Shown piece by piece: positions 1 to 64,000 of a stretch of DNA of 64,000 nt. The notes under the pieces are model-generated. The model had not been told where the DNA came from. It did no database searches and saw nothing but the letters and a program-made list of their open reading frames with translations. The translations under genes and the position numbers were made by a program. Numbering within the stretch: the stretch's first letter is position 1; every line of letters begins with the position of its first letter. This DNA is from Peristeroidobacter agariperforans (lineage in GTDB: Bacteria > Pseudomonadota > Gammaproteobacteria > Steroidobacterales > Steroidobacteraceae): contig NZ_RYFW01000004.1 in NCBI RefSeq assembly GCF_004138335.1, forward strand, positions 248,001 through 312,000, given 5' to 3'.

Positions 1-2951
1 GCCATGTCGCCGATGCCGATGGCGGTGAAGTCCTGCGACTGGGTGTCGATGCCCATCTCGCGGAAGTGACGCTTCACGCACTCCCATCCGCCGCGCGCCG
101 TGATGCCCATCTTCTTGTGGTCGTAGCCGGCCGAGCCGCCCGAGGCGAATGCGTCGCCCAACCAGAAGTTGTAATCGGCGGCCAGGCGATTGGCGATATC
201 GGAGAAGGTCGCCGTGCCTTTGTCGGCCGCGACCACCAGATACGGATCGTCGCCATCGCGGCGGACCACCTGCGCCGGCGGCACGATCTTGCCTTCGACG
301 ATGTTGTCCGTGATGTCGAGCAATGCCGAGATGAAGGTGCGATAGCACTCGACGCCTTCTCGCTGCACGTCTTCGCGACTCGCGCCGGCCGGCATGCGCT
401 TGGGAACGAAGCCGCCTTTCGCGCCGACCGGGACGATCAGCGTGTTCTTCACGTTCTGCGCCTTCATCAGGCCCAGCACTTCGGTGCGGAAGTCTTCACG
501 ACGATCGGACCAACGAATGCCGCCGCGGGCGACCTGACCCATGCGCAGGTGAACGCCTTCGACGCGCGGTGAGTAGACGAAGATCTCGAACGCCGGCCGC
601 GGCTGCGGCACTTCAGGAATGCTGCGCGAGTCGAGCTTGAACGACAGCCACTGCTTGGTCGCGCCGCCCGCGTCCGCCTGGAAATAGTTGGTACGCAAAG
701 TCGCCTGAATGGCGTGCGCAAAGCGACGGAGGATGCGGTCCTCGTCGAGGCTGCGCACGGAATCGAGCAGATCGGACAGCTCTTGTTTCAGGCGATCGAC
801 TTCGCCGGTGCGCTTCGCGGGTTTGACGCTCGGATCGAACTGAGCTTCGAAGAGCTGCGACAGCGTGGTTGCGATCCTGGCGTTCGACGTCAGCACTTGC
901 TCCATGTATGCCTGGCTGAAGTTCGCGCCGGTCTGAATTGCGTAACGACAATACGCGCGCAGCACACTGGACTGACGCCAGGTGAGATCGGTGACGACGA
1001 TGAGTTGATTGAACCCGTCGTTCTCGGCGCGGCCGGTCCACACCGCCGAGAAGGTGTCGGTGAAGCGTTGGCCCAAGCTCGCCGGATTGATCGTGCCGCC
1101 GTCGCGACGCTGCATCTCGAAATCCTGCAGCCAGATCGGCCGGCCGCTGGACACGGCGGTGCGATACGGACGCTCGCTGACGATCACGAAGCCCATGTTC
1201 TCGAGAATCGGCAGCGCTTGTGACAAAACGATCGGCGCCGCAGCCCGGAACAGCCGCAGGTGAACCGTCTTGCCTTCGCCGCTCGCCAGACGCATGGCGA
1301 TCTTGTCGGTATCGGCGACGACTTCGTTGAGCTGGCCGATGTCGTCGAGCGCGACTTCCGCAGTCGTATCTTCCTGGTACGCCGCCGGGAACGCGCCGCG
1401 ATATTTTTCGGCGATCAGACGGCCGTCCAGCTCGCCGTGCTTGTCGATCAGTGCGTCCCTGAGTTTGTCGTTCCAGGTGCGCACGGTTTCGGCGATCAGT
1501 TGCTCCAGCTCTTCGGCGTCGATGCGCGGGCCGCCATCGGCCGGCAGGCGAATGATCATGTGCACGCGAGCGAGCGCGGACTGAGACAGCTGGACCTGCG
1601 ATTCGATCGCAGTGGATTTGAGCTTCTCGGTGATCACCGCTTCCATCTTCTCGCGCACCTGCGTGTTGTAGCGGTCGCGAGGCACGAAGATCAGCGCGGA
1701 ATAGAAACGACCGAACGCATCCCGCCGCAGGAACACACGCACACGCTGACGCTCGTACAAATTGACGATGCCGCGAACGTTGCGGATCAGATCGTTGATG
1801 CTGGCCTGGAAGAGCTCGTCGCGCGGATACGTTTCCAAGACGTGCACGACTGCCTTGCCGTCGTGGCTCGCCGGGTCGAGACCGAAGTGTCCGACCACGC
1901 GCTCGATCTTGTGACGGAGCATTGGAATTTCGCGCGGGCTGCGATTGTAAACCGCCGACGTGAACAGACCGAGGAAACGTTTCTCGCCAGTGACTCGGCC
2001 TTGCGAGTCGACGGTCTTCACGCCCACATAGTCGAGATAGGTCGCGCGATGGACGGTGGAAACAGAGTTCGCCTTGGTGATCTGCATCAGCTCGGGCTGC
2101 CGGGCGTGATCGCGTAGTTCGCCGGTGAGCACGGTGGGCTCGGCGCGATAACCCTTCCGAGCGCGCAGAATGCCAAGGCCGGTTTCCGGCATGGGCACGA
2201 GCAGGTCTTCGCTGCGGCCTCGTTTCAATTCGTACTGGCGATAACCGAGGAACGTGAAATGATTCGCGGCCATCCAGTCGAGCAGCGCTTTGGCTTCGCG
2301 CGCTTCGCTGGGTTGCACGCCGGGATTGTCACGCTCGATCTCGTTCGCCAACTCGCTGGCGCGCTGGCGCATCTCGCTCCAATCGCCGACGGCAAGACGC
2401 ACGTCCTCGAGGGTGCGTAACAACTTTTGCTCGATCTCCTGCAGGCGCTCGGGCGCGCCGATGCGATCGATCTCGATGTGCTGCCACGACTCGTGCGTGA
2501 ACTGCTTGCCATTGCCAACCTCGCCCAACTCCTCGAGCTTGCCGGCGCGATCGCGCCGGATCGGCAGCACGGGATGCACCATCATATGAATAGTGAGGCC
2601 CGCCTGAGTCAGCACCATGCCGAGCGAGTCGACCAGGAACGGCATGTCCTCGGTGGTCACTTCAACGATGGTGTGCGTAGTGCTCCAGCCATCGCGCGCT
2701 TCTTCCGTATTGAATACACGCACCAGCGGACGGTTCGGCTTGCGCACGCTCGCGCTGCGAAGCTGCGCCAGCGCCAGCGCTGCCAGTGTGTCGGGGCGGT
2801 ATTCAGCGAGGTCTTCTTCGCCGACGCCGCGGTAGTACTGGCGGACGAACTCCTGAACATCCAGCGGATCGCCGCGTCGCTTCAACGCGCGGGCGGACTG
2901 CGCAATGCGCTCGATCAGTTTTTGACGTGCAGCGGGAATGGTCGTTGTCAT
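1..2951 (-). CDS. gdhB: NAD-specific glutamate dehydrogenase, large (180-kDa) type; 3' end beyond window
   Basis: Oxidative deamination of glutamate to 2-oxoglutarate with NAD in the cytoplasm. The minus-strand frame is open from the ATG at 2951 to the window edge, giving about 983 of the roughly 1600 residues usual for this class. The N-terminus MTTTIPAARQKLIERIAQSA and the following FNTEEARDGW and MPFLVDSLGMVL segments fit the N-terminal ACT-like region. Near the window edge GYDHKKMGITARGGWECVK fits the catalytic Glu/Leu/Phe/Val dehydrogenase domain. It lies downstream of, and on the same strand as, the branched-chain oxoacid dehydrogenase operon, separated by 185 bp, so co-expression is possible but not shown. 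Long plus-strand open frames across it are GC-driven shadows. Family assignment is firm; the missing C-terminus cannot be judged. Confidence 0.93.
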   Translation of the reverse strand, partial: MTTTIPAARQKLIERIAQSARALKRRGDPLDVQEFVRQYYRGVGEEDLAEYRPDTLAALALAQLRSASVRKPNRPLVRVFNTEEARDGWSTTHTIVEVTTEDMPFLVDSLGMVLTQAGLTIHMMVHPVLPIRRDRAGKLEELGEVGNGKQFTHESWQHIEIDRIGAPERLQEIEQKLLRTLEDVRLAVGDWSEMRQRASELANEIERDNPGVQPSEAREAKALLDWMAANHFTFLGYRQYELKRGRSEDLLVPMPETGLGILRARKGYRAEPTVLTGELRDHARQPELMQITKANSVSTVHRATYLDYVGVKTVDSQGRVTGEKRFLGLFTSAVYNRSPREIPMLRHKIERVVGHFGLDPASHDGKAVVHVLETYPRDELFQASINDLIRNVRGIVNLYERQRVRVFLRRDAFGRFYSALIFVPRDRYNTQVREKMEAVITEKLKSTAIESQVQLSQSALARVHMIIRLPADGGPRIDAEELEQLIAETVRTWNDKLRDALIDKHGELDGRLIAEKYRGAFPAAYQEDTTAEVALDDIGQLNEVVADTDKIAMRLASGEGKTVHLRLFRAAAPIVLSQALPILENMGFVIVSERPYRTAVSSGRPIWLQDFEMQRRDGGTINPASLGQRFTDTFSAVWTGRAENDGFNQLIVVTDLTWRQSSVLRAYCRYAIQTGANFSQAYMEQVLTSNARIATTLSQLFEAQFDPSVKPAKRTGEVDRLKQELSDLLDSVRSLDEDRILRRFAHAIQATLRTNYFQADAGGATKQWLSFKLDSRSIPEVPQPRPAFEIFVYSPRVEGVHLRMGQVARGGIRWSDRREDFRTEVLGLMKAQNVKNTLIVPVGAKGGFVPKRMPAGASREDVQREGVECYRTFISALLDITDNIVEGKIVPPAQVVRRDGDDPYLVVAADKGTATFSDIANRLAADYNFWLGDAFASGGSAGYDHKKMGITARGGWECVKRHFREMGIDTQSQDFTAIGIGDM

Positions 2952-2972
2952 GATGCCAACGTTGTAGTTTGA

Positions 2973-3000
2973 AGGGGCAGAGTGAGCCCCTGAAGCTCAC
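2973..3000 (-). promoter_or_regulatory. Overlapping, mutually exclusive hairpins in the gdhB leader
   Basis: Two 6-bp stems share bases: AGGGGC (2973-2978) with GCCCCT (2986-2991), and GTGAGC (2982-2987) with GCTCAC (2995-3000). Only one can form at a time. They lie 22-49 nt before the gdhB start. A regulatory role is inference; no T-tract follows, so it is not a classical terminator. Confidence 0.3.
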
Positions 3001-3136
3001 CCATGTTCAATCAGTAAGGGGCGCAAGTCTTGGACGGCTGTGAACTATGAACTATTACGGTGCATAGGGTAATAGACCGCCGTGGCGCCGGCTGCACCAA
3101 AAAGGAATAACGGCGAGCGTTCGAGCTTCTTGCCAG

Positions 3137-4318
3137 TTAGTTCGGCAATTGCAGATCGTTTATGACAGCGGCGAGGAAACGCAGCGCTTCGCCGCCGGTG
3201 ACGCAGCGGTGGTCGAACGTCAATGACAGCGGCAGACGAACGTGTATTTCCGGGGTTTTTGCGCCGGCAACGACATCTCTTTGCAGTTTGCCCGCTCCCA
3301 GGATTGCAACCGTGGGTGGCACCACCAACGGCGTTGCATACCGTCCCGCGACCGTACCGAAGTTTGAAAGTGTGAACGTGTAATCACGCATTTCTTCCGG
3401 CGCGATGGTACGGGCGCGAGTCCGCTGCTTGATATCGTCCAGTTGAGCACGCAATTGCGCTGCCGACTGTGAAGTGACATCCCGGAGCACCGGCACGATC
3501 AAGCCGTCGTTTGTATCCACTGCAATCGCCAGGTGCATCTGTTCCATCAACTTGCGGGACGGGCCGGTGGGATCGAACCATGCGTTAAGTGCCGGTTCCG
3601 CCTTGATGCCGGCGACGATTGCTCGGACAAGTCGGATGCTGATGTCGCCGCGATCCTGCCAGCGGTCGATGTCGGCGTCGTCGAAGATTGTGCACATTGC
3701 GATCTCATCGCGAGACAGCGACATGCTTTGAGCCATAGCTTTGCGAGCGCCGCGCAGCTTGTCGGCATCGGTGAGGCCGGGCACGGCGGGCGAGCGCTGT
3801 TGTGACTTGCCGAAGTTCGCCCGGGCGAGCACGTCATCGACACTGACCAGTCCATGCCGGCCAGTCGCCGAGCATGTCGACAACTCGACGCCCAAGCGCT
3901 TGGCGAGCATGCGGACGGCCGGCGCCGCGCGAACGCGATCACGATCTCTGTATGCACGACGGCCGCGACCGACGATGGCGTGATCGACGAGCTCTTCGTT
4001 GCGGGTGGCCATGTGGCCGACGACCATGCCCTGATTCGCCTGCGCCGGCGCGCTGGTATCCGTCGCCTTCGTGACTTGCGACGGCAGATCGAAATCTACG
4101 AGCGGCCGGCCGGTTTGAACCGTATCGCCGGTCTTTGCATGCAATCGGACGATGTTGCCCGAGTACGGGCTCGGCACATCGACCACGGCTTTGGCCGTTT
4201 CAACCGACAACAGCGGTTGATCGACTTCGACGCGCTGGCCCTCTTTGACGTGCCACGAGACGATTTCCGCTTCGGGCAGGCCTTCGCCGAGGTCCGGGAG
4301 GTTGAAGGTCACGCTCAT
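3137..4318 (-). CDS. bkdB: Lipoamide acyltransferase (E2) of branched-chain 2-oxoacid dehydrogenase
   Basis: E2 core of a 2-oxoacid dehydrogenase complex, moving the acyl group from lipoamide to CoA. Of the 393 residues, 1-80 form a biotinyl-lipoyl domain with the lipoylated lysine in VETAKAVVDVPSP. A peripheral-subunit-binding domain follows (RAAPAVRMLAKRLGVELS). The rest is the acyltransferase domain ending in LTFDHRCVTGGEALRFLA. The catalytic His is present, but the usual DHRxxDG motif reads DHRCVTGG. The start at 4318 is chosen because an AGGAAGA Shine-Dalgarno precedes it and MSVTFNLPDLGEG is the family N-terminus; an upstream in-frame codon at 4357 would overlap the E1-beta gene. Third gene of the E1a-E1b-E2 operon, 10 nt after E1-beta. 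Substrate class is inferred mainly from E1. Confidence 0.92.
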   Translation of the reverse strand: MSVTFNLPDLGEGLPEAEIVSWHVKEGQRVEVDQPLLSVETAKAVVDVPSPYSGNIVRLHAKTGDTVQTGRPLVDFDLPSQVTKATDTSAPAQANQGMVVGHMATRNEELVDHAIVGRGRRAYRDRDRVRAAPAVRMLAKRLGVELSTCSATGRHGLVSVDDVLARANFGKSQQRSPAVPGLTDADKLRGARKAMAQSMSLSRDEIAMCTIFDDADIDRWQDRGDISIRLVRAIVAGIKAEPALNAWFDPTGPSRKLMEQMHLAIAVDTNDGLIVPVLRDVTSQSAAQLRAQLDDIKQRTRARTIAPEEMRDYTFTLSNFGTVAGRYATPLVVPPTVAILGAGKLQRDVVAGAKTPEIHVRLPLSLTFDHRCVTGGEALRFLAAVINDLQLPN

Positions 4319-4328
4319 AGTCTTCTTC

Positions 4329-5306
4329 CTAACCGGCAAGCGTTGCTTTCGCGGCATCGACGATGCGCGTCACGCTGGGGATGTAGTCGTTCTCGAGTCG
4401 ATACAGCGGCACGACGGTGTCGAAGCCGGTGACGCGTTGAACTGGCGCGAGCAAATCGTGAAGCCCGTGCTCGGCGACGATCGCCGCAATCTCGGCGCCG
4501 ACACCGCAGTTGCGCGCGGCTTCGTGAACGATCACCAGGCGGCCGGTCTTTGCAACCGAGTCGAGGATGGTCTCTGAATCGATAGGGCTCACTGTAGCCA
4601 GATCGATCACTTCGGCGCTGATGCCCTGCGCCGCAAGTTGCTCGGCCGCCTGCAGCACGTCAGTCGTGATTGCGCCCCACGTCACGATGGTCACGTCCTC
4701 GCCTTCGCGCAGGATGTAACAAACATCGAGCGGCGCGGCGACGCCGTCGTCCGCCACTTCCTGCTTCGCCAGCCGATAGATGCGCGTCGGCTCCAGGAAC
4801 AACACCGGATCCGGATCGCGTATCGACGCCAGCAACAAGCCGTACGCTCGAGCCGGCGAGGAAGGGCAGACCACGCGAATGCCAGGCACGTGCGCAATCA
4901 TCGACTCAACCGATTCGGAGTGATGTTCCGGCGCGTGAATGCCGCCACCGTGCGGCGTTCTGATGACGACCGGGCACGACAAACGTCCGCGCGTGCGATG
5001 ACGCAGCCGGCTCATGTGGTTCACGATCTGATCGATCGCCGGATACAGGAAGCCCATGAACTGAATCTCGGCGACCGGCCGCATGCCTTGCGCGGCCATG
5101 CCGACGCACATGCCGGCGATCATGTTCTCCGCCAGCGGCGTGTCTTGCACGCGATCGGCGCCGAATCGTTCGAACAAGCCCGAGGTGGCGCGGAATACGC
5201 CGCCGCTCTTGCCGACGTCTTCACCGAGCACGACCACGCTCGGGTCGTGCGCCAACTCCCACGCCTGCGCCATCGCGATGGCTTCGACCATTGTGACTTT
5301 GGGCAT
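4329..5306 (-). CDS. bkdA2: Branched-chain 2-oxoacid dehydrogenase E1 component, beta subunit
   Basis: Beta subunit of the thiamine-diphosphate-dependent decarboxylase, 325 residues as is usual. The N-terminal transketolase pyrimidine domain shows VVVLGEDVGKSGGVFRAT and FGADRVQDTPLAENMIAG. HGGGIHAPEHHSESVESM, close to the active-site loop of branched-chain E1-beta, follows. The C-terminal transketolase domain spans roughly residues 195-320 with VVWGAIT-like and IDLATVSPID segments. The gene starts 9 nt after the E1-alpha stop and ends 10 nt before E2, giving a tight operon. No E3 (lipoamide dehydrogenase) gene lies in the window. A pyruvate or acetoin dehydrogenase is the alternative; the HHSES loop and the E1-alpha loop favour branched-chain substrates. 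Confidence 0.92.
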   Translation of the reverse strand: MPKVTMVEAIAMAQAWELAHDPSVVVLGEDVGKSGGVFRATSGLFERFGADRVQDTPLAENMIAGMCVGMAAQGMRPVAEIQFMGFLYPAIDQIVNHMSRLRHRTRGRLSCPVVIRTPHGGGIHAPEHHSESVESMIAHVPGIRVVCPSSPARAYGLLLASIRDPDPVLFLEPTRIYRLAKQEVADDGVAAPLDVCYILREGEDVTIVTWGAITTDVLQAAEQLAAQGISAEVIDLATVSPIDSETILDSVAKTGRLVIVHEAARNCGVGAEIAAIVAEHGLHDLLAPVQRVTGFDTVVPLYRLENDYIPSVTRIVDAAKATLAG

Positions 5307-5315
5307 GCGAGGACT

Positions 5316-6419
5316 TCAGTGAGAAGGCCGGCCGGTGCCGGCATAACGACGCGCGAGCTCTTTCTGCGCTTCCAGGTACGGAGGAGGATTGGCGTAAAGA
5401 TGATCGAACATCGCGTCGGTGGATTGGCGCGGCGTGCTCAGGTATTCCTGAACGGCGGCGTCGACCTCACGCGTGAACTCTGCCTTCATCGCCTGCTCGC
5501 GGGCTTCATCGAGCACGCCGCGCGACTCGAGCAGCTTGCGCAGCCGGATCATCGGCTCGACCTTCCAGGCTTCGGCAACCTCGGCTTCGTTGCGATAACG
5601 GCTCGCGTCGTCGGCCGTGGTGTGATCGCTCAAGCGATAGCTGATGGCCTCCACGACGGTCGGGCCGCCGCCATTGCGCGCCTTTTCGAGCGCGCGCGAC
5701 ATGCAATCGCGCACGGCGATGACGTCGTTGCCGTCGACCTGAACGCCAGGGATGCCGGCGGCGATGCCCTTCTGCGCCAGGGTTTCGGCCGCGGTCTGCT
5801 CTTCGATGGGCACGGAGATCGCCCACTTGTTGTTGACGACCACGAACACGATGGGCAGCTGGCGCGCGCCGGCCAGGTTCATCGCTTCGTAGAAAGTGCC
5901 TTCCGAAGTGCCGCCGTCGCCGATATACGCAACGGCGCAACGAGGCTCTTTGCGGATCTTGAATGCCATGGCGGCGCCGGCGGCGTGCAATGTCTGGGTC
6001 GCGATGGGCACGCACCAGGGGAAATCGTGGCGGGGCACGGCGAAGTTGTTGCCGCGCTCATCGCCACCCCAGTAGAGCAGCACTTCGGTCATGCTCACGC
6101 CGCGCCAGAACAGGGTGCCGATCTCGCGATAAACGATGGCCAGGCAGTCTTCGGGGCGCATTGCCGCGCCGACGCCGACATGCGCGGCTTCCTGGCCGAG
6201 GCAGGGCGCATAGGTGCCGAGCTTGCCGGTGCGTTGGAGATTGACGGCTTTGGCGTCGAAAGTGCGAGCCCGCAGCATGGCCGCGAACATCTTCAGCAAT
6301 TCATCGTTGTCGGCTGCGAACGCCGGCAGCTCCTCGAGCGGACGACCCTGCGGGCTCAAGTGCCGCAGGTATTCGATCCGAAACTCCGCCACTGTTCTCA
6401 CTCGGTGCCGCTCCTTCAA
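5316..6419 (-). CDS. bkdA1: Branched-chain 2-oxoacid dehydrogenase E1 component, alpha subunit
   Basis: Alpha subunit (367 residues) that binds thiamine diphosphate and decarboxylates branched-chain 2-oxoacids. The TPP-binding motif is visible as GDGGTSEGTFYEAMNLAG, closed by VVVNN about 30 residues later. The loop YRLSDHTTADDASRYR matches the branched-chain E1-alpha loop that is phosphorylated in mitochondria (family knowledge). YREIGTLFWRGVSM and GTYAPCLGQEAA are further family landmarks. First gene of the E1a-E1b-E2 operon. The upstream 290 bp is filled by palindromic repeats and the convergently read end of the marR gene, so the operon promoter must lie within about 60 bp upstream. Confident at family level. 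Confidence 0.93.
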   Translation of the reverse strand: MKERHRVRTVAEFRIEYLRHLSPQGRPLEELPAFAADNDELLKMFAAMLRARTFDAKAVNLQRTGKLGTYAPCLGQEAAHVGVGAAMRPEDCLAIVYREIGTLFWRGVSMTEVLLYWGGDERGNNFAVPRHDFPWCVPIATQTLHAAGAAMAFKIRKEPRCAVAYIGDGGTSEGTFYEAMNLAGARQLPIVFVVVNNKWAISVPIEEQTAAETLAQKGIAAGIPGVQVDGNDVIAVRDCMSRALEKARNGGGPTVVEAISYRLSDHTTADDASRYRNEAEVAEAWKVEPMIRLRKLLESRGVLDEAREQAMKAEFTREVDAAVQEYLSTPRQSTDAMFDHLYANPPPYLEAQKELARRYAGTGRPSH

Positions 6420-6507
6420 CCGCCCATTGTTGACCGATAACCGGGGCGGTCATGCAAGCGGCGCGGATTATAGCGAAGATTTTCCCAACGCTATCGAGTA
6501 CTGCCCG

Positions 6508-6710
6508 GGTACATGGATGTACCCCGCCGCCGCAGGCGGCGGCGAGCAGCTAAAAGTCACGCCTTTTTGCTAGCTCGCACGAGGGTCGTGGCAGGGCTCG
6601 GCGGTGTCTCCAGCGAAGCACTGCTTCGCTCCGCCGAGCGGGCGTACACGGATGTATGCCCTGGGCTTACGCGGAGCAGGGACTGCGCAGCGTAATGCCC
6701 GATCCCTCGT
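6508..6710. repeat. Intergenic nested palindromic element (REP/BIME-like)
   Basis: The gap between the E1-alpha gene and marR is almost entirely inverted repeats. GGTACAT-GG-ATGTACC occupies 6508-6523 and CGCCGCC-GCA-GGCGGCG 6525-6541. A long hairpin spans 6596-6639: 9 bp GCTCGGCGG/CCGCCGAGC outside, 7-nt bulge, 9 bp AGCGAAGCA/TGCTTCGCT inside. GGCGTACA/TGTATGCC follows at 6641-6660 and TTACGC/GCGTAA at about 6667-6694. An outer arm ACGAGGG (6579-6585) pairs with CCCTCGT (6704-6710). No coding signal is seen. It may be a dispersed palindromic repeat or a two-way terminator; family unknown. Confidence 0.6.
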
Positions 6711-6711
6711 A

Positions 6712-7200
6712 TTAACGTGCTTGCATTGATTTGGCTTGCTCCATGAGCCGGGCCAGCAGCCGATCGAGCGTACGCTGGTCGCTGGGATTGAGTGCGCTGA
6801 GCAATTCCGCCTCATAGCGCAAGGCCATCGGCGCCACGCGCGTGTAGACGGCCTGTCCGGCGGCAGACAGGCGGAGGATGGAGCGACGCCGGTCGCCCTT
6901 GTCGAACGCGCGCAACACACGTTTGTCATCGAGCAAGCCTTGGATCGCGCGGCTGACGGCGACTTTGTCCATGGCCGTGCGCTCGGCCACTTCGACGGCC
7001 GACAGGTCCGGGTAACGGGCCAGGACCGCCATCACGCGCCATTGCGGGATGGACAGGCCGAACTCCCGCTCGTAGGCGCCCGCGATCACCATGCTGACCG
7101 TATTGGTCAGCACCGACAGCCGGTAGGGAATGAAACGATCGAGCTGCAGCGAGCCGGCGTCCGGCGCGGCGTCGGCAACTTTTTCTCTAGATCCAGTCAT
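6712..7200 (-). CDS. MarR-family transcriptional regulator
   Basis: Winged helix-turn-helix regulator of 162 residues. IPQWRVMAVLARYPDLSAVE, the recognition helix VAERTAMDKVAVSRAIQGLL and the beta-wing DKGDRRRSILRLSAAGQ are the standard MarR order, with the conserved DxRR-like wing residues present. It is transcribed away from the HPPD gene with 80 bp between start codons, and that gap contains a 14-bp near-palindrome. MarR proteins of this kind usually regulate the divergent gene, so control of tyrosine/homogentisate catabolism in response to an aromatic ligand is likely (inference). The ligand is not predictable from the sequence. Confidence 0.9.
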   Translation of the reverse strand: MTGSREKVADAAPDAGSLQLDRFIPYRLSVLTNTVSMVIAGAYEREFGLSIPQWRVMAVLARYPDLSAVEVAERTAMDKVAVSRAIQGLLDDKRVLRAFDKGDRRRSILRLSAAGQAVYTRVAPMALRYEAELLSALNPSDQRTLDRLLARLMEQAKSMQAR

Positions 7201-7239
7201 GGCTTGCGCGCACTCCCCTTGACGGGCTCCGCGGATATA

Positions 7240-7253
7240 GTTTCAATTGTAAC
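7240..7253. promoter_or_regulatory. Candidate MarR operator between marR and the HPPD gene
   Basis: GTTTCAATTGTAAC reads the same on both strands at 12 of 14 positions and sits in the 80-bp divergent spacer. It lies 28-41 bp before the HPPD start and just downstream of TTGACG (7219-7224), a -35-like hexamer reading towards HPPD. Position and symmetry fit a MarR-dimer site; binding is inference. Confidence 0.45.
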
Positions 7254-7280
7254 CATTAGTTTCGCGTTCAGGGGATGAGT

Positions 7281-8342
7281 ATGTGCAGCGCCGCCACCGA
7301 GAGTTCCAACCCGCTCGGCACCGACGGGTTCGAGTTCGTCGAATACACCGCTGAAGATCCCGAATTGTTGCGTACCTTGTTCGAGCGGCTCGGCTTCCCC
7401 GCCACCGCCCGACATCGCAGCAAGAATGTCACGTTGCATCGGCAGGGCGATATCAATTTCATCATCAACGCCGAGGCGGACAGCTTCGGCCAGCGTTTCG
7501 CGCGCGAGCATGGCCCGTCGGCATGCGCGATGGCCTTCCGTGTGAAGGACGCGGCGTACGCCTTCAAGCGTTGCGTCGAGCTGGGCGCCAAGCCGGTCGA
7601 GACGCGCGTTGGCCCGATGGAGCTGAATATTCCGGCGATCGAAGGCATCGGCGGCAGCTTGATCTATCTGGTCGATCGTTACGGCGAGCACACGATCTAT
7701 GACGTCGATTTCGTGCCGGTGAAAGGTGCGGCGCTGAGTCGCACGGCGGGGCTGACGTATATCGATCATCTGACGCACAACGTGGCTCGCGGCAACATGG
7801 ATAAATGGGCCGGCTTCTACGAGAAGCTGTTCAACTTCCGCGAGATCCGCTACTTCGACATCGAAGGCAAGAAGACCGGCCTGTTCAGCCGCGCCATGAC
7901 CAGTCCGTGCGGCAAGATCCGCATCCCCATCAACGAATCCCAGGACGACAAGTCGCAGATCGAAGAATACCTGCGCGAGTACAAAGGCGAAGGCATTCAG
8001 CACATCGCACTGGGCACTTCGGACATCCAGCGCACGGTCGACGTGTTGCGCGAGCAGGGCGTGGCGTTTCAAGACACGCCGGACACTTACTACGAAGGCG
8101 TCGACGCGCGCGTCACCGGCCATCGCGAAAACCTGGATGAGCTGCGCAAGCGGCGCATCCTGCTCGACGGCAATCCGGCCAAGGGCGAAGGCCTGCTGTT
8201 GCAGATCTTCACGCAGAATGTGATCGGCCCGATCTTCTTCGAGATCATCCAGCGCAAGGGCAACGACGGCTTCGGCGAAGGCAACTTCAAAGCCTTGTTC
8301 GAATCCATCGAACTGGACCAGATGCGCCGAGGCGTGATTTAA
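7281..8342 (+). CDS. hppD: 4-hydroxyphenylpyruvate dioxygenase
   Basis: Non-haem Fe(II) dioxygenase that turns 4-hydroxyphenylpyruvate into homogentisate in tyrosine breakdown. It has two vicinal-oxygen-chelate domains. The three iron ligands are visible: His in TYIDHLTHNV, His in EGIQHIALGT and Glu in IGPIFFEIIQRKGNDGFGEG, the C-terminal signature. The length of about 353 residues is normal. AGGGG at 7270-7274 lies 6 nt before the ATG at 7281, so that start is preferred over the ATG at 7275, which directly abuts the ribosome-binding site. It leads the operon HPPD, homogentisate dioxygenase, FAH and is divergent from marR. Confidence 0.96.
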   Translation: MCSAATESSNPLGTDGFEFVEYTAEDPELLRTLFERLGFPATARHRSKNVTLHRQGDINFIINAEADSFGQRFAREHGPSACAMAFRVKDAAYAFKRCVELGAKPVETRVGPMELNIPAIEGIGGSLIYLVDRYGEHTIYDVDFVPVKGAALSRTAGLTYIDHLTHNVARGNMDKWAGFYEKLFNFREIRYFDIEGKKTGLFSRAMTSPCGKIRIPINESQDDKSQIEEYLREYKGEGIQHIALGTSDIQRTVDVLREQGVAFQDTPDTYYEGVDARVTGHRENLDELRKRRILLDGNPAKGEGLLLQIFTQNVIGPIFFEIIQRKGNDGFGEGNFKALFESIELDQMRRGVI

Positions 8343-8357
8343 CCACCGGGGTGCGCC

Positions 8358-9485
8358 ATGAAACGACCCATCATTCCATCGCGGGTCGAGGGCACGGCAT
8401 CACGGCAGGCGCATGCCGACCTGCCGCAGGGAACGTTCGAGCGCGAGATCAGTAAGGAAGGCTTCTTCGGCCCGGCCGCGTTCTTTCATCATCGTCATCC
8501 CCCGACCGGTTGGGTGGAGTTCGAAGGGCCGCTGCGGCCGCACGCCTTCGATCTCACCAGGATCGATCAGGATCAAACATCGCCGTGGCAGGCGGCGGAG
8601 ATTCTGCGCAACGCGAACGTTCGTGTCCGCGTGTGGAGTGCCGGCAAGTCGATGGATCACCTGGCGCGCAATGCCGATGGCGACGATCTGCTGTTCGTGC
8701 ACCGGGGCGCCGGCGAGTTCCATTGTGACTACGGGCATCTGACACTCGCCGCGGGCGACTATGTCGTAATCCCTCGCGGCACGATGTGGCGCATCGAGCT
8801 GAAAGAGGCGATGTTCGCGTTGTTGATCGAGGCGACGAACTCCAGTTACGCGCTGCCGGACAAGGGTTTGCTGGGCGCTCATGCCATCTTCGATGCCGCG
8901 ATGCTGGATGTGCCGCAGATGGATGCAGCGTTTCTGGCTCAGCAGAGCGACGATCGCCACTGGCAGGTGCGCGTCAAGCGGAACAACGCGATCTCGAAGG
9001 TCACGTATCCATTCAATCCGCTGGATGCCACGGGCTGGCACGGCGATCTTTCGGTCGTGCGCATCAATGTGAAGGACATCCGGCCGGTCGCGAGCCATCG
9101 CTATCACTTACCGCCGTCCGCGCACACCACGTTCGTCGGCAATCGATTCGTCGTCTGCACGTTCGTGCCGCGGCCGTTCGAGACCGATCCGGGTGCGCTG
9201 AAGGTGCCGTTCTTCCATAACAACGACGATTACGACGAAGTGCTGTTCTATCACGCGGGCGATTTCTTCTCGCGCGACAACATCAAGCCGGGAATGATGA
9301 CGTTGCACCCGTGCGGCTTCACGCATGGCCCGCATCCGAAGGCGCTGAAGAACATGCTCGTGCAGACGAAGCCGGCGACGGATGAATACGCGGTGATGAT
9401 CGATACGCGCGATGCGTTGGAGATCACGGAGTCGGCCGCGGCGGTCGAGTGGGCTGGCTACGTCGATAGTTGGAAAGTGAAATGA
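8358..9485 (+). CDS. hmgA: Homogentisate 1,2-dioxygenase
   Basis: Opens the homogentisate ring to maleylacetoacetate with an Fe(II) centre. The C-terminal cupin holds the metal site: FFHNNDDYDEVLFYHAGDF supplies His and Glu ligands, and MTLHPCGFTHGPHP the remaining His. The N-terminal half has the cupin turn DLLFVHRGAGEFHCDYGHL. At 375 residues it is shorter than the roughly 430-residue mammalian/Pseudomonas HmgA, as in the shorter bacterial branch of the family. A GGGG-containing ribosome site precedes the ATG. It follows the HPPD gene by 15 nt and overlaps the next gene by 4 nt (ATGA), so the three genes should be co-transcribed. Confidence 0.93.
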   Translation: MKRPIIPSRVEGTASRQAHADLPQGTFEREISKEGFFGPAAFFHHRHPPTGWVEFEGPLRPHAFDLTRIDQDQTSPWQAAEILRNANVRVRVWSAGKSMDHLARNADGDDLLFVHRGAGEFHCDYGHLTLAAGDYVVIPRGTMWRIELKEAMFALLIEATNSSYALPDKGLLGAHAIFDAAMLDVPQMDAAFLAQQSDDRHWQVRVKRNNAISKVTYPFNPLDATGWHGDLSVVRINVKDIRPVASHRYHLPPSAHTTFVGNRFVVCTFVPRPFETDPGALKVPFFHNNDDYDEVLFYHAGDFFSRDNIKPGMMTLHPCGFTHGPHPKALKNMLVQTKPATDEYAVMIDTRDALEITESAAAVEWAGYVDSWKVK

Positions 9486-10465
9486 AACTGGCGACTCTCA
9501 AGAACTCCACTCGCGACGGTCGACTCGTCGTCGTCAGCCGCGATCTGAGCAGGGCTGTCGCGGTTCCGCAGATTGCGGGCACGTTGCAGATCGCGCTCGA
9601 CAATTGGTCGAACGTTGCACCGAAGCTTGCCGACGTGGCTGCCGCGCTGGAGCGCGGCGAGGTCAAAGATACGTTCGCCTTCGACCCGGCGCGCGCCATG
9701 GCGCCGCTGCCGCGCGCCTATCATTGGGTCGACGGCTCCGCTTACGTCAATCACGTCGAGCTGGTGCGCAAAGCGCGCGGCGCGCAGATGCCGGAAAGTT
9801 TCTGGACCGACCCGCTCGTGTATCAAGGCGGCTCAGACGATTTCCTCGGCGCACGTGATGATGTGCCGGTGCCGAGCGAGGAGTACGGCATCGACTTGGA
9901 AGGCGAGATTGCCGTGATCACCGACGACGTGCCGATGGGTACGACGCGCACCGCTGCGTTCGATCACATCAAACTGGTAATGCTCGTGAACGATTGGTCG
10001 CTGCGTAACCTGATTCCGGGTGAGCTGGCCAAGAGTTTTGGCTTCTATCAATCCAAACCGGCGACTGCCTTCTCGCCGGTGGCTGTGACACCGGATGAGC
10101 TGGGCGCGTCGTGGCAGGAAGCAACGGTGCATCGCCCGCTGGTCGTGCACGTCAACGGCCAGCCGTTCGGTCAGCCGAACGCCGGTGTCGATATGACTTT
10201 CGACTTCGCCCGTTTGATCGAGCACATCACGCTCACCCGCAATGCCAAAGCCGGCACGGTGCTCGGGTCGGGCACGATTTCCAATTACGACCGGTCGCGG
10301 GGTTCGGCCTGCATCGCCGAGCGGCGCACGCTGGAACAGATAGAGCAGGGCAAGCCCGCGACGCCGTTCCTGAGGTTCGGCGATACGGTGCGCATCGAGA
10401 TGTTCGACGACCAGGGCCGCAGCATCTTTGGCGCGATCGATCAGAAGGTCGTGCGACCCGGCTAG
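9482..10465 (+). CDS. fahA: Fumarylacetoacetate hydrolase family protein
   Basis: Probably cleaves fumarylacetoacetate (or maleylacetoacetate) to fumarate and acetoacetate, the last step of tyrosine breakdown. The 327-residue protein has an N-terminal extension and the FAH catalytic fold: EYGIDLEGEIAVITDDVP supplies the metal-binding E/E cluster, FDHIKLVMLVNDWSLRNL follows, and GSGTISNYDRSRGSACIAE is the C-terminal signature. The start at 9482 gives a 4-nt ATGA overlap with hmgA; an in-frame ATG at 9470 lies inside hmgA and is less likely. No maleylacetoacetate isomerase gene is present in the window. Its stop overlaps the convergent mtgA stop. Confidence 0.9.
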   Translation: MKLATLKNSTRDGRLVVVSRDLSRAVAVPQIAGTLQIALDNWSNVAPKLADVAAALERGEVKDTFAFDPARAMAPLPRAYHWVDGSAYVNHVELVRKARGAQMPESFWTDPLVYQGGSDDFLGARDDVPVPSEEYGIDLEGEIAVITDDVPMGTTRTAAFDHIKLVMLVNDWSLRNLIPGELAKSFGFYQSKPATAFSPVAVTPDELGASWQEATVHRPLVVHVNGQPFGQPNAGVDMTFDFARLIEHITLTRNAKAGTVLGSGTISNYDRSRGSACIAERRTLEQIEQGKPATPFLRFGDTVRIEMFDDQGRSIFGAIDQKVVRPG

Positions 10466-11178
10466 GTTTTCTTCTTTGTCGGCTTGGGCGGTGGCGGCTC
10501 GATTTGCCGCAACAGGCCGACGCCGCCGAGGCCGCGCATCTGTCCCAGGATCCATTGCTGGCGTGACAGCACATAGCGCGACGGCGATCTGACTTTCATC
10601 CGTTTCGGACTCGGCAGCACTGCCGCCAGCAACGCAGCTTCGGGGGCGTTGAGTCGCGCGGCCGGTTTCTTGAAAAAGATCTCCGACGCCGCGCCGACGC
10701 CGAACACGCCGCTGCCGAACTCGGCGATGTTGACGTACACCTCGAGAATGCGCCGCTTCGGCCACAGTGTCTCGATCAGCACGGTGAAGTACGCTTCCAG
10801 CCCTTTGCGGATCCAGCTCTGCCCGGGCCAAAGAAACAAATTCTTCGCAACCTGCTGAGTCAGTGTGCTGGCGCCGCGGACGCGACGACCGCGTTCGCGA
10901 TCTTCCAAGGCGTCATTGATGGAATCGAGATCGAAGCCGTGGTGCTCCGGAAATTTCTGGTCTTCGGCAGCGATGACGGCCACTTTGATGTGCGGCGAAA
11001 TCTGGTTGCCGTCCACCCATCGATGCTGCACTGATTTGGGCTTGCCAGGCTGCCCGGCCGAAAAGCGCTCGCGGAGGATGAACGCGGTGGTGGGCGGATC
11101 GACCCATCTGAAAAGAACGACGGGGCCGATGCTGAACAGCAGCAGCAAGGCCAGCAGCCAGGCGATGAAACGAAGCAT
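10462..11178 (-). CDS. mtgA: Monofunctional biosynthetic peptidoglycan transglycosylase
   Basis: Inner-membrane glycosyltransferase family 51 enzyme that polymerises lipid II glycan strands without a transpeptidase domain. One N-terminal membrane helix (FIAWLLALLLLFSIGPVVLF) is followed by the GT51 motifs VIAAEDQKFPEHHGFD (catalytic Glu), GASTLTQQVAKNLFLW, RKGLEAYFTVLIE and ILEVYVNIAEFG. A Pro/Lys-rich tail ends the protein. The ATG at 11178 is preferred; a TTG at 11193 in the same frame would add five residues. No strong Shine-Dalgarno is visible. The gene ends 4 bp inside the convergent fahA stop region and lies downstream of a strong hairpin after ppiB. Confidence 0.95.
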   Translation of the reverse strand: MLRFIAWLLALLLLFSIGPVVLFRWVDPPTTAFILRERFSAGQPGKPKSVQHRWVDGNQISPHIKVAVIAAEDQKFPEHHGFDLDSINDALEDRERGRRVRGASTLTQQVAKNLFLWPGQSWIRKGLEAYFTVLIETLWPKRRILEVYVNIAEFGSGVFGVGAASEIFFKKPAARLNAPEAALLAAVLPSPKRMKVRSPSRYVLSRQQWILGQMRGLGGVGLLRQIEPPPPKPTKKKT

Positions 11179-11193
11179 TCGTGCCGCAAGCAA

Positions 11194-11218
11194 CGCCGGA
11201 CGGACCTTGCGTCCGGCG
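11194..11218 (-). terminator. GC-rich hairpin between ppiB and mtgA
   Basis: A perfect 9-bp stem, CGCCGGACG (11194-11202) with CGTCCGGCG (11210-11218) and a 7-nt loop, lies 14 bp after the ppiB stop. There is no T-tract, so intrinsic termination is uncertain. It could instead stabilise the ppiB mRNA or be a copy of a short palindromic repeat. Confidence 0.4.
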
Positions 11219-11232
11219 CTCCGGTGATGTTG

Positions 11233-11733
11233 TTAGTCCTGCTTGGGCTCGATGCGGCGGACGGATTCGATCGTGACCGTCTCCACCGGCACATCCTGGT
11301 AGCCGCTGCGGCTGCCGGTCTTCACGGCGACGATGGCGTCGACCACTTCCATGCCGGAGTCGACGCGGCCGAACACGGCATAGCCGTAGTTGCTCGCGCC
11401 CTTGTGATCCAGGAAGTCGTTGTCGACGACGTTGATGAAGAACTGCGACGTCGCGCTGTTGATGTCGTTGGTGCGTGCCATGGACAGCGTGCCGCGCTTG
11501 TTCTTCAAGCCATTGGTGGCTTCGTTCTTGATCGGGTCGTGACCCTTCTTGTTCTTCAGATCCGCGGTCAGGCCGCCGCCCTGGACCATGAAGTTCGGGA
11601 TCACGCGATGAAAGATCGTGCCGTCGAAAAAGCCTTCGTCGGCATAACGATAAAAGTTCTCCACCGTGATCGGCGCCTGCTTGTCGAACAGCTGGACGGT
11701 GAAGGTGCCTTTGGTGGTCTTGAATTCGAGCAT
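11233..11733 (-). CDS. ppiB: Peptidyl-prolyl cis-trans isomerase, cyclophilin type (cytoplasmic)
   Basis: Cyclophilin-fold prolyl isomerase of 166 residues that speeds protein folding. The core shows FDGTIFHRVIPNFMVQGGGL (catalytic Arg in FHRV), SMARTNDINSATSQFFINV and YAVFGRVDSGMEVVDAI, all standard. There is no signal peptide (MLEFKTTKGTFTVQLF), which points to the cytoplasmic PpiB type rather than periplasmic PpiA. It lies on the same strand between prmC and mtgA and is separated from prmC by a tandem-heptamer inverted repeat. Confidence 0.95.
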   Translation of the reverse strand: MLEFKTTKGTFTVQLFDKQAPITVENFYRYADEGFFDGTIFHRVIPNFMVQGGGLTADLKNKKGHDPIKNEATNGLKNKRGTLSMARTNDINSATSQFFINVVDNDFLDHKGASNYGYAVFGRVDSGMEVVDAIVAVKTGSRSGYQDVPVETVTIESVRRIEPKQD

Positions 11734-11744
11734 GGTGAATTCCT

Positions 11745-11830
11745 GCGGTTAGCGGTTCGCGGTTAGCGGTTGGCGGTTGGTCAGAGGCGCAACTGTCTTG
11801 CTAACCGCGAACCGCCAACCGCTAACCGCC
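11745..11830. repeat. Tandem-heptamer inverted repeat (GCGGTTA/GCGGTTG) between ppiB and prmC
   Basis: The left arm (11745-11780) is five near-identical heptamers of the form GCGGTTN. A 20-bp stretch at 11759-11778 is exactly complementary to 11810-11829, with a 31-nt loop. The prmC stop codon (11822-11824) lies inside the right arm. Structure is seen directly; function (terminator, mRNA stabiliser or mobile repeat) is unknown. Confidence 0.75.
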
Positions 11831-12685
11831 CAAGAACTGGCCTTCGGTGACGCGTTCGTGGCCGGCCAGATCGGCGTGCGAGGTTACGTGAACGAAGCCT
11901 TGACGCACAAGCCGCTGACGGACCCCCTCGGCCTGCTTCCAGCCGTGTTCCAGCACCAGCCAGCCGTCGGACTCCAGGTGTGTCGGCGCATCGCGGATGA
12001 TGGCGTCGATGGCTTCGAAACCCGTGCGGCCCGAGATCAAGGCCATGACCGGCTCGAACTTCCGGACGTCGGGCGCGAGGTCGGGATCGTCCTGCGCGAT
12101 GTAGGGTGGATTGGACGCAATCGCATGGAATTTCTGCCCGGCCATGGGCGCGAACCAGCTGCCGTGCATTAATGAGACGTTGGTCAGCTGCAGGCGCCCG
12201 ATATTGCGGCTGGCCAGCTCCAGCGCATCCTTTGAGGCATCGATGGCGGTGACTTGCGCTAGCCGTCGTTCGGAGGCGACGGCGAGCGCGATGGCGCCGC
12301 TGCCGGTGCCCAGGTCCGCAACTCGGACCGGGGCTTCTTTATTTATATGAGCCAGCACCCGCTCGACCACCAGTTCGGTCTCCGGGCGCGGAATCAGCAC
12401 CGCCGGACTCACTTCCAGCAGTAGCGACCAGAACTCCTGCTGCTGGCGGATGTATGCAACCGGTTCGCCTTGCGCGCGACGCTTGACCAGTTGCTGGAAC
12501 GACCAGCCGGCATTGGCAGGCAGCTCGCGCTCCGGGTTGGCGCGGAAATTCGTCCGTGACAGCCCAGTTACATACTCCAGCAGCAACTCCGCATCGAGGC
12601 GCGCGGAGGGCGAGGACCGCGATAGCAACATCGTTGCGGTATGCAGGGCATCGGATACGGTTTGCGAGGATTTGACGGCAGGCAT
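11822..12685 (-). CDS. prmC: Peptide chain release factor N5-glutamine methyltransferase
   Basis: SAM-dependent methyltransferase that methylates the GGQ glutamine of release factors 1 and 2. An N-terminal helical domain is followed by the Rossmann fold: VRVADLGTGSGAIALAVA is motif I and SNPPYI the NPPY motif that binds the target glutamine. The 287-residue length is typical. The start ATG at 12685 is divergent from the cystathionine beta-synthase gene, 44 bp away. In many proteobacteria prmC directly follows prfA, but here prfA lies about 11 kb away with hemA. Confidence 0.95.
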   Translation of the reverse strand: MPAVKSSQTVSDALHTATMLLSRSSPSARLDAELLLEYVTGLSRTNFRANPERELPANAGWSFQQLVKRRAQGEPVAYIRQQQEFWSLLLEVSPAVLIPRPETELVVERVLAHINKEAPVRVADLGTGSGAIALAVASERRLAQVTAIDASKDALELASRNIGRLQLTNVSLMHGSWFAPMAGQKFHAIASNPPYIAQDDPDLAPDVRKFEPVMALISGRTGFEAIDAIIRDAPTHLESDGWLVLEHGWKQAEGVRQRLVRQGFVHVTSHADLAGHERVTEGQFLGG

Positions 12686-12729
12686 GAATGACGTTGGAGT
12701 AGCACACTGAATTGCTGACGGAGCCTTCC

Positions 12730-14094
12730 ATGCACGTTTACCAGAACGCGATCGAGATGATTGGCCGCACCCCCATGTTGCGGCTGCATCGGCTCGATAC
12801 CGGTCCTTGCGAGCTGTTCCTGAAGCTCGAGTACATGAATCCGGGCGGCTCCATCAAGGATCGCATCGGCCTGTCCATGATCGAAGAAGCCGAGCGCCGC
12901 GGCGATCTGAAGCCCGGCAGCGTCATCGTCGAGGCCACCGCCGGCAACACCGGCCTGGGTCTCGCGCTGGTCGCCGCGCAGAAGGGCTACCGGCTCATTT
13001 TGGTGTTACCGGACAAAATGAGCCAGGAAAAAATCTTCAACCTGCGCGCGCTCGGCGCCGAAGTGGTGTTGACGCGCTCGGATGTGGGCAAGGGCCACCC
13101 GGAGTACTACCAGGACCTGGGCGCCGCCATTGCCAAGCGCAACGGCGCTTACTTCATCAATCAGTTCGCCAATCCCGACAATCCCAAGGCGCACGAGCTC
13201 ACCACCGCGCCCGAAATCTGGGAGCAGATGGAGCAGAAGGTGGATGCGGTCGTCATCGGTGTTGGTTCGAGCGGCACGATCGCCGGCCTCGCCGCGTTCT
13301 TCAAGAAGCACGCGCCGCACGTCGAGCTGGTGCTCGCGGACCCGCAGGGCTCGATTCTCGCCGAGTTCATCGCGACCGGAAAAATGACGCAGAAGAGTGG
13401 CTGGCTGGTCGAAGGCATCGGCGAGGATTTCATTCCGGAGATCGCCGACTTCTCAATGACCAAGCGCGCTTACAGTATTTCCGATGGCGAGTCGTTCTCG
13501 GTCGCGCGCGAGTTGTTACAGAAAGAAGGTGTTCTGGCGGGCTCGTCCACGGGCACCTTGCTCGCATCGGCTTTGCGCTACTGCCGTGAGCAGAAGACGC
13601 CGAAGCGCGTCGTGACTTTGGCGTGCGACACCGGCGCGCGCTATCTGTCGAAGCTGTACAACGATTTCTGGATGGAAGATCAGGGCTTCATTCAGCGCGA
13701 GACCTATGGCGATCTGCGCGACTTGATCGGTCGCCCGCACGGTGAGCGAGCCACGATCACGGTCGGGCCGAACGACGTGCTCACGACCGCGCACAATCGC
13801 CTGCGCAACGCTGGGTTCTCGCAGTTGCCCGTGATGGATGGAGACCAACTCATCGGCGTCGTCACCGAAGATGACATCCTGCGTTTTGCCTTCGGTCACC
13901 CGGAGCGCTTCAACGAGCCGGTACACAAGGCCATGACCAGCACGTTCCTGCGGGTCGACAAGACGCAGACGCTCAACAACCTCGTGGCGATGCTCGAGGT
14001 GCGCTCGTCGGCGGCCGTCATGGATGGCGAGAAGTTTCTCGGCCTCGTGACGCGCTCGGACGTGCTCAACTATCTGCGCCGCCAGGTCAAATAA
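12730..14094 (+). CDS. Cystathionine beta-synthase
   Basis: PLP enzyme condensing homocysteine and serine to cystathionine, the first step of reverse transsulfuration. The PLP lysine lies in NPGGSIKDRIGLSMI and the phosphate-binding loop in ATAGNTGLGLALV. The substrate loop region GVGSSGTIAGLAAF and EGIGEDFIP follow. Two C-terminal CBS domains (about residues 340-450) carry SQLPVMDGDQLIGVVTEDDI and VMDGEKFLGLVTRSDVL. The start at 12730 has ACGGAG 6 nt upstream; an in-frame TTG at 12712 lies before it. A cysteine synthase lacks the CBS pair, so this assignment is preferred. It is followed after 19 nt by a gamma-lyase-type gene, supporting the pathway. Confidence 0.92.
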   Translation: MHVYQNAIEMIGRTPMLRLHRLDTGPCELFLKLEYMNPGGSIKDRIGLSMIEEAERRGDLKPGSVIVEATAGNTGLGLALVAAQKGYRLILVLPDKMSQEKIFNLRALGAEVVLTRSDVGKGHPEYYQDLGAAIAKRNGAYFINQFANPDNPKAHELTTAPEIWEQMEQKVDAVVIGVGSSGTIAGLAAFFKKHAPHVELVLADPQGSILAEFIATGKMTQKSGWLVEGIGEDFIPEIADFSMTKRAYSISDGESFSVARELLQKEGVLAGSSTGTLLASALRYCREQKTPKRVVTLACDTGARYLSKLYNDFWMEDQGFIQRETYGDLRDLIGRPHGERATITVGPNDVLTTAHNRLRNAGFSQLPVMDGDQLIGVVTEDDILRFAFGHPERFNEPVHKAMTSTFLRVDKTQTLNNLVAMLEVRSSAAVMDGEKFLGLVTRSDVLNYLRRQVK

Positions 14095-14113
14095 CTCTGC
14101 TCCCGAGGACATC

Positions 14114-15277
14114 ATGACTGATTCCCGCTCATTGCGTTTCGGCACTCGTTGTATTCACGCCGGTCAGGCGCCCGACCCGAGCACGGGCGCGGTGATGCCG
14201 CCGATCTACGCTACCTCGACTTACGCGCAGAGCAGTCCTGGCGTTCACAAAGGCTACGACTACTCGCGCACCTCGAATCCGACGCGCAGCGCGTGGGAGA
14301 AGTGCATCGCCGATCTCGAGGGCGGCGTCCGTGGCTTTGCGTTTGCGTCGGGCATGGCCGCTACGAGCACGCTGCTGGAGCTGCTCGATGCCGGAAGTCA
14401 CATCGTGGCGATGGAAGACCTGTACGGCGGCACGTTCCGTTTGTTCGAGCGAGTGCGCAAGCGTTCGGCGAATCTCGAAATCACGTTCGCGAATCTGGCA
14501 GATCAAAAGGCCTTGGAGGCCGCGGTCCGTCCGACGACCAGGATGATCTGGATCGAATCGCCGACCAATCCGACGCTGCGCCTGGTCGATATCGAGCAGG
14601 TCGCCGAGTTCGCGCGCAAGCGGAACATTCTCACCGTCGTCGACAATACGTTCGCCAGCCCTTGGGTGCAGCGGCCGATCGAGCTCGGCGCCGACATCAC
14701 CATGCACTCGGCGACCAAATATCTGAACGGCCATTCCGATATGGTCGGCGGCGTCGCGGTGGCGGCCAACAACGAGCTGGCGGACAAAATCGGCTTCCTG
14801 CAGAACGCCGTCGGCGCGGTCAGCGGGCCGTTCGATAGTTTCCTGGCGTTGCGCGGCTTGAAAACATTGGCGCTGCGCATGCGCCAGTCGAGCGAAAGCG
14901 CGCTGCAAATCGCAGGCTGGCTGGAGAAACATTCTCGCGTTTCGAAGGTCTTGTACCCGGGGCTTGCCAGCCATCCGCAACATCAGCTGGCCAGGCGTCA
15001 GATGCAGAACGGCTTCAGCGGCATCGTCACCTTCTTCGTGAAGGGGGGCTTGAGCGAGGCCAAACATTTCCTCGAGCGCTGCCGGATCTTCACGATCGCC
15101 GAGAGCCTGGGCGGCGTGGAGAGTCTGGTCGATCATCCCGGTCTGATGACGCACGCGTCGATTCCCCCGGAAAAGCGGCGCGAGCTCGGCATCGACGATT
15201 CGCTGATCCGTCTGTCGGTGGGCATTGAAGACGTCGAAGATTTGCTCGCCGATCTCGAGCAGGCGCTCGCCGACTAA
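14114..15277 (+). CDS. Cystathionine gamma-lyase / gamma-synthase family PLP enzyme
   Basis: Cys/Met metabolism PLP enzyme of 387 residues. Family motifs include PPIYATSTYAQSSPG, YDYSRTSNPTRSAWE, FASGMAATSTLLELL, the Schiff-base lysine in HSATKYLNGHSDMVGG and SLGGVESLVDHPGLMTHASI. Its position directly behind cystathionine beta-synthase favours cystathionine gamma-lyase, making cysteine, 2-oxobutyrate and ammonia. Gamma-synthase activity cannot be excluded from sequence alone. GAGGAC upstream of the ATG is the ribosome site. The stop overlaps the convergent small RHH gene by 4 bp. Confidence 0.9.
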   Translation: MTDSRSLRFGTRCIHAGQAPDPSTGAVMPPIYATSTYAQSSPGVHKGYDYSRTSNPTRSAWEKCIADLEGGVRGFAFASGMAATSTLLELLDAGSHIVAMEDLYGGTFRLFERVRKRSANLEITFANLADQKALEAAVRPTTRMIWIESPTNPTLRLVDIEQVAEFARKRNILTVVDNTFASPWVQRPIELGADITMHSATKYLNGHSDMVGGVAVAANNELADKIGFLQNAVGAVSGPFDSFLALRGLKTLALRMRQSSESALQIAGWLEKHSRVSKVLYPGLASHPQHQLARRQMQNGFSGIVTFFVKGGLSEAKHFLERCRIFTIAESLGGVESLVDHPGLMTHASIPPEKRRELGIDDSLIRLSVGIEDVEDLLADLEQALAD

Positions 15278-15474
15278 GAGCCTTCGGTGTCCTCGCCGCC
15301 CTCGAGCGGCGGCGGGGGCGCCGAGGAATTCATTCTTCCCGCCTTGCGAAGCGCGTCGCGCAGAACGTACTCGATCTGCGCGTTCACGCTGCGCAGCTCG
15401 TCCTGCGCCCAGCGTTGAACGGCGTCGAGTACGTCGCTGCTGATTCGCAGCGGATAAGCTTTTTTGTCCGCCAA
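15274..15474 (-). CDS. Small Arc-type ribbon-helix-helix DNA-binding protein
   Basis: A 66-residue protein. The strand KAYPLRIS, then helices [20 protein letters not shown] and [13 protein letters not shown], match the Arc/MetJ ribbon-helix-helix fold, followed by a disordered Pro/Glu tail. The start is TTG at 15474, 4 nt after the SPFH gene stop, so the two are co-transcribed and probably translationally coupled. Ribbon-helix-helix proteins often repress their own operon, and a repeated GATATCA motif upstream of the SPFH gene is a candidate operator (inference). There is no toxin gene next to it. Confidence 0.8.
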
Positions 15475-15478
15475 CTGC

Positions 15479-16342
15479 TCAGCCGCTATACAAAGTGCCG
15501 GTGTTGACGACGGGTTGCGTGCCGCGCTCGCCGCACAGTACTACCAGCAGGTTCGACACCATCGCCGCCTTGCGCTCTTCGTCGAGGTGGACCACGTCCT
15601 TGCGCGCCAGTTGTTCGAGGGCCATGTGCACCATGGTGACCGCACCCTCGACGATGCGAGTGCGAGCAGCGATGATCGCTGCGGCCTGCTGACGTTGCAG
15701 CATGGCCTGTGCGATTTCGGGCGCGTAGGCGAGATGGCTGACGCGTGCTTCGATCACCGTGAGTCCGGCCTGCGCCAATCGATCCTGCACTTCGTTGCGA
15801 AGGTGGTCGTTGATCTCATGTGCGTGCGAGCGAAGCGCGATCTTGTGCTCTTCGTGCAGATCGTAGGGATAAGAGGTCGCCATCTGGCGCAGCGCCGCTT
15901 CACTCTGGACCTGCACGAAGTTTTCGTAATCGTCGACGTTGAACACGGCCTCGGCGGCATCGTGCACCTGCCAGACCACGACCGCCGCGATCTCGATGGG
16001 CGAGCCTTCCAGATCATTGACCTTCAACTTGCTCGACTCGAAGTTGCGTACCCGCAGAGTGACGGTCTTCTTGGTGTAGAACGGATTGGCCCAGCGCAGC
16101 CCGCTGTTGCGCTCGGAGCCGACGTACTTGCCGAAGAACTGCATCACCGCGGCCTGGTTCGGCTGCACGATGAAAAAGCCCATGCCGCAAAAACCGACCA
16201 GGGCGGCGGCCACGATCGGCGGCAGGGGCGATACGAAGGCTGCCACCGACTGCCACAACCACCAGCCGCACAGAGCCAATAACACCAATAAGATCAACAC
16301 CATGGGCACGCCGGGCAGGGTCATCACTTGTCGTTCTTTCAT
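15479..16342 (-). CDS. SPFH (band 7/prohibitin-type) membrane protein
   Basis: A 287-residue protein with two N-terminal membrane helices ([20 protein letters not shown] and a second around residues 40-56). An SPFH domain follows: [40 protein letters not shown] and [24 protein letters not shown] proteins scaffold membrane microdomains or protease complexes; the specific partner here is unknown. AGGAGAAGG precedes the ATG at 16342. It heads a two-gene operon with the RHH protein, is divergent from the next membrane-protein gene, and has the GATATCA repeats about 40 bp upstream of its start. Confidence 0.88.
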
Positions 16343-16381
16343 GGCCTTCTCCTGAGCTTCTGCTGCACCATAGCATAGGAA

Positions 16382-16400
16382 GATATCAGAGTGATATCAC
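16382..16400. promoter_or_regulatory. GATATCA direct repeats, candidate RHH operator
   Basis: GATATCA occurs at 16382-16388 and again at 16393-16399, 11 bp apart, i.e. one helical turn. The second copy lies inside the perfect palindrome GTGATATCAC (16391-16400). The site is 40-58 bp upstream of the SPFH-RHH operon start. RHH dimers typically bind paired short motifs at this spacing; the link is inference. Confidence 0.4.
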
Positions 16401-16558
16401 ATTGCAGCGAAGGCCCGCCGAGCACAGCTAACTCCCTGGTTTTGCGAACGGGATATTTGCCATTGGCACGGGGCACCGCGATGATCTGCGCCGCCGTTGT
16501 GCCCAAGCGGACGCGGCAGCTCGATCAAACCGAGACAAACACAAGGGAGAGACGTGTC

Positions 16559-17365
16559 ATGGCCATTCAGCCCACTCAGCCGCAGGGCATCGGCGGCGTT
16601 CTGGACACTGCGTTTCAGTTGTACAAATCCTCGCTGGCCGTCGTCTGGCCCATTGCGCTGCTGGTAACGGTTCTGAGCCTCGCGCCGCTCTTTTATCTCG
16701 TGTTCACTGGCATACCGCTGTTCGATCCGACCGCGGCCGCCGCGCCGGACCCGTCCTTGTTCACCAAGATCATCGTTGCCGTTCTGATCTCGGTGATCCC
16801 ATCGACGTGGGGCATGAGCGCGGTGTTCCTGAAGCAGGAAGCCATCGGCTCGGGCAGCGACCTGGCCACTGGCTCGGCGTTTCAAGTGGCTTTGCAGCGG
16901 CTGCCGGCGATGATCGTCGCGGTCATTCTTTATATGGTGGCGATCATGATCGGATACGTGCTGCTGATCGTGCCTGGCTTGATCCTGACGCTGAGCCTGA
17001 TGATGTACATGTCGCTGGTGCTGTTCGAGCGCAAAGGTCCGGTCGACGCCCTGGTCGGCAGTCACAAGCTGGTGTGGGGCAACTGGTGGCGCACCGCCGC
17101 CATTCTCACCCTGACCGGCATCCTGATGATGGTCATCTATCTCGCGCTGGCCTTCGTTTTCGGACTGCTCTCGCCGTTCATCGCCATGGCGTTCGGCAAT
17201 GCCCTGCTGGTGGGCATGGGCGTGCAGCTGCTCTCGCAGGCGGCGACGAACGTGCTCGTCATGCCCTTTACCTGCGCGGTGTTCATTTCGATCTATTGGG
17301 ATCTGAAGCTGCGCAAGCAAGGCGGCGATCTCGCCGCGCGCGTGAATGCACTGAGCCCCGCCTGA
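16559..17365 (+). CDS. Multi-pass integral membrane protein heading the MoxR-DUF58 cluster
   Basis: A 268-residue protein with about six hydrophobic segments, for example VWPIALLVTVLSLAPLFYLV, MIVAVILYMVAIMIGYVLLI and ILTLTGILMMVIYLALAFVF. It resembles YciC/glycerophosphodiester-phosphodiesterase membrane-domain proteins (tentative). The start ATG at 16559 has GGGAGA 8 nt upstream; the frame is open further upstream but lacks a ribosome site. It precedes the DUF4129 gene by 3 nt and so belongs to the same plus-strand operon. Exact function not recognised. Confidence 0.75.
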   Translation: MAIQPTQPQGIGGVLDTAFQLYKSSLAVVWPIALLVTVLSLAPLFYLVFTGIPLFDPTAAAAPDPSLFTKIIVAVLISVIPSTWGMSAVFLKQEAIGSGSDLATGSAFQVALQRLPAMIVAVILYMVAIMIGYVLLIVPGLILTLSLMMYMSLVLFERKGPVDALVGSHKLVWGNWWRTAAILTLTGILMMVIYLALAFVFGLLSPFIAMAFGNALLVGMGVQLLSQAATNVLVMPFTCAVFISIYWDLKLRKQGGDLAARVNALSPA

Positions 17366-17368
17366 TTC

Positions 17369-18289
17369 GTGCGTTCGACGTTTCTGGTTCTGATGTTGCT
17401 GGCCGCGCCCGCGGCCCTCGCGCAAAGCGAGGGCCCGGCGCGGCAAGCGGTCGAGGAATGTATCGACGCGCTCGAGCCCGATGTCATCGGGCTGAATGAA
17501 ATCGAAGAGACTTGTCCCGACATCCGTGTGGACCTGGAACGGCTCGGGATCACCGATCTGGTTTCCGAGGATCTGCTCAGTCTGGTGAGCCGCGACGGGT
17601 TGCGTAGCCTGCACCAGATTGCGCTTCGTTATGAGCAGGAGCCGGAGCGTGCAGCGATCGGCAGCGACACGCTCGCGTCGGTGCTCGAGTCGCTGCGCAA
17701 GCCGCCGGCGCCCGAGCACGAGCTATCCTGGTACCAGCGATTCGAACGTTGGCTGCGCGAGCTCCTCGACAGGAAGGCATCGCAATCCAGTAACGACTCC
17801 TGGCTGAGTCGCTGGCTGCAGGAACATTCGCTGCCGGAAACCGTGCGCTGGGGCCTGATCTATGGCTCGATGGCCTTGGTGATCCTGCTTGGATTGGGAA
17901 TTGTCATCAACGAGGTGCGGACCGCAGCGCGAGGCCGTCGACGCAAGTCCGCAGCCGCGGCGGCGAATGCAGCGGACGTTCCTGTCGAGCTGAGATCCGC
18001 TGGATTGGATCCGGAAGCCGGCGGCGACAGGCCGTCCGCGCTGTTGAGACTGCTGATCGCAACGCTCGTCAAAACCGGACGTTTGAATAGCGCACAGAGT
18101 CTGACCAATCGCGAGCTCGCGAAGCGCGCACGGTTCGACGACTCCACCCAGCGCGAATCTTTCCAACAGATTGCGCAGCTCGCCGAGCGTGAAATCTTCA
18201 GCGGCCAAGACGTTGCCAGCGACGACCTGGGAGACGTGCTGCGAGTGGGGCGCAACCTCAATGCGCAACTGAAGGGAGCGGCAACGTGA
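17369..18289 (+). CDS. DUF4129-type membrane protein
   Basis: A 306-residue protein starting at GTG with a signal peptide (STFLVLMLLAAPAALAQ), a soluble N-terminal part, one central membrane helix (LIYGSMALVILLGLGIVINEV) and a cytoplasmic C-terminal domain. The ending, with LLRLLIATLVKTGRLNSAQS and LTNRELAKRARFDD, fits DUF4129, a domain usually found beside MoxR ATPases and DUF58 proteins. It overlaps the DUF4350 gene by 4 nt. Such loci are thought to act in envelope or complex assembly; the biochemical role is unknown. Confidence 0.8.
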   Translation: MRSTFLVLMLLAAPAALAQSEGPARQAVEECIDALEPDVIGLNEIEETCPDIRVDLERLGITDLVSEDLLSLVSRDGLRSLHQIALRYEQEPERAAIGSDTLASVLESLRKPPAPEHELSWYQRFERWLRELLDRKASQSSNDSWLSRWLQEHSLPETVRWGLIYGSMALVILLGLGIVINEVRTAARGRRRKSAAAAANAADVPVELRSAGLDPEAGGDRPSALLRLLIATLVKTGRLNSAQSLTNRELAKRARFDDSTQRESFQQIAQLAEREIFSGQDVASDDLGDVLRVGRNLNAQLKGAAT

Positions 18290-19587
18290 AGGAGCGCTTG
18301 CTCACCTTGGCGCTCGCGATCGGCGCATTCGTTGCGTTCTATGCGGTGCTGGGGCCGAAGCCCCAAGGTCCGCAACAGCAGGCGACGCGTCCGACCAGCA
18401 CCGAAGGCGGTCCGAACGGTTATCTCGGCATGGTGCGTTGGCTGGAATCGGAGCGCGTGCCAGTGCTGTCGTTGCGCGAGCGCTTCCCGAAGCTGAGCGA
18501 CGTGTCCGGTCTGGAATCGCACACGGGCAATCTGTTGATCTCGGCGGCGCCGCATTTGTATCCGGTGCGCGATTCCGAAATCCTGCCGCTGCACTCCTGG
18601 GTGCAGCGGGGCAATACCTTGCTGATCGTCGCGGGGTTGTCCGATACGCCGGACTGGTCCATGGAGCCGGGCGGCGATGCGCAATTCATCGAGCATCTGC
18701 AAAAGATCACGCGAATGAGTTTCGAGCAGCGTGCCGATGAAGATGAGGAAGGTGACGACGAGGGCGCCGAAAAGGACGATGTACCGACGGCCGCCGAAAT
18801 GCTCGCCGCGCAGACCAAGCTGCCAGAGCCGCTGCATTTCGAGATGCGACCGGCCGGCGCGCATCCGCTGCTAGAAGGCGTGAACAAGGTGAGCGCGACG
18901 TCGGAGTATCTGACCTCGAAGTGGGATGGCTGGGCGAAGGGCATGGGCGCCTTGGAACTGGCGCACGATCCCGTCTCAGGCGCGCCGGTGCTGTGGGTGT
19001 TGTCGGAGGGCAATGGGCAGATCATCCTCAGTGCCTACGGCAGCATTTTCGGCAACAAACTGCTCGGCGAAGACGACAATGCGCGCTTGTTAGCGAACAT
19101 CGTGCGCTGGTCGTTGCGAGGCAGCGGCAAGGTGATCATCGACGACGCGCATCAGGGGCTCGTCGCTTTCTACGATCCCGACAAGTTCTTTGGCGATTCG
19201 CGCCTGCACGCGACTTTGTGGTGGCTGTTGGGGCTGTGGCTGGTGTTCGTCCTCGGTTCGCAGCGGCTGCGTCCGTCGCAGTCCAGCTGGAATCCCGTGG
19301 ACATCACCGGCTTCGTGCGTGCGACGGGTGGCTTCATGGCGCGCGTGATGCGGCCCGCGACGGTCGGCCAGCAAATGATCGCGAATTTTTTCAACGACGC
19401 GCGCAAGCGCCACGGCCTGCCGGCGGACGGATCGCCGATGTGGGATTGGTTGAGCGCTCAGACAGTCGTGTCCGGGCAGGATGTCGAGCGTCTGCAGGCG
19501 CTGCACACCAAGGTACAACGAGGCCAGCGCGTCAACTTGTCTCAGCTTCACAACCTGCTGATACGATTGCGCGCCGCTTTGAATTAG
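18286..19587 (+). CDS. DUF4350-type membrane protein
   Basis: A 433-residue protein starting with GTG inside the preceding stop (GTGA overlap). One N-terminal helix (LLTLALAIGAFVAFYAVL), then an extracytoplasmic domain with SWVQRGNTLLIVAGLSDTPD, an acidic insert (DEDEEGDDEGAEKDD), and a second helix (TLWWLLGLWLVFVLGSQRL) before a cytoplasmic tail. The N-terminal portion fits DUF4350, an immunoglobulin/GATase-like domain associated with MoxR operons. Followed by the MoxR gene after 24 bp. Function is inferred only from the neighbourhood. Confidence 0.8.
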   Translation: MKERLLTLALAIGAFVAFYAVLGPKPQGPQQQATRPTSTEGGPNGYLGMVRWLESERVPVLSLRERFPKLSDVSGLESHTGNLLISAAPHLYPVRDSEILPLHSWVQRGNTLLIVAGLSDTPDWSMEPGGDAQFIEHLQKITRMSFEQRADEDEEGDDEGAEKDDVPTAAEMLAAQTKLPEPLHFEMRPAGAHPLLEGVNKVSATSEYLTSKWDGWAKGMGALELAHDPVSGAPVLWVLSEGNGQIILSAYGSIFGNKLLGEDDNARLLANIVRWSLRGSGKVIIDDAHQGLVAFYDPDKFFGDSRLHATLWWLLGLWLVFVLGSQRLRPSQSSWNPVDITGFVRATGGFMARVMRPATVGQQMIANFFNDARKRHGLPADGSPMWDWLSAQTVVSGQDVERLQALHTKVQRGQRVNLSQLHNLLIRLRAALN

Positions 19588-19611
19588 TCGATTACTCCGG
19601 GAAGGACATCA

Positions 19612-20553
19612 ATGAACGCGCTCGTCGCCTTCGAAGAACGTTTGCAACAGGAGTTGGGCTCGGTGGTGCTCGGCTTGCAGCCTGTGATCCGCGCGCTGGC
19701 GATTGCTGTCGTCGCTCGCGGTCACGTACTGCTGCAAGGTGCGCCTGGCTTGGGCAAGACCCTGCTCAGCAAATCGCTGGCGGCCTCGCTGCGGGGTGTG
19801 TTCAAACGAGTGCAAGGCACGTCGGATCTGATGCCCGCCGACATCACTGGCGTGCACGCCTACGACGCCGAAAAGCGCCAGTTCATCTTTCGTCCCGGTC
19901 CGGTGTTCGCCGATGTGCTGCTGGTGGACGAAATCAATCGTGCCGGGCCCAAGACTCAGTCGGCCTTGCTCGAAGCGATGGAAGAGCGGCAGGTCACGGT
20001 CGATCGTCAGAACTACGAGCTGCCGGAAAACTTTCTGGTCGTCGCGACCCAGAATCCACGCGAGTTCGAAGGCACGTTCCCCTTGCCGGAGTCGCAGCTC
20101 GATCGTTTCATGCTGCGTGTGGATCTTTCTTATCCCACGCGCGAAGACGAGCTGGGCATCATCGCCCGGTACGGCAACACGGACGCACATGCGCGAGTCG
20201 AACGGAAAGAACAGTTGCCGCCGCTCGATCTGGCTGCGGTTCGGCAGGCCGTCGAGCAAGTTCATATCGCGCCCGAGCTGTCGGGTTACGTGATCGATCT
20301 GGCGGCGGCTTCGCGTTCGCACGCCCACGTCAGTCTCGGTCTTTCCACTCGTGGCGTGCTGGCCCTCGTGCGTGCTGCGCGAATTGCAGCCGGCATGCGC
20401 GGCGGCGACTTCGTTACGCCGGACGATGTGAAACAAGTGGCGCCGCTGGTGATTCCGCATCGCTTGATGCTCGCGCCCGAAGCGCTGCTCGAAGGCGTGA
20501 CCGAGCAGACGATCACGCAGCAGCTGCTCGATCGCACGCCGGTGCCTCGCTGA
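19612..20553 (+). CDS. MoxR-family AAA+ ATPase
   Basis: A 313-residue AAA+ ATPase. Walker A is GAPGLGKTLLSKSLA, Walker B is VLLVDEINRAGPKTQSALLE, and sensor 1 lies in FLVVATQNPREFEG. MoxR ATPases act as chaperones that remodel partner proteins carrying VWA/DUF58 domains, and here the DUF58 gene follows after 3 nt. A GGAAGG ribosome site precedes the ATG. The C-terminal lid includes VSLGLSTRGVLALVRAARI. Confident at family level; the client is probably the DUF58 protein. Confidence 0.95.
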   Translation: MNALVAFEERLQQELGSVVLGLQPVIRALAIAVVARGHVLLQGAPGLGKTLLSKSLAASLRGVFKRVQGTSDLMPADITGVHAYDAEKRQFIFRPGPVFADVLLVDEINRAGPKTQSALLEAMEERQVTVDRQNYELPENFLVVATQNPREFEGTFPLPESQLDRFMLRVDLSYPTREDELGIIARYGNTDAHARVERKEQLPPLDLAAVRQAVEQVHIAPELSGYVIDLAAASRSHAHVSLGLSTRGVLALVRAARIAAGMRGGDFVTPDDVKQVAPLVIPHRLMLAPEALLEGVTEQTITQQLLDRTPVPR

Positions 20554-20556
20554 GCC

Positions 20557-21102
20557 ATGCATCTTCGCACCAACGGCCTCGTGTTCGCGGTGCTCACCGT
20601 GCTCGTGGCCATTCTCGGCGCATGGAGCGGTGAGGCGGACCTGCAGCGTCTGTGGTTGCTGCCGCTCGCATTGTTGCTGCTCGGTCTGGCGTACGAAGGC
20701 ATGACGGTGACGCGCGCTCGAGCAAACGTAACGATCGACGCGTCTGCTCAGGGAATATTGGGCCGCCCGATGTCGCTGCAGCTTTTGTTCAGGCACGCGC
20801 TCGGGCGCGATGTGGAGCTTCAAGTTGCGCCGGCCGCGCCTGAAGCCGTCGAGATCGACAATCAGATCCGGACGCTGAAGGTGCCGGCAGGCGAGGCGGC
20901 GGCCATCGAGTTGGGTGCAACGCCTCGCCGGCTGGGGCAACACCAGTGGCCAAGCATGCAGGTGCGCGTGGGCGGGCCGTTGGGATTGGCATGGTGGTCG
21001 CGTCGTTTCGACACGAGTTACTCGTTCAAAGTCATGCCGGAATTGCTACGTGACAGTGCGGACGCATCAGTGCCGTGGCTGGCGGCATGCGTGCGCATTT
21101 GA
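20557..21102 (+). CDS. DUF58 protein, N-terminal part (frame broken)
   Basis: A 181-residue frame with the usual N-terminus of DUF58 proteins: two hydrophobic segments (GLVFAVLTVLVAILGAWSG and LWLLPLALLLLGLAYEGMTV), then a beta-rich domain. It stops at 21102, before the conserved DUF58 core. The core continues in the frame at 21075-21854, so one base appears to be missing between about 21,060 and 21,100 relative to an intact gene of roughly 430 residues. This could be a true pseudogene, a sequencing error, or two polypeptides made in sequence. No convincing slippery heptamer was seen. Confidence 0.7.
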   Translation: MHLRTNGLVFAVLTVLVAILGAWSGEADLQRLWLLPLALLLLGLAYEGMTVTRARANVTIDASAQGILGRPMSLQLLFRHALGRDVELQVAPAAPEAVEIDNQIRTLKVPAGEAAAIELGATPRRLGQHQWPSMQVRVGGPLGLAWWSRRFDTSYSFKVMPELLRDSADASVPWLAACVRI

Positions 21103-21854
21103 ATCAAGGCGCCGGTGCGGAAATTCTGCAGCTGCGCGAATATCGTGCGGGCGATCCGCAGAACGCCATCGACTGGAAGGCGACAGCACGGCGTGGCCGG
21201 TTGATCAGCCGCGATTACACCGAAGACCAACATCTCGACATCGTCATCGCCATCGATGCGGGACGCACCAGCGCGCTGCGCGCCGGCGACCTGGATCGGC
21301 TCGGTCATTACATCAATCTGGCTGCTCGTTTCGCCGAGCATGCAGTGGCGCAGGACGATCGAGTCGGTGTCATGTTGTTCGCCGACCAGCCGCTCGCGAC
21401 GCTCGCACCCGGCCGCGGCATCGGCAGTGTGTTTCGCATTCGTCAGATGCTGGCGTCGGCGACGCCGAAGCTGGCCGAGTCGAATCCATTGAACGCAGCG
21501 CTGCGCATCCGCACGCTGGTGCGACATCGCAGTCTGATCGTGATGTTGACCGATGTAGACGATGCGACGGTGGCTGGGCAGCTCGCATCGGCGGCGCGCC
21601 TGTTGTTACCGAAACATTTGCCGCTGATCGCGGGCATCTCCAGCCCGGAAGCGGAGACGATGCGCGATGCGCCGGCGCAATCCTGGCTCGATCCCTACCA
21701 GGCGCTGGCAGCCCAGGAATATCTCTCTCGATTGGAGCGCAACGTGCGGGCGTTGCGTGCTTTGGGTGCGCCGGCGTTGGTGACGCGCCCCGAGCACATG
21801 GAGCGCGCCGTGTTCGATGCTTACGTGGAGTTCAGAAACCGACGGCGGGTTTGA
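21075..21854 (+). CDS. DUF58 protein, C-terminal core part (frame broken)
   Basis: The frame carries the DUF58 signature LQLREYRAGDPQNAIDWKAT followed by ARRGRLISRDY and a VWA-like fold: DIVIAIDAGRTSALRAGDLD contains the MIDAS-like segment, then DDRVGVMLFADQP. It begins with GTG at 21075 or ATG at 21087, without a clear ribosome site, and overlaps the preceding half in another frame. Together the halves would make one normal DUF58 partner for the MoxR ATPase. The 3' end overlaps the convergent SpoIIM gene by 23 bp. Confidence 0.75.
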   Translation: MAGGMRAHLNQGAGAEILQLREYRAGDPQNAIDWKATARRGRLISRDYTEDQHLDIVIAIDAGRTSALRAGDLDRLGHYINLAARFAEHAVAQDDRVGVMLFADQPLATLAPGRGIGSVFRIRQMLASATPKLAESNPLNAALRIRTLVRHRSLIVMLTDVDDATVAGQLASAARLLLPKHLPLIAGISSPEAETMRDAPAQSWLDPYQALAAQEYLSRLERNVRALRALGAPALVTRPEHMERAVFDAYVEFRNRRRV

Positions 21855-22824
21855 CGCGTTTGCGACCGAACAAATCGCCGGTCAGCGCGGCGATCATCAC
21901 CATGCCATAACCGAAGCCGACGACGCCCCGGCTGATCATCGGGAAACTCGGATCGGGCGACAGATAGCCCTCGATGAATCCGCAGCCCACCAGCAACAGC
22001 GCGCACAGCACTAACAGACGCGAAGCTTTGGTTGCGGCGTGCTGAAACGATTCGCGCCGGGTCGCATGCGTCGGGCGGATCAACGCTTCGCCGAGCATCG
22101 TGCCGGCCGCTCCGGCAAGACAAATCACCGACAGCTCGACGACGCCGTGCGCGGTGACGAATTTGAGCAATTCGCCGGCCATTCCGTGCTGATGCGTGAA
22201 AGCGAAGATGGCGCCGAGCATCAAGCCGTTGGTGGCGATGATATAGAAGGTGCCGAGCCCGAACAGTACGCCGAGACAGAACGCCATCAGGCTCACGGCA
22301 ATGTTGTTCGACAGGATGCCGATCGACAGCACCGAAGAGGGCGTCACATTGAGCAGGCCCTCGGTCCACAGTCGGCCGCCCTCCACGCCGTTGATCATTT
22401 CTTCGCTGGCCAGCAGCGAGATCAGCTCGGGATGCTGCGAGATCAGCCACCAACCGGCGCCGGCGCTGAGCACGAACAGCAGTGTCACCCAGACGATGGC
22501 AGGTCGCAGCTCGCGCACGACCTCGGGGATTTCTTCCCGAAACAACGTGAGCAGGCGCGCCCGCCAGTCGTGCGGCTTGCGATAGATGATGGAATGGAGC
22601 TTCGCGTAGCTGTGTTCCAGCGCCTTGGTGACGCGGCTTCCCGGCAGGATGCGTCGCGCGATCGACAGGTCTCGTCCGAGCGCGCGATACAAGTCGATGG
22701 CCTGCAACGCTTCGGCGGCGGAGTGGTTGCGGCTCTTCTCGAGCGCTTCCAGCTGCGGCGAGAGTTGACGCCACGTCTCGACGCGAGACGCCAGCCACGC
22801 CTGCATGCCTGCTTCGGCGTTCAT
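21832..22824 (-). CDS. SpoIIM (stage II sporulation protein M) family membrane protein
   Basis: A 330-residue protein. The N-terminal 100 residues are soluble and helical, followed by several membrane helices: IVWVTLLFVLSAGAGWWLI, SLMAFCLGVLFGLGTFYII, LSVICLAGAAGTMLGEALI and LLVLCALLLVGCGFIEGYL. The order matches the SpoIIM family, found in many non-sporulating bacteria beside RDD and MoxR/DUF58 genes. Its start overlaps the RDD stop by 4 nt (ATGA), so the two are coupled. It converges on the DUF58 gene. The function outside sporulation is not established. Confidence 0.88.
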   Translation of the reverse strand: MNAEAGMQAWLASRVETWRQLSPQLEALEKSRNHSAAEALQAIDLYRALGRDLSIARRILPGSRVTKALEHSYAKLHSIIYRKPHDWRARLLTLFREEIPEVVRELRPAIVWVTLLFVLSAGAGWWLISQHPELISLLASEEMINGVEGGRLWTEGLLNVTPSSVLSIGILSNNIAVSLMAFCLGVLFGLGTFYIIATNGLMLGAIFAFTHQHGMAGELLKFVTAHGVVELSVICLAGAAGTMLGEALIRPTHATRRESFQHAATKASRLLVLCALLLVGCGFIEGYLSPDPSFPMISRGVVGFGYGMVMIAALTGDLFGRKRVKPAVGF

Positions 22825-23558
22825 GGCGTCGGGTTCAGCAAGGTCTGCAGGCGGGTTCGGAGCTCGACCGTGCTCAGCTGCGCCAGCTGTTCGGGCGACA
22901 TGGATCGGTCGGCTCGGGCGAGCAGCGAACGTCCGATCTCACCTCGCGTCTTCTCATCGAGCGCCGTCCAGCGTTCCAGCAATTCGTGGATCAGATCGGC
23001 GGCGCGCGGATCGAGCGAACGATTCGGCGGCGTGAGGCGAGCGAATGAGGTGTCGTGTTCCTTGCTGTCCAGGATGAGCAGCGTGCCCGCAGCGATGTCG
23101 CCGAAACGAACGTGCTGCTCGGTGAACAGCGCCGTCGCCAGCCCGACCAGGTAAGCGAACGGCAGCGAATCGATCAGGCGAAACACGTTCCGGATCAGCA
23201 GCGCGCCCATGCTCGGAATGTCGCCGGTGCGCGTGACGATGCGAACGCCCGCCATGCGCTTGCCCGGCGTACTGCCGCGCATGAGGACTTCGAGGATGGG
23301 GTGATAGAACAAATAAATGCCCGCTGTCGGCAGCAGCACCCAAAGGAAATAACCGGGGCCCGGCGCTTCTTCGCCTGCGAAGAAGGTTGCGATGTCGCCC
23401 AGGGAGACCAGGCTGCCGATCGCCCACCACGTGAACGCCAGGACCGCGCGGATGTGCCAGTCGATCACGAACGCAAAGCTGCGGCTGCCGACGCCGGCGA
23501 TGCGCAGCTCGACATCGACGCCGGTAATGCTCTGCAGGATGACCTGAGGCGCGGCCAT
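22821..23558 (-). CDS. RDD-family membrane protein
   Basis: A 245-residue protein. RDD-domain features are SRSFAFVIDWHIRAVLAF (Arg..Asp), the helix YFLWVLLPTAGIYLFYHPIL and GSTPGKRMAGVRIV. RDD proteins are small membrane proteins of uncertain transport function. It overlaps the SpoIIM start by 4 nt and forms the minus-strand arm of the MoxR/DUF58 locus. The C-terminal 60 residues (LIHELLERWTALDEKTRGEI and onward) look soluble and helical. Confidence 0.87.
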   Translation of the reverse strand: MAAPQVILQSITGVDVELRIAGVGSRSFAFVIDWHIRAVLAFTWWAIGSLVSLGDIATFFAGEEAPGPGYFLWVLLPTAGIYLFYHPILEVLMRGSTPGKRMAGVRIVTRTGDIPSMGALLIRNVFRLIDSLPFAYLVGLATALFTEQHVRFGDIAAGTLLILDSKEHDTSFARLTPPNRSLDPRAADLIHELLERWTALDEKTRGEIGRSLLARADRSMSPEQLAQLSTVELRTRLQTLLNPTP

Positions 23559-23576
23559 GAGAGTTCCTTGAGTCCG

Positions 23577-24659
23577 TTACTCCACGATGCGGGCCAGCTG
23601 CTCCGCCTGATATTCCTGCTGCAAAGGCTGGATCAATCCGTTCAGATCGCCGTTGATCACGTCGGCCAGCTTGTACAGCGTCAGGTTGATGCGATGGTCC
23701 GTCACGCGGCCTTGGGGAAAGTTATAAGTCCGGATGCGTTCGGAACGATCGCCCGAACCGACCTGCAGCTTGCGTGAGCTGGCCTCGGCCTGGTCGCGCT
23801 TTTCCTGCTCGGCTGCCTTGAGCTTGGCCTTGAGCAAGGACAGGGCACGCGAGCGGTTCTTGTGCTGCGAGCGTTCATCCTGACATTCCACCACGATGCC
23901 GCTGGGCAGATGCGTGACGCGAATCGCGGAGTCGGTTTTGTTGACGTGCTGACCGCCGGCGCCCGAAGCGCGGAAGGTGTCGATGCGCAGCTCCGCCGGG
24001 TTGAGCTCGATGGGTTCGATATCGTCCAGCTCCGGCAGGATGGCGACCGTGACCGCCGAGGTGTGAATGCGACCCTGCGCTTCGGTGGCGGGCACGCGCT
24101 GCACGCGATGCGTGCCGGATTCGAATTTCAGGTGCGAAAACGCGCCGCGGCCGACGACCCGGCTGATGACTTCTTTATAACCGCCGTGCTCGCCGGGGCT
24201 TTCCGACAGTACTTCGACATTCCAGCCGTGCTGGCTGGCGTAACGCGAATACATGCGGAACAAGTCGCCGGCGAAGATCGCCGCCTCGTCGCCGCCGGTG
24301 CCGGCGCGCACTTCGAGATAGATGTTGCTCTCGTCGCGCTGGTCTTTGGGGATGAGCTCCCTGGCGAGCTCTTCTTCTTCGACTTCGATGCGCGCGCTGA
24401 GGCTGGCGAGCTCTTCCTGGCCGAGCTCGCGCATTTCCAGATCGTCACCTTCGGCCATTTCGCGCGCCGAGGCGCGTTCGGCGAGCGTGCCGAGATAGGC
24501 TTTGTAGCGCGCGACGACCGGGTCGAGCTTGGAATATTCCACCGACAGGTCGCGAAACTTGTTGGTGTCGCCGATCACGGCGGGATCGGCGAGCAGGCCG
24601 CCCACTTCCTCGTGGCGCTCGGCCAGCTTTTCCAGCTTGATGCGTATCGAATCTTTCAT
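23577..24659 (-). CDS. prfA: Peptide chain release factor 1
   Basis: Recognises UAA and UAG at the ribosomal A site and triggers peptide release. The catalytic GGQ loop appears as [18 protein letters not shown]. The N-terminal and decoding domains, including [20 protein letters not shown] with the neighbouring codon-recognition region, are complete at 360 residues. The start codon overlaps the hemA stop (TGATG), giving a hemA-prfA operon. The usual third member, prmC, is elsewhere in the window. Confidence 0.97.
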
Positions 24660-25978
24660 CAGGTTTGGTCGGGAGTGTCGGCGGCGAACAAGATGCGCGC
24701 GGCCTCCAGTAATTCCACTTCGTCCCGCTCGGCGGCTTCTCGAAGCCGCTGGCTCGGGCCGTGCAACAGCCGGTTGGTGAGCGTCGATGCCAGGAAGTCC
24801 ACGACTTCCCGCGGATCGCGCCCGGCCGCCAGCATACGCCGCGCCTGATCGACGGTCTGCACACGCACCGCTTCGGCTTCCTCGCGCAGCTGCCGGATGG
24901 TCGGCACCGCATCCAGCGTTTTCAGCTGCTGTTCGAACAGCGACACTTCGGTCGCCAGCATCTCACTCGCATCGCGCGCGGCCTCGCGGCGCGAGGCCAG
25001 ATTCTCGTTCACCACGTTTTGTAAGTCGTCGATGGTGAACAGATACACGTCTTCGATCTTCGACACTTCCGCTTCGATGTCGCGCGGCACGGCGATGTCG
25101 ACCATGAAGATCGGCTTGCGCTTGCGGGCACGAACCGCGGCCTGGACCGCATCGTAGGTGATCACGGGCGTCGGGCTGGCGGTCGACGTGATCACGATGT
25201 CGGCTTCCGGCAAGTGAGCCGCGATGTCGTCGATGCCGATCGCGAAGCCTTTGAACTCGGCGGCGAGCTCCTGCGCCCGGCCGATGCTGCGATTCGCGAC
25301 GATCATCCTGCCGAGGCCGTTCGCGTGCAGGTGACGCGCGGCCAGTGCAATCGTCTCGCCGGCGCCGACCAGCAACGCCGTGTGGCCGGCAAACTTCTCG
25401 AACACGGTGCGCGCCAGCGACACGGCCGCATACGCCACCGACACGGCATTGGCGCCGATGCGAGTTTGCGTGCGGACCCGCTTGGCCACCGAAAAGGCCG
25501 TCTGCATCACCCGGTTCAGGTACGGGCCGGTCACTCTCTGCTCATGGGCGGCGCGATACGCGTCCTTGAGCTGGCCCAGGATCTGCGGCTCCCCGATCAC
25601 CAGGGAATCCAGGCCGCAGGCAACCGCGAACAAGTGCTGGACCGCTGCCGAGCCGTGCAGGCGGTACAAGGTCCGATCGATATCCAGCCGATGCGCGGCC
25701 AGGTCGTGCCAGTGGGCGAGCCAATCGGACAGGGGTAGCGATGGATCCAGGAGCGGTCCCGGCCCGTTAACACCACCGTCGGGGGCTTGTCCGCCGGCGT
25801 CCGCGAAACAATAGAGCTCGGTGCGGTTACAGGTGGAAACGATCAACGCTTCGCGCACCCCCGGCTGGCCCGCCAATTCCCGCAAGGCCGCGGGCAGCTC
25901 CTCACCCGCAAAGACCATCTTTTCGCGGATTTCGACGGGCGCGGTGCGGTGATTGATTCCTATGACGACGAGTGGCAT
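24659..25978 (-). CDS. hemA: Glutamyl-tRNA reductase
   Basis: Reduces glutamyl-tRNA(Glu) to glutamate-1-semialdehyde with NADPH, the first committed step of C5-pathway tetrapyrrole synthesis. At the N-terminus [18 protein letters not shown] and [14 protein letters not shown] carry the catalytic Cys in [26 protein letters not shown] follows, then the NADP Rossmann segment [18 protein letters not shown] and the C-terminal dimerisation helices. The 439 residues are standard. Divergent from the TPR lipoprotein gene, with 116 bp between starts. Confidence 0.97.
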
Positions 25979-26094
25979 GCCGGCTGCAGTCGCAACGGTG
26001 GCGGATTGTCGGGGAAGGGCTCACTAATGACAAGCGAGTCGGCAGGTTCCGCCGACCAAGCGGTCTCGATCCAAGCTGATATAGTTAATTGACA

Positions 26095-27786
26095 ATGAGC
26101 CCACTTCCTCCTCCATTCCGCTATTCCCCGCGTATCGCGGCGTTCTTGCTGGCGTCCGTCCTGGCGGCGTGTACTGCCCCGGGCGGCAAGCGCGAGCCGG
26201 CCGTCGAGAATTTGCCGGCAGACCCCAATGCCCTGGTATTGGGCGCCGAAATGGCCTTGCAACGGGGGCAATACCTGGAAGCGTCCAAGGCCTATCTGCG
26301 CGCTGCCCAGGCGTCCAACGACGAGGAGCTGGCCGAGCAGGCCACCCGGGTCGCCCACGAGCATCGCCAATGGACCGTCGTGCAAGCTGCCGCCGAGCGC
26401 TGGCTCGAGCTGAACCACACCAACGAGGAAGCCCGGCGCTTTGCCGCGTTCGCCGCGCTTCATCTCTATAGGATCAATACGGCCACCGAGCACCTGGGCA
26501 TCCTGCTCGACTCGGCCTTCATCAATCCGCAGGCTGGCTTCCTGGCGCTGCTCCCGCAACTGGCGGACGAGGGCACGCCGAGCGGGGCCACCGCCGTGCT
26601 CCGCCAGCTGGTCGTGAAGTATCCCGATGTGACCGAAGCGCACTACGCGCTGGCGCAGGCCGCGTCCCAGTCGGACAACCTGTCGCTGGCGATGGAGCAC
26701 GCCCGCAAGGCGCGCGAACTGGGGCCGTACTGGTCGCCGGCCGGCCTGCTGCTGGCTCGCATGCAAATGCTGACCGGCGACGCCGAGGGCGCGCTGGTCA
26801 CCGCCAAGCAGGTCATCGATCAGGACAATCAGGATTCCAACCGGCTCGAATATGCGCTGATGCTGATGCAGGCAGGCAAGGAAGAGCAGGGGCGCAAGGA
26901 ATTGGCTGCGCTTGCCAACAGCGAATCCACCGGCACCGTCGTGGAGCGCGCGCTCGCCGACATCGACTTCCAGCTCGGCAATCGCGACTCCGCCGCGCAA
27001 CGCTTCAGCAACCTGGTGTCCAGCGGCCGGTTCGTTTACGAATCGCTGTTCTATCTCGGCGCGATTGCCGAAGGTCGCGAAGCCTGGGACGACGCTTCGC
27101 AGATCTACGGCCGCGTCACCGGCGGCGAATTCGCCATGGCCGCGCAGACGCGCCTGGCCCGCATCAAGGCGAAGAACGACGGCCTGGAGGCCGGGCTCAA
27201 GCATCTCGAAGAGTTCGGCGCCACTCGTCCTCAGTACCGGGTCGAGACCATCACCGCCCGCGCTTCTTTGATGAGCTCCAACGGCGACACTGCCGGCGCG
27301 CTCGCGCTGCTGGATTCGGCGTTGAAAGCGTATCCCGATGCAGTCGAGCTGCGCTTCGCTCGAATTTTCCAGCTCGAATCCGCGGACAAGGTGGATGAAG
27401 CGATCGCCGATCTGCGCCGGCTCGTCGCCGATCGCCCGAACGATCCCTCGGCGACCAATGCGCTCGGCTATACGCTGGTCGATCGCACGCGTCATCACAA
27501 GGAAGGTCTCGACCTGATCGAGCAGGCGCTGACCGAAACGCCGGACAGCGGCGCGGTGCTCGATAGCATGGGCTGGGCGCTGCACCGAGTCGGCCGTTCT
27601 CAGGATGCGCTCGGGTATCTGGAGCACGCCAGGCGTCGGATCAACGATCCGGAAGTGGATCTGCACCTCGGCGAAGTGCTGCTCGCGCTGGATCGCAAGG
27701 ACGATGCCCGCGATGTATGGAAGCGCGCCAGCGAGCGCTATCCGGAAAACAACGAGATCAAGCAGCGGCTGCAGAAGCTGAACTGA
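26095..27786 (+). CDS. TPR-repeat lipoprotein
   Basis: A 563-residue tetratricopeptide protein. The signal peptide ends in a lipobox (AFLLASVLAAC), so it should be lipid-anchored, probably facing the periplasm. TPR-like units run through the protein, e.g. DPNALVLGAEMALQRGQYLE, SDNLSLAMEHARKARELGPY, DDASQIYGRV and DSGAVLDSMGWALHRVGRSQ. The ATG at 26095 is chosen over an in-frame TTG at 26089; neither has a good ribosome site. lolB follows after 2 nt, a common arrangement. A role as an envelope assembly scaffold is inferred from context. Confidence 0.88.
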   Translation: MSPLPPPFRYSPRIAAFLLASVLAACTAPGGKREPAVENLPADPNALVLGAEMALQRGQYLEASKAYLRAAQASNDEELAEQATRVAHEHRQWTVVQAAAERWLELNHTNEEARRFAAFAALHLYRINTATEHLGILLDSAFINPQAGFLALLPQLADEGTPSGATAVLRQLVVKYPDVTEAHYALAQAASQSDNLSLAMEHARKARELGPYWSPAGLLLARMQMLTGDAEGALVTAKQVIDQDNQDSNRLEYALMLMQAGKEEQGRKELAALANSESTGTVVERALADIDFQLGNRDSAAQRFSNLVSSGRFVYESLFYLGAIAEGREAWDDASQIYGRVTGGEFAMAAQTRLARIKAKNDGLEAGLKHLEEFGATRPQYRVETITARASLMSSNGDTAGALALLDSALKAYPDAVELRFARIFQLESADKVDEAIADLRRLVADRPNDPSATNALGYTLVDRTRHHKEGLDLIEQALTETPDSGAVLDSMGWALHRVGRSQDALGYLEHARRRINDPEVDLHLGEVLLALDRKDDARDVWKRASERYPENNEIKQRLQKLN

Positions 27787-27788
27787 CC

Positions 27789-28388
27789 GTGGGGTGTCGA
27801 CTTTCCTTGCCGGCGCTCGCTGCGATGTTTCTACTCGCTGCCGGCTGTGCCACTGCGCCCAAAGGCCCCGCTCCAGGCACGGCGATTCCCGCTGATTTAA
27901 AGGATCTCGATCGCTGGCAGGCTCGCGGCCGACTCGGCGTTTCCGGGCCCGATAACGGCGGCTCCGGCAGCTTCGAGTGGCGTCAACGCGGCGATGTTTC
28001 CAACGTCGACATCCGCGGTCCGGTCGGCATCGGCGGCGTGCGTCTGGAAATGAGCGGCACGGGCGGCAATCCGAATCTCATCTTGGAGACCAGCGACGGC
28101 CTCAAGCTCGAGTCCGACGCTGCTTGGGACGAACTGCAGAACCGCCTCGGCACTGCCGTGCCCGCCGGCAACCTGCGTTATTGGATGCTCGGTCTCGCCG
28201 CGCCCGGCGAGCATCGGTGGCACGATGAAAACGAAAACGGCGTAACGTCGCTGGAGCAAGGCGGCTGGCGCATCGACTATCAGCGCTACTCCACTGAACC
28301 CGGCGCTCGCGTACCCATGCGCATCACCGCCACGAGCGGCGACGCACGCGTACGCATCGTCGTCGATCGCTGGCAGCTCGGACAATGA
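27789..28388 (+). CDS. lolB: Outer-membrane lipoprotein insertion protein LolB
   Basis: Outer-membrane receptor that takes lipoproteins from LolA. A 199-residue lipoprotein: the signal peptide LSLPALAAMFLLAAGC ends in a lipobox. The body has the LolB pattern LDRWQARGRLGVSGPDNGGS, SFEWRQRGDVSNVDIRGPVG and YWMLGLAAPGEHRW. The GTG at 27789, 2 nt after the TPR gene stop, gives a full signal peptide; the next ATG would truncate it. Overlaps ispE by 4 nt. Neighbour order lolB-ispE-tRNA is typical of gammaproteobacteria. Confidence 0.93.
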   Translation: MGCRLSLPALAAMFLLAAGCATAPKGPAPGTAIPADLKDLDRWQARGRLGVSGPDNGGSGSFEWRQRGDVSNVDIRGPVGIGGVRLEMSGTGGNPNLILETSDGLKLESDAAWDELQNRLGTAVPAGNLRYWMLGLAAPGEHRWHDENENGVTSLEQGGWRIDYQRYSTEPGARVPMRITATSGDARVRIVVDRWQLGQ

Positions 28389-29257
28389 ACGACAACAACG
28401 AATTCCTCGGGCTGCCGGAACCCTGGCCGGCGCCCGCCAAGCTCAATCTGTGCCTGCACATCGTCGGCCGCCGCGCCGACGGCTATCACCTGTTACAAAG
28501 CGCCATGCAACTCATCGATCTGTGCGATGAGCTGCAGTTCTATCGGCGCCCGGCCGGCGTGATCGAACGCGTCGGCGACAACGCCGACATCCCCGCCGAA
28601 CAGGATCTGGTCGTGCGCGCCGCGCGCTTGCTCGCGACTCGCTACGAAGTCTTCGACGGCGTCGGTATCGAAATCAAAAAGCGCATTCCCGTCCAAGGCG
28701 GCCTGGGCGGCGGCAGCTCGGACGCGGCGACTGTGCTGGTTGCGCTCAACGAGCTTTGGCGACTGGGCTTGAAGATCGAGGAGCTGGCCACGCTCGGTCT
28801 GGAGCTCGGCGCCGATGTGCCTGTTTTTGTGCGCGGTCATTCGGCGTGGGCCGAGGGTGTCGGCGAACAACTCACGCCGTGCGACTTCCCGGAGCAGGTA
28901 TTTCTGGTGCTCAAACCGCAAACCGGAGTGAGCACTGCGGCCGTCTTTCAGGACCCTGAATTGACACGTAATTCACCCGTCACGACAATACGCGCCTTCT
29001 TCGCCGGGGGTGGTCACAACGACTGTGTCCCGGTAGTCCGCAAGCGTAGTGGTGAGATTGCCGAAGCGCTTGATTGGCTTGAAGAATTCGGGGAGTCAAG
29101 GCTGACCGGCACCGGCGCCTGCGTGTTCGTCGCGCTGCCTGAGGAGGCGACGGCTCGGAGCGTATTGGCGCGCGTTCCTGCGCGCTGGACCGGTTACGTT
29201 GTCCGTGGCCTGAACCGTTCGCCGCTGCTGGACCGGCTGGCGCACGAATCGGCCTGA
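28385..29257 (+). CDS. ispE: 4-diphosphocytidyl-2-C-methyl-D-erythritol kinase
   Basis: GHMP kinase of the MEP isoprenoid pathway, phosphorylating CDP-methylerythritol. Motifs are WPAPAKLNLCLHIVGRRADG (motif 1), VQGGLGGGSSDAATVLVALN (ATP loop) and RLTGTGACVFVAL (motif 3). The 290 residues are normal length. It overlaps lolB by 4 nt and is the last gene before tRNA-Gln, with a small hairpin and T-run after its stop. In many relatives prs and a ribosomal protein gene follow the tRNA; here the tRNA is instead followed by an integron island. Confidence 0.96.
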   Translation: MNDNNEFLGLPEPWPAPAKLNLCLHIVGRRADGYHLLQSAMQLIDLCDELQFYRRPAGVIERVGDNADIPAEQDLVVRAARLLATRYEVFDGVGIEIKKRIPVQGGLGGGSSDAATVLVALNELWRLGLKIEELATLGLELGADVPVFVRGHSAWAEGVGEQLTPCDFPEQVFLVLKPQTGVSTAAVFQDPELTRNSPVTTIRAFFAGGGHNDCVPVVRKRSGEIAEALDWLEEFGESRLTGTGACVFVALPEEATARSVLARVPARWTGYVVRGLNRSPLLDRLAHESA

Positions 29258-29264
29258 ACTCCTC

Positions 29265-29289
29265 CGACTCGAGATCGAGTCGCGCTTTT
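29265..29289 (+). terminator. Small intrinsic-terminator-like hairpin after ispE
   Basis: CGACTC (29265-29270) pairs with GAGTCG (29277-29282) across a 6-nt loop and is followed by CGCTTTT. The stem is short, so this is a weak candidate; transcription may continue into the tRNA gene. Confidence 0.4.
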
Positions 29290-29297
29290 GCATCTGT

Positions 29298-29372
29298 TGG
29301 GGCGTCGCCAAGTGGTAAGGCAGCGGGTTTTGATCCCGCCATTCGGAGGTTCGAATCCTTCCGCCCCAGCCA
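29298..29372 (+). tRNA. tRNA-Gln (anticodon UUG), CCA encoded
   Basis: A 75-nt gene. The acceptor TGGGGCG (29298-29304) pairs fully with CGCCCCA (29362-29368), followed by discriminator G and an encoded CCA (29370-29372). The anticodon stem GCGGG/CCCGC encloses loop TTTTGAT, anticodon TTG, which reads CAA glutamine codons. The T-arm contains GTTCGAATC. It is the insertion target of the integron island: its 3' 50 bp recur at 40585-40634. Confidence 0.97.
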
Positions 29373-29373
29373 A
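29324..29373 (+). repeat. Left copy of 50-bp direct repeat (tRNA-Gln 3' end, att-like)
   Basis: Anticodon loop to CCA of the intact tRNA plus one base; exact match to 40585-40634. The following 35 bp also resemble the sequence after the right copy (A-rich, ending in AAACGCTG in both). Confidence 0.9.
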
Positions 29374-29626
29374 TATCAACTCTAAAAACAATAACTTAGA
29401 AACGCTGCTGCATTCGTTGAGGCCCCTGAGATCCCCCAGCGCAGGCACCAAGCTGGCACTAGCGCACGACGATGCATTCCGCGGAGTAGGACGAGTCTGG
29501 GGGCCTTCGCAGCTAACCGTTTGTCGCGAGGGGAAGAAGCGACGCTTGGATCGCGTACTGAAGAGTCACGCGCGAGAGCTTGCATTGGGGGAATGGCGGG
29601 ATTCGGTCCCGCCATTCGCGATCGGT
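29374..29626. other. Non-coding distal end of the integron array
   Basis: No supported gene lies between tRNA-Gln and the last attC. The one structure seen is a perfect 11-bp hairpin at 29591-29617, GAATGGCGGGA/TCCCGCCATTC with loop TTCGG and no T-tract. Its CCCGCCATTCG echoes the tRNA variable region and may be a remnant of an earlier insertion. Confidence 0.5.
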
Positions 29627-29717
29627 GCCTAGCGCCCAGGCTGAGCCGCGAGCAAAGGCGCAGCGCTTTTGCGAGTCGGGCGCGCTCTGCGCGCGAACTC
29701 GAGCCGGTTGTTAGGTG
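29627..29717 (-). repeat. attC of cassette 18 (array-distal, degraded)
   Basis: A 91-bp imperfect palindrome of the long 'GAGCCGCGAGCAAA' class. The inner core end is GTTAGGT on the plus strand. The outer end reads GCCTAGC instead of GCCTAAC, so the minus-strand crossover triplet GTT has become GCT. It is probably recombination-poor and marks the array end. Confidence 0.8.
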
Positions 29718-29862
29718 TGCTTCGCATGCTGCAACCACAAGGCCTCCCGGTGAACCGGTGACGCGGCGGCAAACTCCTCTGCAAATACATCTGGTCCTTC
29801 ATAGATGGAAATCGCCTTCGATGGATATCGCTCAGAGGCCAAATGTCGTTCAGTTCTTCCAT
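29629..29862 (-). CDS. Hypothetical cassette 18 protein
   Basis: A 77-residue frame starting at an ATG (29862) right beside attC 17, as cassette genes usually do: MEELNDIWPLSDIHRRRFPS. The last third is read from the attC itself (the RPTRKSAAPLLAAQPGR tail is a typical attC translation), leaving only about 45 residues of cassette-specific sequence. No domain is recognised. It may be non-coding; this is the shortest cassette in the array. Confidence 0.3.
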   Translation of the reverse strand: MEELNDIWPLSDIHRRRFPSMKDQMYLQRSLPPRHRFTGRPCGCSMRSTPNNRLEFARRARPTRKSAAPLLAAQPGR

Positions 29863-29864
29863 GG

Positions 29865-29956
29865 CAGCTAACGCCGCGCATGAGCCGCGAACAAAGTGCA
29901 TCGCACTTTGTGAGTCGGGCAAGCAGTGCTTGCGGACTCGATTCGCTTGTTAGCTG
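29865..29956 (-). repeat. attC of cassette 17
   Basis: A 92-bp site of the long class, with ends GCAGCTAAC and GTTAGCTGC on the plus strand. The outer heptamer of cassette 17 at its far end (30263) carries the same CAGCTAAC, confirming the cassette limits. Confidence 0.85.
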
Positions 29957-30255
29957 CCTGCTGCAAGCAATGCGAGCCTCTGAATGTTCTGAATGCCACG
30001 TTCCATCTTTATTCTCGCGGACGAGTTGGCGGAATGCACAGACATCTTCGGCGGCCTAAACCCGCGTGTGGCCACCGCCTCTTCGATCCACAAGACGACA
30101 TCGTATCCGGTTCCTTTCTCATCATCGCCTAGGTCGTGGTCGAGGCTGACTTCCGTAACGTTGCCTGTCTCGAGCAGCGCCACCGCCTCCGCCGGCCAGT
30201 ACACACGCACCCAGCCCTCGGGTGTAGCGCGCTCGTCGTCCAGGAAAACTTTCAT
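29950..30255 (-). CDS. Cyclic-phosphate-processing receiver-type protein (cassette 17)
   Basis: A 101-residue protein starting MKVFLDDERATPEGWVRV, then a helix VALLETGNVTEVSLDHDLGD with GTGYDVVLWIEEAVAT and HSANSSARIKMERGIQNIQR. The DDER and SLDHDLG acidic pairs match the small receiver-like domain named 'cyclic-phosphate processing receiver' (family recognised from memory). It lacks an attached output domain. The start at 30255 is the conserved MKVFLDDER N-terminus. The stop lies in attC 17. Role unproven; such proteins are frequent mobile passengers. Confidence 0.75.
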   Translation of the reverse strand: MKVFLDDERATPEGWVRVYWPAEAVALLETGNVTEVSLDHDLGDDEKGTGYDVVLWIEEAVATRGFRPPKMSVHSANSSARIKMERGIQNIQRLALLAAGS

Positions 30256-30262
30256 GCTCTGA

Positions 30263-30326
30263 CAGCTAACGTTTGCGCTCACGCGCGAGCGTCTTCGCGA
30301 GTCGCGTGCAGCGCATAGTTGGGTTG
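30263..30326 (-). repeat. attC of cassette 16
   Basis: A 64-bp site of the short 'CGCGAGCGTCTTCGCG' class, plus-strand ends CAGCTAAC and GTTGGGTTG. GTTGGGTTG matches the CAACCCAAC at the other end of cassette 16 (30854). Confidence 0.87.
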
Positions 30327-30330
30327 CAGC

Positions 30331-30843
30331 TCACGTTGCGAAACTGACGTAAAACAAGCGCTTTGTTGAGGGCTGAAGTAGCAGTACCTGCGCGCCTGCA
30401 GGAACGCGGCCATGGGTGTTCATACCCCAGAACATTATCTTCATCTGCTGGGAGTTGGCCATCTCAAATGAAGGAAAGCAATCCGCTCCCTCGTACTCAG
30501 CCCATTGGAGCGATTGTTCCAACGCGGCCGCTAATAGGTCGTTGGTTTCTGGTCCAGTCTGCCATTCGATGAGCATCGGCTCGGTGACAGAAACGTCTTC
30601 GAGCTGGATGCAGTAGTAATCAGTGTGGTCACCGGTAATGTCTCGTGCCGACACAGAACCGTCGATCACCGTCCAGTTCTGGGTTGTACTGAAACCGCCC
30701 CAATTCAGAACGAACAAGGCATCGTCCTTGTCCGTGCTCTTCTTGGGTCCAGAGAAGGACATGAAGGCGTAGACAGCCACTCCAGCCACTACAATCAGCG
30801 CTAATGCGCCGATGCATTGCAGAAGGATGCGGATGAATCTCAT
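30331..30843 (-). CDS. Hypothetical membrane-anchored protein (cassette 16)
   Basis: A 170-residue protein with one N-terminal membrane helix (LLQCIGALALIVVAGVAVYA) and a soluble remainder containing SVSARDITGDHTDYYCIQLE and QSLQWAEYEGADCFPSFEMA. It has no recognised domain. The start ATG at 30843 is 11 nt inside attC 15, with AAAGGG just upstream. The gene fills the cassette and ends next to attC 16, as expected for a genuine cassette gene. Confidence 0.7.
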   Translation of the reverse strand: MRFIRILLQCIGALALIVVAGVAVYAFMSFSGPKKSTDKDDALFVLNWGGFSTTQNWTVIDGSVSARDITGDHTDYYCIQLEDVSVTEPMLIEWQTGPETNDLLAAALEQSLQWAEYEGADCFPSFEMANSQQMKIMFWGMNTHGRVPAGAQVLLLQPSTKRLFYVSFAT

Positions 30844-30853
30844 AGCCCTTTTG

Positions 30854-30916
30854 CAACCCAACGCCGCGCGTCATGCGCGCGCGTCTTCGCGCGTCGCATG
30901 CACGCGCTTGTTATGC
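30854..30916 (-). repeat. attC of cassette 15
   Basis: A 63-bp short-class site with plus-strand ends CAACCCAAC and GTTATGC. The unusual GTTATGC exactly mirrors GCATAAC at the other end of cassette 15 (31764). So 30,857-31,770 is one cassette holding two convergent genes. Confidence 0.88.
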
Positions 30917-31184
30917 GATGACCCGCGCTACCTAACGAATGTTTCCAATTGACACTCCGATTGACCGGCGTAAAGTTTCCGGCGGAGCGTAGAAACTCCA
31001 TCAGGCGGGCAAGCTGCAACCCGAACATTGCGGCTTTTTTGTGCCCGAAGTTCGGAATGTAATGGTCGGGTGTCTTGGCGAATACAAGACCTGCTTGCAG
31101 GGAATAGCCGAGGCAGTACCTGTTGCTGTTTCTACCCACCCGACCGCCCACTTTTGCAACGTAGAAATTGCAGCAGGTGAACTC

Positions 31185-31385
31185 ATGAAGAATCGAAAGC
31201 TCAAGGTCCGAGCGGGACACTACGACCGCCTCAGCGCTGATCGGAACAGTTACAAGCCTAGTCCTCAAGTTCCTTTCGTCCTTCTCAAAGGTCTCTGGCT
31301 TGAAGAAGCCAACTTCCTCATCGGCCACAACATCAACGTCGAAGTTCGGGAGAATCAGCTGATTCTAACCGCCGAACGGGCCTGA
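31185..31385 (+). CDS. symE: SymE-like toxin of a type I addiction module (cassette 15, counter-oriented)
   Basis: A 66-residue protein: KLKVRAGHYDRL, then VPFVLLKGLWLEEANFLIGH and VEVRENQLILTAE. This follows the SymE pattern (L-KG-WLEEAGF-IG--V-V-V--G-L-IT). SymE in E. coli is an SOS-induced, RNA-associated toxin with an AbrB-like fold, held off by an antisense RNA (family knowledge). AGGTGA precedes the ATG. It reads against the cassette direction, so it must have its own promoter, and it has its own terminator at 31396-31421. An antisense RNA from the opposite strand is plausible but not identified. Confidence 0.8.
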   Translation: MKNRKLKVRAGHYDRLSADRNSYKPSPQVPFVLLKGLWLEEANFLIGHNINVEVRENQLILTAERA

Positions 31386-31395
31386 TCTCTACTCC

Positions 31396-31421
31396 GAGCC
31401 CTGGCAGTTATGTCAGGGCTC
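31396..31421 (+). terminator. Intrinsic terminator after symE
   Basis: GAGCCCTG (31396-31403) pairs with CAGGGCTC (31414-31421) across a 10-nt loop, followed by TTTCT. It lies 11 bp after the symE stop and may serve both convergent genes of the cassette. Confidence 0.75.
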
Positions 31422-31464
31422 TTTCTGGCGTGACGCCGGGAGCGCTATTCGTTGGTTTCGCTAG

Positions 31465-31749
31465 CTATGCTTCCTTCGCATCGCTCGGCTCATAAAACGG
31501 CGGCTCATGGATCTGCGGATTGATCTTGTAGGGTCCATTTAGGAACTCCGGCCGCAACTGTGGGTAGTCGCGCCAGAGACGCTCCTGAATGTCCAGCTGG
31601 ATCGTTGCCATAATCTCGGCGACAACTCGCTGATAGCTCTCGGAGCTCTTGGTCGAATCGAGATCTCGAATGAAGGCAGCGCTCTGGCCCAGCTTCGCTT
31701 GGATTTGCAATAGCAGAACGTTGAGGCGCTCTGCGTCGTCTGGGCTCAT
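31465..31749 (-). CDS. Hypothetical protein (cassette 15, cassette-oriented gene)
   Basis: A 94-residue, probably helical protein: MSPDDAERLNVLLLQIQAKL, FIRDLDSTKSSESYQRVVAE and LDIQERLWRDYPQLRPEFL. It has no recognised family. The ATG at 31749 has AGAAGA upstream; an in-frame ATG at 31767 lies inside the attC 14 core and is less likely. It converges on symE, from which it is separated by a terminator hairpin. Confidence 0.65.
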   Translation of the reverse strand: MSPDDAERLNVLLLQIQAKLGQSAAFIRDLDSTKSSESYQRVVAEIMATIQLDIQERLWRDYPQLRPEFLNGPYKINPQIHEPPFYEPSDAKEA

Positions 31750-31763
31750 CCGGTCTTCTTTAC

Positions 31764-31822
31764 GCATAACGCCCGAATTTAGCGGCGCGCGTAGCGCGTC
31801 CGCTGGAATGAGATGTTAGGCA
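31764..31822 (-). repeat. attC of cassette 14
   Basis: A 59-bp site; plus-strand ends CGCATAAC and GTTAGGC. GTTAGGC matches GCCTAAC at the far end of cassette 14 (32376). Confidence 0.85.
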
Positions 31823-31854
31823 GCTGCTCACTTGGTGCACCAATGAGCAGGTCT

Positions 31855-32325
31855 TCAAATGCCATCGGCCCTTCCTGCACGGACGAGTCCGTGCCAAGAC
31901 CACTTTGGGATTTGCAAGCCATCCGGTACATCCTCCGCCGAGTGGTGATAACGAGCCATCGTGGTTGTAGTGGCCCATGCAAAGTAATCGTGCAGCACGT
32001 CTCGGAGGTGTTCGTCACGCGCGAGTCCGACATCTTCCAACGCCCGATCGAAACACGCGATTGCCCGCCGGTCCATCTCCTCGTGCAGTCCATTGCCGCT
32101 GTGCATCCGGACGACGTAGGTTTCATCGCCGTACCGGTCAGAGTACGTCGTCGGTCCGCCTAGCGCCTCCGCCCAGTACGTGGCGAGGCGCTCGGTGTGC
32201 TGTGCGTGATACCCGTGGCTGAACGCATGGCTCACCACTTCGTCCTCCAGCACCCTGGTGTGCCACGCACTAGCCAATCTGAGCAGCCCATCTAGGCCAC
32301 CTACGGCTTCGTAGATCGTTGGCAT
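31855..32325 (-). CDS. Truncated haemoglobin (cassette 14)
   Basis: A 156-residue globin of the truncated (2/2) class. The N-terminal TIYEAVGGLDGLLRLASAWH is the usual pre-B/B-helix start, followed by FSHGYHAQHTERLATYWAEA and GDETYVVRMHSGNGLHEEMD, with the proximal His in or next to RMHSGNGLH. It probably binds O2 or NO. The start at 32325 is preferred because GGGGA lies 7 nt upstream; the ATG at 32343 lacks a ribosome site. A haem protein is an unusual integron passenger. Group II is likely but not certain. Confidence 0.85.
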   Translation of the reverse strand: MPTIYEAVGGLDGLLRLASAWHTRVLEDEVVSHAFSHGYHAQHTERLATYWAEALGGPTTYSDRYGDETYVVRMHSGNGLHEEMDRRAIACFDRALEDVGLARDEHLRDVLHDYFAWATTTTMARYHHSAEDVPDGLQIPKWSWHGLVRAGRADGI

Positions 32326-32375
32326 AGGTGTATCCCCGTTCATGAAAGATCGAAGGTAAACGTACGCATAAAGCC

Positions 32376-32436
32376 GCCTAACGACAGTGCTGAGGCGCGC
32401 GCGTTTCGCGCGTCGCTCTCGAGCACTTTGTTAGAG
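32376..32436 (-). repeat. attC of cassette 13
   Basis: A 61-bp short-class site, plus-strand ends GCCTAAC and GTTAGAG. The latter mirrors CTCTAAC at 32831 at the far end of cassette 13. Confidence 0.85.
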
Positions 32437-32439
32437 ATT

Positions 32440-32823
32440 TCATGGAAACGGCACGCGTGAAATGATCTGAGCGCCGAACAACCAAACAAGAAATGCGAAA
32501 GGAAGCTGAATAACCTGCAAGGCATGCACAGGTCTTGGCCCTCTGTGTACAAGCAGGCACATCACCACGCTGACTCCATACAAGAGAAACATCCACAAGA
32601 ACGACCAGTAATATGGCTCCCATGCATCGTTCTCGGTAAGTGGCGAAACCGCTATGGCATAGCCGAGGGCGCCGCAAAGAATGAATCCCGGGACAGCGCA
32701 AACGCATCGCCTCCACAACGCATTTCCCCGACCGACCCCGACATAGATAGCCGAGATTGCAAGCGGAACGGCGCCTAGGATCCAGACTTCATGAACCCAC
32801 CGCGACTGATATTCGGACAACAC
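32440..32823 (-). CDS. Hypothetical four-helix membrane protein (cassette 13)
   Basis: A 127-residue protein with about four membrane helices: VWILGAVPLAISAIYVGVG, VCAVPGFILCGALGYAIAV, YYWSFLWMFLLYGVSVVMCL and LPFAFLVWLFGAQI. It has no recognised family. The start is GTG at 32823 with GAGG about 7 nt upstream. It fills the cassette and stops directly before attC 13. Confidence 0.65.
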   Translation of the reverse strand: MLSEYQSRWVHEVWILGAVPLAISAIYVGVGRGNALWRRCVCAVPGFILCGALGYAIAVSPLTENDAWEPYYWSFLWMFLLYGVSVVMCLLVHRGPRPVHALQVIQLPFAFLVWLFGAQIISRVPFP

Positions 32824-32829
32824 TTCTAA

Positions 32830-32902
32830 CCTCTAACGGTGCCGCTGTGCCGCGAGCAAAGGCGCTTCGCCTTTGCGAGTCGGAACCAGCGGCTTGTTAG
32901 GA
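32830..32902 (-). repeat. attC of cassette 12
   Basis: A 73-bp long-class site (TGTGCCGCGAGCAAAGGCGC core), plus-strand ends CCTCTAAC and GTTAGGA. One mismatch to the far end of its cassette (CCCTAAC at 33369). Confidence 0.85.
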
Positions 32903-33358
32903 CTGATCTGACAATGCCAACTCATGGGGCGAAGCATACGAAGGCACCTTCTCTGGTGGACCGCCAAGAAACCAACGGATGTTGGTAACTGCCGGGTGCG
33001 CGGACAAGATCTCATGAACGGCAACGGCCAGTGACTGAAGCTCAGCTTCCACCGGAATTGCCTTGTGACCGAACAGACGCGCCAACGCGCCTGGTTGATT
33101 TAGCGGAGCGACGGCAAGCAACCAACCCTGCTGAGACTCTTCTCCGTACTCGGCAAAATACACCTCAAAGAGCTTCTCGCGGACCTGTACATGAACTACC
33201 CAGCCGCAGTCCCGCCAATTATCAAACTCCTCGACGGAGAATGAGCGGCTACGAAGTTTGCTCTCCAGTTCTCTGGCAAAGCTCGCGCCCGCGGGATGGT
33301 CGAATTCCAAATCCTTTGGGAAGGACGCAAGAAAGCTCGAATGAGGTACTGCTGTCAT
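32897..33358 (-). CDS. Hypothetical protein (cassette 12)
   Basis: A 153-residue soluble protein: FPKDLEFDHPAGASFARELE, FDNWRDCGWVVHVQVREKLF and EVYFAEYGEESQQGWLLAVA. The alternating strand pattern and small size resemble polymorphic-toxin immunity-like proteins, but no named family is recognised. The stop TAA lies within the GTTAGGA core of attC 12, a usual cassette layout. Confidence 0.65.
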   Translation of the reverse strand: MTAVPHSSFLASFPKDLEFDHPAGASFARELESKLRSRSFSVEEFDNWRDCGWVVHVQVREKLFEVYFAEYGEESQQGWLLAVAPLNQPGALARLFGHKAIPVEAELQSLAVAVHEILSAHPAVTNIRWFLGGPPEKVPSYASPHELALSDQS

Positions 33359-33367
33359 TCTTCTGTA

Positions 33368-33428
33368 GCCCTAACGCTATTGCTCACGCGCGTGCGTCTC
33401 GCACGTCGCGTGCAGCAATTTGTTGGGC
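33368..33428 (-). repeat. attC of cassette 11
   Basis: A 61-bp short-class site, plus-strand ends GCCCTAAC and GTTGGGC, matching GCCCAAC at 33899. Nearly identical to the attC of cassette 7. Confidence 0.87.
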
Positions 33429-33892
33429 GCCGCCACGTCCGCAACCATGACACCGTAGAACGTTCCGATAAATTCGCCTCCCAGCGGACCGCCAGACCAG
33501 TAGGAACCACTGACCCCAGTTTCGCTGAGTTCGCCCCGGAGTTCGTTATCGCTGTCACAGAGATTCGCTGTCAGATTCAGAACGAATGCTCGCCCCGTTA
33601 CCTGATATGCAGCCATGCCCTGAAACTGTGGGTGCTGTGCTGGTTCTTGCGCAAGGACTTCGGCACGGTACCAATCTTCGTTCGTACAGGATTCTCCTTT
33701 GTCTTCGGTCAGCCGTAGGGTCATCGACTGAATCAGCCGTTGCTTGCTATCGACGACTGCAATTGTCCAGAATGAATTGGCTTTCCAAGACGAAGGAGTC
33801 TGGAGCACCGTCAACCGCTCATGTTCGCTCGGTGTCTGCGAGGCGCATCCGACGGCAGCGACGAGGACCATGAGTGTGAATGCATTCTTCAT
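33377..33892 (-). CDS. Hypothetical lipoprotein (cassette 11)
   Basis: A 171-residue protein. The signal peptide MKNAFTLMVLVAAVGCASQ has a lipobox-like end at Cys16, so it is probably lipid-anchored. The mature part has SFWTIAVVDSKQRLIQSMTL, EDWYRAEVLAQEP and SGSYWSGGPLGGEFIGTFYG, suggesting a beta-rich fold. No family is recognised. The C-terminal NKLLHATCETHAREQ segment is translated from attC 11. The longer open frame upstream of 33892 runs through attC 10 and is not used. Confidence 0.65.
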   Translation of the reverse strand: MKNAFTLMVLVAAVGCASQTPSEHERLTVLQTPSSWKANSFWTIAVVDSKQRLIQSMTLRLTEDKGESCTNEDWYRAEVLAQEPAQHPQFQGMAAYQVTGRAFVLNLTANLCDSDNELRGELSETGVSGSYWSGGPLGGEFIGTFYGVMVADVAAPNKLLHATCETHAREQ

Positions 33893-33898
33893 TCTGAC

Positions 33899-33970
33899 GC
33901 CCAACGCCGCCGCTGTGCCGCGAGCAAAAGCGCCTCGCTTTTGCGAGTCGGAACCAGCGGCTTGTTGGGC
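33899..33970 (-). repeat. attC of cassette 10
   Basis: A 72-bp long-class site, ends GCCCAAC and GTTGGGC. Identical over all 72 bp to the attC of cassette 9 (34260-34331). Confidence 0.9.
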
Positions 33971-33995
33971 AGTTGCTCCGTACCCATGGCGATTC

Positions 33996-34250
33996 CTACT
34001 GCTCTGTCTGCGCGCTTTCGCGACGCAAGGCCCGCGAACAGGCGATGAATGCCGCCACCGCGCCTCCAAATGAACCCACCGCCAGAATAGTGGCGATGAC
34101 GGGCTGGCGGCATCGGAACGTTGGCGCGAAGAGTGAGTATTCGCAGTTGCACGCCGTGCACGCAAGGCTGGCCGACGACATGATCCACAGCGAGCAGTAC
34201 ACGCCAACTAGCACGAGCACTGCTCCGAGAACTGCATAGGCAATCTTCAT
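33996..34250 (-). CDS. Small hypothetical membrane protein (cassette 10)
   Basis: An 84-residue protein with two membrane helices (AYAVLGAVLVLVGVYCSLWI and TILAVGSFGGAVAAFIACS) joined by a Cys-rich loop (CTACNCEYSLFAPTFRC). The start ATG at 34250 is 10 nt inside attC 9. The loop cysteines suggest disulfides or metal binding on the outer face (inference). No family recognised. Confidence 0.6.
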   Translation of the reverse strand: MKIAYAVLGAVLVLVGVYCSLWIMSSASLACTACNCEYSLFAPTFRCRQPVIATILAVGSFGGAVAAFIACSRALRRESAQTEQ

Positions 34251-34259
34251 ATTTTTTAC

Positions 34260-34331
34260 GCCCAACGCCGCCGCTGTGCCGCGAGCAAAAGCGCCTCGCT
34301 TTTGCGAGTCGGAACCAGCGGCTTGTTGGGC
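34260..34331 (-). repeat. attC of cassette 9
   Basis: A 72-bp long-class site identical to the attC of cassette 10, ends GCCCAAC and GTTGGGC. The two exact copies flank the 84-residue membrane-protein cassette. Confidence 0.9.
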
Positions 34332-34335
34332 TGCC

Positions 34336-34809
34336 TCACTCTATCACCACTTTGTCGATGCGGGTGCCAGGTGGAAGCCTGGACACCTGTCTGTGTATCT
34401 GACCCGACACAGAGAAGTGAACCTCGATGTCCGAGACCTCTACATTGCCGACATCAACCTCGCCACCTAGCACCGGTGGGTGCTTGAAACTATAAATCTG
34501 CCCTCGCTGAAGCACGCACCCAGAAGAGCGGAGCTCACCCACCATTTGGACCGCAAAGTGACTACCGACAAATTGCCTATCCGATAGCAGCGTCCGAAAC
34601 TCTTCCACTGAGTCCGCCACCTTTTGTAGCTTGGCTTCGAGCGTGTCGAGAATGTGAATGCTGCCATCGTTAACATCTTGCACGAAGGCATCGCCGCTTG
34701 CTGCAAGCAATATTGGCAACTTGTGCGTGCCGATGAGCCATTCCCACTCGCTCAATATTGCTTCGCGATTCAGGTGACTGAAGTTCACGGTCAGATCATT
34801 CAAGGTCAC
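34336..34809 (-). CDS. Tdi1-type T6SS immunity / DUF1851-domain protein (cassette 9)
   Basis: A 157-residue protein: HKLPILLAASGDAFVQDVND, GSIHILDTLEAKLQKVADSV, QIYSFKHPPVLGGEVDVGNV and EVHFSVSGQIHRQVSRLPPG. This resembles the DUF1851 domain, later named for the Tdi1 immunity protein of type VI secretion toxins (from memory). The start is GTG at 34809 with GGAG 8 nt upstream. No toxin partner sits next to it, as expected for an orphan immunity gene carried by an integron. Function is inferred. Confidence 0.7.
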   Translation of the reverse strand: MTLNDLTVNFSHLNREAILSEWEWLIGTHKLPILLAASGDAFVQDVNDGSIHILDTLEAKLQKVADSVEEFRTLLSDRQFVGSHFAVQMVGELRSSGCVLQRGQIYSFKHPPVLGGEVDVGNVEVSDIEVHFSVSGQIHRQVSRLPPGTRIDKVVIE

Positions 34810-34830
34810 GTCTCTGCTCCTTCCTCTGAA

Positions 34831-34920
34831 GCCCAACGCTAGCGATGAGCCGCGAGCAAAAGCGCATCGCTTTTGCGAGTCGGGCGACCAACGGGAGCGG
34901 ACTCGATCGCTTTGTTAGGC
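34831..34920 (-). repeat. attC of cassette 8
   Basis: A 90-bp long-class site, ends GCCCAAC and GTTAGGC, the latter matching GCCTAAC at 35333. Confidence 0.87.
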
Positions 34921-35327
34921 ATCTTCGAGCATCCGCTTGAATTCTTCTTTCTTCCCGTTGCCATTGACATGAAGTATGAGAGTCGTTGCATTTCTGTGCT
35001 CGGATGCATGGCTGCAAACTTTGAAAATCCGAAGACCTCGCTCAAGGACTCAGACTCATGCCATGTCGTCATGACGAAGTTGTCTTCGGGTACGTCACGG
35101 AAATCGAACTGCTCAAGATTCGCTAAATCGACGGAATCATCCCAGGAGCTGCACCCTGGCCCCCAGGCCATCATGTAGAGACAGCCAGAATCCACCAACC
35201 ATCGGCTGATCTCAACCTGGCGCGCCACAGAGACTGAGGACTCAATGATTACTACACACTTATATGGCGCAAGCGCTCTGACGTCGGGCAGTGTGCCAAC
35301 TTCGGTGACGGGCTGATACTCGATCAT
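34839..35327 (-). CDS. 'FVMT-WH' family protein, first copy (cassette 8)
   Basis: A 162-residue protein: LAPYKCVVIIESSVSVARQV, WLVDSGCLYMMAWGPGCSSW, DDSVDLANL and PEDNFVMTTWHESESLSEVF. The core W-D-x-VDLA...P-D-x-FVMT-x-WH...E-L is shared with the protein of cassette 3, so two distant members of one family ride in this array. It resembles DUF7684 (tentative). The start at 35327 is the first ATG after attC 7. The C-terminal 30 residues are attC-derived. Function unknown. Confidence 0.65.
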   Translation of the reverse strand: MIEYQPVTEVGTLPDVRALAPYKCVVIIESSVSVARQVEISRWLVDSGCLYMMAWGPGCSSWDDSVDLANLEQFDFRDVPEDNFVMTTWHESESLSEVFGFSKFAAMHPSTEMQRLSYFMSMATGRKKNSSGCSKMPNKAIESAPVGRPTRKSDALLLAAHR

Positions 35328-35332
35328 CTTCA

Positions 35333-35392
35333 GCCTAACGCCATTGCTCACGCGCGCGCGTTTCGCGCGTCGCGTGCAGCAATTTGTTGGGC
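35333..35392 (-). repeat. attC of cassette 7
   Basis: A 60-bp short-class site, ends GCCTAAC and GTTGGGC, matching GCCCAAC at 35810. Confidence 0.88.
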
Positions 35393-35395
35393 ACC

Positions 35396-35800
35396 TCACA
35401 CATACGTCCAGTGAAACTCAGAGCCGAAGACACCACTCTCCGCAACCGAGCGAACGGCGCCAAGCGCGTGCTCCAGGCTGACAACGTAGCAGGCGGGATA
35501 GTCGGCGAGTTGACCACCGACGACCAAGTCGATGTGGGGATCTTCTGCAATTGACGGGTCGGTAAGCGTCGGAAAAGACTCGGCCGCCACGGAGCCGGAA
35601 ACGATGTACTTTCCGGAACCGCCGCCAACCGTCAATGACACGTCGGCGTTGCCCTCAAGGCCTAGGTGCACGTCGTTCAGATTGCAATTGTTCATAGCGC
35701 GTATAGCTGACTCGACCTCAGCCCACGACGGTTTATCAATCACCGTATCGGTCCGGCCTCTCTCGTTCCAATCGCAGATTGTCAGGCTCCGAATCCTCAT
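35396..35800 (-). CDS. Imm1-family immunity protein (cassette 7)
   Basis: A 134-residue protein: PSWAEVESAIRAMNNCNLND, SLTVGGGSGKYIVSG, HIDLVVGGQLADYPACYVVS and LEHALGAVRSVAESGVF. The VGGG-G-Y and VVGGQ signatures and overall order match the Imm1 family, which protects against deaminase/nuclease polymorphic toxins (family knowledge). The start ATG is at 35800, just inside attC 6. There is no adjacent toxin. It probably guards against a competitor's toxin (inference). Confidence 0.78.
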   Translation of the reverse strand: MRIRSLTICDWNERGRTDTVIDKPSWAEVESAIRAMNNCNLNDVHLGLEGNADVSLTVGGGSGKYIVSGSVAAESFPTLTDPSIAEDPHIDLVVGGQLADYPACYVVSLEHALGAVRSVAESGVFGSEFHWTYV

Positions 35801-35809
35801 TCCCTTACC

Positions 35810-35869
35810 GCCCAACGCCGCCGCTCAGGCGCGCGCGTCCCGCGCGTCGCCTGCAGCGGTTTGTTGGGC
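35810..35869 (-). repeat. attC of cassette 6
   Basis: A 60-bp short-class site, ends GCCCAAC and GTTGGGC, matching GCCCAAC at 36251. Confidence 0.88.
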
Positions 35870-36247
35870 ATCAGCTGACCTTAGGACCGGCTCCGACTCC
35901 GATAAAACATCTACGCACTGATTTCCTGATTTAACAAACCAGTGGATTAGAGGAAAGGAGTCCATTGTACTAGCGGCAGACCGTCGAAACGCCACGATGT
36001 ACTCGGAACCATGGACGCGCCAGATCAGCCCAGGCTCTACAGGGATCGAGCGAAGGCGATGACCTTCATCTATACATTGGAATGCCCTTTCAGGCGCGAA
36101 CTCTACCCAGACGCGAACCGAACCGGAAAGACCCTCCGCAATACCGATTTTCAACCCATCCTCCACGGACCAGCTCACCTCCAGAATCTCTGGATTCTGA
36201 AAATGACCCTCCGTAGGTATCCAGAGCTCGAATGTCTCTTCGCTCAT
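35825..36247 (-). CDS. Hypothetical protein (cassette 6)
   Basis: A 140-residue soluble protein: SEETFELWIPTEGHFQNPEI, EVSWSVEDGLKIGIAEGLSG and SVRVWVEFAPERAFQCIDEG, looking beta-rich. No named family is recognised; size and composition are like small immunity-type proteins. The start ATG 36247 immediately precedes attC 5 in the array. The last 20 residues (ADAQQTAAGDARDARA) are attC-encoded. Confidence 0.6.
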   Translation of the reverse strand: MSEETFELWIPTEGHFQNPEILEVSWSVEDGLKIGIAEGLSGSVRVWVEFAPERAFQCIDEGHRLRSIPVEPGLIWRVHGSEYIVAFRRSAASTMDSFPLIHWFVKSGNQCVDVLSESEPVLRSADAQQTAAGDARDARA

Positions 36248-36250
36248 GAT

Positions 36251-36322
36251 GCCCAACGCCCACGCTGTGCCGCGAGCAAAGGCGCTTCGCCTTTGCGAGT
36301 CGGAACCAGCGTGATGTTAGGC
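36251..36322 (-). repeat. attC of cassette 5
   Basis: A 72-bp long-class site, ends GCCCAAC and GTTAGGC, matching GCCTAAC at 36750. Confidence 0.88.
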
Positions 36323-36745
36323 GCTCTGTCGCGCCAAGCGATCACGAATTTCATCTCGCGCTCCTCGTTGCAGGAGTAGCCAGAGATCGAGTGCCTCATG
36401 CCTCGAAACGCCGCGACGCTCACAAATCATCTCGCCGTTCGAACTGAAGATCACGAGACCATGCTCGTAAACGTCGACGGTCCAGCCATCCGCGTCTGTT
36501 AACCACGTATTCGGGTGCTCCTCATCGGGCGTGTCTAGTTCCACCAAGGCCGCTTGCAGTTCCTCAAGCGTCGGATTGTCTGGGCCGCCACCCCACCGAC
36601 ATTCAAGACCCGTATCTATGGTCGATGATGCCGACCGCTTTCGCGGTGGGCTTGCTGCGGGCGGGGCTGTGCAATACGGGCAGAACTCTTCCGTTGCCGG
36701 CCGAGGCTTTCCGCACGCGCTGCAATGTCTAACTGACGCATTCAT
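36317..36745 (-). CDS. Zinc-ribbon protein (cassette 5)
   Basis: A 142-residue protein. The N-terminus CSACGKPRPATEEFCPYC is a CxxC-x10-CxxC zinc ribbon, followed by a Pro/Ser/Lys linker and a domain with ADGWTVDVYEHGLVIFSSNG, EMICERRGVSRHEALDLWLL. The C-terminal domain is not recognised; its strand order resembles immunity-type folds (weak). The start ATG 36745 lies 5 nt from attC 4. The stop lies in the attC 5 core. Confidence 0.65.
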   Translation of the reverse strand: MNASVRHCSACGKPRPATEEFCPYCTAPPAASPPRKRSASSTIDTGLECRWGGGPDNPTLEELQAALVELDTPDEEHPNTWLTDADGWTVDVYEHGLVIFSSNGEMICERRGVSRHEALDLWLLLQRGARDEIRDRLARQSA

Positions 36746-36749
36746 CTGT

Positions 36750-36810
36750 GCCTAACGCCGCGCATCACGCGCGTGCGTCCTCGCACGTCGCGTGCATGCG
36801 CTTGTTAGCC
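36750..36810 (-). repeat. attC of cassette 4
   Basis: A 61-bp short-class site, ends GCCTAAC and GTTAGCC. One mismatch to the far end (GCCTAAC at 37489). Confidence 0.86.
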
Positions 36811-36819
36811 CATGCGCCA

Positions 36820-37476
36820 TTATCTTTCCCATTCGACCGCAACCTCTTTTGTTTCTTTGTCGTTATATGCAGTCAGCCGCGCCGACACGTGTCGACCCGC
36901 CCAGTTGATGCTCGAAACAAAGTACCTGTACTCGGCACCGTGCTGTTCAGCTGCTAAGCGTACTGCTTTTTCAGCCGACTCGCCCTTGAGCGTGAGCTGC
37001 AACATCACGGCCATCACGACAGCCAATACGCTTCCAGCAAGGAACGCTAACCTGGGCGCGCCCGATTTGTGACCTGCCGTAGCACGAGCCTCCAAGACAG
37101 GCGGCGAGCGTAGCTCCCTATAGACCCAAAAGAGCATGAACAACACTGCGGGAAGCAAGACCATCGAACCCAGAGAACTGAGGGGATCTTCGCGAAACGT
37201 AATCAGCCAGTACTCCAATGGCTGCAACCACGGAGAAATTATTAAGGACCCAAGCAGGAAGCCGGAGAGCATAAATGCGCTGAACCAGGTAACTATCCGC
37301 GCAGTGTCTAAACTGCCTCTGACCAGAAAGATGCCTGCGACGACTGTAAAGATGTTTAGGCTAGATGAGTAACTCATCTGATTGGTAATGCAGTAGATCA
37401 TGAAGCCTATATCCAAGGCTCCCACGACGATGAGAAGCCAACCGACGCGCGCGAGTATTCTCCGGTGCTCAGGCAT
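36820..37476 (-). CDS. Hypothetical multi-pass membrane protein (cassette 4)
   Basis: A 218-residue protein with about five membrane helices, e.g. VGWLLIVVGALDIGFMIYCI, FSAFMLSGFLLGSLIISPWL and LLPAVLFMLFWVYREL. A C-terminal extracytoplasmic domain of about 65 residues includes SAEKAVRLAAEQHGAEYRYF and INWAGRHVSARLTAYND. The start ATG is at 37476. No family is assigned. It is the largest cassette gene in the array. Confidence 0.65.
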   Translation of the reverse strand: MPEHRRILARVGWLLIVVGALDIGFMIYCITNQMSYSSSLNIFTVVAGIFLVRGSLDTARIVTWFSAFMLSGFLLGSLIISPWLQPLEYWLITFREDPLSSLGSMVLLPAVLFMLFWVYRELRSPPVLEARATAGHKSGAPRLAFLAGSVLAVVMAVMLQLTLKGESAEKAVRLAAEQHGAEYRYFVSSINWAGRHVSARLTAYNDKETKEVAVEWER

Positions 37477-37488
37477 AGGTTTTTCGGG

Positions 37489-37577
37489 GCCTAACGACAA
37501 CAATGAGCCGCGCGGCGCGATGAGGCTAACGAAGGGCGCATACGTTTCACCGCGTCGGCTCCATTGTTTTGTTGGAT
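37489..37577 (-). repeat. attC of cassette 3
   Basis: An 89-bp site of a third class, with GACAACAATGAGCCGCGCGG and a CACCGCGTCGGCTCCATTG arm. Ends GCCTAAC and GTTGGAT, matching ATCCAAC at 38017. Confidence 0.86.
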
Positions 37578-38002
37578 TGCAGCAGCCCGCGCACGAGGGC
37601 CTCCGCCTGCTGCACCCCTGGATCGTCGCCGATGGCGACTATGACAAACGCGGAGGGCTCGAAGAAGTCAAAGGACGTGTTCAGCACAAAGAACTCGGCG
37701 ATGTCTTGCAGCGGTTCTTGACAGTGCCACGAGGTCATAACGAACCTGTCGTCAGGCGGCTTGAATTCTGCAGATGTATCGAGGAACGCCAAGTCAACTG
37801 CGTCGTCCCATTTTGATGCTTCGAAACCGGAGCAAACGGCGTACCTGCATCCGGAGCCCACCAACTCCGCTGCGATCTTGTCCCGCTCCGCCGCGGTTTG
37901 CGTTCGATCATGGGAGATGATCCACGCAGCGTACTCCGTGCCCGGCACGGGCGATCGAAATGCGTACGGTCGGGACAATGCGTTAGAGAAGACGCGTTGC
38001 AT
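37547..38002 (-). CDS. 'FVMT-WH' family protein, second copy (cassette 3)
   Basis: A 151-residue protein: GTEYAAWIISHDRTQTAAER, ELVGSGCRYAVCSGFEASKW, DDAVDLAFLDTSAEFKPPDD and RFVMTSWHCQEPLQDIAEFF. The W-DDAVDLA...P-D-x-FVMT-x-WH core is shared with the cassette 8 protein, plus the preceding x-GSGC-Y segment. AGGAAG lies 6 nt before the ATG at 38002. Function unknown; DUF7684 is a tentative family name. Two copies under different attC classes imply independent capture rather than tandem duplication. Confidence 0.65.
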   Translation of the reverse strand: MQRVFSNALSRPYAFRSPVPGTEYAAWIISHDRTQTAAERDKIAAELVGSGCRYAVCSGFEASKWDDAVDLAFLDTSAEFKPPDDRFVMTSWHCQEPLQDIAEFFVLNTSFDFFEPSAFVIVAIGDDPGVQQAEALVRGLLQSNKTMEPTR

Positions 38003-38016
38003 TCCTGCTTCCTGCA

Positions 38017-38106
38017 ATCCAACGACAACGATGAGCCGCGCGGCGGGATGTCGCTGAGGAAAAGCGCCAAGGTTTCACCGCGTCGGCTCCATTGTTTTGT
38101 TAGGGA
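38017..38106 (-). repeat. attC of cassette 2
   Basis: A 90-bp site of the same class as the attC of cassette 3, ends ATCCAAC and GTTAGGG, matching CCCTAAC at 38557. Confidence 0.86.
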
Positions 38107-38548
38107 GCACACGCCGCTGCGCAGCCGTGAGGAGCTGACTCGTTGTGACAACTGACTGCCCTTCGGCTCGCTGCGTAAACCCGCGAGCCTCGAACTCGAC
38201 CTCGCCCCCAGGCCAACTTATCGGAAGCCTCCATACCTGCGCTTCGTAACTCACTCGACTCTCCACCCGTCGCTCCATCCCGTCAATCATAAATGGACCG
38301 AATGCGGCGGTGGCCGCGGCGTAGTCAATCGAGATTCGAGGGAACATGACGCCATGAAAGATAAGCGTCGCGGGCTGCACCCGAAACTTGAATCCACCGT
38401 CCTCGCCTTTTAGCCACTCAAGAATGTGGTCGATGTCGAGTACCAGCTCCCCCTCCCCATTTTCTCCCTCAACAAACCGAATCCCATGAACGTGGTTGTC
38501 GTGCCACGACATGCGATCAAAGTCCGCTTCCGTCCAGACTTCCTGCAT
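38075..38548 (-). CDS. Hypothetical protein (cassette 2)
   Basis: A 157-residue protein: VWTEADFDRMSWHDNHVHGI, ELVLDIDHILEWLKGEDGGF and KFRVQPATLIFHGVMFPRIS. The 'WHDNHVHGIRF' opening and 'LDIDHILEWL' are distinctive, but the family has no known function to me. GGGAG lies 6 nt before the ATG at 38548, a good ribosome site. The last residues (RVLPNKTMEPTR) come from attC 2. Confidence 0.68.
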   Translation of the reverse strand: MQEVWTEADFDRMSWHDNHVHGIRFVEGENGEGELVLDIDHILEWLKGEDGGFKFRVQPATLIFHGVMFPRISIDYAAATAAFGPFMIDGMERRVESRVSYEAQVWRLPISWPGGEVEFEARGFTQRAEGQSVVTTSQLLTAAQRRVLPNKTMEPTR

Positions 38549-38556
38549 TCGCTGCT

Positions 38557-38623
38557 CCCTAACGCCGCCGTTAACCCGGCGCGCGCGTCTTCGCGCGCGA
38601 TCGGGTTGAACGGCTTGTTCGGC
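38557..38623 (-). repeat. attC of cassette 1 (attI-proximal)
   Basis: A 67-bp short-class site, ends CCCTAAC and GTTCGGC. GTTCGGC is unusual and exactly mirrors GCCGAAC at 39079-39085, which fixes the attI/cassette junction. Confidence 0.88.
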
Positions 38624-39068
38624 TCTCATCAGCAAGCTCGTTCAGTATTGCGATGTCTTCGTTTGCTTCGCTGCGCCTTAGGGGACGAGTACAACTCGTC
38701 GCCTCGTAGTAGCCATCCTTGTCTGGGCCATATGCGAACACGAGGAAGACTCCCGATTTCGGGAACTCATAGCCGCATAGGCAGCACGTGATCGCTGACT
38801 GAACAAACACGCGGCTCGCTTTTTCGCCCTTCCATGCCTCGAGAATATAGAACTGCGTTCTCTGATACTCGACCTCGAAGTCACCCTCTTCCATAAGCGT
38901 GAAGCGCTCCGTGCCCTCGATGCGGCCCAGGAAGACGAGCTGCGCTCTTTCGAATCGATCAGCCACAGCTGTCCGCTTGTCATTGCTCTCTCGGATGCAG
39001 GAGCAAGCACCTGACACGCCGACAGCTCCGACAGTCAAGGCAAGAACGCAGAGAATGGCTTTAGTCAT
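38571..39068 (-). CDS. Secreted NTR/TIMP-like protein (cassette 1)
   Basis: A 165-residue protein with signal peptide MTKAILCVLALTVGAVGVSGA and a mature N-terminus CSCIRESNDKRTAVADRFER. Then come AQLVFLGRIEGTERFTLMEE, FYILEAWKGEKASRVFVQ and CCLCGYEFPKSGVFLVFAYG. An N-terminal Cys-x-Cys followed by a beta-barrel with paired cysteines is the layout of netrin/TIMP-like (NTR) domains. It could instead be a lipoprotein processed at Cys22. As the attI-proximal cassette it is the most recently acquired and should be best expressed. The C-terminal tail is attC-encoded. Confidence 0.7.
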   Translation of the reverse strand: MTKAILCVLALTVGAVGVSGACSCIRESNDKRTAVADRFERAQLVFLGRIEGTERFTLMEEGDFEVEYQRTQFYILEAWKGEKASRVFVQSAITCCLCGYEFPKSGVFLVFAYGPDKDGYYEATSCTRPLRRSEANEDIAILNELADESRTSRSTRSRAKTRAPG

Positions 39069-39078
39069 AGTCTTCCGG

Positions 39079-39335
39079 GCCGAACTCTTATATAGACCGC
39101 CTACATGCGGTAGTTAGTGCCGAGGCGTATTTCTGGAGGCCGCAAAAGTGCGGTGTATCCCCCCGCCAACCTGGCTCCGCCTTCCGCTTTCGTCCCATAT
39201 CTTCATGACTTAGGCACTTATTGGGCAATTCGCCCAGAAATACTACCGCACCCGACTCCGTTTGGTGGCCAAGATAGTGCCGCATGGTTGCCAGCGTCAA
39301 TCCGCCGGGTCACCGGAGTGAACAAGGAGGTTCTT
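39079..39335. promoter_or_regulatory. attI site and intI upstream region
   Basis: The cassette junction is GCCGAAC at 39079-39085 (GTTCGGC on the cassette strand). Next to it lie ACCGC/GCGGT inverted bases at about 39097-39112 and TGGGC-AATTC-GCCCA at about 39223-39237. An ideal ribosome site, AGGAGG, is at 39325-39330. The region should hold attI, the cassette promoter Pc (leftwards) and the intI promoter, but no confident -35/-10 pair and no LexA box were identified by eye. Confidence 0.65.
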
Positions 39336-40322
39336 ATGTCGCCTGATTCGCAGGATCGAAACTCGCCGCGGCTGCTCGACCAAGTACGTGAGCTGATACG
39401 AATCCGCCACTACAGCATCCGTACCGAGCAAGCATATGTGCAGTGGATCAAGAGATTCATTCTGTTCCATGACAAACGCCATCCGCTCGAAATGGGCGCC
39501 GATGAGGTCACAGCGTTTCTCAGCCACTTGGCCGTGAAGCGCAATGTAGCGGCTTCCACGCAGAACCAAGCGCTGAACGCCATCCTGTTTCTGTACCGCG
39601 ACGTGTTGAGATGCACATTGCCGTGGCTGGAGGGCGTACAGCGCGCCAAGAAGCCGCAGCGATTGCCAGTGGTGCTCACTCGCGATGAGGTCAGAGCCCT
39701 GCTCGCGCAAATGCAAGGCACCACCTGGCTCATGGCGGCGCTCGTTTACGGCGGCGGGTTGCGGCTGCTGGAATGCCTGCGCATTCGAGTGAAGGACATC
39801 GATTTCCAGTATCGCCAACTGGTCATCCGTGACGCCAAAGGCCAGAAGGACCGCATTACACTGTTGCCGCAGAACCTGTTCGAGCCGCTAGGCAACCATC
39901 TCGTCCGCGTACGTGCGCTACATGAGAACGATCTTCGCGAAGGCTATGGATGCGTCTATCTGCCATTTGCGCTGGCACAGAAGTATCCGACGGCGGAAAG
40001 AGATTGGGGCTGGCAGTATGCCTTCCCGTCGACACGTCGCTCGATGGATCCGCGCTCCGGCGTAGAACGGCGCCATCATGCGCCGGAAGACTCGCTGCAG
40101 CGTGCTGTTCGTCAGGCAGTGCAAAGAGCCGGCATCATCAAACCCGCCAGCGTTCACACGCTGCGCCACTCGTTCGCCACTCATCTGCTCGAATCAGGCT
40201 ATGACATCCGCACGGTCCAGGAACTACTGGGCCATGCAGACGTGAAGACGACGATGATCTACACGCACGTGCTGAATCGCGGCGGCAGGGGAGTCGTCAG
40301 TCCGTTCGAAACTATCGCCTGA
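39336..40322 (+). CDS. intI: Integron integrase (tyrosine recombinase)
   Basis: A 328-residue tyrosine recombinase that recombines attC and attI. The N-terminal SAM-like domain has [20 protein letters not shown]. The catalytic domain has Arg in [19 protein letters not shown], Lys in [11 protein letters not shown], His/Arg in [20 protein letters not shown], His in [11 protein letters not shown] and Tyr in IYTHV. The IntI-specific insert is present ([20 protein letters not shown]), separating it from XerC/D. AGGAGG 5 nt before the ATG fixes the start. All catalytic residues are intact. It reads away from the array, as usual. Confidence 0.96.
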
Positions 40323-40584
40323 GAGCCCAGCTCCATTTCCCCCCAAGTGGCGGCTGGGCGGCACGGCCTTGGGATTTGGCGAGGCGCCTGTCCGCGGTCG
40401 CGGACAAGGGCCGCAGTCGCGGATACGCGCATTATTGCGTCCCCCGCTTTCGACCGCGTCCTTTAACTCGTTCACCGGCATCGCTGGTGCCAGCTTTGGT
40501 GCCAGCCACGGGGAATCGATGGGACTGGAGGGGATTGAAAATCCGCCACGATCAGTAAGTTGCTGATTCGGTCAGTCCTCTTGT
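40323..40584. other. Non-coding strip between intI and the right repeat
   Basis: No gene is supported. The sequence has a repeated GGTGCCAGC (two copies at about 40488-40510) and short inverted repeats (TCCGCGGTCGCGGA near 40390). It may hold the remains of an island end. Confidence 0.4.
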
Positions 40585-40634
40585 CGGGTTTTGATCCCGC
40601 CATTCGGAGGTTCGAATCCTTCCGCCCCAGCCAA
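40585..40634 (+). repeat. Right copy of 50-bp direct repeat (tRNA-Gln 3' end)
   Basis: An exact copy of 29324-29373. It contains the anticodon loop through CCA only, so it cannot encode a tRNA. The A-rich sequence that follows resembles that after the intact tRNA, so duplication or homology extends about 35 bp further with mismatches. Confidence 0.92.
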
Positions 40635-40676
40635 CCACAATAGTTAAAACAACAATCTAGAAAACGCTGTCGCGCT

Positions 40677-40750
40677 CGCTCCGGGTGAGCCGTAAGCAAC
40701 GGCGGCGCGCTTTTATGATTCGGGCGCGCCAGCGCGAACTTTTGTTACCC
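40677..40750 (-). repeat. Degenerate attC outside the island
   Basis: GTGAGCCGTAAGCAACGGCG, then CGCTTTTATGATTCGGGCGC and GCGCGAAC...GTTACCC align with the cassette 18 attC with scattered changes and a short deletion. One core end (GTTACCC) is recognisable; the other is lost. Confidence 0.65.
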
Positions 40751-41065
40751 ACTCTCGTGCGCCTCCACAACCGCTCGCATCCAAAAGAAAAGGCGACGTG
40801 AGTACGGGTTCGCTGCTTCCGTTGATTCACGCGCAAGGACTATCTGTTCCTTTGTCCCCTGCCAATTCTGCGCAGGGTAATGACCACGCTCGCACCACAC
40901 CGGTTCTGGATTGAAGCTGCAGGTTCGGCGACTTGGATCGTACTGCAGGGTTCCGACGTGATGATCGGGACGCCATGCTGTACCAAATTCTTCAGAAAGA
41001 ACCCGATACGTGGTTGCCTTCTCATCGCGCGGATATGGGTCGATGTAGAGCGGGACTCTGCTCAT
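40745..41065 (-). CDS. Hypothetical protein, probably from an old integron cassette
   Basis: A 106-residue protein: MSRVPLYIDPYPRDEKATTY, RVLSEEFGTAWRPDHHVGTL and ARESTEAANPYSRRLFFWMR. No family is recognised. Its stop TAA lies inside the GTTACCC end of the degenerate attC, the same layout as the cassette genes to the left, and it is in the cassette orientation. Its start overlaps the ABM-family gene stop (ATGA), so it is translationally coupled to that gene. The expressed product is plausible but unproven. Confidence 0.55.
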   Translation of the reverse strand: MSRVPLYIDPYPRDEKATTYRVLSEEFGTAWRPDHHVGTLQYDPSRRTCSFNPEPVWCERGHYPAQNWQGTKEQIVLARESTEAANPYSRRLFFWMRAVVEAHESG

Positions 41066-41388
41066 GGCCCACGTTCACTAACAGCGCGATCCGCTCGCAG
41101 CGGCTGCCAAATGGTGATTGCGCGATCCTGCCGCAGTAGCCGGGGTAGCGCGTCGTGCCATCGCTGACGATAGGGACGTTGGAGTTGAACGTCGATGACG
41201 TCCTGGTGGCTCTGCCAGGTCTCATACAGCATGAAGCGGTTCTCGTCGTTCGGATCCCGGTGCAGGATCGCTTCGCGAAATGCGGATTCTCCTCTCATCG
41301 CATCCAGCACGCCTTCGAGCAACTCGAGAAACTCGGGACGCCGCTCCGGAACGACATCGAACACGATCACATAAGTCACGGGCGCCAT
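41062..41388 (-). CDS. Antibiotic biosynthesis monooxygenase (ABM) fold protein
   Basis: A 108-residue dimeric alpha/beta-barrel protein: VTYVIVFDVVPERRPEFLEL, SAFREAILHRDPNDENRFML and YETWQSHQDVIDVQLQRPYR. The E-W-x-s-x-x-d-x-H pattern is typical of ABM/YgiN-type quinol or small-aromatic monooxygenases. The ATG at 41388 has GGAG about 6 nt upstream and is preferred over a codon at 41457. It overlaps the next minus-strand gene by 4 nt. The substrate is unknown. Confidence 0.78.
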   Translation of the reverse strand: MAPVTYVIVFDVVPERRPEFLELLEGVLDAMRGESAFREAILHRDPNDENRFMLYETWQSHQDVIDVQLQRPYRQRWHDALPRLLRQDRAITIWQPLRADRAVSERGP

Positions 41389-41684
41389 GGGGACTCCATC
41401 CAAGTAGCGGATCAAAACCTCAGCTCCAGTGTCCGTGTATTCGAGTACGCGATCCATTACCTCTCAGGTAAAGCTTGGATATCTGACCACAGTCGCACTG
41501 TTCGAAGGGAGATTTTCACTTCCCTTCACCCGTATTCATCGAGCCATCGCTGCGGCTCACGCTGCCGGTGTAGCGGCGCACGATGTCGTCGGGCGGGGGC
41601 GTGACGCGATTGACTGCGGGCATGCAGTAGCAATACAAGCAACCAACAACGGCCTTGCGGGCTGTTTTGTACTGAGGTGTGAGT

Positions 41685-42008
41685 ATGCCTGTCAGGATCA
41701 AGATAACGGGGCGGTTGATCGCCGCGGCGCGCGCCTTGACCGGCGTCAATCGGGGCGATTTCGCCGCGGCGGCTGGAGTGTCGCCCGAGACTATTGCTTC
41801 GATGGAGGCAAACGGCAGCGCCTGGTTGCACTCGGAAAGTGATGCGGATGCCGTGTGCCGCGCGTTCGATAAATTCGGGATCGTCGTGCTGGGCGAGTCG
41901 GACGGGATGGGCGCCGGCGTCAGGTTGAAATTCACGCGTCAGGATGTGCGGCAGATTGCTCGTCTCGAAGACGAGGGCGGAGTGGTCGGCTCGGACGACG
42001 CGCCCTGA
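41685..42008 (+). CDS. XRE-type helix-turn-helix regulator
   Basis: A 107-residue protein. The N-terminal Cro/C1 helix-turn-helix reads RLIAAARALTGVNRGDFAAA, AGVSPETIASMEANGSAWL. The C-terminal part AVCRAFDKFGIVVLGESDGM, GAGVRLKF is common in small XRE proteins next to mobile regions. The ATG at 41685 with GAGG 8 nt upstream is preferred over the GTG at 41679. It stands alone between convergent and divergent minus-strand genes; the target is unknown. Confidence 0.8.
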   Translation: MPVRIKITGRLIAAARALTGVNRGDFAAAAGVSPETIASMEANGSAWLHSESDADAVCRAFDKFGIVVLGESDGMGAGVRLKFTRQDVRQIARLEDEGGVVGSDDAP

Positions 42009-42019
42009 TCCGGCTTCTG

Positions 42020-42352
42020 CTATGTGCCGAGCTCTTTTGATACGTGTTTCGTTATTTCTTTAATGTTTCTAGAGAACTCCGCCTCCAGATCAATGCCGCA
42101 TTTGCTCGCAAGAACGATGACTGACCACAAACAGTCCGATAATTCATGCCCCAGTTTGGATTGGCACTCATCGATGTGACGGATGCCTGCGTTCGCCTGA
42201 ATCAGTTTGGCCAGATCGCCAATGTCTCCTACGAACCCAAGTGCAAGTTCTTCGGTGGTCCAGGCGCGTCCGTGCAACTTGATCGCGAGCTTTTCGTAAA
42301 GATCGTTGAGTTTTAGCGCGGATTCCTGCAGTTCTTCGAATTTCATAGTCAT
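42020..42352 (-). CDS. MazG-like nucleotide pyrophosphohydrolase-type protein
   Basis: A 110-residue all-helical protein: FEELQESALKLNDLYEKLAI, GFVGDIGDLAKLIQANAG and LGHELSDCLWSVIVLASKCG. The ELSDCLW segment is the ExxD metal-binding helix of MazG-type enzymes; the first ExxE-like pair is less clear. Such proteins hydrolyse NTPs or modified nucleotides. The start ATG overlaps the aminotransferase stop (ATGA), so it is the second gene of that operon. Confidence 0.72.
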   Translation of the reverse strand: MTMKFEELQESALKLNDLYEKLAIKLHGRAWTTEELALGFVGDIGDLAKLIQANAGIRHIDECQSKLGHELSDCLWSVIVLASKCGIDLEAEFSRNIKEITKHVSKELGT

Positions 42353-43536
42353 TTGGCTGCCAGCCTGCTGCAATCGTCGATCAGCGCGCCCAGCACGGCG
42401 ATGCCACGTCGAATCCTTTCGGGTGGCACGGTGACGAACGACAAGCGGAGAGTATTCCGCTGCGGTTCTTCGGCGAAGAACGGCGCGCCCGGTACGAATG
42501 CGACGTTCTCGGCAATTGCTCTCTGCAGCAGTTCCACGCTATCCATGCCGGAGGGCAGGTTCACCCAGATGAACATGCCGCCCTCCGGGCGATTCCAGGT
42601 GACGCTTTTTGGGAAATGCTCCTGCATTGCTTCCAGCATGACCTGGCAGCGTTCCCGATAGAGTTTGCGGATCGTGGGAATGTGCGTGTCGAGGAAGCCG
42701 TCTTTGACGCACTCGTAAACGATGCGTTGAGTAAACGAAGGTGTGTGCAGGTCCGCCGCCTGCTTCGCTTGGACCAGCTTGCGATGCAGAGCTTGAGGTG
42801 CGATCAAATAACCCACACGCAGTCCGGGTGTCAGCACCTTGGAGAACGAACCCAGGTACACGACATTGTCCGGCATCATCGACTTCAACGTCGGCAGGGC
42901 GTCGCCCGTATATGAAAGCGCGCCGTAGGGATCGTCCTCGACGACCAGCAGCCCGGCGTCGACAGCGACTTTCGCTAGTTGCTCGCGCCGTGCCAGCGGG
43001 ATACGGCGCCCGGTGGGATTCTGAAAGTTGGGCAGGCAATACATGAAGCGCGCGCCGCTCAAGACATCCTTGGTCAGCATCTCTGGCCGCGGCCCGTGCT
43101 CGTCCGAAGGCACGGAAACATAAGTCGGTTCGCTCAGCGAGAACGCCTGTAGCGCGCCGAGGTAGGTCGGCGTCTCGACGAGCACGCGACTGCCTGGATC
43201 GATCAGCGTCTTGCCGAGCAGGTCGAGCGCTTGCTGCGATCCGGTTGTGATCAGCACATCGGCGGGGTCGATGCGCACCGAGCCGGCCGAGTGTCGCGCG
43301 GCGATCCATTCACGCAATTGCATGTAGCCTTCGGTCGGGCCGTACTGGAGTGCCGGCGTCGGCGCCGTCGTGAGAATCGTCTGCGTGCTCGCGAGCACCC
43401 GGTCCACCGGAAAGGTGTCCGGCGACGGCAGGCCGCCGGCGAAGGAGGTGATCTCGGGCCGCTCGGTGACCTTCAGGATTTCGCGGATGACGGAGCTGGT
43501 GAGCTTCTGCGCACGCTGTGACAAGGTCAGGTTCAT
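42349..43536 (-). CDS. PLP-dependent aminotransferase (class I/II, LysN/2-aminoadipate type)
   Basis: A 395-residue fold-type I aminotransferase: EITSFAGGLPSPDTFPVDRV, LQYGPTEGYMQLREWIAARH, YCLPNFQNPTGRRIPLARRE and the PLP lysine in VYLGSFSKVLTPGLRVGYLI. These are features of the MocR-like/LysN group without the N-terminal GntR domain. The start at 43536 gives the usual MNLTLSQRAQKLTSSVIREI; upstream in-frame codons lack support. Substrate (2-aminoadipate, aromatic or branched amino acids) is not resolvable. It overlaps the MazG-like gene by 4 nt. Confidence 0.88.
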   Translation of the reverse strand: MNLTLSQRAQKLTSSVIREILKVTERPEITSFAGGLPSPDTFPVDRVLASTQTILTTAPTPALQYGPTEGYMQLREWIAARHSAGSVRIDPADVLITTGSQQALDLLGKTLIDPGSRVLVETPTYLGALQAFSLSEPTYVSVPSDEHGPRPEMLTKDVLSGARFMYCLPNFQNPTGRRIPLARREQLAKVAVDAGLLVVEDDPYGALSYTGDALPTLKSMMPDNVVYLGSFSKVLTPGLRVGYLIAPQALHRKLVQAKQAADLHTPSFTQRIVYECVKDGFLDTHIPTIRKLYRERCQVMLEAMQEHFPKSVTWNRPEGGMFIWVNLPSGMDSVELLQRAIAENVAFVPGAPFFAEEPQRNTLRLSFVTVPPERIRRGIAVLGALIDDCSRLAAK

Positions 43537-43775
43537 GAAAATCGCTCTCGACTTTGGCGAGTCGCCAAGTCGTACGGTGGCACGATTCCCGCGGCGATGG
43601 CATGCACACTTATCCCTCATTTCTTCCATGTCAGATGACTGGCCGACGGCGTATACGCGAGAGCTTTGTTTGCGTTTGCCACCTTACAAAGGTGCCCATT
43701 CTGCCAGTTGTTTGCTGCCCGGCACCCGGCGCAGTGTGATGACGCGTCCGCTAGCGTGTACGGAGGATTCAAGAC

Positions 43776-45752
43776 GTGGGCTACAGCGAGCTTTCGATTC
43801 CGACGGACATCCCCTGGAAGCGACTGGCCGTTTCCGGTGACATGCTCGACCCCAGGCACGGCGATCTGCGCTTCCCGCGTAAGTGGGATACATCGATCGC
43901 GGCGTTTTATCACGAGCCCCCCGAAACGGACCCGGCGTACTGCCAGCGCCGCCTCACCTATATCAAGATCGTCTGCACGATCACGAATTATCAGCTGGCG
44001 GCCAACGACGTCACGATCCTGGATCGACTGCGCACTACCCCGATGCTGGCCGCGCCGTATCGCGAGTTCGAGCTTAATGCGACGCGCGCGTATCCCTGCC
44101 ACGGAGCGCTGTTGCAGGTCGGTGTGTATCCCAACCCGGACGAGAACGTGCCGCTGCACGATTTTCCATACGTGGCCTCCATGCAGCCACGCAAGCGTGA
44201 GCTCTACGAAGTGGCGACTCAGTCCGGCGAAGTCGCCAGCCAGTCTGCCAACAAGCTCAATGTGATGAAAGGCGGTACGACCACCGGGACCACCGAAGAT
44301 TACGACCTTGACATGGGCGGCGGCAGCGGCGGCCATAGCGGGGTGTTTGGACTGTGGTCGGAGCAGCACTCGAACGAGCAGAAACAAGTCGGCACCATCC
44401 AGCGCAACCAGACCCAGAACCAGAACGTATCGACGACCGACGCTTCGCGCGAACGCCGCGAGACGTATTCCTTCTCGACGAGCATCAATCAACTGCACAC
44501 CTTGTTGCAAAGTTATCATCTGGGCACGAATCGCGTGATGTTCTTCATGCAGCCGGTGCCGCACATGCAGGATGCGAAGTTCAGTTTCGTGCGTGGCCTG
44601 CGGCGTATCGAAGGCGTGCAGGAGTTCTTTCTCATCATCAACCGTCCCGCGCGCGTGCCCGGCTTTTGCCTAGAAATAGCCCTGGAAACGGCGCACTTGT
44701 ATGTGCGTCATGCTTATACGCCGAGACTGATCCCACTATCGGATGCGTATTCGCCCACGAATCTCGCCAAGACCGAGGAAGCGATCGGTTCTGCGGTCAA
44801 GGGAAATTCGGCGTATCAGCGGTATAGAGACTACCGCGACGCATGGAACTCGCTGTGGCCCTGGGAGCGCAAGACCGTAGCCAACCCGCAGTGGGACCCG
44901 TACGGAGCGAGCGACATCTGGTTGACGGCGGGCGAGGTGCCGGTGCGCCTCCCGGACATCGGCATCGAGGACGTGGCGCTCATCTACGAGCAATATGAAG
45001 CGCACACCGGCGAATTTTTCGTCAGCGGCCGGCGCTTCTGTGCTTGCTGGCTGCCGACACCGCATGAGCCGATCGAAGAAGAGCCTGACGAAGCAGGCGA
45101 GGAAGTGCACGAGCCCGATGAGCATTGCGAGGATTCCTCGCCCGCGAGCATTTCTACTTGCGACATCGCGCCCGGCTCGATCGTGTTCTCCGATTTGCTC
45201 GGTGGGGGCGGCTATACCCTTGCCGGCGCCAAGACGGCGCAGTTCTCCAACGGACTCACCGCCGATCTGAACCGGGCGTTGTCGTCGAGCCTGTTGTCCC
45301 CCGAGCGCAAGGCCTATGGACGCGGCTCGTTCTTCGAGACCGAATTCATGCTCGAAGAGCTGAGTGAGTTGGTGAGAAGGACAGCGCGCCTGGATACCGA
45401 TATCTCCAACCTGAAAGCCTTCCGCGAAGGGCCGCGAGAACTACTGCGAAAATTCAAGGGCGCGGCCGTCCTGCGTGAGTTCGCCGGCATGACGACGGCG
45501 ACCATGATGAGCACATTGAGTATGGATGCCGCATCGGCGCGACGGCTCAAGTGCGACGTGCTTCTCGAAGTGCTGGAGCAATCGGACGCGAGGCTGCCTC
45601 ACACGGTCGATCGCGAGGAGGCTACGAGGGGAGTCGAAGATCGCGCGACGCGTGAGGCAAGGCTGATTGCCTCCGGACGTGGCGACGCCCGGCCACAGCG
45701 AGAAACCAAGAGGGCAACCGTTCGCAAACGACCGAAGAAGTCCCATCGGTGA
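43776..45752 (+). CDS. Unrecognised 658-residue protein paired with the RHS gene
   Basis: I do not recognise a family. The N-terminal 160 residues (SIPTDIPWKRLAVSGDMLDP, RRLTYIKIVCTITNYQLAAN) look beta-rich. Residues about 165-190 are Gly/Thr rich, and 200-225 are Gln/Asn rich (QVGTIQRNQTQNQNVSTTDA). Then come LLQSYHLGTNRVMFFMQPVP and a domain to about 410. An acidic stretch near 435-455 (EEEPDEAGEEVHEPDE) precedes a helical C-terminus and a very basic tail (KRATVRKRPKKSHR). The start is GTG with GGAGG 9 nt upstream. No signal peptide or membrane helix is seen. It ends 9 bp before the RHS gene, so they form one unit; it may process, encapsulate or deliver the RHS product (inference). Confidence 0.7.
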   Translation: MGYSELSIPTDIPWKRLAVSGDMLDPRHGDLRFPRKWDTSIAAFYHEPPETDPAYCQRRLTYIKIVCTITNYQLAANDVTILDRLRTTPMLAAPYREFELNATRAYPCHGALLQVGVYPNPDENVPLHDFPYVASMQPRKRELYEVATQSGEVASQSANKLNVMKGGTTTGTTEDYDLDMGGGSGGHSGVFGLWSEQHSNEQKQVGTIQRNQTQNQNVSTTDASRERRETYSFSTSINQLHTLLQSYHLGTNRVMFFMQPVPHMQDAKFSFVRGLRRIEGVQEFFLIINRPARVPGFCLEIALETAHLYVRHAYTPRLIPLSDAYSPTNLAKTEEAIGSAVKGNSAYQRYRDYRDAWNSLWPWERKTVANPQWDPYGASDIWLTAGEVPVRLPDIGIEDVALIYEQYEAHTGEFFVSGRRFCACWLPTPHEPIEEEPDEAGEEVHEPDEHCEDSSPASISTCDIAPGSIVFSDLLGGGGYTLAGAKTAQFSNGLTADLNRALSSSLLSPERKAYGRGSFFETEFMLEELSELVRRTARLDTDISNLKAFREGPRELLRKFKGAAVLREFAGMTTATMMSTLSMDAASARRLKCDVLLEVLEQSDARLPHTVDREEATRGVEDRATREARLIASGRGDARPQRETKRATVRKRPKKSHR

Positions 45753-45761
45753 GTCACGGCC

Positions 45762-48700
45762 GTGGCGTTCTGGCTCATCCTGATCAAAATCGTCAAAGCG
45801 TTGATGACGATCCGGAAGTACGCGGGCCTGCTGTCCGCGCTCTCCTCCGGCAAGCTGGTCGAAAGCATCTTCAGCGACCTGTTGATTGGCTACGCGCGCG
45901 ACCACCTGGTGAAGGCCGGCATTCCCCTCGATCGGCTCGATTTCGAGGAGCAGGCGAAGCAATGGATTGAAAATGAACTGGACGGTGCGGCGGGCGATCT
46001 GAGCGAACATGCGATCGTCATCGCTCCAGGCGTGATCCGTGCGGCGCTCAAGGAAGAAATGCAACGCCTGCTCACGGGAAAATCGATGGGGAACGGTCTT
46101 GAGGCGACGCGCAATCAAGGCCGCTCCGGCGACCCCATCGTGCTGCACCGGGGCGAGTTCGAGCACGTCACGACTGATCTCTCGTTGAACGGCGCGGGCA
46201 TCGATCTCGCGTTTCGTCGCACGTATCGCAGTGGCGCCGACTATCTCGGCCCGATCGGGCGCGGCTGGGATCATTCCTTCAATCTTCGATTGATCGAGAA
46301 GAACGAACACCTAGTGGCGCGCTTCACCGGCCGGCTCGGCCAGGATGTCTTTTACCGCCATCCGCGCTTCGGCCAGGCGCAGTACGGCTACTTTGCTCCG
46401 CCCAACGGGACGCATGACATCCTGGTTCCAACACCGACGGGATCGTTTCGCATCGAGCAACCGGGCGGAGGCAGCATCGCGTACGAGCGCTGCGGGCCGA
46501 TGGAGCACCGGGCGATACTCATCAAGTCACCCGGCTCGCACGTACTGTCGCTGCAATATGACGCCGACGATCGCTTGACGCGCCTCGTCGCCAATAGTCC
46601 GGGCAGATATATCGACCTGAGCTATGACTCACTCGGACGCATCGCTGAGATTCGCGATCACACCGGCCGCAGTTGCGAGTACGAGTACGACGAAGGGGGC
46701 TTGTTGATATCCGCGCGCCAGGCTGTGGTGACCGAAGGCAAGTCGCGCGTCGACATGGAGCTGTACGAATACACGCTCGTCGGCCAATCGCGCCGCCTCG
46801 CTCGGATCTGCGACGAGGAAGGCGTGGTCATGGTTGAAAACGTCTACGACTGTCGCTCGACCTCGGAGACCCTTGGATATGTGATCGAGCAGACGCTCAA
46901 AGCTGGAAGATCGGTCTACTCATACGAGCCGTTGTCCGCGCCGTCTCCCACCCTCAGCTCGGTGGATGCGCCGACGTTGCGCGTATTCGAGTGGGGGCCG
47001 GATGGCCACGTCATCGAACGAATCTTCAACGAAGCTGGCAATGAACTGCTTCGGCGCGAGGACTACACAGACGGCGGCAGCCGGCGCACTGCGCTGTTTC
47101 GCAAGCGGTACAACAGCGACGGTGCGGTGATCGTCACCATGGACCCCGAAGGCGAGCTTGTGCAGTATCTGTACGGACGCGAGCAGGTCGATACCCAGGG
47201 TCTGTGGTCCGATGTGCCCAATCCCTTGCTGGATGCGACGGCGTCGCAACGCATGGCGTTTGGAAACAAGCTCTCGAGCGTGCATCGCGCGAAGCAGATC
47301 GAGCCGTTGCAGCTAGCGCTGGAGCAGGAGGAATGGCTGGCTCTGCTGCCGCCGCCCAAGCAACGGATGGACCCACAAGATGTCGTGTCGAAGTACCAGT
47401 ATGCGGAGACAACTCAGCAACTGATCGCTCGGTCCGATCCGCAGCACACGGTATCGCCGGACCCATTGCACGTGGAATCGGCCCCGATGGGTACGCCGCT
47501 TTACGATCCCTCGCACGTGCTGGCGCTGAACTTTCGGCGTCACCTGACCACGTTTCACTTCGATAGCGACGGGGTCCTATTGCGAACAAACTATCCCGAT
47601 CGAGCCGCGCCGGCATCTGCCCCCATCACCGAACAGGTATTGGCGCGGGACGCGAAGGGCCGTTCGCTGCAGATCGCGGATCGTCGCGGCTATGTCTCGT
47701 TTCATGAGCACTACCCGGAGAGCGGCTCGGCTCCTGCGAGCGAGATCTCTGGTTTCCTCAAGCGTCGCTTGTTGCCCCATCTGGACTGGCGGCTCGACGA
47801 CAGCACTCCGGACATTCTGGAAATACGCAGCACCGGTGCGTGGGCTCGGAGCAATGCTGGTTTCGCCGGTTTGAATCCCACCGCACGGCTCGAGCTGCAC
47901 CTGGAGGGCGTACGCATCGAGTTGTGGCAAACCCCGTCCGGCAGCGTTTCGAGTGCTCATTCGGCAGTGAACGTTGCGGTGGACGGCGTTGCACACGGAG
48001 TTTGGAATCAAGCGGTGAACGCGCGGTATGTCGTACAGCAATTGCCACGTGGCACTCATGTCGTGACGATCTCCACTGCTCAGCCGGGGAGCTTCACGGT
48101 AGGGCGAGTACAAACCCACGTTGCGGTCGACTACGAGGTCGATGCTCTGGGTCGAGTGGTTCGAGAGAGCGACGCGCGTGGCTGTCCGACGACACGAGTA
48201 TTCGACTCGCTCGATCGGGAAGTCGTCGTTGAGCGCGGCCCGGCTGTATTGGCCACGACGCGGCGGTTGAGTTACGGCGCGTGGGGTGAGTTGCTGCGTG
48301 AGGATGTCACGTGGCGTGACAGCTCCGGGCAACCGATCGAAGGCGGCAACATTTCGACCATCTATGAGTACGATTTCCGTGGGTTGCTGGCGTGCGAGAC
48401 CAAAGGTTCGACGCTTGGCCAGCGGCGTCGCACACAGCGTCGCTACGATCAACGTGGCCAGGTAAGCTCGACACGAAACGGTCGAGGCGTCGTTACGGGA
48501 TACCGGCACGATGACCTTGGCCGTCGTGTTCAGACGACGCGCGCAGCGTGCTCGCCCGAGCAATCGACCCGAACTTATCGCTACGACAAAACGGGTCGAA
48601 AGCTGCTGGAACGCAGTGCCACTGGCGCCTGGACGATCATGGGCTATCGCGCCAACGGCACCATCGTGTCGGGCTACAACTCGCGTGGCTTGATCCGTGT

Positions 48701-51700
48701 CCAGACGGATCCGAACGGCCATCTATCCGTGACGCGGTTTGATTTGCGCGGCCAGGAGATCGTGGTCAGTCGCTTCGGTCGACGCACGGACGGCACCTAT
48801 GAGCTCGTATCTCGTATAGAGACCATTCGCGATGAGCACGGTGACGCGGTCGAGAAGCGCGAGGCATTGCTGTCGACGCCCATTCCGACGGCCGACCCCA
48901 TCGACGCTCCGGATGCGGAGCTCTTACTTGCGCTGGGCGGTGGAGCCGTGCCGCAGGCGATCACAACATTCGAGCTGGATGCCGATGGACGTGTCACCCG
49001 GACCGCGGGACCAGGAAGTGGTGTCATCGAACGTCGCTACGATCCTCAAGGCCGGTTGTGGGACGAGCGCTCACCCGATGGGCGCCGTACGGTTCGGATC
49101 TATGACGCGACCGGCAATGTCACTCGCATCTACGCATTTGAACCTGCTCATGCAGCGAGTGAAGGCGCATCGGCCACGGCCGTATTCATGGAAGAGTATG
49201 AGTACGATGCATTGAATCGGCTGCTGCTCACTCGGGACGCCTATGGCAACGAGCGACGTCATGAGTACGACTCCGCCGGCAATATCACGCTCGTGGAAAC
49301 GCCAGATGGCATCGTTACGAGGTTCAAGCACAGCGCGTTCGGCGAAGAAACGGAGCGCGTTGAAAGTACGACTGCGACAACGCGCAAGCGCTACGATCGC
49401 TCAGGTAATCTCGTCACTGTGATCGACGCGCGGGGGAGTCGGTTTCGATATGTGCGCGATCGGCTGGATCGGCTCGTGGAGGAATTCAACGCTACGGCGG
49501 CGCTTCCGCACACGCTGCACGCGTATGATCGCGACGATCGCCTGATCAAGACTGTCGACCGCAACGGCACGATCCATACTCACACCTATGACGACGCCGG
49601 GCACCGGCTTCGCACCGAGTTCGACTGGTCGGCATCCTCTGTTACGCGAGCCGCGCTGGCCCCGTCCTATCTGACGTTCGAGTATGACGCGTTGGGGCGC
49701 ATGATCTCTCATGACAATGATTGGGTCACCGTGCGCCTGGGAAGAGACTCGCGTGGCTTGGTACGTGAGGAAAGCGCCGCGCTGAGGCCAGCGACGGGCT
49801 TGCCACCGAATGCCTGGCAAATCGAGCAAACGTTCGATGTTGCGGGAAATCGAACTTCGCTCACTTATGCCTCCGGCCGAAGCGTCGGCTACACCCATGA
49901 CGCCGCCTCGCGCGTGACCGAGATCCGCGATCTCACGACACCGTCGTTGCTGGCGACGTTCGAGTACGCAGGAAGGCGCTTGCGGCGGGCGAACTTTCCA
50001 GACGCGGACTCCACAGTTACGCTCAGTTACGACGGGCGCGCGCAGGTCGTGGATCGCAGCGTTCGCAATGACATCGACGGCTCCATCTCCTGGCGCAGCC
50101 AGACTCTGTTCGATCGAGCGGGACGAGTCGTGCTCGAGAACGCCATCGTGGAGGGTGGCGCCCGCTCGCGTTGTTTCGGATACGACGCACATGAGCGATT
50201 GACAAGTTATGCCGATCAACCGGTGAACTGGTTCGATCCAAACATCCTGGCGCCGCCTGCACGCCCGGTCGCTCCCGCTGCGTCTTCGGCACAGTCGAGC
50301 AGCGATGCGTTGCTAATTGGCGGACCGGCACTGGCGCCGGTGTATGAGTTCGATCTGGAAGGCAATCGCACGCAGACCGCGGAGCCGGGCGGACCCGCGT
50401 TCACGTCGAGTGTCGATGCGGACAATAGATACGCGACTGTCGGCAGCACGTCGTGGACGCACGACGACGAAGGCAATCTGCGGAGTGACGGGAACATCAC
50501 CTTCACGTACGACGCTCAAGGAGCGCTGGTCGAGGAATTCACATCGCCTGGTGTCCGCAGCGTTGGACTGATTCGGGATGCGATGGGTCGCATCACAGCC
50601 GTGATGCTCGCGAACAGTGAAACCATTGTGTACGCCAGCAGCGATCGCGTGCCAATCGCGGAGATTCGCGCAGACGGACAGACGGAATTCACGCCCGGAA
50701 GACTAGCCGACGAACCTGTGCACGTTCGCAGTCCGGACCAGGACATTTGGATCGTGAACGACCGGCTACGCACACCACGCCTGCTGATTCGACGAGGCGC
50801 CGTGACTGCGGTTCAACCACTGAGCTTCCGACCTTTCGGTGCGCTGGAATCCATCGTCGTGCCGACGTTGTTCGACTATGCCGGGCTCCTGCGCATTCCA
50901 GGTTCTTCTCTACTGCACGCATTCGCGCGTGCGTATCGAGTCGATGTTGGACGATTCATCCAGCAAGACCCAGCCGGCACGATCGACGGGATGAATCGGT
51001 ACGTTTATGCGCGCAACAACCCGCTGCAGCTCTTCGATCCGCTGGGATGGCAGTCCTTCAGTCCGTCGGATGAGCGCTTGTTCACCTACATGGAGCGTAT
51101 TGCCGCGGAGCTCGGCCTCGATCCCGCGCATGCGAACCTATCGACGAGCGCCGCCGGGTCGAACAAGCATCTCGAATTCCAGTCGTCCATGTTCGCGCCG
51201 GGCAGCGCGCTCTCGGGGGAGGACGCGCAGCGGCTGGCCCCGGAGGTATGGGTGAACGAGGAGGGCGTCATTACGAAAGTGAACGCCTATCCCAACGGCG
51301 CACCGAAGGGAACTCGGACCATCGATGTGGCTATCGTGAAGCAAAACATTCCAGGCGGCCGCGATTCCATCGTCGGCATGAAAGCCTCGGACGCGCTCGA
51401 CTATGCGGTCGATTACAAGACCGGCAATGCGGAGCTGAAGGGCAGGCGTGCGCTGGAAAAACTGATCGGCGACAAGCCCGTTGTCAAACTCAACGAACGA
51501 GGCGGATTGCGCATGGCCTTGCACAGCCGCATAGCGCGACTGGCGGAATGGCAGTTGGCGAAGAAGATGCTGAAAAAGAAGGCCGTCAAGAAAGGGCTGA
51601 AACTAATTCCCAAAGCACTGCCTATCGTCGGCGCGTTGTTCACCTATTCGACCGCGGAAGGCAGTCAGGGCGAGAAGGTGGCGAGGGCGGTCGCCGGCGA

Positions 51701-51854
51701 AATTGGGATTGGGCCAATCGATCTGGAAACGGTGTATGACGCCGGCAAGTTGTGGTACGAGTACGACGAGCAGCTGCGAGAAGAAGACCCCGAAGCCTAC
51801 AATGAGCGGGCGGAGCACCAGTCCAGCGTCGACTACACCATGTTTCCGAATTGA
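45762..51854 (+). CDS. RHS/YD-repeat protein with candidate nuclease tip
   Basis: A 2030-residue polymorphic-toxin-type protein. Residues 1-110 are helical with a hydrophobic start (WLILIKIVKALMTIRKYAGL). Residues about 125-190 are the DUF6531-type RHS entry (DPIVLHRGEFEHVTTDLSLN). Dozens of YD repeats (e.g. YEYDALNRLLLTRDAYGNER) run to about 1700. A non-YD beta insert lies near 680-790. The core ends GRFIQQDPAGTIDGMNRYVY, ARNNPLQLFDPLGW. The 268-residue tip has HLEFQ, RTIDVAIVK and VDYKTGNAEL, fitting a PD-(D/E)XK site, and a hydrophobic helix (LIPKALPIVGALFTY). No PAAR or VgrG domain and no neighbouring VgrG gene are seen, so the export route is unclear. Starts at GTG. Confidence 0.92.
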   Translation: MAFWLILIKIVKALMTIRKYAGLLSALSSGKLVESIFSDLLIGYARDHLVKAGIPLDRLDFEEQAKQWIENELDGAAGDLSEHAIVIAPGVIRAALKEEMQRLLTGKSMGNGLEATRNQGRSGDPIVLHRGEFEHVTTDLSLNGAGIDLAFRRTYRSGADYLGPIGRGWDHSFNLRLIEKNEHLVARFTGRLGQDVFYRHPRFGQAQYGYFAPPNGTHDILVPTPTGSFRIEQPGGGSIAYERCGPMEHRAILIKSPGSHVLSLQYDADDRLTRLVANSPGRYIDLSYDSLGRIAEIRDHTGRSCEYEYDEGGLLISARQAVVTEGKSRVDMELYEYTLVGQSRRLARICDEEGVVMVENVYDCRSTSETLGYVIEQTLKAGRSVYSYEPLSAPSPTLSSVDAPTLRVFEWGPDGHVIERIFNEAGNELLRREDYTDGGSRRTALFRKRYNSDGAVIVTMDPEGELVQYLYGREQVDTQGLWSDVPNPLLDATASQRMAFGNKLSSVHRAKQIEPLQLALEQEEWLALLPPPKQRMDPQDVVSKYQYAETTQQLIARSDPQHTVSPDPLHVESAPMGTPLYDPSHVLALNFRRHLTTFHFDSDGVLLRTNYPDRAAPASAPITEQVLARDAKGRSLQIADRRGYVSFHEHYPESGSAPASEISGFLKRRLLPHLDWRLDDSTPDILEIRSTGAWARSNAGFAGLNPTARLELHLEGVRIELWQTPSGSVSSAHSAVNVAVDGVAHGVWNQAVNARYVVQQLPRGTHVVTISTAQPGSFTVGRVQTHVAVDYEVDALGRVVRESDARGCPTTRVFDSLDREVVVERGPAVLATTRRLSYGAWGELLREDVTWRDSSGQPIEGGNISTIYEYDFRGLLACETKGSTLGQRRRTQRRYDQRGQVSSTRNGRGVVTGYRHDDLGRRVQTTRAACSPEQSTRTYRYDKTGRKLLERSATGAWTIMGYRANGTIVSGYNSRGLIRVQTDPNGHLSVTRFDLRGQEIVVSRFGRRTDGTYELVSRIETIRDEHGDAVEKREALLSTPIPTADPIDAPDAELLLALGGGAVPQAITTFELDADGRVTRTAGPGSGVIERRYDPQGRLWDERSPDGRRTVRIYDATGNVTRIYAFEPAHAASEGASATAVFMEEYEYDALNRLLLTRDAYGNERRHEYDSAGNITLVETPDGIVTRFKHSAFGEETERVESTTATTRKRYDRSGNLVTVIDARGSRFRYVRDRLDRLVEEFNATAALPHTLHAYDRDDRLIKTVDRNGTIHTHTYDDAGHRLRTEFDWSASSVTRAALAPSYLTFEYDALGRMISHDNDWVTVRLGRDSRGLVREESAALRPATGLPPNAWQIEQTFDVAGNRTSLTYASGRSVGYTHDAASRVTEIRDLTTPSLLATFEYAGRRLRRANFPDADSTVTLSYDGRAQVVDRSVRNDIDGSISWRSQTLFDRAGRVVLENAIVEGGARSRCFGYDAHERLTSYADQPVNWFDPNILAPPARPVAPAASSAQSSSDALLIGGPALAPVYEFDLEGNRTQTAEPGGPAFTSSVDADNRYATVGSTSWTHDDEGNLRSDGNITFTYDAQGALVEEFTSPGVRSVGLIRDAMGRITAVMLANSETIVYASSDRVPIAEIRADGQTEFTPGRLADEPVHVRSPDQDIWIVNDRLRTPRLLIRRGAVTAVQPLSFRPFGALESIVVPTLFDYAGLLRIPGSSLLHAFARAYRVDVGRFIQQDPAGTIDGMNRYVYARNNPLQLFDPLGWQSFSPSDERLFTYMERIAAELGLDPAHANLSTSAAGSNKHLEFQSSMFAPGSALSGEDAQRLAPEVWVNEEGVITKVNAYPNGAPKGTRTIDVAIVKQNIPGGRDSIVGMKASDALDYAVDYKTGNAELKGRRALEKLIGDKPVVKLNERGGLRMALHSRIARLAEWQLAKKMLKKKAVKKGLKLIPKALPIVGALFTYSTAEGSQGEKVARAVAGEIGIGPIDLETVYDAGKLWYEYDEQLREEDPEAYNERAEHQSSVDYTMFPN

Positions 51855-52181
51855 GTCGTCGCCGACCAGATTACGGATCCACCGCCCGCGTGATCTAACC
51901 GGCGCCGCCGTGCATCCAAGCGCCGTCCCGTGACGTATCACTCCCGAGACGTGTTCAACGAACCGTAACACTGCGAGCCTACGATGCTCTGCTCGCACCG
52001 GCGGCCGATGAACAAAGAACGGATATGGCCTATCCGGCGCCTCAAAGTCGCTGTTTTTTTCGATAGCGGGCCCGCCGGGCGCATTCGTACGCTCTAACGT
52101 ATGACGTTTGTCTCAAGGATACGAGGCGTCGGAACTTTACCGGCGGGCGGATTCGGTCTCTTTCGATGTCGGAGTGAGCAC
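51855..52181. other. Non-coding gap between RHS and TonB receptor genes
   Basis: A gap of 327 bp without a supported gene. In particular, no small immunity-type gene follows the RHS tip. It contains a run of seven T (about 52049-52055) and GCGGGCCCGCC palindromic bases (about 52067-52077), and should include the promoter of the TonB receptor gene. Confidence 0.5.
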
Positions 52182-54248
52182 ATGGTAGCGCCGAGTGTTC
52201 GACGTTTCGGGCGACTGGGATTCGGCCTGATGGCGCTGCCCGTGATGAGTTTCGCGGGCGGCATTCCCACGACGGTCATCGACGAAGTCGTCGTCACCGG
52301 TCGCTTGGAACACCTGCAGGCAACGCCGGTGTCCGCAAGCCAGGGCGTCGTGACCGACGAACAACTGGCTCTTCGCCCCGTGCTGCGCACCGGCGAGTTG
52401 ATGGAGGTGGTGCCGGGCCTCATCGTCACTCAGCACAGCGGTGACGGCAAAGCCAACCAGTACTTTCTGCGCGGTTTCAACCTCGATCACGGTACCGATC
52501 TCGCGACGAGTGTCGACGGCGTGCCGGTGAACATGCCGACGCACGGTCATGGGCAGGGCTACACCGATATCAACTTCGTCATTCCGGAGCTCGTGCAATC
52601 CATTGAATATCGCAAAGGAACCTACTACGCCGAGACTGGGAATTTCTCCGCGGCCGGCGCGGTGAATATGCGCTATCGGCGCAAGGTTGACGCGCCTCTG
52701 TTCGTCGTGGAAGGCGGCGAGGACAACTACATGCGCGGCGTCGCGGCCGCATCCCCGAAAGTTGCGGGTGGCACACTGCTGGTTGGCCTGGAGTACGCAC
52801 ACATCGATGGCCCATGGGTGCTCGATGAAAACTACGACAAGTGCAATGGTCTGCTCCGATACAGCCACGATACGGGCGGCGACGGACAGCTCAGCATTAC
52901 CGCTCAAGCATATGAAGGGGATTGGAGATCGACGGATCAAGTCCCACTGCGCGCGGTACGCTCGGGTGAGATCGACCGCTTCGGCTTTATCGATCCGACG
53001 AGCGGTGGATCCACGCACCGCTATGGTCTCACGGCGGAATGGAGTGGATCACTCGGCGAAGGCGTCGCGAGCGGGTTGATCTATGCCATCGACTACGACC
53101 TCGATCTGATCTCGAACTTCTCCTATTTCACCGACGCCGGTAATGGCGACCAGTTCGAACAAGTCGACGAGCGTCGCATCTATGGCGGCAGTTGGGAGTG
53201 GCGACGCCCATTCGATTGGCAGGGTCGTGAGCAGGAGTTCGCCGCTGGGGTGCAAGTTCGTCACGACGACATCGGCAAGGTCGGGCTCTATCGCACCATC
53301 GCGCGCGAACGATTTGACACTGTGCGCGAAGACGCCGTAAAGCAAAGCGGCTACGCCGTCTACTCGAGCCTCGACACTCGTTGGACTGACTACCTGCGCA
53401 CGACAGTGGGCCTGCGCGCGGATCACTTCGATTTCAATGTCGATGCCGATCTTGCTGCGAATTCCGGCAGCGCCAGCGATTCCCTGGTGAGCCCGAAGTT
53501 CGCAGTGGTGCTGGGGCCGTGGAGTAAGACGGAGTTCTTCTTCGACGTCGGCCAAGGTTTCCACAGCAATGACGCGCGAGGCACAACGATTCGTGTCGAT
53601 CCTGCTGACGGCGTCACGCCCGCGGAGCGCGTCAATCCTTTGGTGAAAGCCATCGGTACGGATGTGGGGTTGAGAACTGCGATCGTGCCGAACACACAGT
53701 TCAGCGTCGCGCTGTGGAGTCTCAAACTGGATTCCGAGTTGCTGTTCCTCGGCGATGCGGGCACGACCGAGGCAAGCCGACAGAGCGAGCGCCGTGGCGT
53801 GGAAGTCGCGGCGCTCTGGAATCCGATTCAGTGGTTGATCGTCGATGCCGATCTCGCCTGGTCGCGCGCACGGTTCACTGATGAGGATGACGCTGGCGAT
53901 CGGATCCCCGGCGCCGTCGAGAGCGTCGCCTCATTGGGTGTTGCGATCGATCATCCGAGCGGCTGGTTTGGGGGCGCGCGCTTCCGCCATTTCGGTAAGG
54001 CACCCCTGATCGAGGACAGCAGCGTTCGTTCCGAACCGACTACGCTGGTGAACGTCGAAGCGGGCTATCGATTCGCGAAGCGCTACAAGATCAGTGCTGC
54101 GGTTTACAACGTGTTCGACAGTAAGGATAGCGACATCACATACTTCTACGAGTCGCAGCTGGCGAATGAAAGCGAGCCGGTGGAGGACATTCACTTCCAT
54201 CCGGTCGAGCCTCGCACGGTTCGATTGACGCTCAGCGCGACCTTCTAG
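52182..54248 (+). CDS. TonB-dependent outer-membrane receptor
   Basis: A 688-residue receptor for energy-dependent uptake of a ligand such as a siderophore. The signal peptide ends near MALPVMSFAGG. The plug domain has DEVVVTGRLEHLQATPVSAS, GLIVTQHSGDGKANQYFLRG and GYTDINFVIPELVQSIEYRK. The beta-barrel ends in VEPRTVRLTLSATF with the terminal Phe usual for outer-membrane barrels. The ATG at 52182 has GGAG 7 nt upstream and gives a clean signal peptide; an in-frame ATG at 52101 would add 27 residues. It stands as a single gene. The HGHGQGY plug loop is a feature of this receptor subgroup. Ligand unknown. Confidence 0.92.
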   Translation: MVAPSVRRFGRLGFGLMALPVMSFAGGIPTTVIDEVVVTGRLEHLQATPVSASQGVVTDEQLALRPVLRTGELMEVVPGLIVTQHSGDGKANQYFLRGFNLDHGTDLATSVDGVPVNMPTHGHGQGYTDINFVIPELVQSIEYRKGTYYAETGNFSAAGAVNMRYRRKVDAPLFVVEGGEDNYMRGVAAASPKVAGGTLLVGLEYAHIDGPWVLDENYDKCNGLLRYSHDTGGDGQLSITAQAYEGDWRSTDQVPLRAVRSGEIDRFGFIDPTSGGSTHRYGLTAEWSGSLGEGVASGLIYAIDYDLDLISNFSYFTDAGNGDQFEQVDERRIYGGSWEWRRPFDWQGREQEFAAGVQVRHDDIGKVGLYRTIARERFDTVREDAVKQSGYAVYSSLDTRWTDYLRTTVGLRADHFDFNVDADLAANSGSASDSLVSPKFAVVLGPWSKTEFFFDVGQGFHSNDARGTTIRVDPADGVTPAERVNPLVKAIGTDVGLRTAIVPNTQFSVALWSLKLDSELLFLGDAGTTEASRQSERRGVEVAALWNPIQWLIVDADLAWSRARFTDEDDAGDRIPGAVESVASLGVAIDHPSGWFGGARFRHFGKAPLIEDSSVRSEPTTLVNVEAGYRFAKRYKISAAVYNVFDSKDSDITYFYESQLANESEPVEDIHFHPVEPRTVRLTLSATF

Positions 54249-54361
54249 GTATCGTGGGCATCGCGATTCGCTGCGCTGATGTGCGCAGACGGTCGACGAG
54301 CACGGGAGTCTCTTGGGCGCCAAGCCAATTGCAGACTCGGCGCCACCGGGTGGACCGCGCC

Positions 54362-54610
54362 TTAGACTTTTGGACCTTTTCGCCCAAAGCTAATGGCTGC
54401 AACGAGTCCCGTAAGGAGCAGCACTATCGTCCCTGGCTCGGGAACGGATACGGGTGGTTTGTCTTTGTCCTTCTTGTACCAGCCCTTGTGCTGCCCGTTC
54501 TTGCCCTGCCCCTCTTTATCGCCGGCATGACTCGCGGTTGAAGCCAAGCTCAATGCCGCAAGTGCGACCGCAGTTGTGTAAGTAAGCCAACGGCTCCGCA
54601 TGCTGCTCAT
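54362..54610 (-). CDS. Small PEP-CTERM exported protein
   Basis: An 82-residue protein. Signal peptide WLTYTTAVALAALSLASTAS-HA, a very hydrophilic middle (GDKEGQGKNGQHKGWYKKDK), then the PEP-CTERM sorting tail VPEPGTIVLLLTGLVAAISF followed by a basic end (GRKGPKV). PEP-CTERM proteins are cleaved and sorted by exosortase (EpsH/XrtA), which is not in this window. GGAG precedes the ATG at 54610. Only about 30 residues would remain after processing, so the mature product is a tiny Lys/Gly-rich peptide. Function unknown. Confidence 0.85.
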   Translation of the reverse strand: MSSMRSRWLTYTTAVALAALSLASTASHAGDKEGQGKNGQHKGWYKKDKDKPPVSVPEPGTIVLLLTGLVAAISFGRKGPKV

Positions 54611-54822
54611 GATGGATCTCCCCTTACGGTTGTACCGCGGTGACTGTGCAGCTGATGGACGGGCCATCATCGCTCATGGATGATTTCATTTGTATCCGAA
54701 ACTCTCTGATGTCGACGCTCCTTACATTTTCTAGCTGGTTGGTTGCACCACGACAATGGACAGGACCGCGTTGACACAGAGGTCTGGAGAAATCACATAC
54801 GCGCTGCAGATATCGAGAGTGC

Positions 54823-55647
54823 TCATTCCATCTTTCGGCGCTTGCGCCTTGCAGGGCCTTCGTCACTACTACCAACCAGCGAAGCGCGAGTATCTGCCAA
54901 CGCAAGCTGGATCAGTTCTCTTGCCGCCCGGGCCGCGCGATCCCCATCCTTGTCGACGATTGCTGCGTAGAGCTTCCTGTGATCGGGAATCGCGTCGCGC
55001 GGCGGCTCGTGCGATCGATATTTGAAATACGTGGTCCAGTGGATCGCGGCGCAGATCGACGCTGAGAGCGTCATCAATGCCTGGTTGCCTGTTGCTTCGA
55101 GTATCGCCTCGTGAAAGCGCTCATCTGCCGCCCGACCTTCGGCGGATGCCAGTCCACGACCCGCCATCTCGTCGAGGGCTTCGGCCATTGACGTAAGTTG
55201 CTGCGCTGTGCGGCGGCCCGCTGCGAGTTCGGCAGCGTGCGGCTCGAGAATACCTCGCAGCTCGAACAGTTCCTGGATGAAGCTCAAGCTGGGACCGCTG
55301 TCGAAGGCCCAGCGCAAGACATCGGGATCGAGGATCTGCCAGCGGCGTCGATCGGTCACGTGCGTGCCAAGGTGCGGGCGACTCTCCACCAGCCCTTTGG
55401 CTACCAGCATGCGCACGGCCTCTCGGTACGCAGTTCGAGAGATACCGAAGTCGACGGAGGCATTCATTTCCTTCGGCAACAAAGAACCGACGGCTCGTCG
55501 GCCGCACAGAATGGACGAGCCGAGCTCGCCCGCGATTCTTCGGTGCACGGATGAAGCCGGTATGGCGGCGTGCATCGACCCGGTGAGGTCGGATAGGGGA
55601 GCTGCCCACTCGGGCTCTACTCGTTGAATGTTTCTGGGCCTGCGCAT
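54823..55647 (-). CDS. FadR/GntR-family transcriptional regulator (FCD domain)
   Basis: A 274-residue regulator. The N-terminal GntR winged helix is RRIAGELGSSILCGRRAVGS, FGISRTAYREAVRMLVAKGL, VESRPHLGTHVTDRRRW. The C-terminal FCD domain has FIQELFELRGILEPHAAELA, ADERFHEAILEATGNQALMT and AIPDHRKLYAAIVDKDGDRA, including the His residues that usually bind a metal. FCD regulators sense organic acids such as sugar acids. It lies upstream of the TonB/PQQ catabolic cluster on the same strand side and is its likely local regulator (inference). Confidence 0.9.
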   Translation of the reverse strand: MRRPRNIQRVEPEWAAPLSDLTGSMHAAIPASSVHRRIAGELGSSILCGRRAVGSLLPKEMNASVDFGISRTAYREAVRMLVAKGLVESRPHLGTHVTDRRRWQILDPDVLRWAFDSGPSLSFIQELFELRGILEPHAAELAAGRRTAQQLTSMAEALDEMAGRGLASAEGRAADERFHEAILEATGNQALMTLSASICAAIHWTTYFKYRSHEPPRDAIPDHRKLYAAIVDKDGDRAARAARELIQLALADTRASLVGSSDEGPARRKRRKME

Positions 55648-55870
55648 GTGAGTGTCGAGCTCATAGGGAGACAGCGCTGGCGATCAGATTGAACCGTGGC
55701 CATCGCGCGCATCCGGGGACCCGGATGCGCCAATAAACTATAGCTCAACTATAAAAACGATTGCACATATCAAAGCGTACGAATTTCGTCATCTTCATCG
55801 GTGACGAATGTTTCTGATCGATGTCTGTCATTCGTGAAATAAATTGCGCGAATCTGCGCGGCGGGGGTGG

Positions 55871-55895
55871 GGCCGCCCGGCAACGCCGGGCGGCC
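55871..55895 (-). terminator. Strong hairpin after the large TonB receptor gene
   Basis: An 11-bp perfect stem, GGCCGCCCGGC (55871-55881) with GCCGGGCGGCC (55885-55895) and a 3-nt loop, 23 bp after the stop of the minus-strand receptor. There is no T-tract on that strand, so it may act with Rho or by stabilising the mRNA end. It probably closes the catabolic operon. Confidence 0.55.
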
Positions 55896-55918
55896 ATTCC
55901 CTGCAGATGATCGTTACA

Positions 55919-58915
55919 TCACATCCGAGTGCGCAGGCCGAGTGTCACCAGGCGGCCGACGGGGTTCGATACGAAGCCGTTGTAGCCCCAGCCAGCGGCA
56001 TTGCCGAAGATGCCGCTGGTGTTGCCGTTGTAGAAGGAGGGTTCTTCATCCGTGACATTGCGCACATCGAGCGAGACGATCCAGCCTTTGAACCTGCTTG
56101 CGTCGCCGAACATATATTGCGCGTGCAGGTCGAACGTATTGGCGGCGTCGACATCGTCGCCGCCGCCAACCGGCACGCCACTCTGGACGATGATCGGATT
56201 GACGCTGCTGGAGGACCAGTTCTTGTAACCTCCCGTATGATTCCAGAACACGTCGGCCGAGAAGCCGTTCAGTTCCATGCCGACCTGGGCGCGGTGCTTG
56301 AAGCGGATCGAGGGGAACGTCGTGTTGAATCCGGAGGTGTCGAGGATGTCGAACTCGGTGCCGCCGCCGAAATTCTGCGTGTACTTCGTGAAGTACGAAG
56401 CCGAATCGCCAACCGTGAAATCGATGTTGCCGATCGAGAAATCATACATGAAGGTGTAATCGATACCTTCCAGCAGCAGATTGAGTGCGTTACGCGAGCT
56501 CTGGTCGATCATGTAATACACCACCGGCGGCACCGCGCCGTTGATGCTTGCGCCGTTCGCGACATTGGCGAACTCGAGGATCTGCTGTTCGGTGCAGCCG
56601 CTCGGGCAGATGGTCAGCAAATCGTTCAGACCGCGGCTGTTGACGATAGCCGTGGGGCTCGGCGAGCTGACGCCGCCGATGAATTTATTGTGGAAGAACG
56701 TCACGGCGCTGGTGAACCCAGGCAGCCACTCGGGAGCGAAATCGACACCGAAGGACCAGCTGCGTCCCTTCTGCGGGACCATATTGCTGAAGCCGCCGCC
56801 GAGTTGACGGCGCATGGCGAGATTGCCCTGGCCGATCGTGCAGACATCCGAGGAGGCGGTGCAGGGTGTGTTGGTGTTCTGGACCACGGCGCCAGGCACG
56901 TTCACGACATCGGGATAGTTCGCCACCGGAACATTGATGGTGCCGGTGGGCCCCACGCTGCCTGACGCGTACAGATAACCTTGCGATGGATCGCCTATCA
57001 CGGCGAGCGGTGGGGCGACGAATGCGCTTGCATAGTTGCCGCGCACGCGGAAGCTTGGTGTGAGGTCCCAGTTGAACGCATATTTGGGATTCTTGGTGTC
57101 GCCCACGTCGGAGTATTCGTCGTAACGACCCGAAATGTTCAGATCGAACTGGTGCACGAACGGGATGCCCATCTCGGATGAGATCACCGGCAGCAGCACC
57201 TCGGCGAACGCAGATTTGACGTTGCGGTCGTAGTTATAAACGCGGAAGGTCGAGCCGGTGGTCGTCGGGCCCGTGTTGTTGCTGCCCGAGATCTTTTGCG
57301 TCTGCTCGTGCCAGAAATATTCCGCACCCACCGCAACTTTGACTTGGCCCGCCGGCAGGTCGAACACCGGACCTTGGAACGTGAGTCGCGTCTGGTTCGT
57401 GGTGTTGAAGTTCGTGTTCTCGGTGTTGGCGGAGTACAGCTGGCGCAGCACCGCGGGCGATGTGAGGTTCGAGCCCAGCGGACTCCAGACGTCGAGCGCG
57501 TTGCTCGTCGTGAGTGGCATATTGAGGGCGACGACATTCTGGCCGGCGATGTTCGACGCCGTGGGGTTGCCGTTTGCTTGTGCCGTACCGTTGAGGGCAA
57601 GCAGCGCGCAGGCGGTACAGAAAGTATTGATGGCATTGCCTGCGGAACGATTCCACCCCAGCCCGTCCTCGAGCGAGACGGACCAGTCATTGCCGAGCTC
57701 GTAAGAGATGTTGAGCGTGGCATACGCAACGTCGGCTTGTGTTTCAGCAGTGCCGTAGTCGCCATCCTCGCGCAGGGCGAGCCATGTGACGCTTTCGCGC
57801 GTCGCATTCGGGGCGCCCGCAGGTGCTCTGAAGAACGGATTCTGTTGACCGAGCACGCCTTGGCCGGGCCCGAATGCGGTGGCGCTGGTCAGACCGCCGG
57901 GCGCCTGCGCGAACTCGGAGCGCTGCCTGTTGAAGTTCACCATGCCGATCACGGTCAGGCGGTCGCTGAACTCATTCACGATCTTCATCAACCCGTTCAA
58001 TCGATACTGTTCCGGCACGAGCGTGGCGTAGAGGGAGTTGTTGCAAGGAGCGTTGCTCGGTGTGTTGGAAACAGTTGCCGTCGCGTCCGGTGAAAGGAAC
58101 ACGCCCGAGGGCGCGACGCCGCTCGACACTCCCGTCACCGTCATGGTGGAAGGGCTGCACTGAAAGCTGTTGTTGTTCGAGCCGACGGGCCGATAGTCGC
58201 CGCGGCTGGTGAAGGGTCGATCCCGCGCCATCAGCTCGCTCGAATTGTTGTATTGACTGGCGAAGTACACCCCGCCGGTTTCCCAGGTGTGGCCCCAGAT
58301 CATGTTCAGATCCAGATTGTCGTAGCCGTCGGCAAAGCCGTAAGCAACATTGCTTTCGAAGCCGTCGAACGTGCGGCGAGTGATGAAGTTGACGACGCCC
58401 GCGACTGCATCGGAGCCATAGACGGACGAGGCGCCGTCGGCGAGGACTTCTACGCGCTGGATTGCCGAGATCGGAATGATGTTCGGGTCGGATTGATTGA
58501 ATTGCGTGCCGCCGCCGGGAATACGCAGTCCGTCGGCGACGACCAGCGTGGTGTTGGACGAGGAGCCGGCCAGGCTGTGAATCTGCGGAGAGTAGTAGGA
58601 GAAGACGTTTTCGCCCTGCGCGAGCGAGCCCGAAGTGGATATTGCCGGTACCGTGTTGACCAGACTCGACAGGTTGATCGCGGCGGTTTTCTCGATCGTG
58701 TCCTGGCCTACGGCAACCATGTTGGAGCCGACAGGCACTGCACCGCGAATGCTCGAGCCGGTGACGAGCACCGTCTCGAGCTCGCCAAGTTCGCTGCCCG
58801 CCGTTGGCGTGGCCTGGTCCGAAGTCTGCTCCTGAGCAATTGCCGGGCCGGTCGATATCGCTGCGGCAGTGAGCGCCGCAAGGACCGAGGCCCGGAGTGA
58901 GCGAGATGCTGGCAT
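55919..58915 (-). CDS. Large TonB-dependent receptor of the catabolic cluster
   Basis: A 998-residue outer-membrane receptor. Signal peptide SLRASVLAALTAAAISTGPA-IAQ, TonB-box/plug start LGELETVLVTGSSIRGAVPV, plug motifs RVEVLADGASSVYGSDAVAG and VVNFITRRTFDGFESN, and a long barrel ending GRLVTLGLRTRM. Receptors of this size and plug type usually import plant-derived carbohydrates or aromatic compounds rather than siderophores (family knowledge). It is the last gene of a minus-strand series with the SMP-30, cupin and PQQ-dehydrogenase genes and probably imports their substrate. Confidence 0.93.
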   Translation of the reverse strand: MPASRSLRASVLAALTAAAISTGPAIAQEQTSDQATPTAGSELGELETVLVTGSSIRGAVPVGSNMVAVGQDTIEKTAAINLSSLVNTVPAISTSGSLAQGENVFSYYSPQIHSLAGSSSNTTLVVADGLRIPGGGTQFNQSDPNIIPISAIQRVEVLADGASSVYGSDAVAGVVNFITRRTFDGFESNVAYGFADGYDNLDLNMIWGHTWETGGVYFASQYNNSSELMARDRPFTSRGDYRPVGSNNNSFQCSPSTMTVTGVSSGVAPSGVFLSPDATATVSNTPSNAPCNNSLYATLVPEQYRLNGLMKIVNEFSDRLTVIGMVNFNRQRSEFAQAPGGLTSATAFGPGQGVLGQQNPFFRAPAGAPNATRESVTWLALREDGDYGTAETQADVAYATLNISYELGNDWSVSLEDGLGWNRSAGNAINTFCTACALLALNGTAQANGNPTASNIAGQNVVALNMPLTTSNALDVWSPLGSNLTSPAVLRQLYSANTENTNFNTTNQTRLTFQGPVFDLPAGQVKVAVGAEYFWHEQTQKISGSNNTGPTTTGSTFRVYNYDRNVKSAFAEVLLPVISSEMGIPFVHQFDLNISGRYDEYSDVGDTKNPKYAFNWDLTPSFRVRGNYASAFVAPPLAVIGDPSQGYLYASGSVGPTGTINVPVANYPDVVNVPGAVVQNTNTPCTASSDVCTIGQGNLAMRRQLGGGFSNMVPQKGRSWSFGVDFAPEWLPGFTSAVTFFHNKFIGGVSSPSPTAIVNSRGLNDLLTICPSGCTEQQILEFANVANGASINGAVPPVVYYMIDQSSRNALNLLLEGIDYTFMYDFSIGNIDFTVGDSASYFTKYTQNFGGGTEFDILDTSGFNTTFPSIRFKHRAQVGMELNGFSADVFWNHTGGYKNWSSSSVNPIIVQSGVPVGGGDDVDAANTFDLHAQYMFGDASRFKGWIVSLDVRNVTDEEPSFYNGNTSGIFGNAAGWGYNGFVSNPVGRLVTLGLRTRM

Positions 58916-58995
58916 GATCGAGTCCCCCTAAATGAACGTTGTTGTGAGTCCTTGAGTGAGGGGCGCCTCCAGACGCCCTGCCGAAGCGCTTGTGT

Positions 58996-59946
58996 TCAGT
59001 GGGCTTCCGGAGCCTGGAAGTTGTGCATTCCATCCGGGCGTGGATTGATGGCGAGGCGGGTAGCCATGCCATTGCCGCCGAAGCTGGCGCGGTGCCAGCG
59101 GCCTTGGGGCGCGTAAACTACGTCGCCCGGCTCGGCGGTGAAGAAGGGAACGCCTTCGATCAAATAATCGATCTTGCCTTCCAGGATCAGCCAGAACTCG
59201 GAATAGCCGATGTGAAAATGGCCGAGGTTGGTGGCGGGCGGCGCTGCTTGGCCCGGGCCGCGAATCATGTTGGCAAAGGTCTTGTCGTCCTTGACGAAAG
59301 GTCCGCCGCGACCGTTGGCGTTGACGACGTCCTTGGTGAAATCGAGGTGCGGCTTGTTGATTTCGTCGTAAGCGCCGCGGCCGGTGTAAGTCACCTTCAT
59401 ATACGTCTTGCCGTCGAGCGGGGCCGGCGTTTCATCGATCGGATAGAGCGGCACGGCTTGCGCGCCCCTGACCTCGAAGCGCAGCGAAGGCTCGGAGCCC
59501 TCGGTCTCGATGCTGTATGGAACGCGGTAGGGCACCTGCACCATGAAGCCTCGGGTTGCGACGAAGGGCTCCTGGCCGTCGATGCTCACGCGCATGCGAC
59601 CTGACTGCACGATCCAGAAGACCCGGTCGTCCGCAAAGAACTGCCGCTTGGTCTTCTCGCCGGGCGCCATGCTGATATAGCGCGCGATGAAATCCCGGTC
59701 GCTGACGATGTCTTCCTGCCAGCTGCGCTGACCGGAATGTTTCGCGAGCACTTCGGAGAGTTGCCAGTGGGGCTTGTTGGGCGCCGTCCAGGGTGTTGCC
59801 TCTACCGGCTTCGCCGACCACGCCACAATGGGTTGCGGCCGCTGTGGCGGCGAGGACTGTTGTGCCAGCGCGCCACTGGCGCAGATCAATGGGCCGGCCA
59901 GCAGGCAGGCGAGCTGCTGGATGACGGATCGGTCGAACATTCTCAT
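58996..59946 (-). CDS. Exported double-cupin protein
   Basis: A 316-residue protein with a signal peptide (LACLLAGPLICASGALAQ). Two cupin barrels are visible: around DDRVFWIVQSGRMRVSIDGQ, and later HFHIGYSEFWLILEGKIDYL, IEGVPFFTAEPGDVVYAPQG, where HFH...E...H gives the cupin metal-ligand set. The start at 59946 has GGAG 5 nt upstream; an ATG at 59940 is the alternative. Periplasmic location inferred. It may bind or convert the substrate released by the upstream oxidation genes. The reaction is not known. Confidence 0.82.
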   Translation of the reverse strand: MRMFDRSVIQQLACLLAGPLICASGALAQQSSPPQRPQPIVAWSAKPVEATPWTAPNKPHWQLSEVLAKHSGQRSWQEDIVSDRDFIARYISMAPGEKTKRQFFADDRVFWIVQSGRMRVSIDGQEPFVATRGFMVQVPYRVPYSIETEGSEPSLRFEVRGAQAVPLYPIDETPAPLDGKTYMKVTYTGRGAYDEINKPHLDFTKDVVNANGRGGPFVKDDKTFANMIRGPGQAAPPATNLGHFHIGYSEFWLILEGKIDYLIEGVPFFTAEPGDVVYAPQGRWHRASFGGNGMATRLAINPRPDGMHNFQAPEAH

Positions 59947-59965
59947 GGCATCTCCGTTTCTAAAC

Positions 59966-60967
59966 TCAGCGTTGATAGAGCGGCATGGTGCCAGAGGTGC
60001 GCAGAGCAAGTTTGTAGATGCTCGAGGAAGCGGTGATGTAGGCCACCTTGCCTTGCTCGGCGAACGCGAGATTCGCGGCCACTTCAGGCAACACCAGTTG
60101 TCCGAGCACTTTTCCGCGAGGTGTGATGATGCGAATGCCGCCCGGGCCGGTCGTCCATACGTTGCCCGCGCTGTCGACTTTGAGACCGTCCGGTCCGCCG
60201 GGCCGGCGCTCGTCAGGAGCGTATTTGATGAGCGCGCGTGCATTGCTGAGGGCCCCGTCGGCGCCGACGTCATACGCGTTGACGAATCGCTCGGGCCCGA
60301 AGTTCGCGACGTACAGTGTCTTGCCATTCGGCGAGAAGGCAAGGCCGTTCGGCAACGGCAGATCTTTGATCATCGCTTCGAGCTTGCCGTTGGCGTACCT
60401 ATAGACGGCGTTGAACGGCAGCTCCTTCGCAGGATCTTTGTCCATGCCCGACAGGCCGAACGGTGGATCGGTGAACCACAGCGCACCGTCCGGTGCAAAG
60501 ACCAGGTCGTTCGGGCTGTTGAGTTTCTTGCCCTGATAGCGATCCAGCAGGGTGCTTGGCTGGAGCTGCGCGTTGAGACGAACGATCTTGCGTCCACCTT
60601 GCTGTACCAGTAGCACCGAGCCGTCCTTATCGGTGGCCATGGCGTTCGAGCCGAGATACGAGTCGGCGGGAAATGGATCGAGGCCGCCAGCGCGCTCGAT
60701 CAGCAGCTCGACTTTGCCGCTGCGATCGACCGCAAACACTTTGTTGTCGCGCAGATCGGAGAACCACAACCGGCCCTCGCGCCACATCGGGCCTTCGGTG
60801 AACTTGAAGCCGGTTGCGACACGCTCGATCGTCGTTCCTGGCGCGATGACGGTGTCGAGCGCCGGGTCCATCCGCTCGATACGCGTCGTTACTGTGTCGG
60901 CGGCGGCAGCGCCGACGGCCACGGCGCTCAGCAGCAGCGCAAGCCCTGTGTGACGAAGTAAATTCAT
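59966..60967 (-). CDS. SMP-30/gluconolactonase-type (LRE-like) exported protein
   Basis: A 333-residue six-bladed propeller of the SMP-30/gluconolactonase family. Signal peptide GLALLLSAVAVGAAAA-D. Motifs are TGFKFTEGPMWREGRLWFSD (metal-ligand Glu), LNSPNDLVFAPDGALWFTDP (Asn/Asp ligands) and PLPNGLAFSPNGKTLYVANF, GGPDGLKVDSAGNVWTTGPG. These enzymes hydrolyse lactones with a divalent metal. Next to a PQQ dehydrogenase, hydrolysis of a sugar or aldonic-acid lactone produced by oxidation is a reasonable reading (inference). It follows the ferredoxin-like-fold gene by 12 nt. Confidence 0.88.
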   Translation of the reverse strand: MNLLRHTGLALLLSAVAVGAAAADTVTTRIERMDPALDTVIAPGTTIERVATGFKFTEGPMWREGRLWFSDLRDNKVFAVDRSGKVELLIERAGGLDPFPADSYLGSNAMATDKDGSVLLVQQGGRKIVRLNAQLQPSTLLDRYQGKKLNSPNDLVFAPDGALWFTDPPFGLSGMDKDPAKELPFNAVYRYANGKLEAMIKDLPLPNGLAFSPNGKTLYVANFGPERFVNAYDVGADGALSNARALIKYAPDERRPGGPDGLKVDSAGNVWTTGPGGIRIITPRGKVLGQLVLPEVAANLAFAEQGKVAYITASSSIYKLALRTSGTMPLYQR

Positions 60968-60979
60968 TGTGTGTCTCGC

Positions 60980-61405
60980 TCAAACAGCGTCGGTGAGCAG
61001 CACCAGATAGCCTTTGTCGGCGACGGTGTTCTCGATCATCGGCCAATATTTGACGTGATCGGCGGAGGCGATCCATTGCTGGCGCAGCTCTTCGCTCTCG
61101 TACGTCAGTTGAAAGCGATAGTTGATGCTCTTTGCCGGCGCCGGTCCGCCCTGAATCACTTTGCGCAGCTTGAGCATCTTCAAATCGACATAGCCGCGGT
61201 GCTTCTGCGCGACCGGTTTGAAATGGTTGTGATAGGCATCGAGCATTTCCTGCTCGCGGGCAGGATCGATGGCCAGATCGCAATAAAGAACGATGGGCTT
61301 CTTCGTTTCGCCTGAGGAGCTCGCAGCTCGAGCGAGAGGATTGGCCGCGGCGGCGGTGCCTGCGCTAAACCATGCGAGAGATTGCAGCCAACGTCGTCGG
61401 TTCAT
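60980..61405 (-). CDS. Tat-exported dimeric alpha/beta-barrel-type protein
   Basis: A 141-residue protein with a twin-arginine signal (MNRRRWLQSLAWFSAGTAAA). The mature part IVLYCDLAIDPAREQEMLDA, YHNHFKPVAQKHRGYVDLKM and NYRFQLTYESEELRQQWIAS looks like a ferredoxin-like/ABM-type fold. No precise family is assigned. Twin-Arg export implies folding in the cytoplasm, often with a cofactor. It is part of the co-oriented cluster between the cytochrome and SMP-30 genes. Confidence 0.72.
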   Translation of the reverse strand: MNRRRWLQSLAWFSAGTAAAANPLARAASSSGETKKPIVLYCDLAIDPAREQEMLDAYHNHFKPVAQKHRGYVDLKMLKLRKVIQGGPAPAKSINYRFQLTYESEELRQQWIASADHVKYWPMIENTVADKGYLVLLTDAV

Positions 61406-61421
61406 AGAGACTCCTCGTTCA

Positions 61422-61754
61422 TTACTTGGATGCCGATTGCTGTTGAGTGTCCGCGGACTCGGGCGCGGCGACGGAGAAGTTCTGCGACAGATACTCCTCG
61501 ATGATCTGCATTTCTTCCGGCGTTACTTCGGCGCCGCGCGCCGCCATCAGATCCATGACCTCTGCCCACTGCTGCGGCGTCTTGCGCTTGCTGCTGATCA
61601 TGTAGATGTCGTGGCAGCTGATGCAGCTGCGCTGAATGAGCTCCAGACCAGGGCCGGCCGGCGGCTCGCCGGGCGCTTGCTCGGCGCACAGCGGCGCACT
61701 GGCGAGGATCGAGGCGAAGAGTGTGAGCCTGGCGAGGCTTGTCGAACGGAACAT
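61422..61754 (-). CDS. Small c-type cytochrome
   Basis: A 110-residue protein with a signal peptide (SLARLTLFASILASAPLCAE) and one haem motif, CISCH, in LELIQRSCISCHDIYMIS. The C-terminal QQWAEVMDLMAARGAEVTPE, EEMQIIEEYLSQNF resembles quinohemoprotein haem-binding helices. It follows the PQQ-dehydrogenase stop directly, making it the likely electron acceptor. The ATG at 61754 is chosen; a GTG at 61766 abuts the upstream stop and is an alternative. No distal Met ligand is obvious beyond the DLMAARG region. Confidence 0.82.
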   Translation of the reverse strand: MFRSTSLARLTLFASILASAPLCAEQAPGEPPAGPGLELIQRSCISCHDIYMISSKRKTPQQWAEVMDLMAARGAEVTPEEMQIIEEYLSQNFSVAAPESADTQQQSASK

Positions 61755-61766
61755 GGGTGACTTCAC

Positions 61767-63674
61767 TTATGGGAGTGCGAACGTGGTGACCGTGTCGCTC
61801 TCGACCGCATTGCCGGCGAAGCCGCCCGTGTTCACAGCGGCAACGAATTGCTTGCCGCTCTTGCCCTGATACGTGATCGGTGTGCCGTAGATCGATGCGG
61901 GCAACTTGAAGGTCCACAGTTCAGCACCAGTGCGCGTGTCGAACGCGCGGATGCGGCTGTCGTCCGTGGCTCCGATGAAGGTCAATCCGCTGGCAGTGAG
62001 GATCGGGCCGCCAGCGCTGATGCGGCCAGTGTTCTTCAGGTGCTCGGGCAAGTTGTCGCTGACGCCCAAAGTCGAGCGCCACGCAATGTTTCCTGTGTTG
62101 ACGTCCACGGCGACGAGGCTGCCCCAGGGCGGTTGCTGACAGGGCAGGCGCGTCTCGTGGTTCCAGAAGTAGACGTAACCATCTTTCAATCCCCACGAGC
62201 CGTCGGGTCGCTTCGCGAGCTGCTGCGGGCTGGCCAGCTCGTTGATGTTCACGACGAAGTAGCCGAGCCGGGCGTCGAATGCGCCGCCGCCCCAATCGAT
62301 ACCGCCGAGACTGCCGGGAAAGCTCGCAACAGCGGAGTCGCCGCGCAGCGGCTGAAAGGCGCGGCTCTCGACAATGTTCTTTTCGCGGATCAATTGCTCG
62401 CAGAACGCGCGGTGCTCCGGAGTGAGATTGGCCAGATCCGACATCTTGAATCCCAGGCGCGCGAGCGGCGGCGGCGCAACGGGCATCGGCTGCGTGGGCC
62501 AGGGTGTTTCATCCGGAATATCCGTTTCCGTAGGCACCGGCGCTTCTTTGATCTCGTAGATGGGCTGGCCGCTGACGCGGTCGAGCAGAAACAGCATGGC
62601 GGTCTTGTTCATGACGGCGATGGCGGGAATCGTCTTGCCATTCTTCTTCACATCCACGAGCGTGGCGGCCGGCAGATCGAGATCCCAGATATCGTGGTGT
62701 ACGGTCTGGAAGTGCCAGAGGTATTTGCCCGTGGCCGCCTCAACCGCGACGATGGAATTGCTGAACAGGTTGGCGCCTTTGCGATCGCCGCCCCAGCGGT
62801 CGAAAGCGGGTGCGCCCACGGGCAAGTACACGATGCCTCGCTCGGCATCGAGCACCAGCGAAGTCCATACATTCACGCCGGAACGCTTCTTCCAGCTGTC
62901 GCCTTCCCAGGTGTCGTGGCCGAATTCACCAGGGCGGGGCACAGTGTGAAACGTCCACACGAGCTCGCCGGTGCGCGCATCCCAAGCACGCACGTCGCCG
63001 GCAGCGCCCAGCGATGGCGTTTCTTGTACGCGTGAGCCGGTGATGACGAGATTCTTATAAGTGAGCGGTGGCGAGCTCATGCCCAAGGAGGCGCGTGGCG
63101 CGCCATTCATGACCTCGGGAGTCTTCATGTCTACAAGCCCGTCCTTACCGAAGCTCGGGATGAGCTTGCCCGTCGCCGCGGACAGCTTGATGAGCTTGCC
63201 GCTGCGCGTGCCGAAGAAGATTGCGGGCTCCGCGTCGGATACCCCCGGCCAGTATTCGACACCGCGAGTCGAGGGCTGATCGTGATTGGGCAATTCGTAC
63301 ACCCAGAGCTCGCGCCCGTTCTCCGGATCCAGTGCGACGACTCGTCCATACGGCGTCGATAGAAACATCCGGCCGTTCACGACCAGGGGCGTCGCCTCGG
63401 AAGGAATGAAGCGGCTGCGACGCACGGGTATTTCGTCGCCGGCGTCGCTCGATGGTGGCAGCGGCGCAGGCGTCGGGGTCGCACTGGGCGGCTTCATGTG
63501 GTACGTCCAGGCGACCTGCAACTTGGAAACATTTGCCGGTGTGATTTGATCGAGCGGCGAGAAGCGCGCGCCGCCCGCATCACGATGATAGGTAGGCCAG
63601 TCCGTCGAGACTGGCGTGCTGGTGCACGCGGTCATCAGGGCGCCAGCGGCGGCGATGACGATCGTTCGCTTCAT
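61767..63674 (-). CDS. PQQ-dependent dehydrogenase (membrane-associated quinoprotein)
   Basis: A 635-residue quinoprotein propeller. A lipoprotein-type signal ([12 protein letters not shown]) anchors it. Motifs are [77 protein letters not shown] and [20 protein letters not shown]. These belong to the glucose/quinate/alcohol dehydrogenase group that uses PQQ in the periplasm. A Pro/Ala/Thr insert follows [10 protein letters not shown]. The cytochrome gene is next and a cupin gene overlaps its start by 4 nt. Exact substrate unresolved: sugar, sugar alcohol or quinate-like. Confidence 0.92.
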
Positions 63675-64000
63675 TGTTGCTTCCGAGGAGGACGAGGCTG
63701 ATTGAGTAGGGCGGTCTTGGCGGCCATGTCGCGCGCGACGCCGACGATCATGAGCTCCAGCGGAGCCGCGCTTTCATTGCTAATGGATTTCAATTGACCA
63801 ACGTCGACCGCAATGGCATCGCCACTGCGAATGCTGGCGCGCTCGGCAGCCACGGTTGCTGTGCCGGACCCGGAGATCACGTAGTAGACCTCGCTCATGT
63901 CCGCCAGGCTCTCAGGCCCGACGCTCGTGCCGGGCGGCAGCAGGAGGTGGTCGACGTAAGACCAGGTGGTGAAGAACACGCTGGGTTCGAGCGCGCGACG
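63671..64000 (-). CDS. Cupin-domain protein, 5' end beyond window
   Basis: 110 residues are visible and the frame is open to the window edge, so the N-terminus is missing. The visible part fits a cupin: [40 protein letters not shown] and [20 protein letters not shown]. Its stop overlaps the PQQ-dehydrogenase start (ATGA), placing it in the same operon. An internal GTG at 63979 exists but the upstream residues [14 protein letters not shown] continue naturally, so it is not the start. Confidence 0.8.

Follow-up and report, generated by a model that had tools for sequence, protein, structure and literature searches.

Probable integrase-less, CIME-like islands in tandem at the tRNA-Gln gene of Peristeroidobacter agariperforans, one of which contains a complete integron

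A complete integron of the chromosomal type found in Peristeroidobacter agariperforans most probably represents one lineage of a group of CIME-like, integrase-less islands that stand in tandem at a tRNA-Gln gene, with an arm-binding helper integrase as the likely mover (probability approximately 0.8). The window analysed (64,000 nucleotides of contig NZ_RYFW01000004.1) contains a single tRNA detected by ARAGORN, tRNA-Gln(TTG), and the site lies between ispE and prs. In the mechanism we propose, this site would be the target of a genomic island family, and a heterobivalent (arm-binding) tyrosine integrase, whose gene is located elsewhere or has been lost, would recombine the part of the tRNA gene from the anticodon to the 3' end with the corresponding core of an island in circular form; the crossover point and the circle are postulated. 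Every insertion would leave the tRNA intact at the left and a 50 bp tRNA tail at the right. The islands would retain their right ends (tail and arm-type repeats) and some left ends but no integrase gene, and would pile up in tandem. One island lineage, made up almost wholly of a complete integron (intI and 18 cassettes), would have been transferred between species by a presumed route of this kind. The features are listed in Table 1.

Table 1. Features of the integron island and its borders (positions in the window)
Feature	Position	Strand	Basis
Intact tRNA-Gln (TTG), target gene	29298..29372	+	ARAGORN
tRNA-Gln 3' end, copy 1	29324..29373	+	Exact 50 bp direct repeat
Left end of element 1, with inverted repeats of arm type near 29443-29462	29374..29627	+	Alignment, profile, motif positions
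18 attC sites with their cassettes, oriented leftwards from intI	29628..38622	-	Scripts, repeat family, reading
attC 1-9, starts (about)	29628, 29866, 30267, 30859, 31767, 32377, 32834, 33370, 33900
attC 10-18, starts (about)	34261, 34832, 35334, 35811, 36252, 36751, 37490, 38020, 38558
intI upstream region, putative attI location	39069..39335	+	88 % to G011 copy 1, 91 % to G001
intI, complete integron integrase, 328 aa	39336..40322	+	TIGR02249; PF00589 and PF13495
Right-end module common to the islands	40433..40584	+	Recurrence across genomes, right-end profile
tRNA-Gln 3' end, copy 2; junction of elements 1 and 2	40585..40634	+	Exact repeat
Left end of element 2	40635..40736	+	~35 bp like element 1 left end, no arm repeats

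The first-pass annotation of this DNA had described intI and 18 attC-ended cassettes between two exact copies of the tRNA-Gln 3' end, and this was confirmed. The intI product scores 489.5 bits against TIGR02249 (cut-off 265). The 18 attC sites comprise 16 located by two scripts (11 by the first and 5 more by the second, which also returned 3 spurious candidates), one belonging to repeat family D2 (29866-29954) and one recognized by reading (about 36751-36810); an initial strict regular expression recovered only 6. The scripts are unspecific, yielding 5 and 41 candidates on the two strands of the flanking segments 1-28000 and 43000-64000, and the real sites are set apart by their mutual likeness and spacing. 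A Pfam scan of 15 proteins encoded in cassettes and 9 encoded in element 2 detected no transfer genes.

Both copies of the 50 bp tRNA 3' end are 100 % identical to the query. A 31-base stretch of the tail, searched with at most 3 mismatches, occurs twice in the window and was not seen in 100 shuffles, and a 21-base piece has exactly two exact occurrences in the whole 7.65 Mb genome. A third tRNA-Gln tail, decayed but accompanied by the right-end module, is found outside the window, directly before prs and 68 kb past the second tail. As prs is 79,463 bp from tRNA-Gln and is immediately preceded by this decayed tail, two islands stand here in tandem, of which the integron island (element 1) comes first. 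Empty sites, suggested earlier as a check, exist in relatives: among the intact-tRNA matches listed, prs lies 33-357 bp after the tRNA-Gln tail in 113 of the 133 family genomes in which both markers were placed (the remaining 17 of 150 genomes, lacking a match for one or both markers, were left out). The direct repeat around the insert and these empty sites bear out insertion targeted to the tRNA.

The strip between intI and the second tail (40323-40584) had been singled out for a search for relatives, and its right-end module is present, with the tail attached, at 11 places in 7 genomes belonging to 3 genera. The module consists of paired repeats (GGTGCCAGCTTTGGTGCCAG, 40486-40505) and a palindrome (40551-40568), followed by the tRNA tail. 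Relative to the copy in this genome (G000), the 4 right ends from outside the genus are 79 % identical in the arms, 85 % in the palindrome and 82 % in the tail, and 34 % in the sequence upstream. The ends in G171 and G161 have the arm repeat ATAGACAG in place of GGTGCCAG, at similar spacing. Three of the 11 right ends adjoin intI or an intI remnant, and the other 8 do not in the gap sequence examined. Islands are in tandem at the tRNA-Gln site in G000, G001, G011 and G171, and G011 has two integron-bearing elements in tandem that differ in divergence. The first-pass annotation had named integron-less relatives with the second tRNA fragment as a refutation, and such relatives exist: the fragment is carried by G003 and G126 and, in the sequence examined, G161 and G171. 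The tail is therefore the right end of an island family, most of whose members have no integron; the repeats do delimit a tRNA-targeted insert, as first proposed, but the tail is not a feature of the integron itself.

Several sequences were excluded from the 11 right ends, namely a G001 tail fused to a truncated intI (module gone), a tail on contig C65 of G016 (98 % identical over 48 bp, but with no arm repeats upstream and no match to the right-end profile), a decayed end preceding prs in G016 (E 0.02 with the profile; tail 32/50, equalled at 3 of 500 random places) and tail-less profile matches in G161 (two) and G023. Among 10 genomes with the tRNA and prs apart on one contig, a right end with tail was absent from G023, G033, G087, G103, G144 and G155 (486 bp). 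A search for the module in 396 order-level genomes gave 13 matches with E <= 0.01, 5 of them (G000, G001, G003, G011 and G126) below 1e-8. Extra weak matches were also counted in G108, G172, G161 and G081.

The left end of element 1 is 89 % identical to that of G011 and 74 % to that of G001 where aligned, and has its arm repeats in mirror image of the right end. On the reverse strand, the right-end profile matches it weakly (E 0.0058); only G000 and G001 gave a weak match of this kind. Arms were visible at 4 of the 10 left ends; a motif scan found none beside the intact tRNA of G003, G126, G171 and G161, or at the second-element left ends of G000 and G001. The left end of element 2 includes an attC-like remnant (about 40677-40736).

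Besides the loss of an island integrase, the first-pass annotation had suggested that the whole integron was moved or duplicated in tandem at this tRNA. Movement is favoured, as three species of the genus have intI or its remnants at this site and synonymous divergence between G000 and G011 copy 1 is 0.094 and 0.115 for intI (103 and 82 codons), compared with 0.558 for ispE, 0.712 for lolB and 0.388 for prs between the same two genomes. As the divergence of intI is some 3 to 8 times lower than that of these flanking core genes, the integron seems to have been transferred horizontally between species. However, the right-end modules of G000 and G011 copy 1 are only 77 % identical, compared with 95-96 % for intI, so element 1 is a mosaic, and gene conversion could account for part of the low divergence of intI. 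Tandem duplication of the whole integron finds no support here, element 2 not being a copy of the integron element.

The first-pass annotation recorded IntI as the only tyrosine recombinase between the repeats, and no other tyrosine recombinase gene was found in the 79 kb from tRNA-Gln to prs. It is very improbable, however, that IntI itself inserts the element at tRNA-Gln and that the integron is self-mobile via an attachment site 3' of intI, even though intI or a remnant is situated ~260 bp from the tail at the 3 right ends that have one. The same type of right end occurs at 8 places without intI in the sequence examined, and the 50 bp tail, by reading, has no RYYYAAC/GTTRRRY core. IntI is predicted to have no arm-binding domain for the conserved repeats, as its SAM-like core-binding domain begins already near residue 13, and it is an unlikely mover for this reason. 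At 80 named IntI loci the right-end module was not found (0/80), nor was a repeated tRNA 3' end (0/80), but a tRNA is present at only 2 of these 80. It is extremely improbable that the second tail arose by tandem duplication at the locus or by misassembly. The two 50 bp copies are identical, as such an origin would have it, but at all 11 places in the 7 genomes the tail adjoins this end module, the flanks of the two tails diverge beyond ~35 bp, and empty sites exist. An assembly error, which had been named as a refutation, is unlikely because the junction of intI, right-end module and tail recurs in a second genome, G011.

Other recombinases were sought in the gap sequence. In the portions examined of 20 genomes with the tRNA and prs apart, PF00589 detected nothing besides intI and its remnants, and a serine recombinase as mover was rejected, as PF00239 had no match in the gap sequence examined in 7 genomes. 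The islands may alternatively be relics, each of which once encoded an integrase that disappeared following insertion, with no mobilization in trans; this reading is a variant of the CIME-like explanation and compatible with it, and we put its chances a little short of even. It is consistent with the decay of the tails before prs (80-93 % identity where aligned), with the broken intI in G001 and G011, with the frequent absence of left-end arms and with the generally decayed state of comparable tandem islands (PMC5704250). However, an integrase remnant other than intI was not found in the gap sequence examined in 7 genomes of 3 genera, tail 2 of G000 is still identical to tail 1, and intI divergence between species is low. 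It is possible, though we consider it rather unlikely, that the islands instead form a lasting family of non-autonomous satellites with common arm-type right ends at tRNA-Gln. An as yet undiscovered integrase would then mobilize them in trans, and the family would have turned a chromosomal integron into a travelling one. If so, the ATAGACAG-type ends of G171 and G161 would mark a second helper.

Sedentary chromosomal integrons, such as those of Vibrio, Xanthomonas and Pseudomonas, consist of intI and arrays of attC cassettes, mostly of unknown function, and are usually regarded as immobile. The integron described here likewise has intI and an attC array in the chromosome but, in contrast to these, it lies between island ends and its intI appears to have been transferred between species. 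Class 1 integrons are passengers in islands such as SGI1, which have their own int. Here too an integrative island carries the integron, but it occupies almost the whole island, and no int was detected. Chromosomal integrons are large cassette stores generally thought to remain within lineages, and packaging in tRNA islands would offer whole cassette arrays a route between species without transposons or plasmids.

The closest likeness is to CIMEs, which, according to PMC5704250, retain att sites, have no integration gene and accrete in tandem at one site. Element 1 has identical tails and repeats at both ends, corresponding to attL and attR, and no integration genes apart from intI, and it is one of the tandem islands at the same site. 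The integrase gene of its own that a genomic island is expected to have was not seen, with no PF00589 besides intI and no PF00239 in the gap sequence examined. The islands differ from CIMEs in that the analysis revealed no autonomous ICE or IME sharing these ends, and in that element 1 carries a complete integron, which encodes a different recombinase of its own. The ssrA islands of Dehalococcoides, 15 of which are without integration modules and were proposed to be CIMEs (PMC3146451), are also in tandem at one RNA gene with direct repeats. However, they have relatives with a serine-recombinase integration module; here none was found, and the arm-type repeats point to a tyrosine integrase.

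The two ends (~250 bp) and the tRNA tail make a compact system for seeking the recombinase. An arm-bearing integrase was not found in 40 stretches around integrase genes from six genomes; the sole paired-arm match among these (L262) is inside a long ABC permease-like ORF (by eye) and was taken as chance. A pattern combining half of the palindrome with the anticodon stem had no match in viral contigs and, among 369 class-level genomes, matched only the genome it came from; paired arm repeats likewise had no match in viral contigs. These exact patterns are insensitive, as no more than one or two of the 11 known ends match them, and the class-level pattern fits 1 of 11. Searches of phage and plasmid records gave 91 and 84 matches, respectively, none above 80 % of the query, and among the 20 matches listed for each, coverage extended little beyond the tRNA part. 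A looser arm-palindrome pattern picked out 39 viral stretches that the right-end profile did not recognize (best E 0.32), and these were rejected. They include groups of near-identical sequence, and one (L271) adjoins an ORF resembling alanine racemase (by eye). A 62 bp scrap of the right end, without a tRNA tail, is present at G001:C3:694618 in an element adjoining a dusA-like gene (by eye).

Tail 1, the 50-bp 3' end within the intact tRNA-Gln gene of this 7.65 Mb genome (G000), recurs as tail 2, and the integron-bearing island between them is referred to here as element 1 (see table). The gene upstream of tRNA-Gln is a putative ispE, named from gene order. The first-pass annotation had described two exact copies of the tRNA-Gln 3' end around intI and 18 attC sites, and this is borne out by the exact recurrence of the 50 bases and by the match of IntI to TIGR02249 (489.5 bits). 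PF00589 and PF13495 were also matched, and IntI is clearly an integron integrase. Four of the 15 cassette proteins scanned exceeded the Pfam family cut-off, namely a cyclic-phosphate receiver domain, a bacterial globin, a T6SS immunity domain (Tdi1 C-terminal) and DUF7684. The cassettes at 34339-34836 and 35399-35815 encode the T6SS immunity domain protein and an Imm1-like protein, the latter below the cut-off. On reading the left end, an inverted repeat, GAATGGCGGGA-TTCGG-TCCCGCCATTC, was seen at 29591-29617; its right half is similar to the first bases of the tRNA tail but has a different loop, and it could represent a degenerate att core or else a terminator.

Features of the tRNA-Gln target and element 1
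Feature	Position or extent	Location or basis
tRNA-Gln(TTG)	29298-29372	tRNA prediction in window
Exact copy of tRNA-Gln tail 1 (last 50 bases, from anticodon stem onward)	40585-40634	direct-repeat search
Element 1 left end	~254 bp	after tail 1
attC sites with cassettes (18)		between the two tRNA-Gln tails
Expected attI region (putative)		between the tRNA-Gln tails of element 1
intI	39336-40322	
Element 1 right end	262 bp	before tail 2

In gammaproteobacteria, prs is a usual neighbour of tRNA-Gln, and here it was identified by TIGR01251 (397.7 bits). The tRNA tail and prs were located across 150 family genomes and both could be placed in 133. The comparison with relatives proposed in the first-pass annotation found the site empty in 113 of these, with prs 33-357 bp past the tail. 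In 10 genomes the two were more widely spaced, 486 bp to 79 kb apart on a single contig, and in 10 they lay on separate contigs; G000 has 79,463 bp between them, and the related genomes G001, G003 and G126 have 35,929, 15,213 and 6,409 bp. Downstream of tail 3, a decayed copy before prs and outside the window, the sequence leads directly to prs, as it does past tRNA-Gln in G009. Because of the short spacing in most genomes and this junction, the 79 kb in G000 is an insertion, of which the first 11 kb is the integron. In G155, the tRNA-Gln 3' end is repeated in three copies of 18-20 nt (L128, 810-829, 948-967 and 1085-1102) that follow tRNA-Gln in ~138-bp steps, separated by GC-rich hairpin-like repeats.

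Past tail 2, element 2 (tail 2 to tail 3) begins with a left end similar to that of element 1 over ~35 bp, without arms, and then an attC-like remnant, which indicates that it formerly held a cassette end too. It now contains RHS, TonB-receptor, PQQ dehydrogenase and other genes. The 2030-aa RHS-repeat protein (45762-51854) includes DUF6531, and its neighbour is a 658-aa protein with no Pfam match. G011 carries a tandem pair of integron-bearing elements, 95-96 % and 84-87 % identical to G000 where aligned and both with a broken intI, and on another contig the right end of a third element lies ahead of prs. In G001, intI extends to base 607 and is then joined to the final 35 bases of a tail, with loss of the right-end module. 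The 6.4-kb insertion in G126 encodes ApeA-like HEPN, SIR2-like and Fic proteins (L087, 2347-7937) and, from these genes, looks like a small phage-defence island.

Tail-bearing right ends number 11: one each in G001, G003, G126 and G161, two each in G000 and G171, and three in G011, one of them on a second contig. They have paired direct repeats (arms) that match or approach GGTGCCAG and begin 83-101 bp ahead of the tail, then a palindrome around ATCAGTAAGTTRCTGAT, and the tail. GTGCCA is found in the repeats of 10 (two copies in six), and is replaced in the remaining one (G171) by two copies of ATAGACAG. Paired ATAGACAG repeats replace GGTGCCAG at similar spacing in L131 (G171, ~1950-2094) and in L138 (G161, 4330-4459), the latter without a tRNA tail. 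Compared with the G000 copy, the four right ends outside the genus share 79 % of positions in the arms and 85 % in the palindrome; the tail agrees at 82 % and the sequence ahead of the repeats at 34 %. These figures are biased upwards because the ends were selected by similarity. A 3.3-kb contig of G016 (L095) has a tail at 1540-1587, 98 % identical across 48 bp; AATAAGTTGCT precedes it, but arm repeats do not. An element in G001 (L121, C3:690000-705000, at 4619-6780), which bears an integrase and adjoins a gene that by eye is dusA-like, contains a 62-bp fragment of the module and lacks a tRNA tail.

Lambda-type, arm-binding tyrosine integrases use inverted arms flanking both sides of the core. 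In element 1 of G000, mirror-image repeats lie 70-90 bp past tail 1, and such repeats were found at four of 10 left ends (element 1 of G000 and G001, and two in G011); none were seen in element 2 of G000 and G001 or on the intact-tRNA side in G003, G126, G171 and G161. Weak opposite-strand matches of the right-end profile were obtained at the left end of G000 (E 0.0058) and at that of G001 (E 0.0076), and none at those of G011. A lambda-type arrangement around the tRNA core is thus well supported by the sequence of the right ends but only partly by that of the left ends.

IntI had been noted as the only tyrosine recombinase here, and this holds across the whole G000 gap between tRNA-Gln and prs. 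Among all 20 genomes with tRNA-Gln and prs apart, those on separate contigs being judged from contig ends only, the PF00589 matches in the gaps were solely intI in G000 and what remains of intI in G001 and G011. PF00239, sought in the seven genomes with right ends, was not found within the gaps. As intI or a remnant lies upstream of only three of the 11 right ends (one in G000, two in G011), with none at the other eight within the sequence examined, and as the SAM-like domain of IntI starts near residue 13, leaving no N-terminal arm-binding domain, IntI is probably cargo. The original observation stands, but its interpretation was too narrow: judged by these comparisons, the tail is the mark of a tandem tRNA-Gln island family, one member of which has the integron as its cargo, and the gaps examined yielded no island integrase. 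Either every island integrase was lost or the islands rely on a helper, and this choice is the point of interest. CIMEs, which keep att sites with no integration gene, and their accretion are described in PMC5704250 and PMC3146451. Among the open-licence papers listed, none was seen to treat a chromosomal integron in the form of a tRNA island, and none paired an integron integrase with tRNA-Gln.

At least 566 IntI relatives were confirmed, the closest among those listed (71 % identity) being from a Steroidobacter MAG. The right-end module was not found in the best 80 named loci (best E 0.64). No repeated tRNA 3' end was found in these either, a weak negative because only two of the 80 hold a tRNA and many are short.

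Between G000 and G011 copy 1, synonymous divergence of intI is 0.094 and 0.115 (103 and 82 codons), 3 to 8 times lower than that of the core genes ispE (0.558), lolB (0.712) and prs (0.388), and the attC at 36247-36320 is 98.6 % identical. For these reasons, the integron most likely passed between these species after their split. Relative to G001, the values are 0.108 for intI, 0.197 for ispE and 0.175 for prs. The right-end module (152 bp) shows just 77 % similarity between G000 and G011 copy 1. The island is thus mosaic, and part of it may reflect gene conversion.
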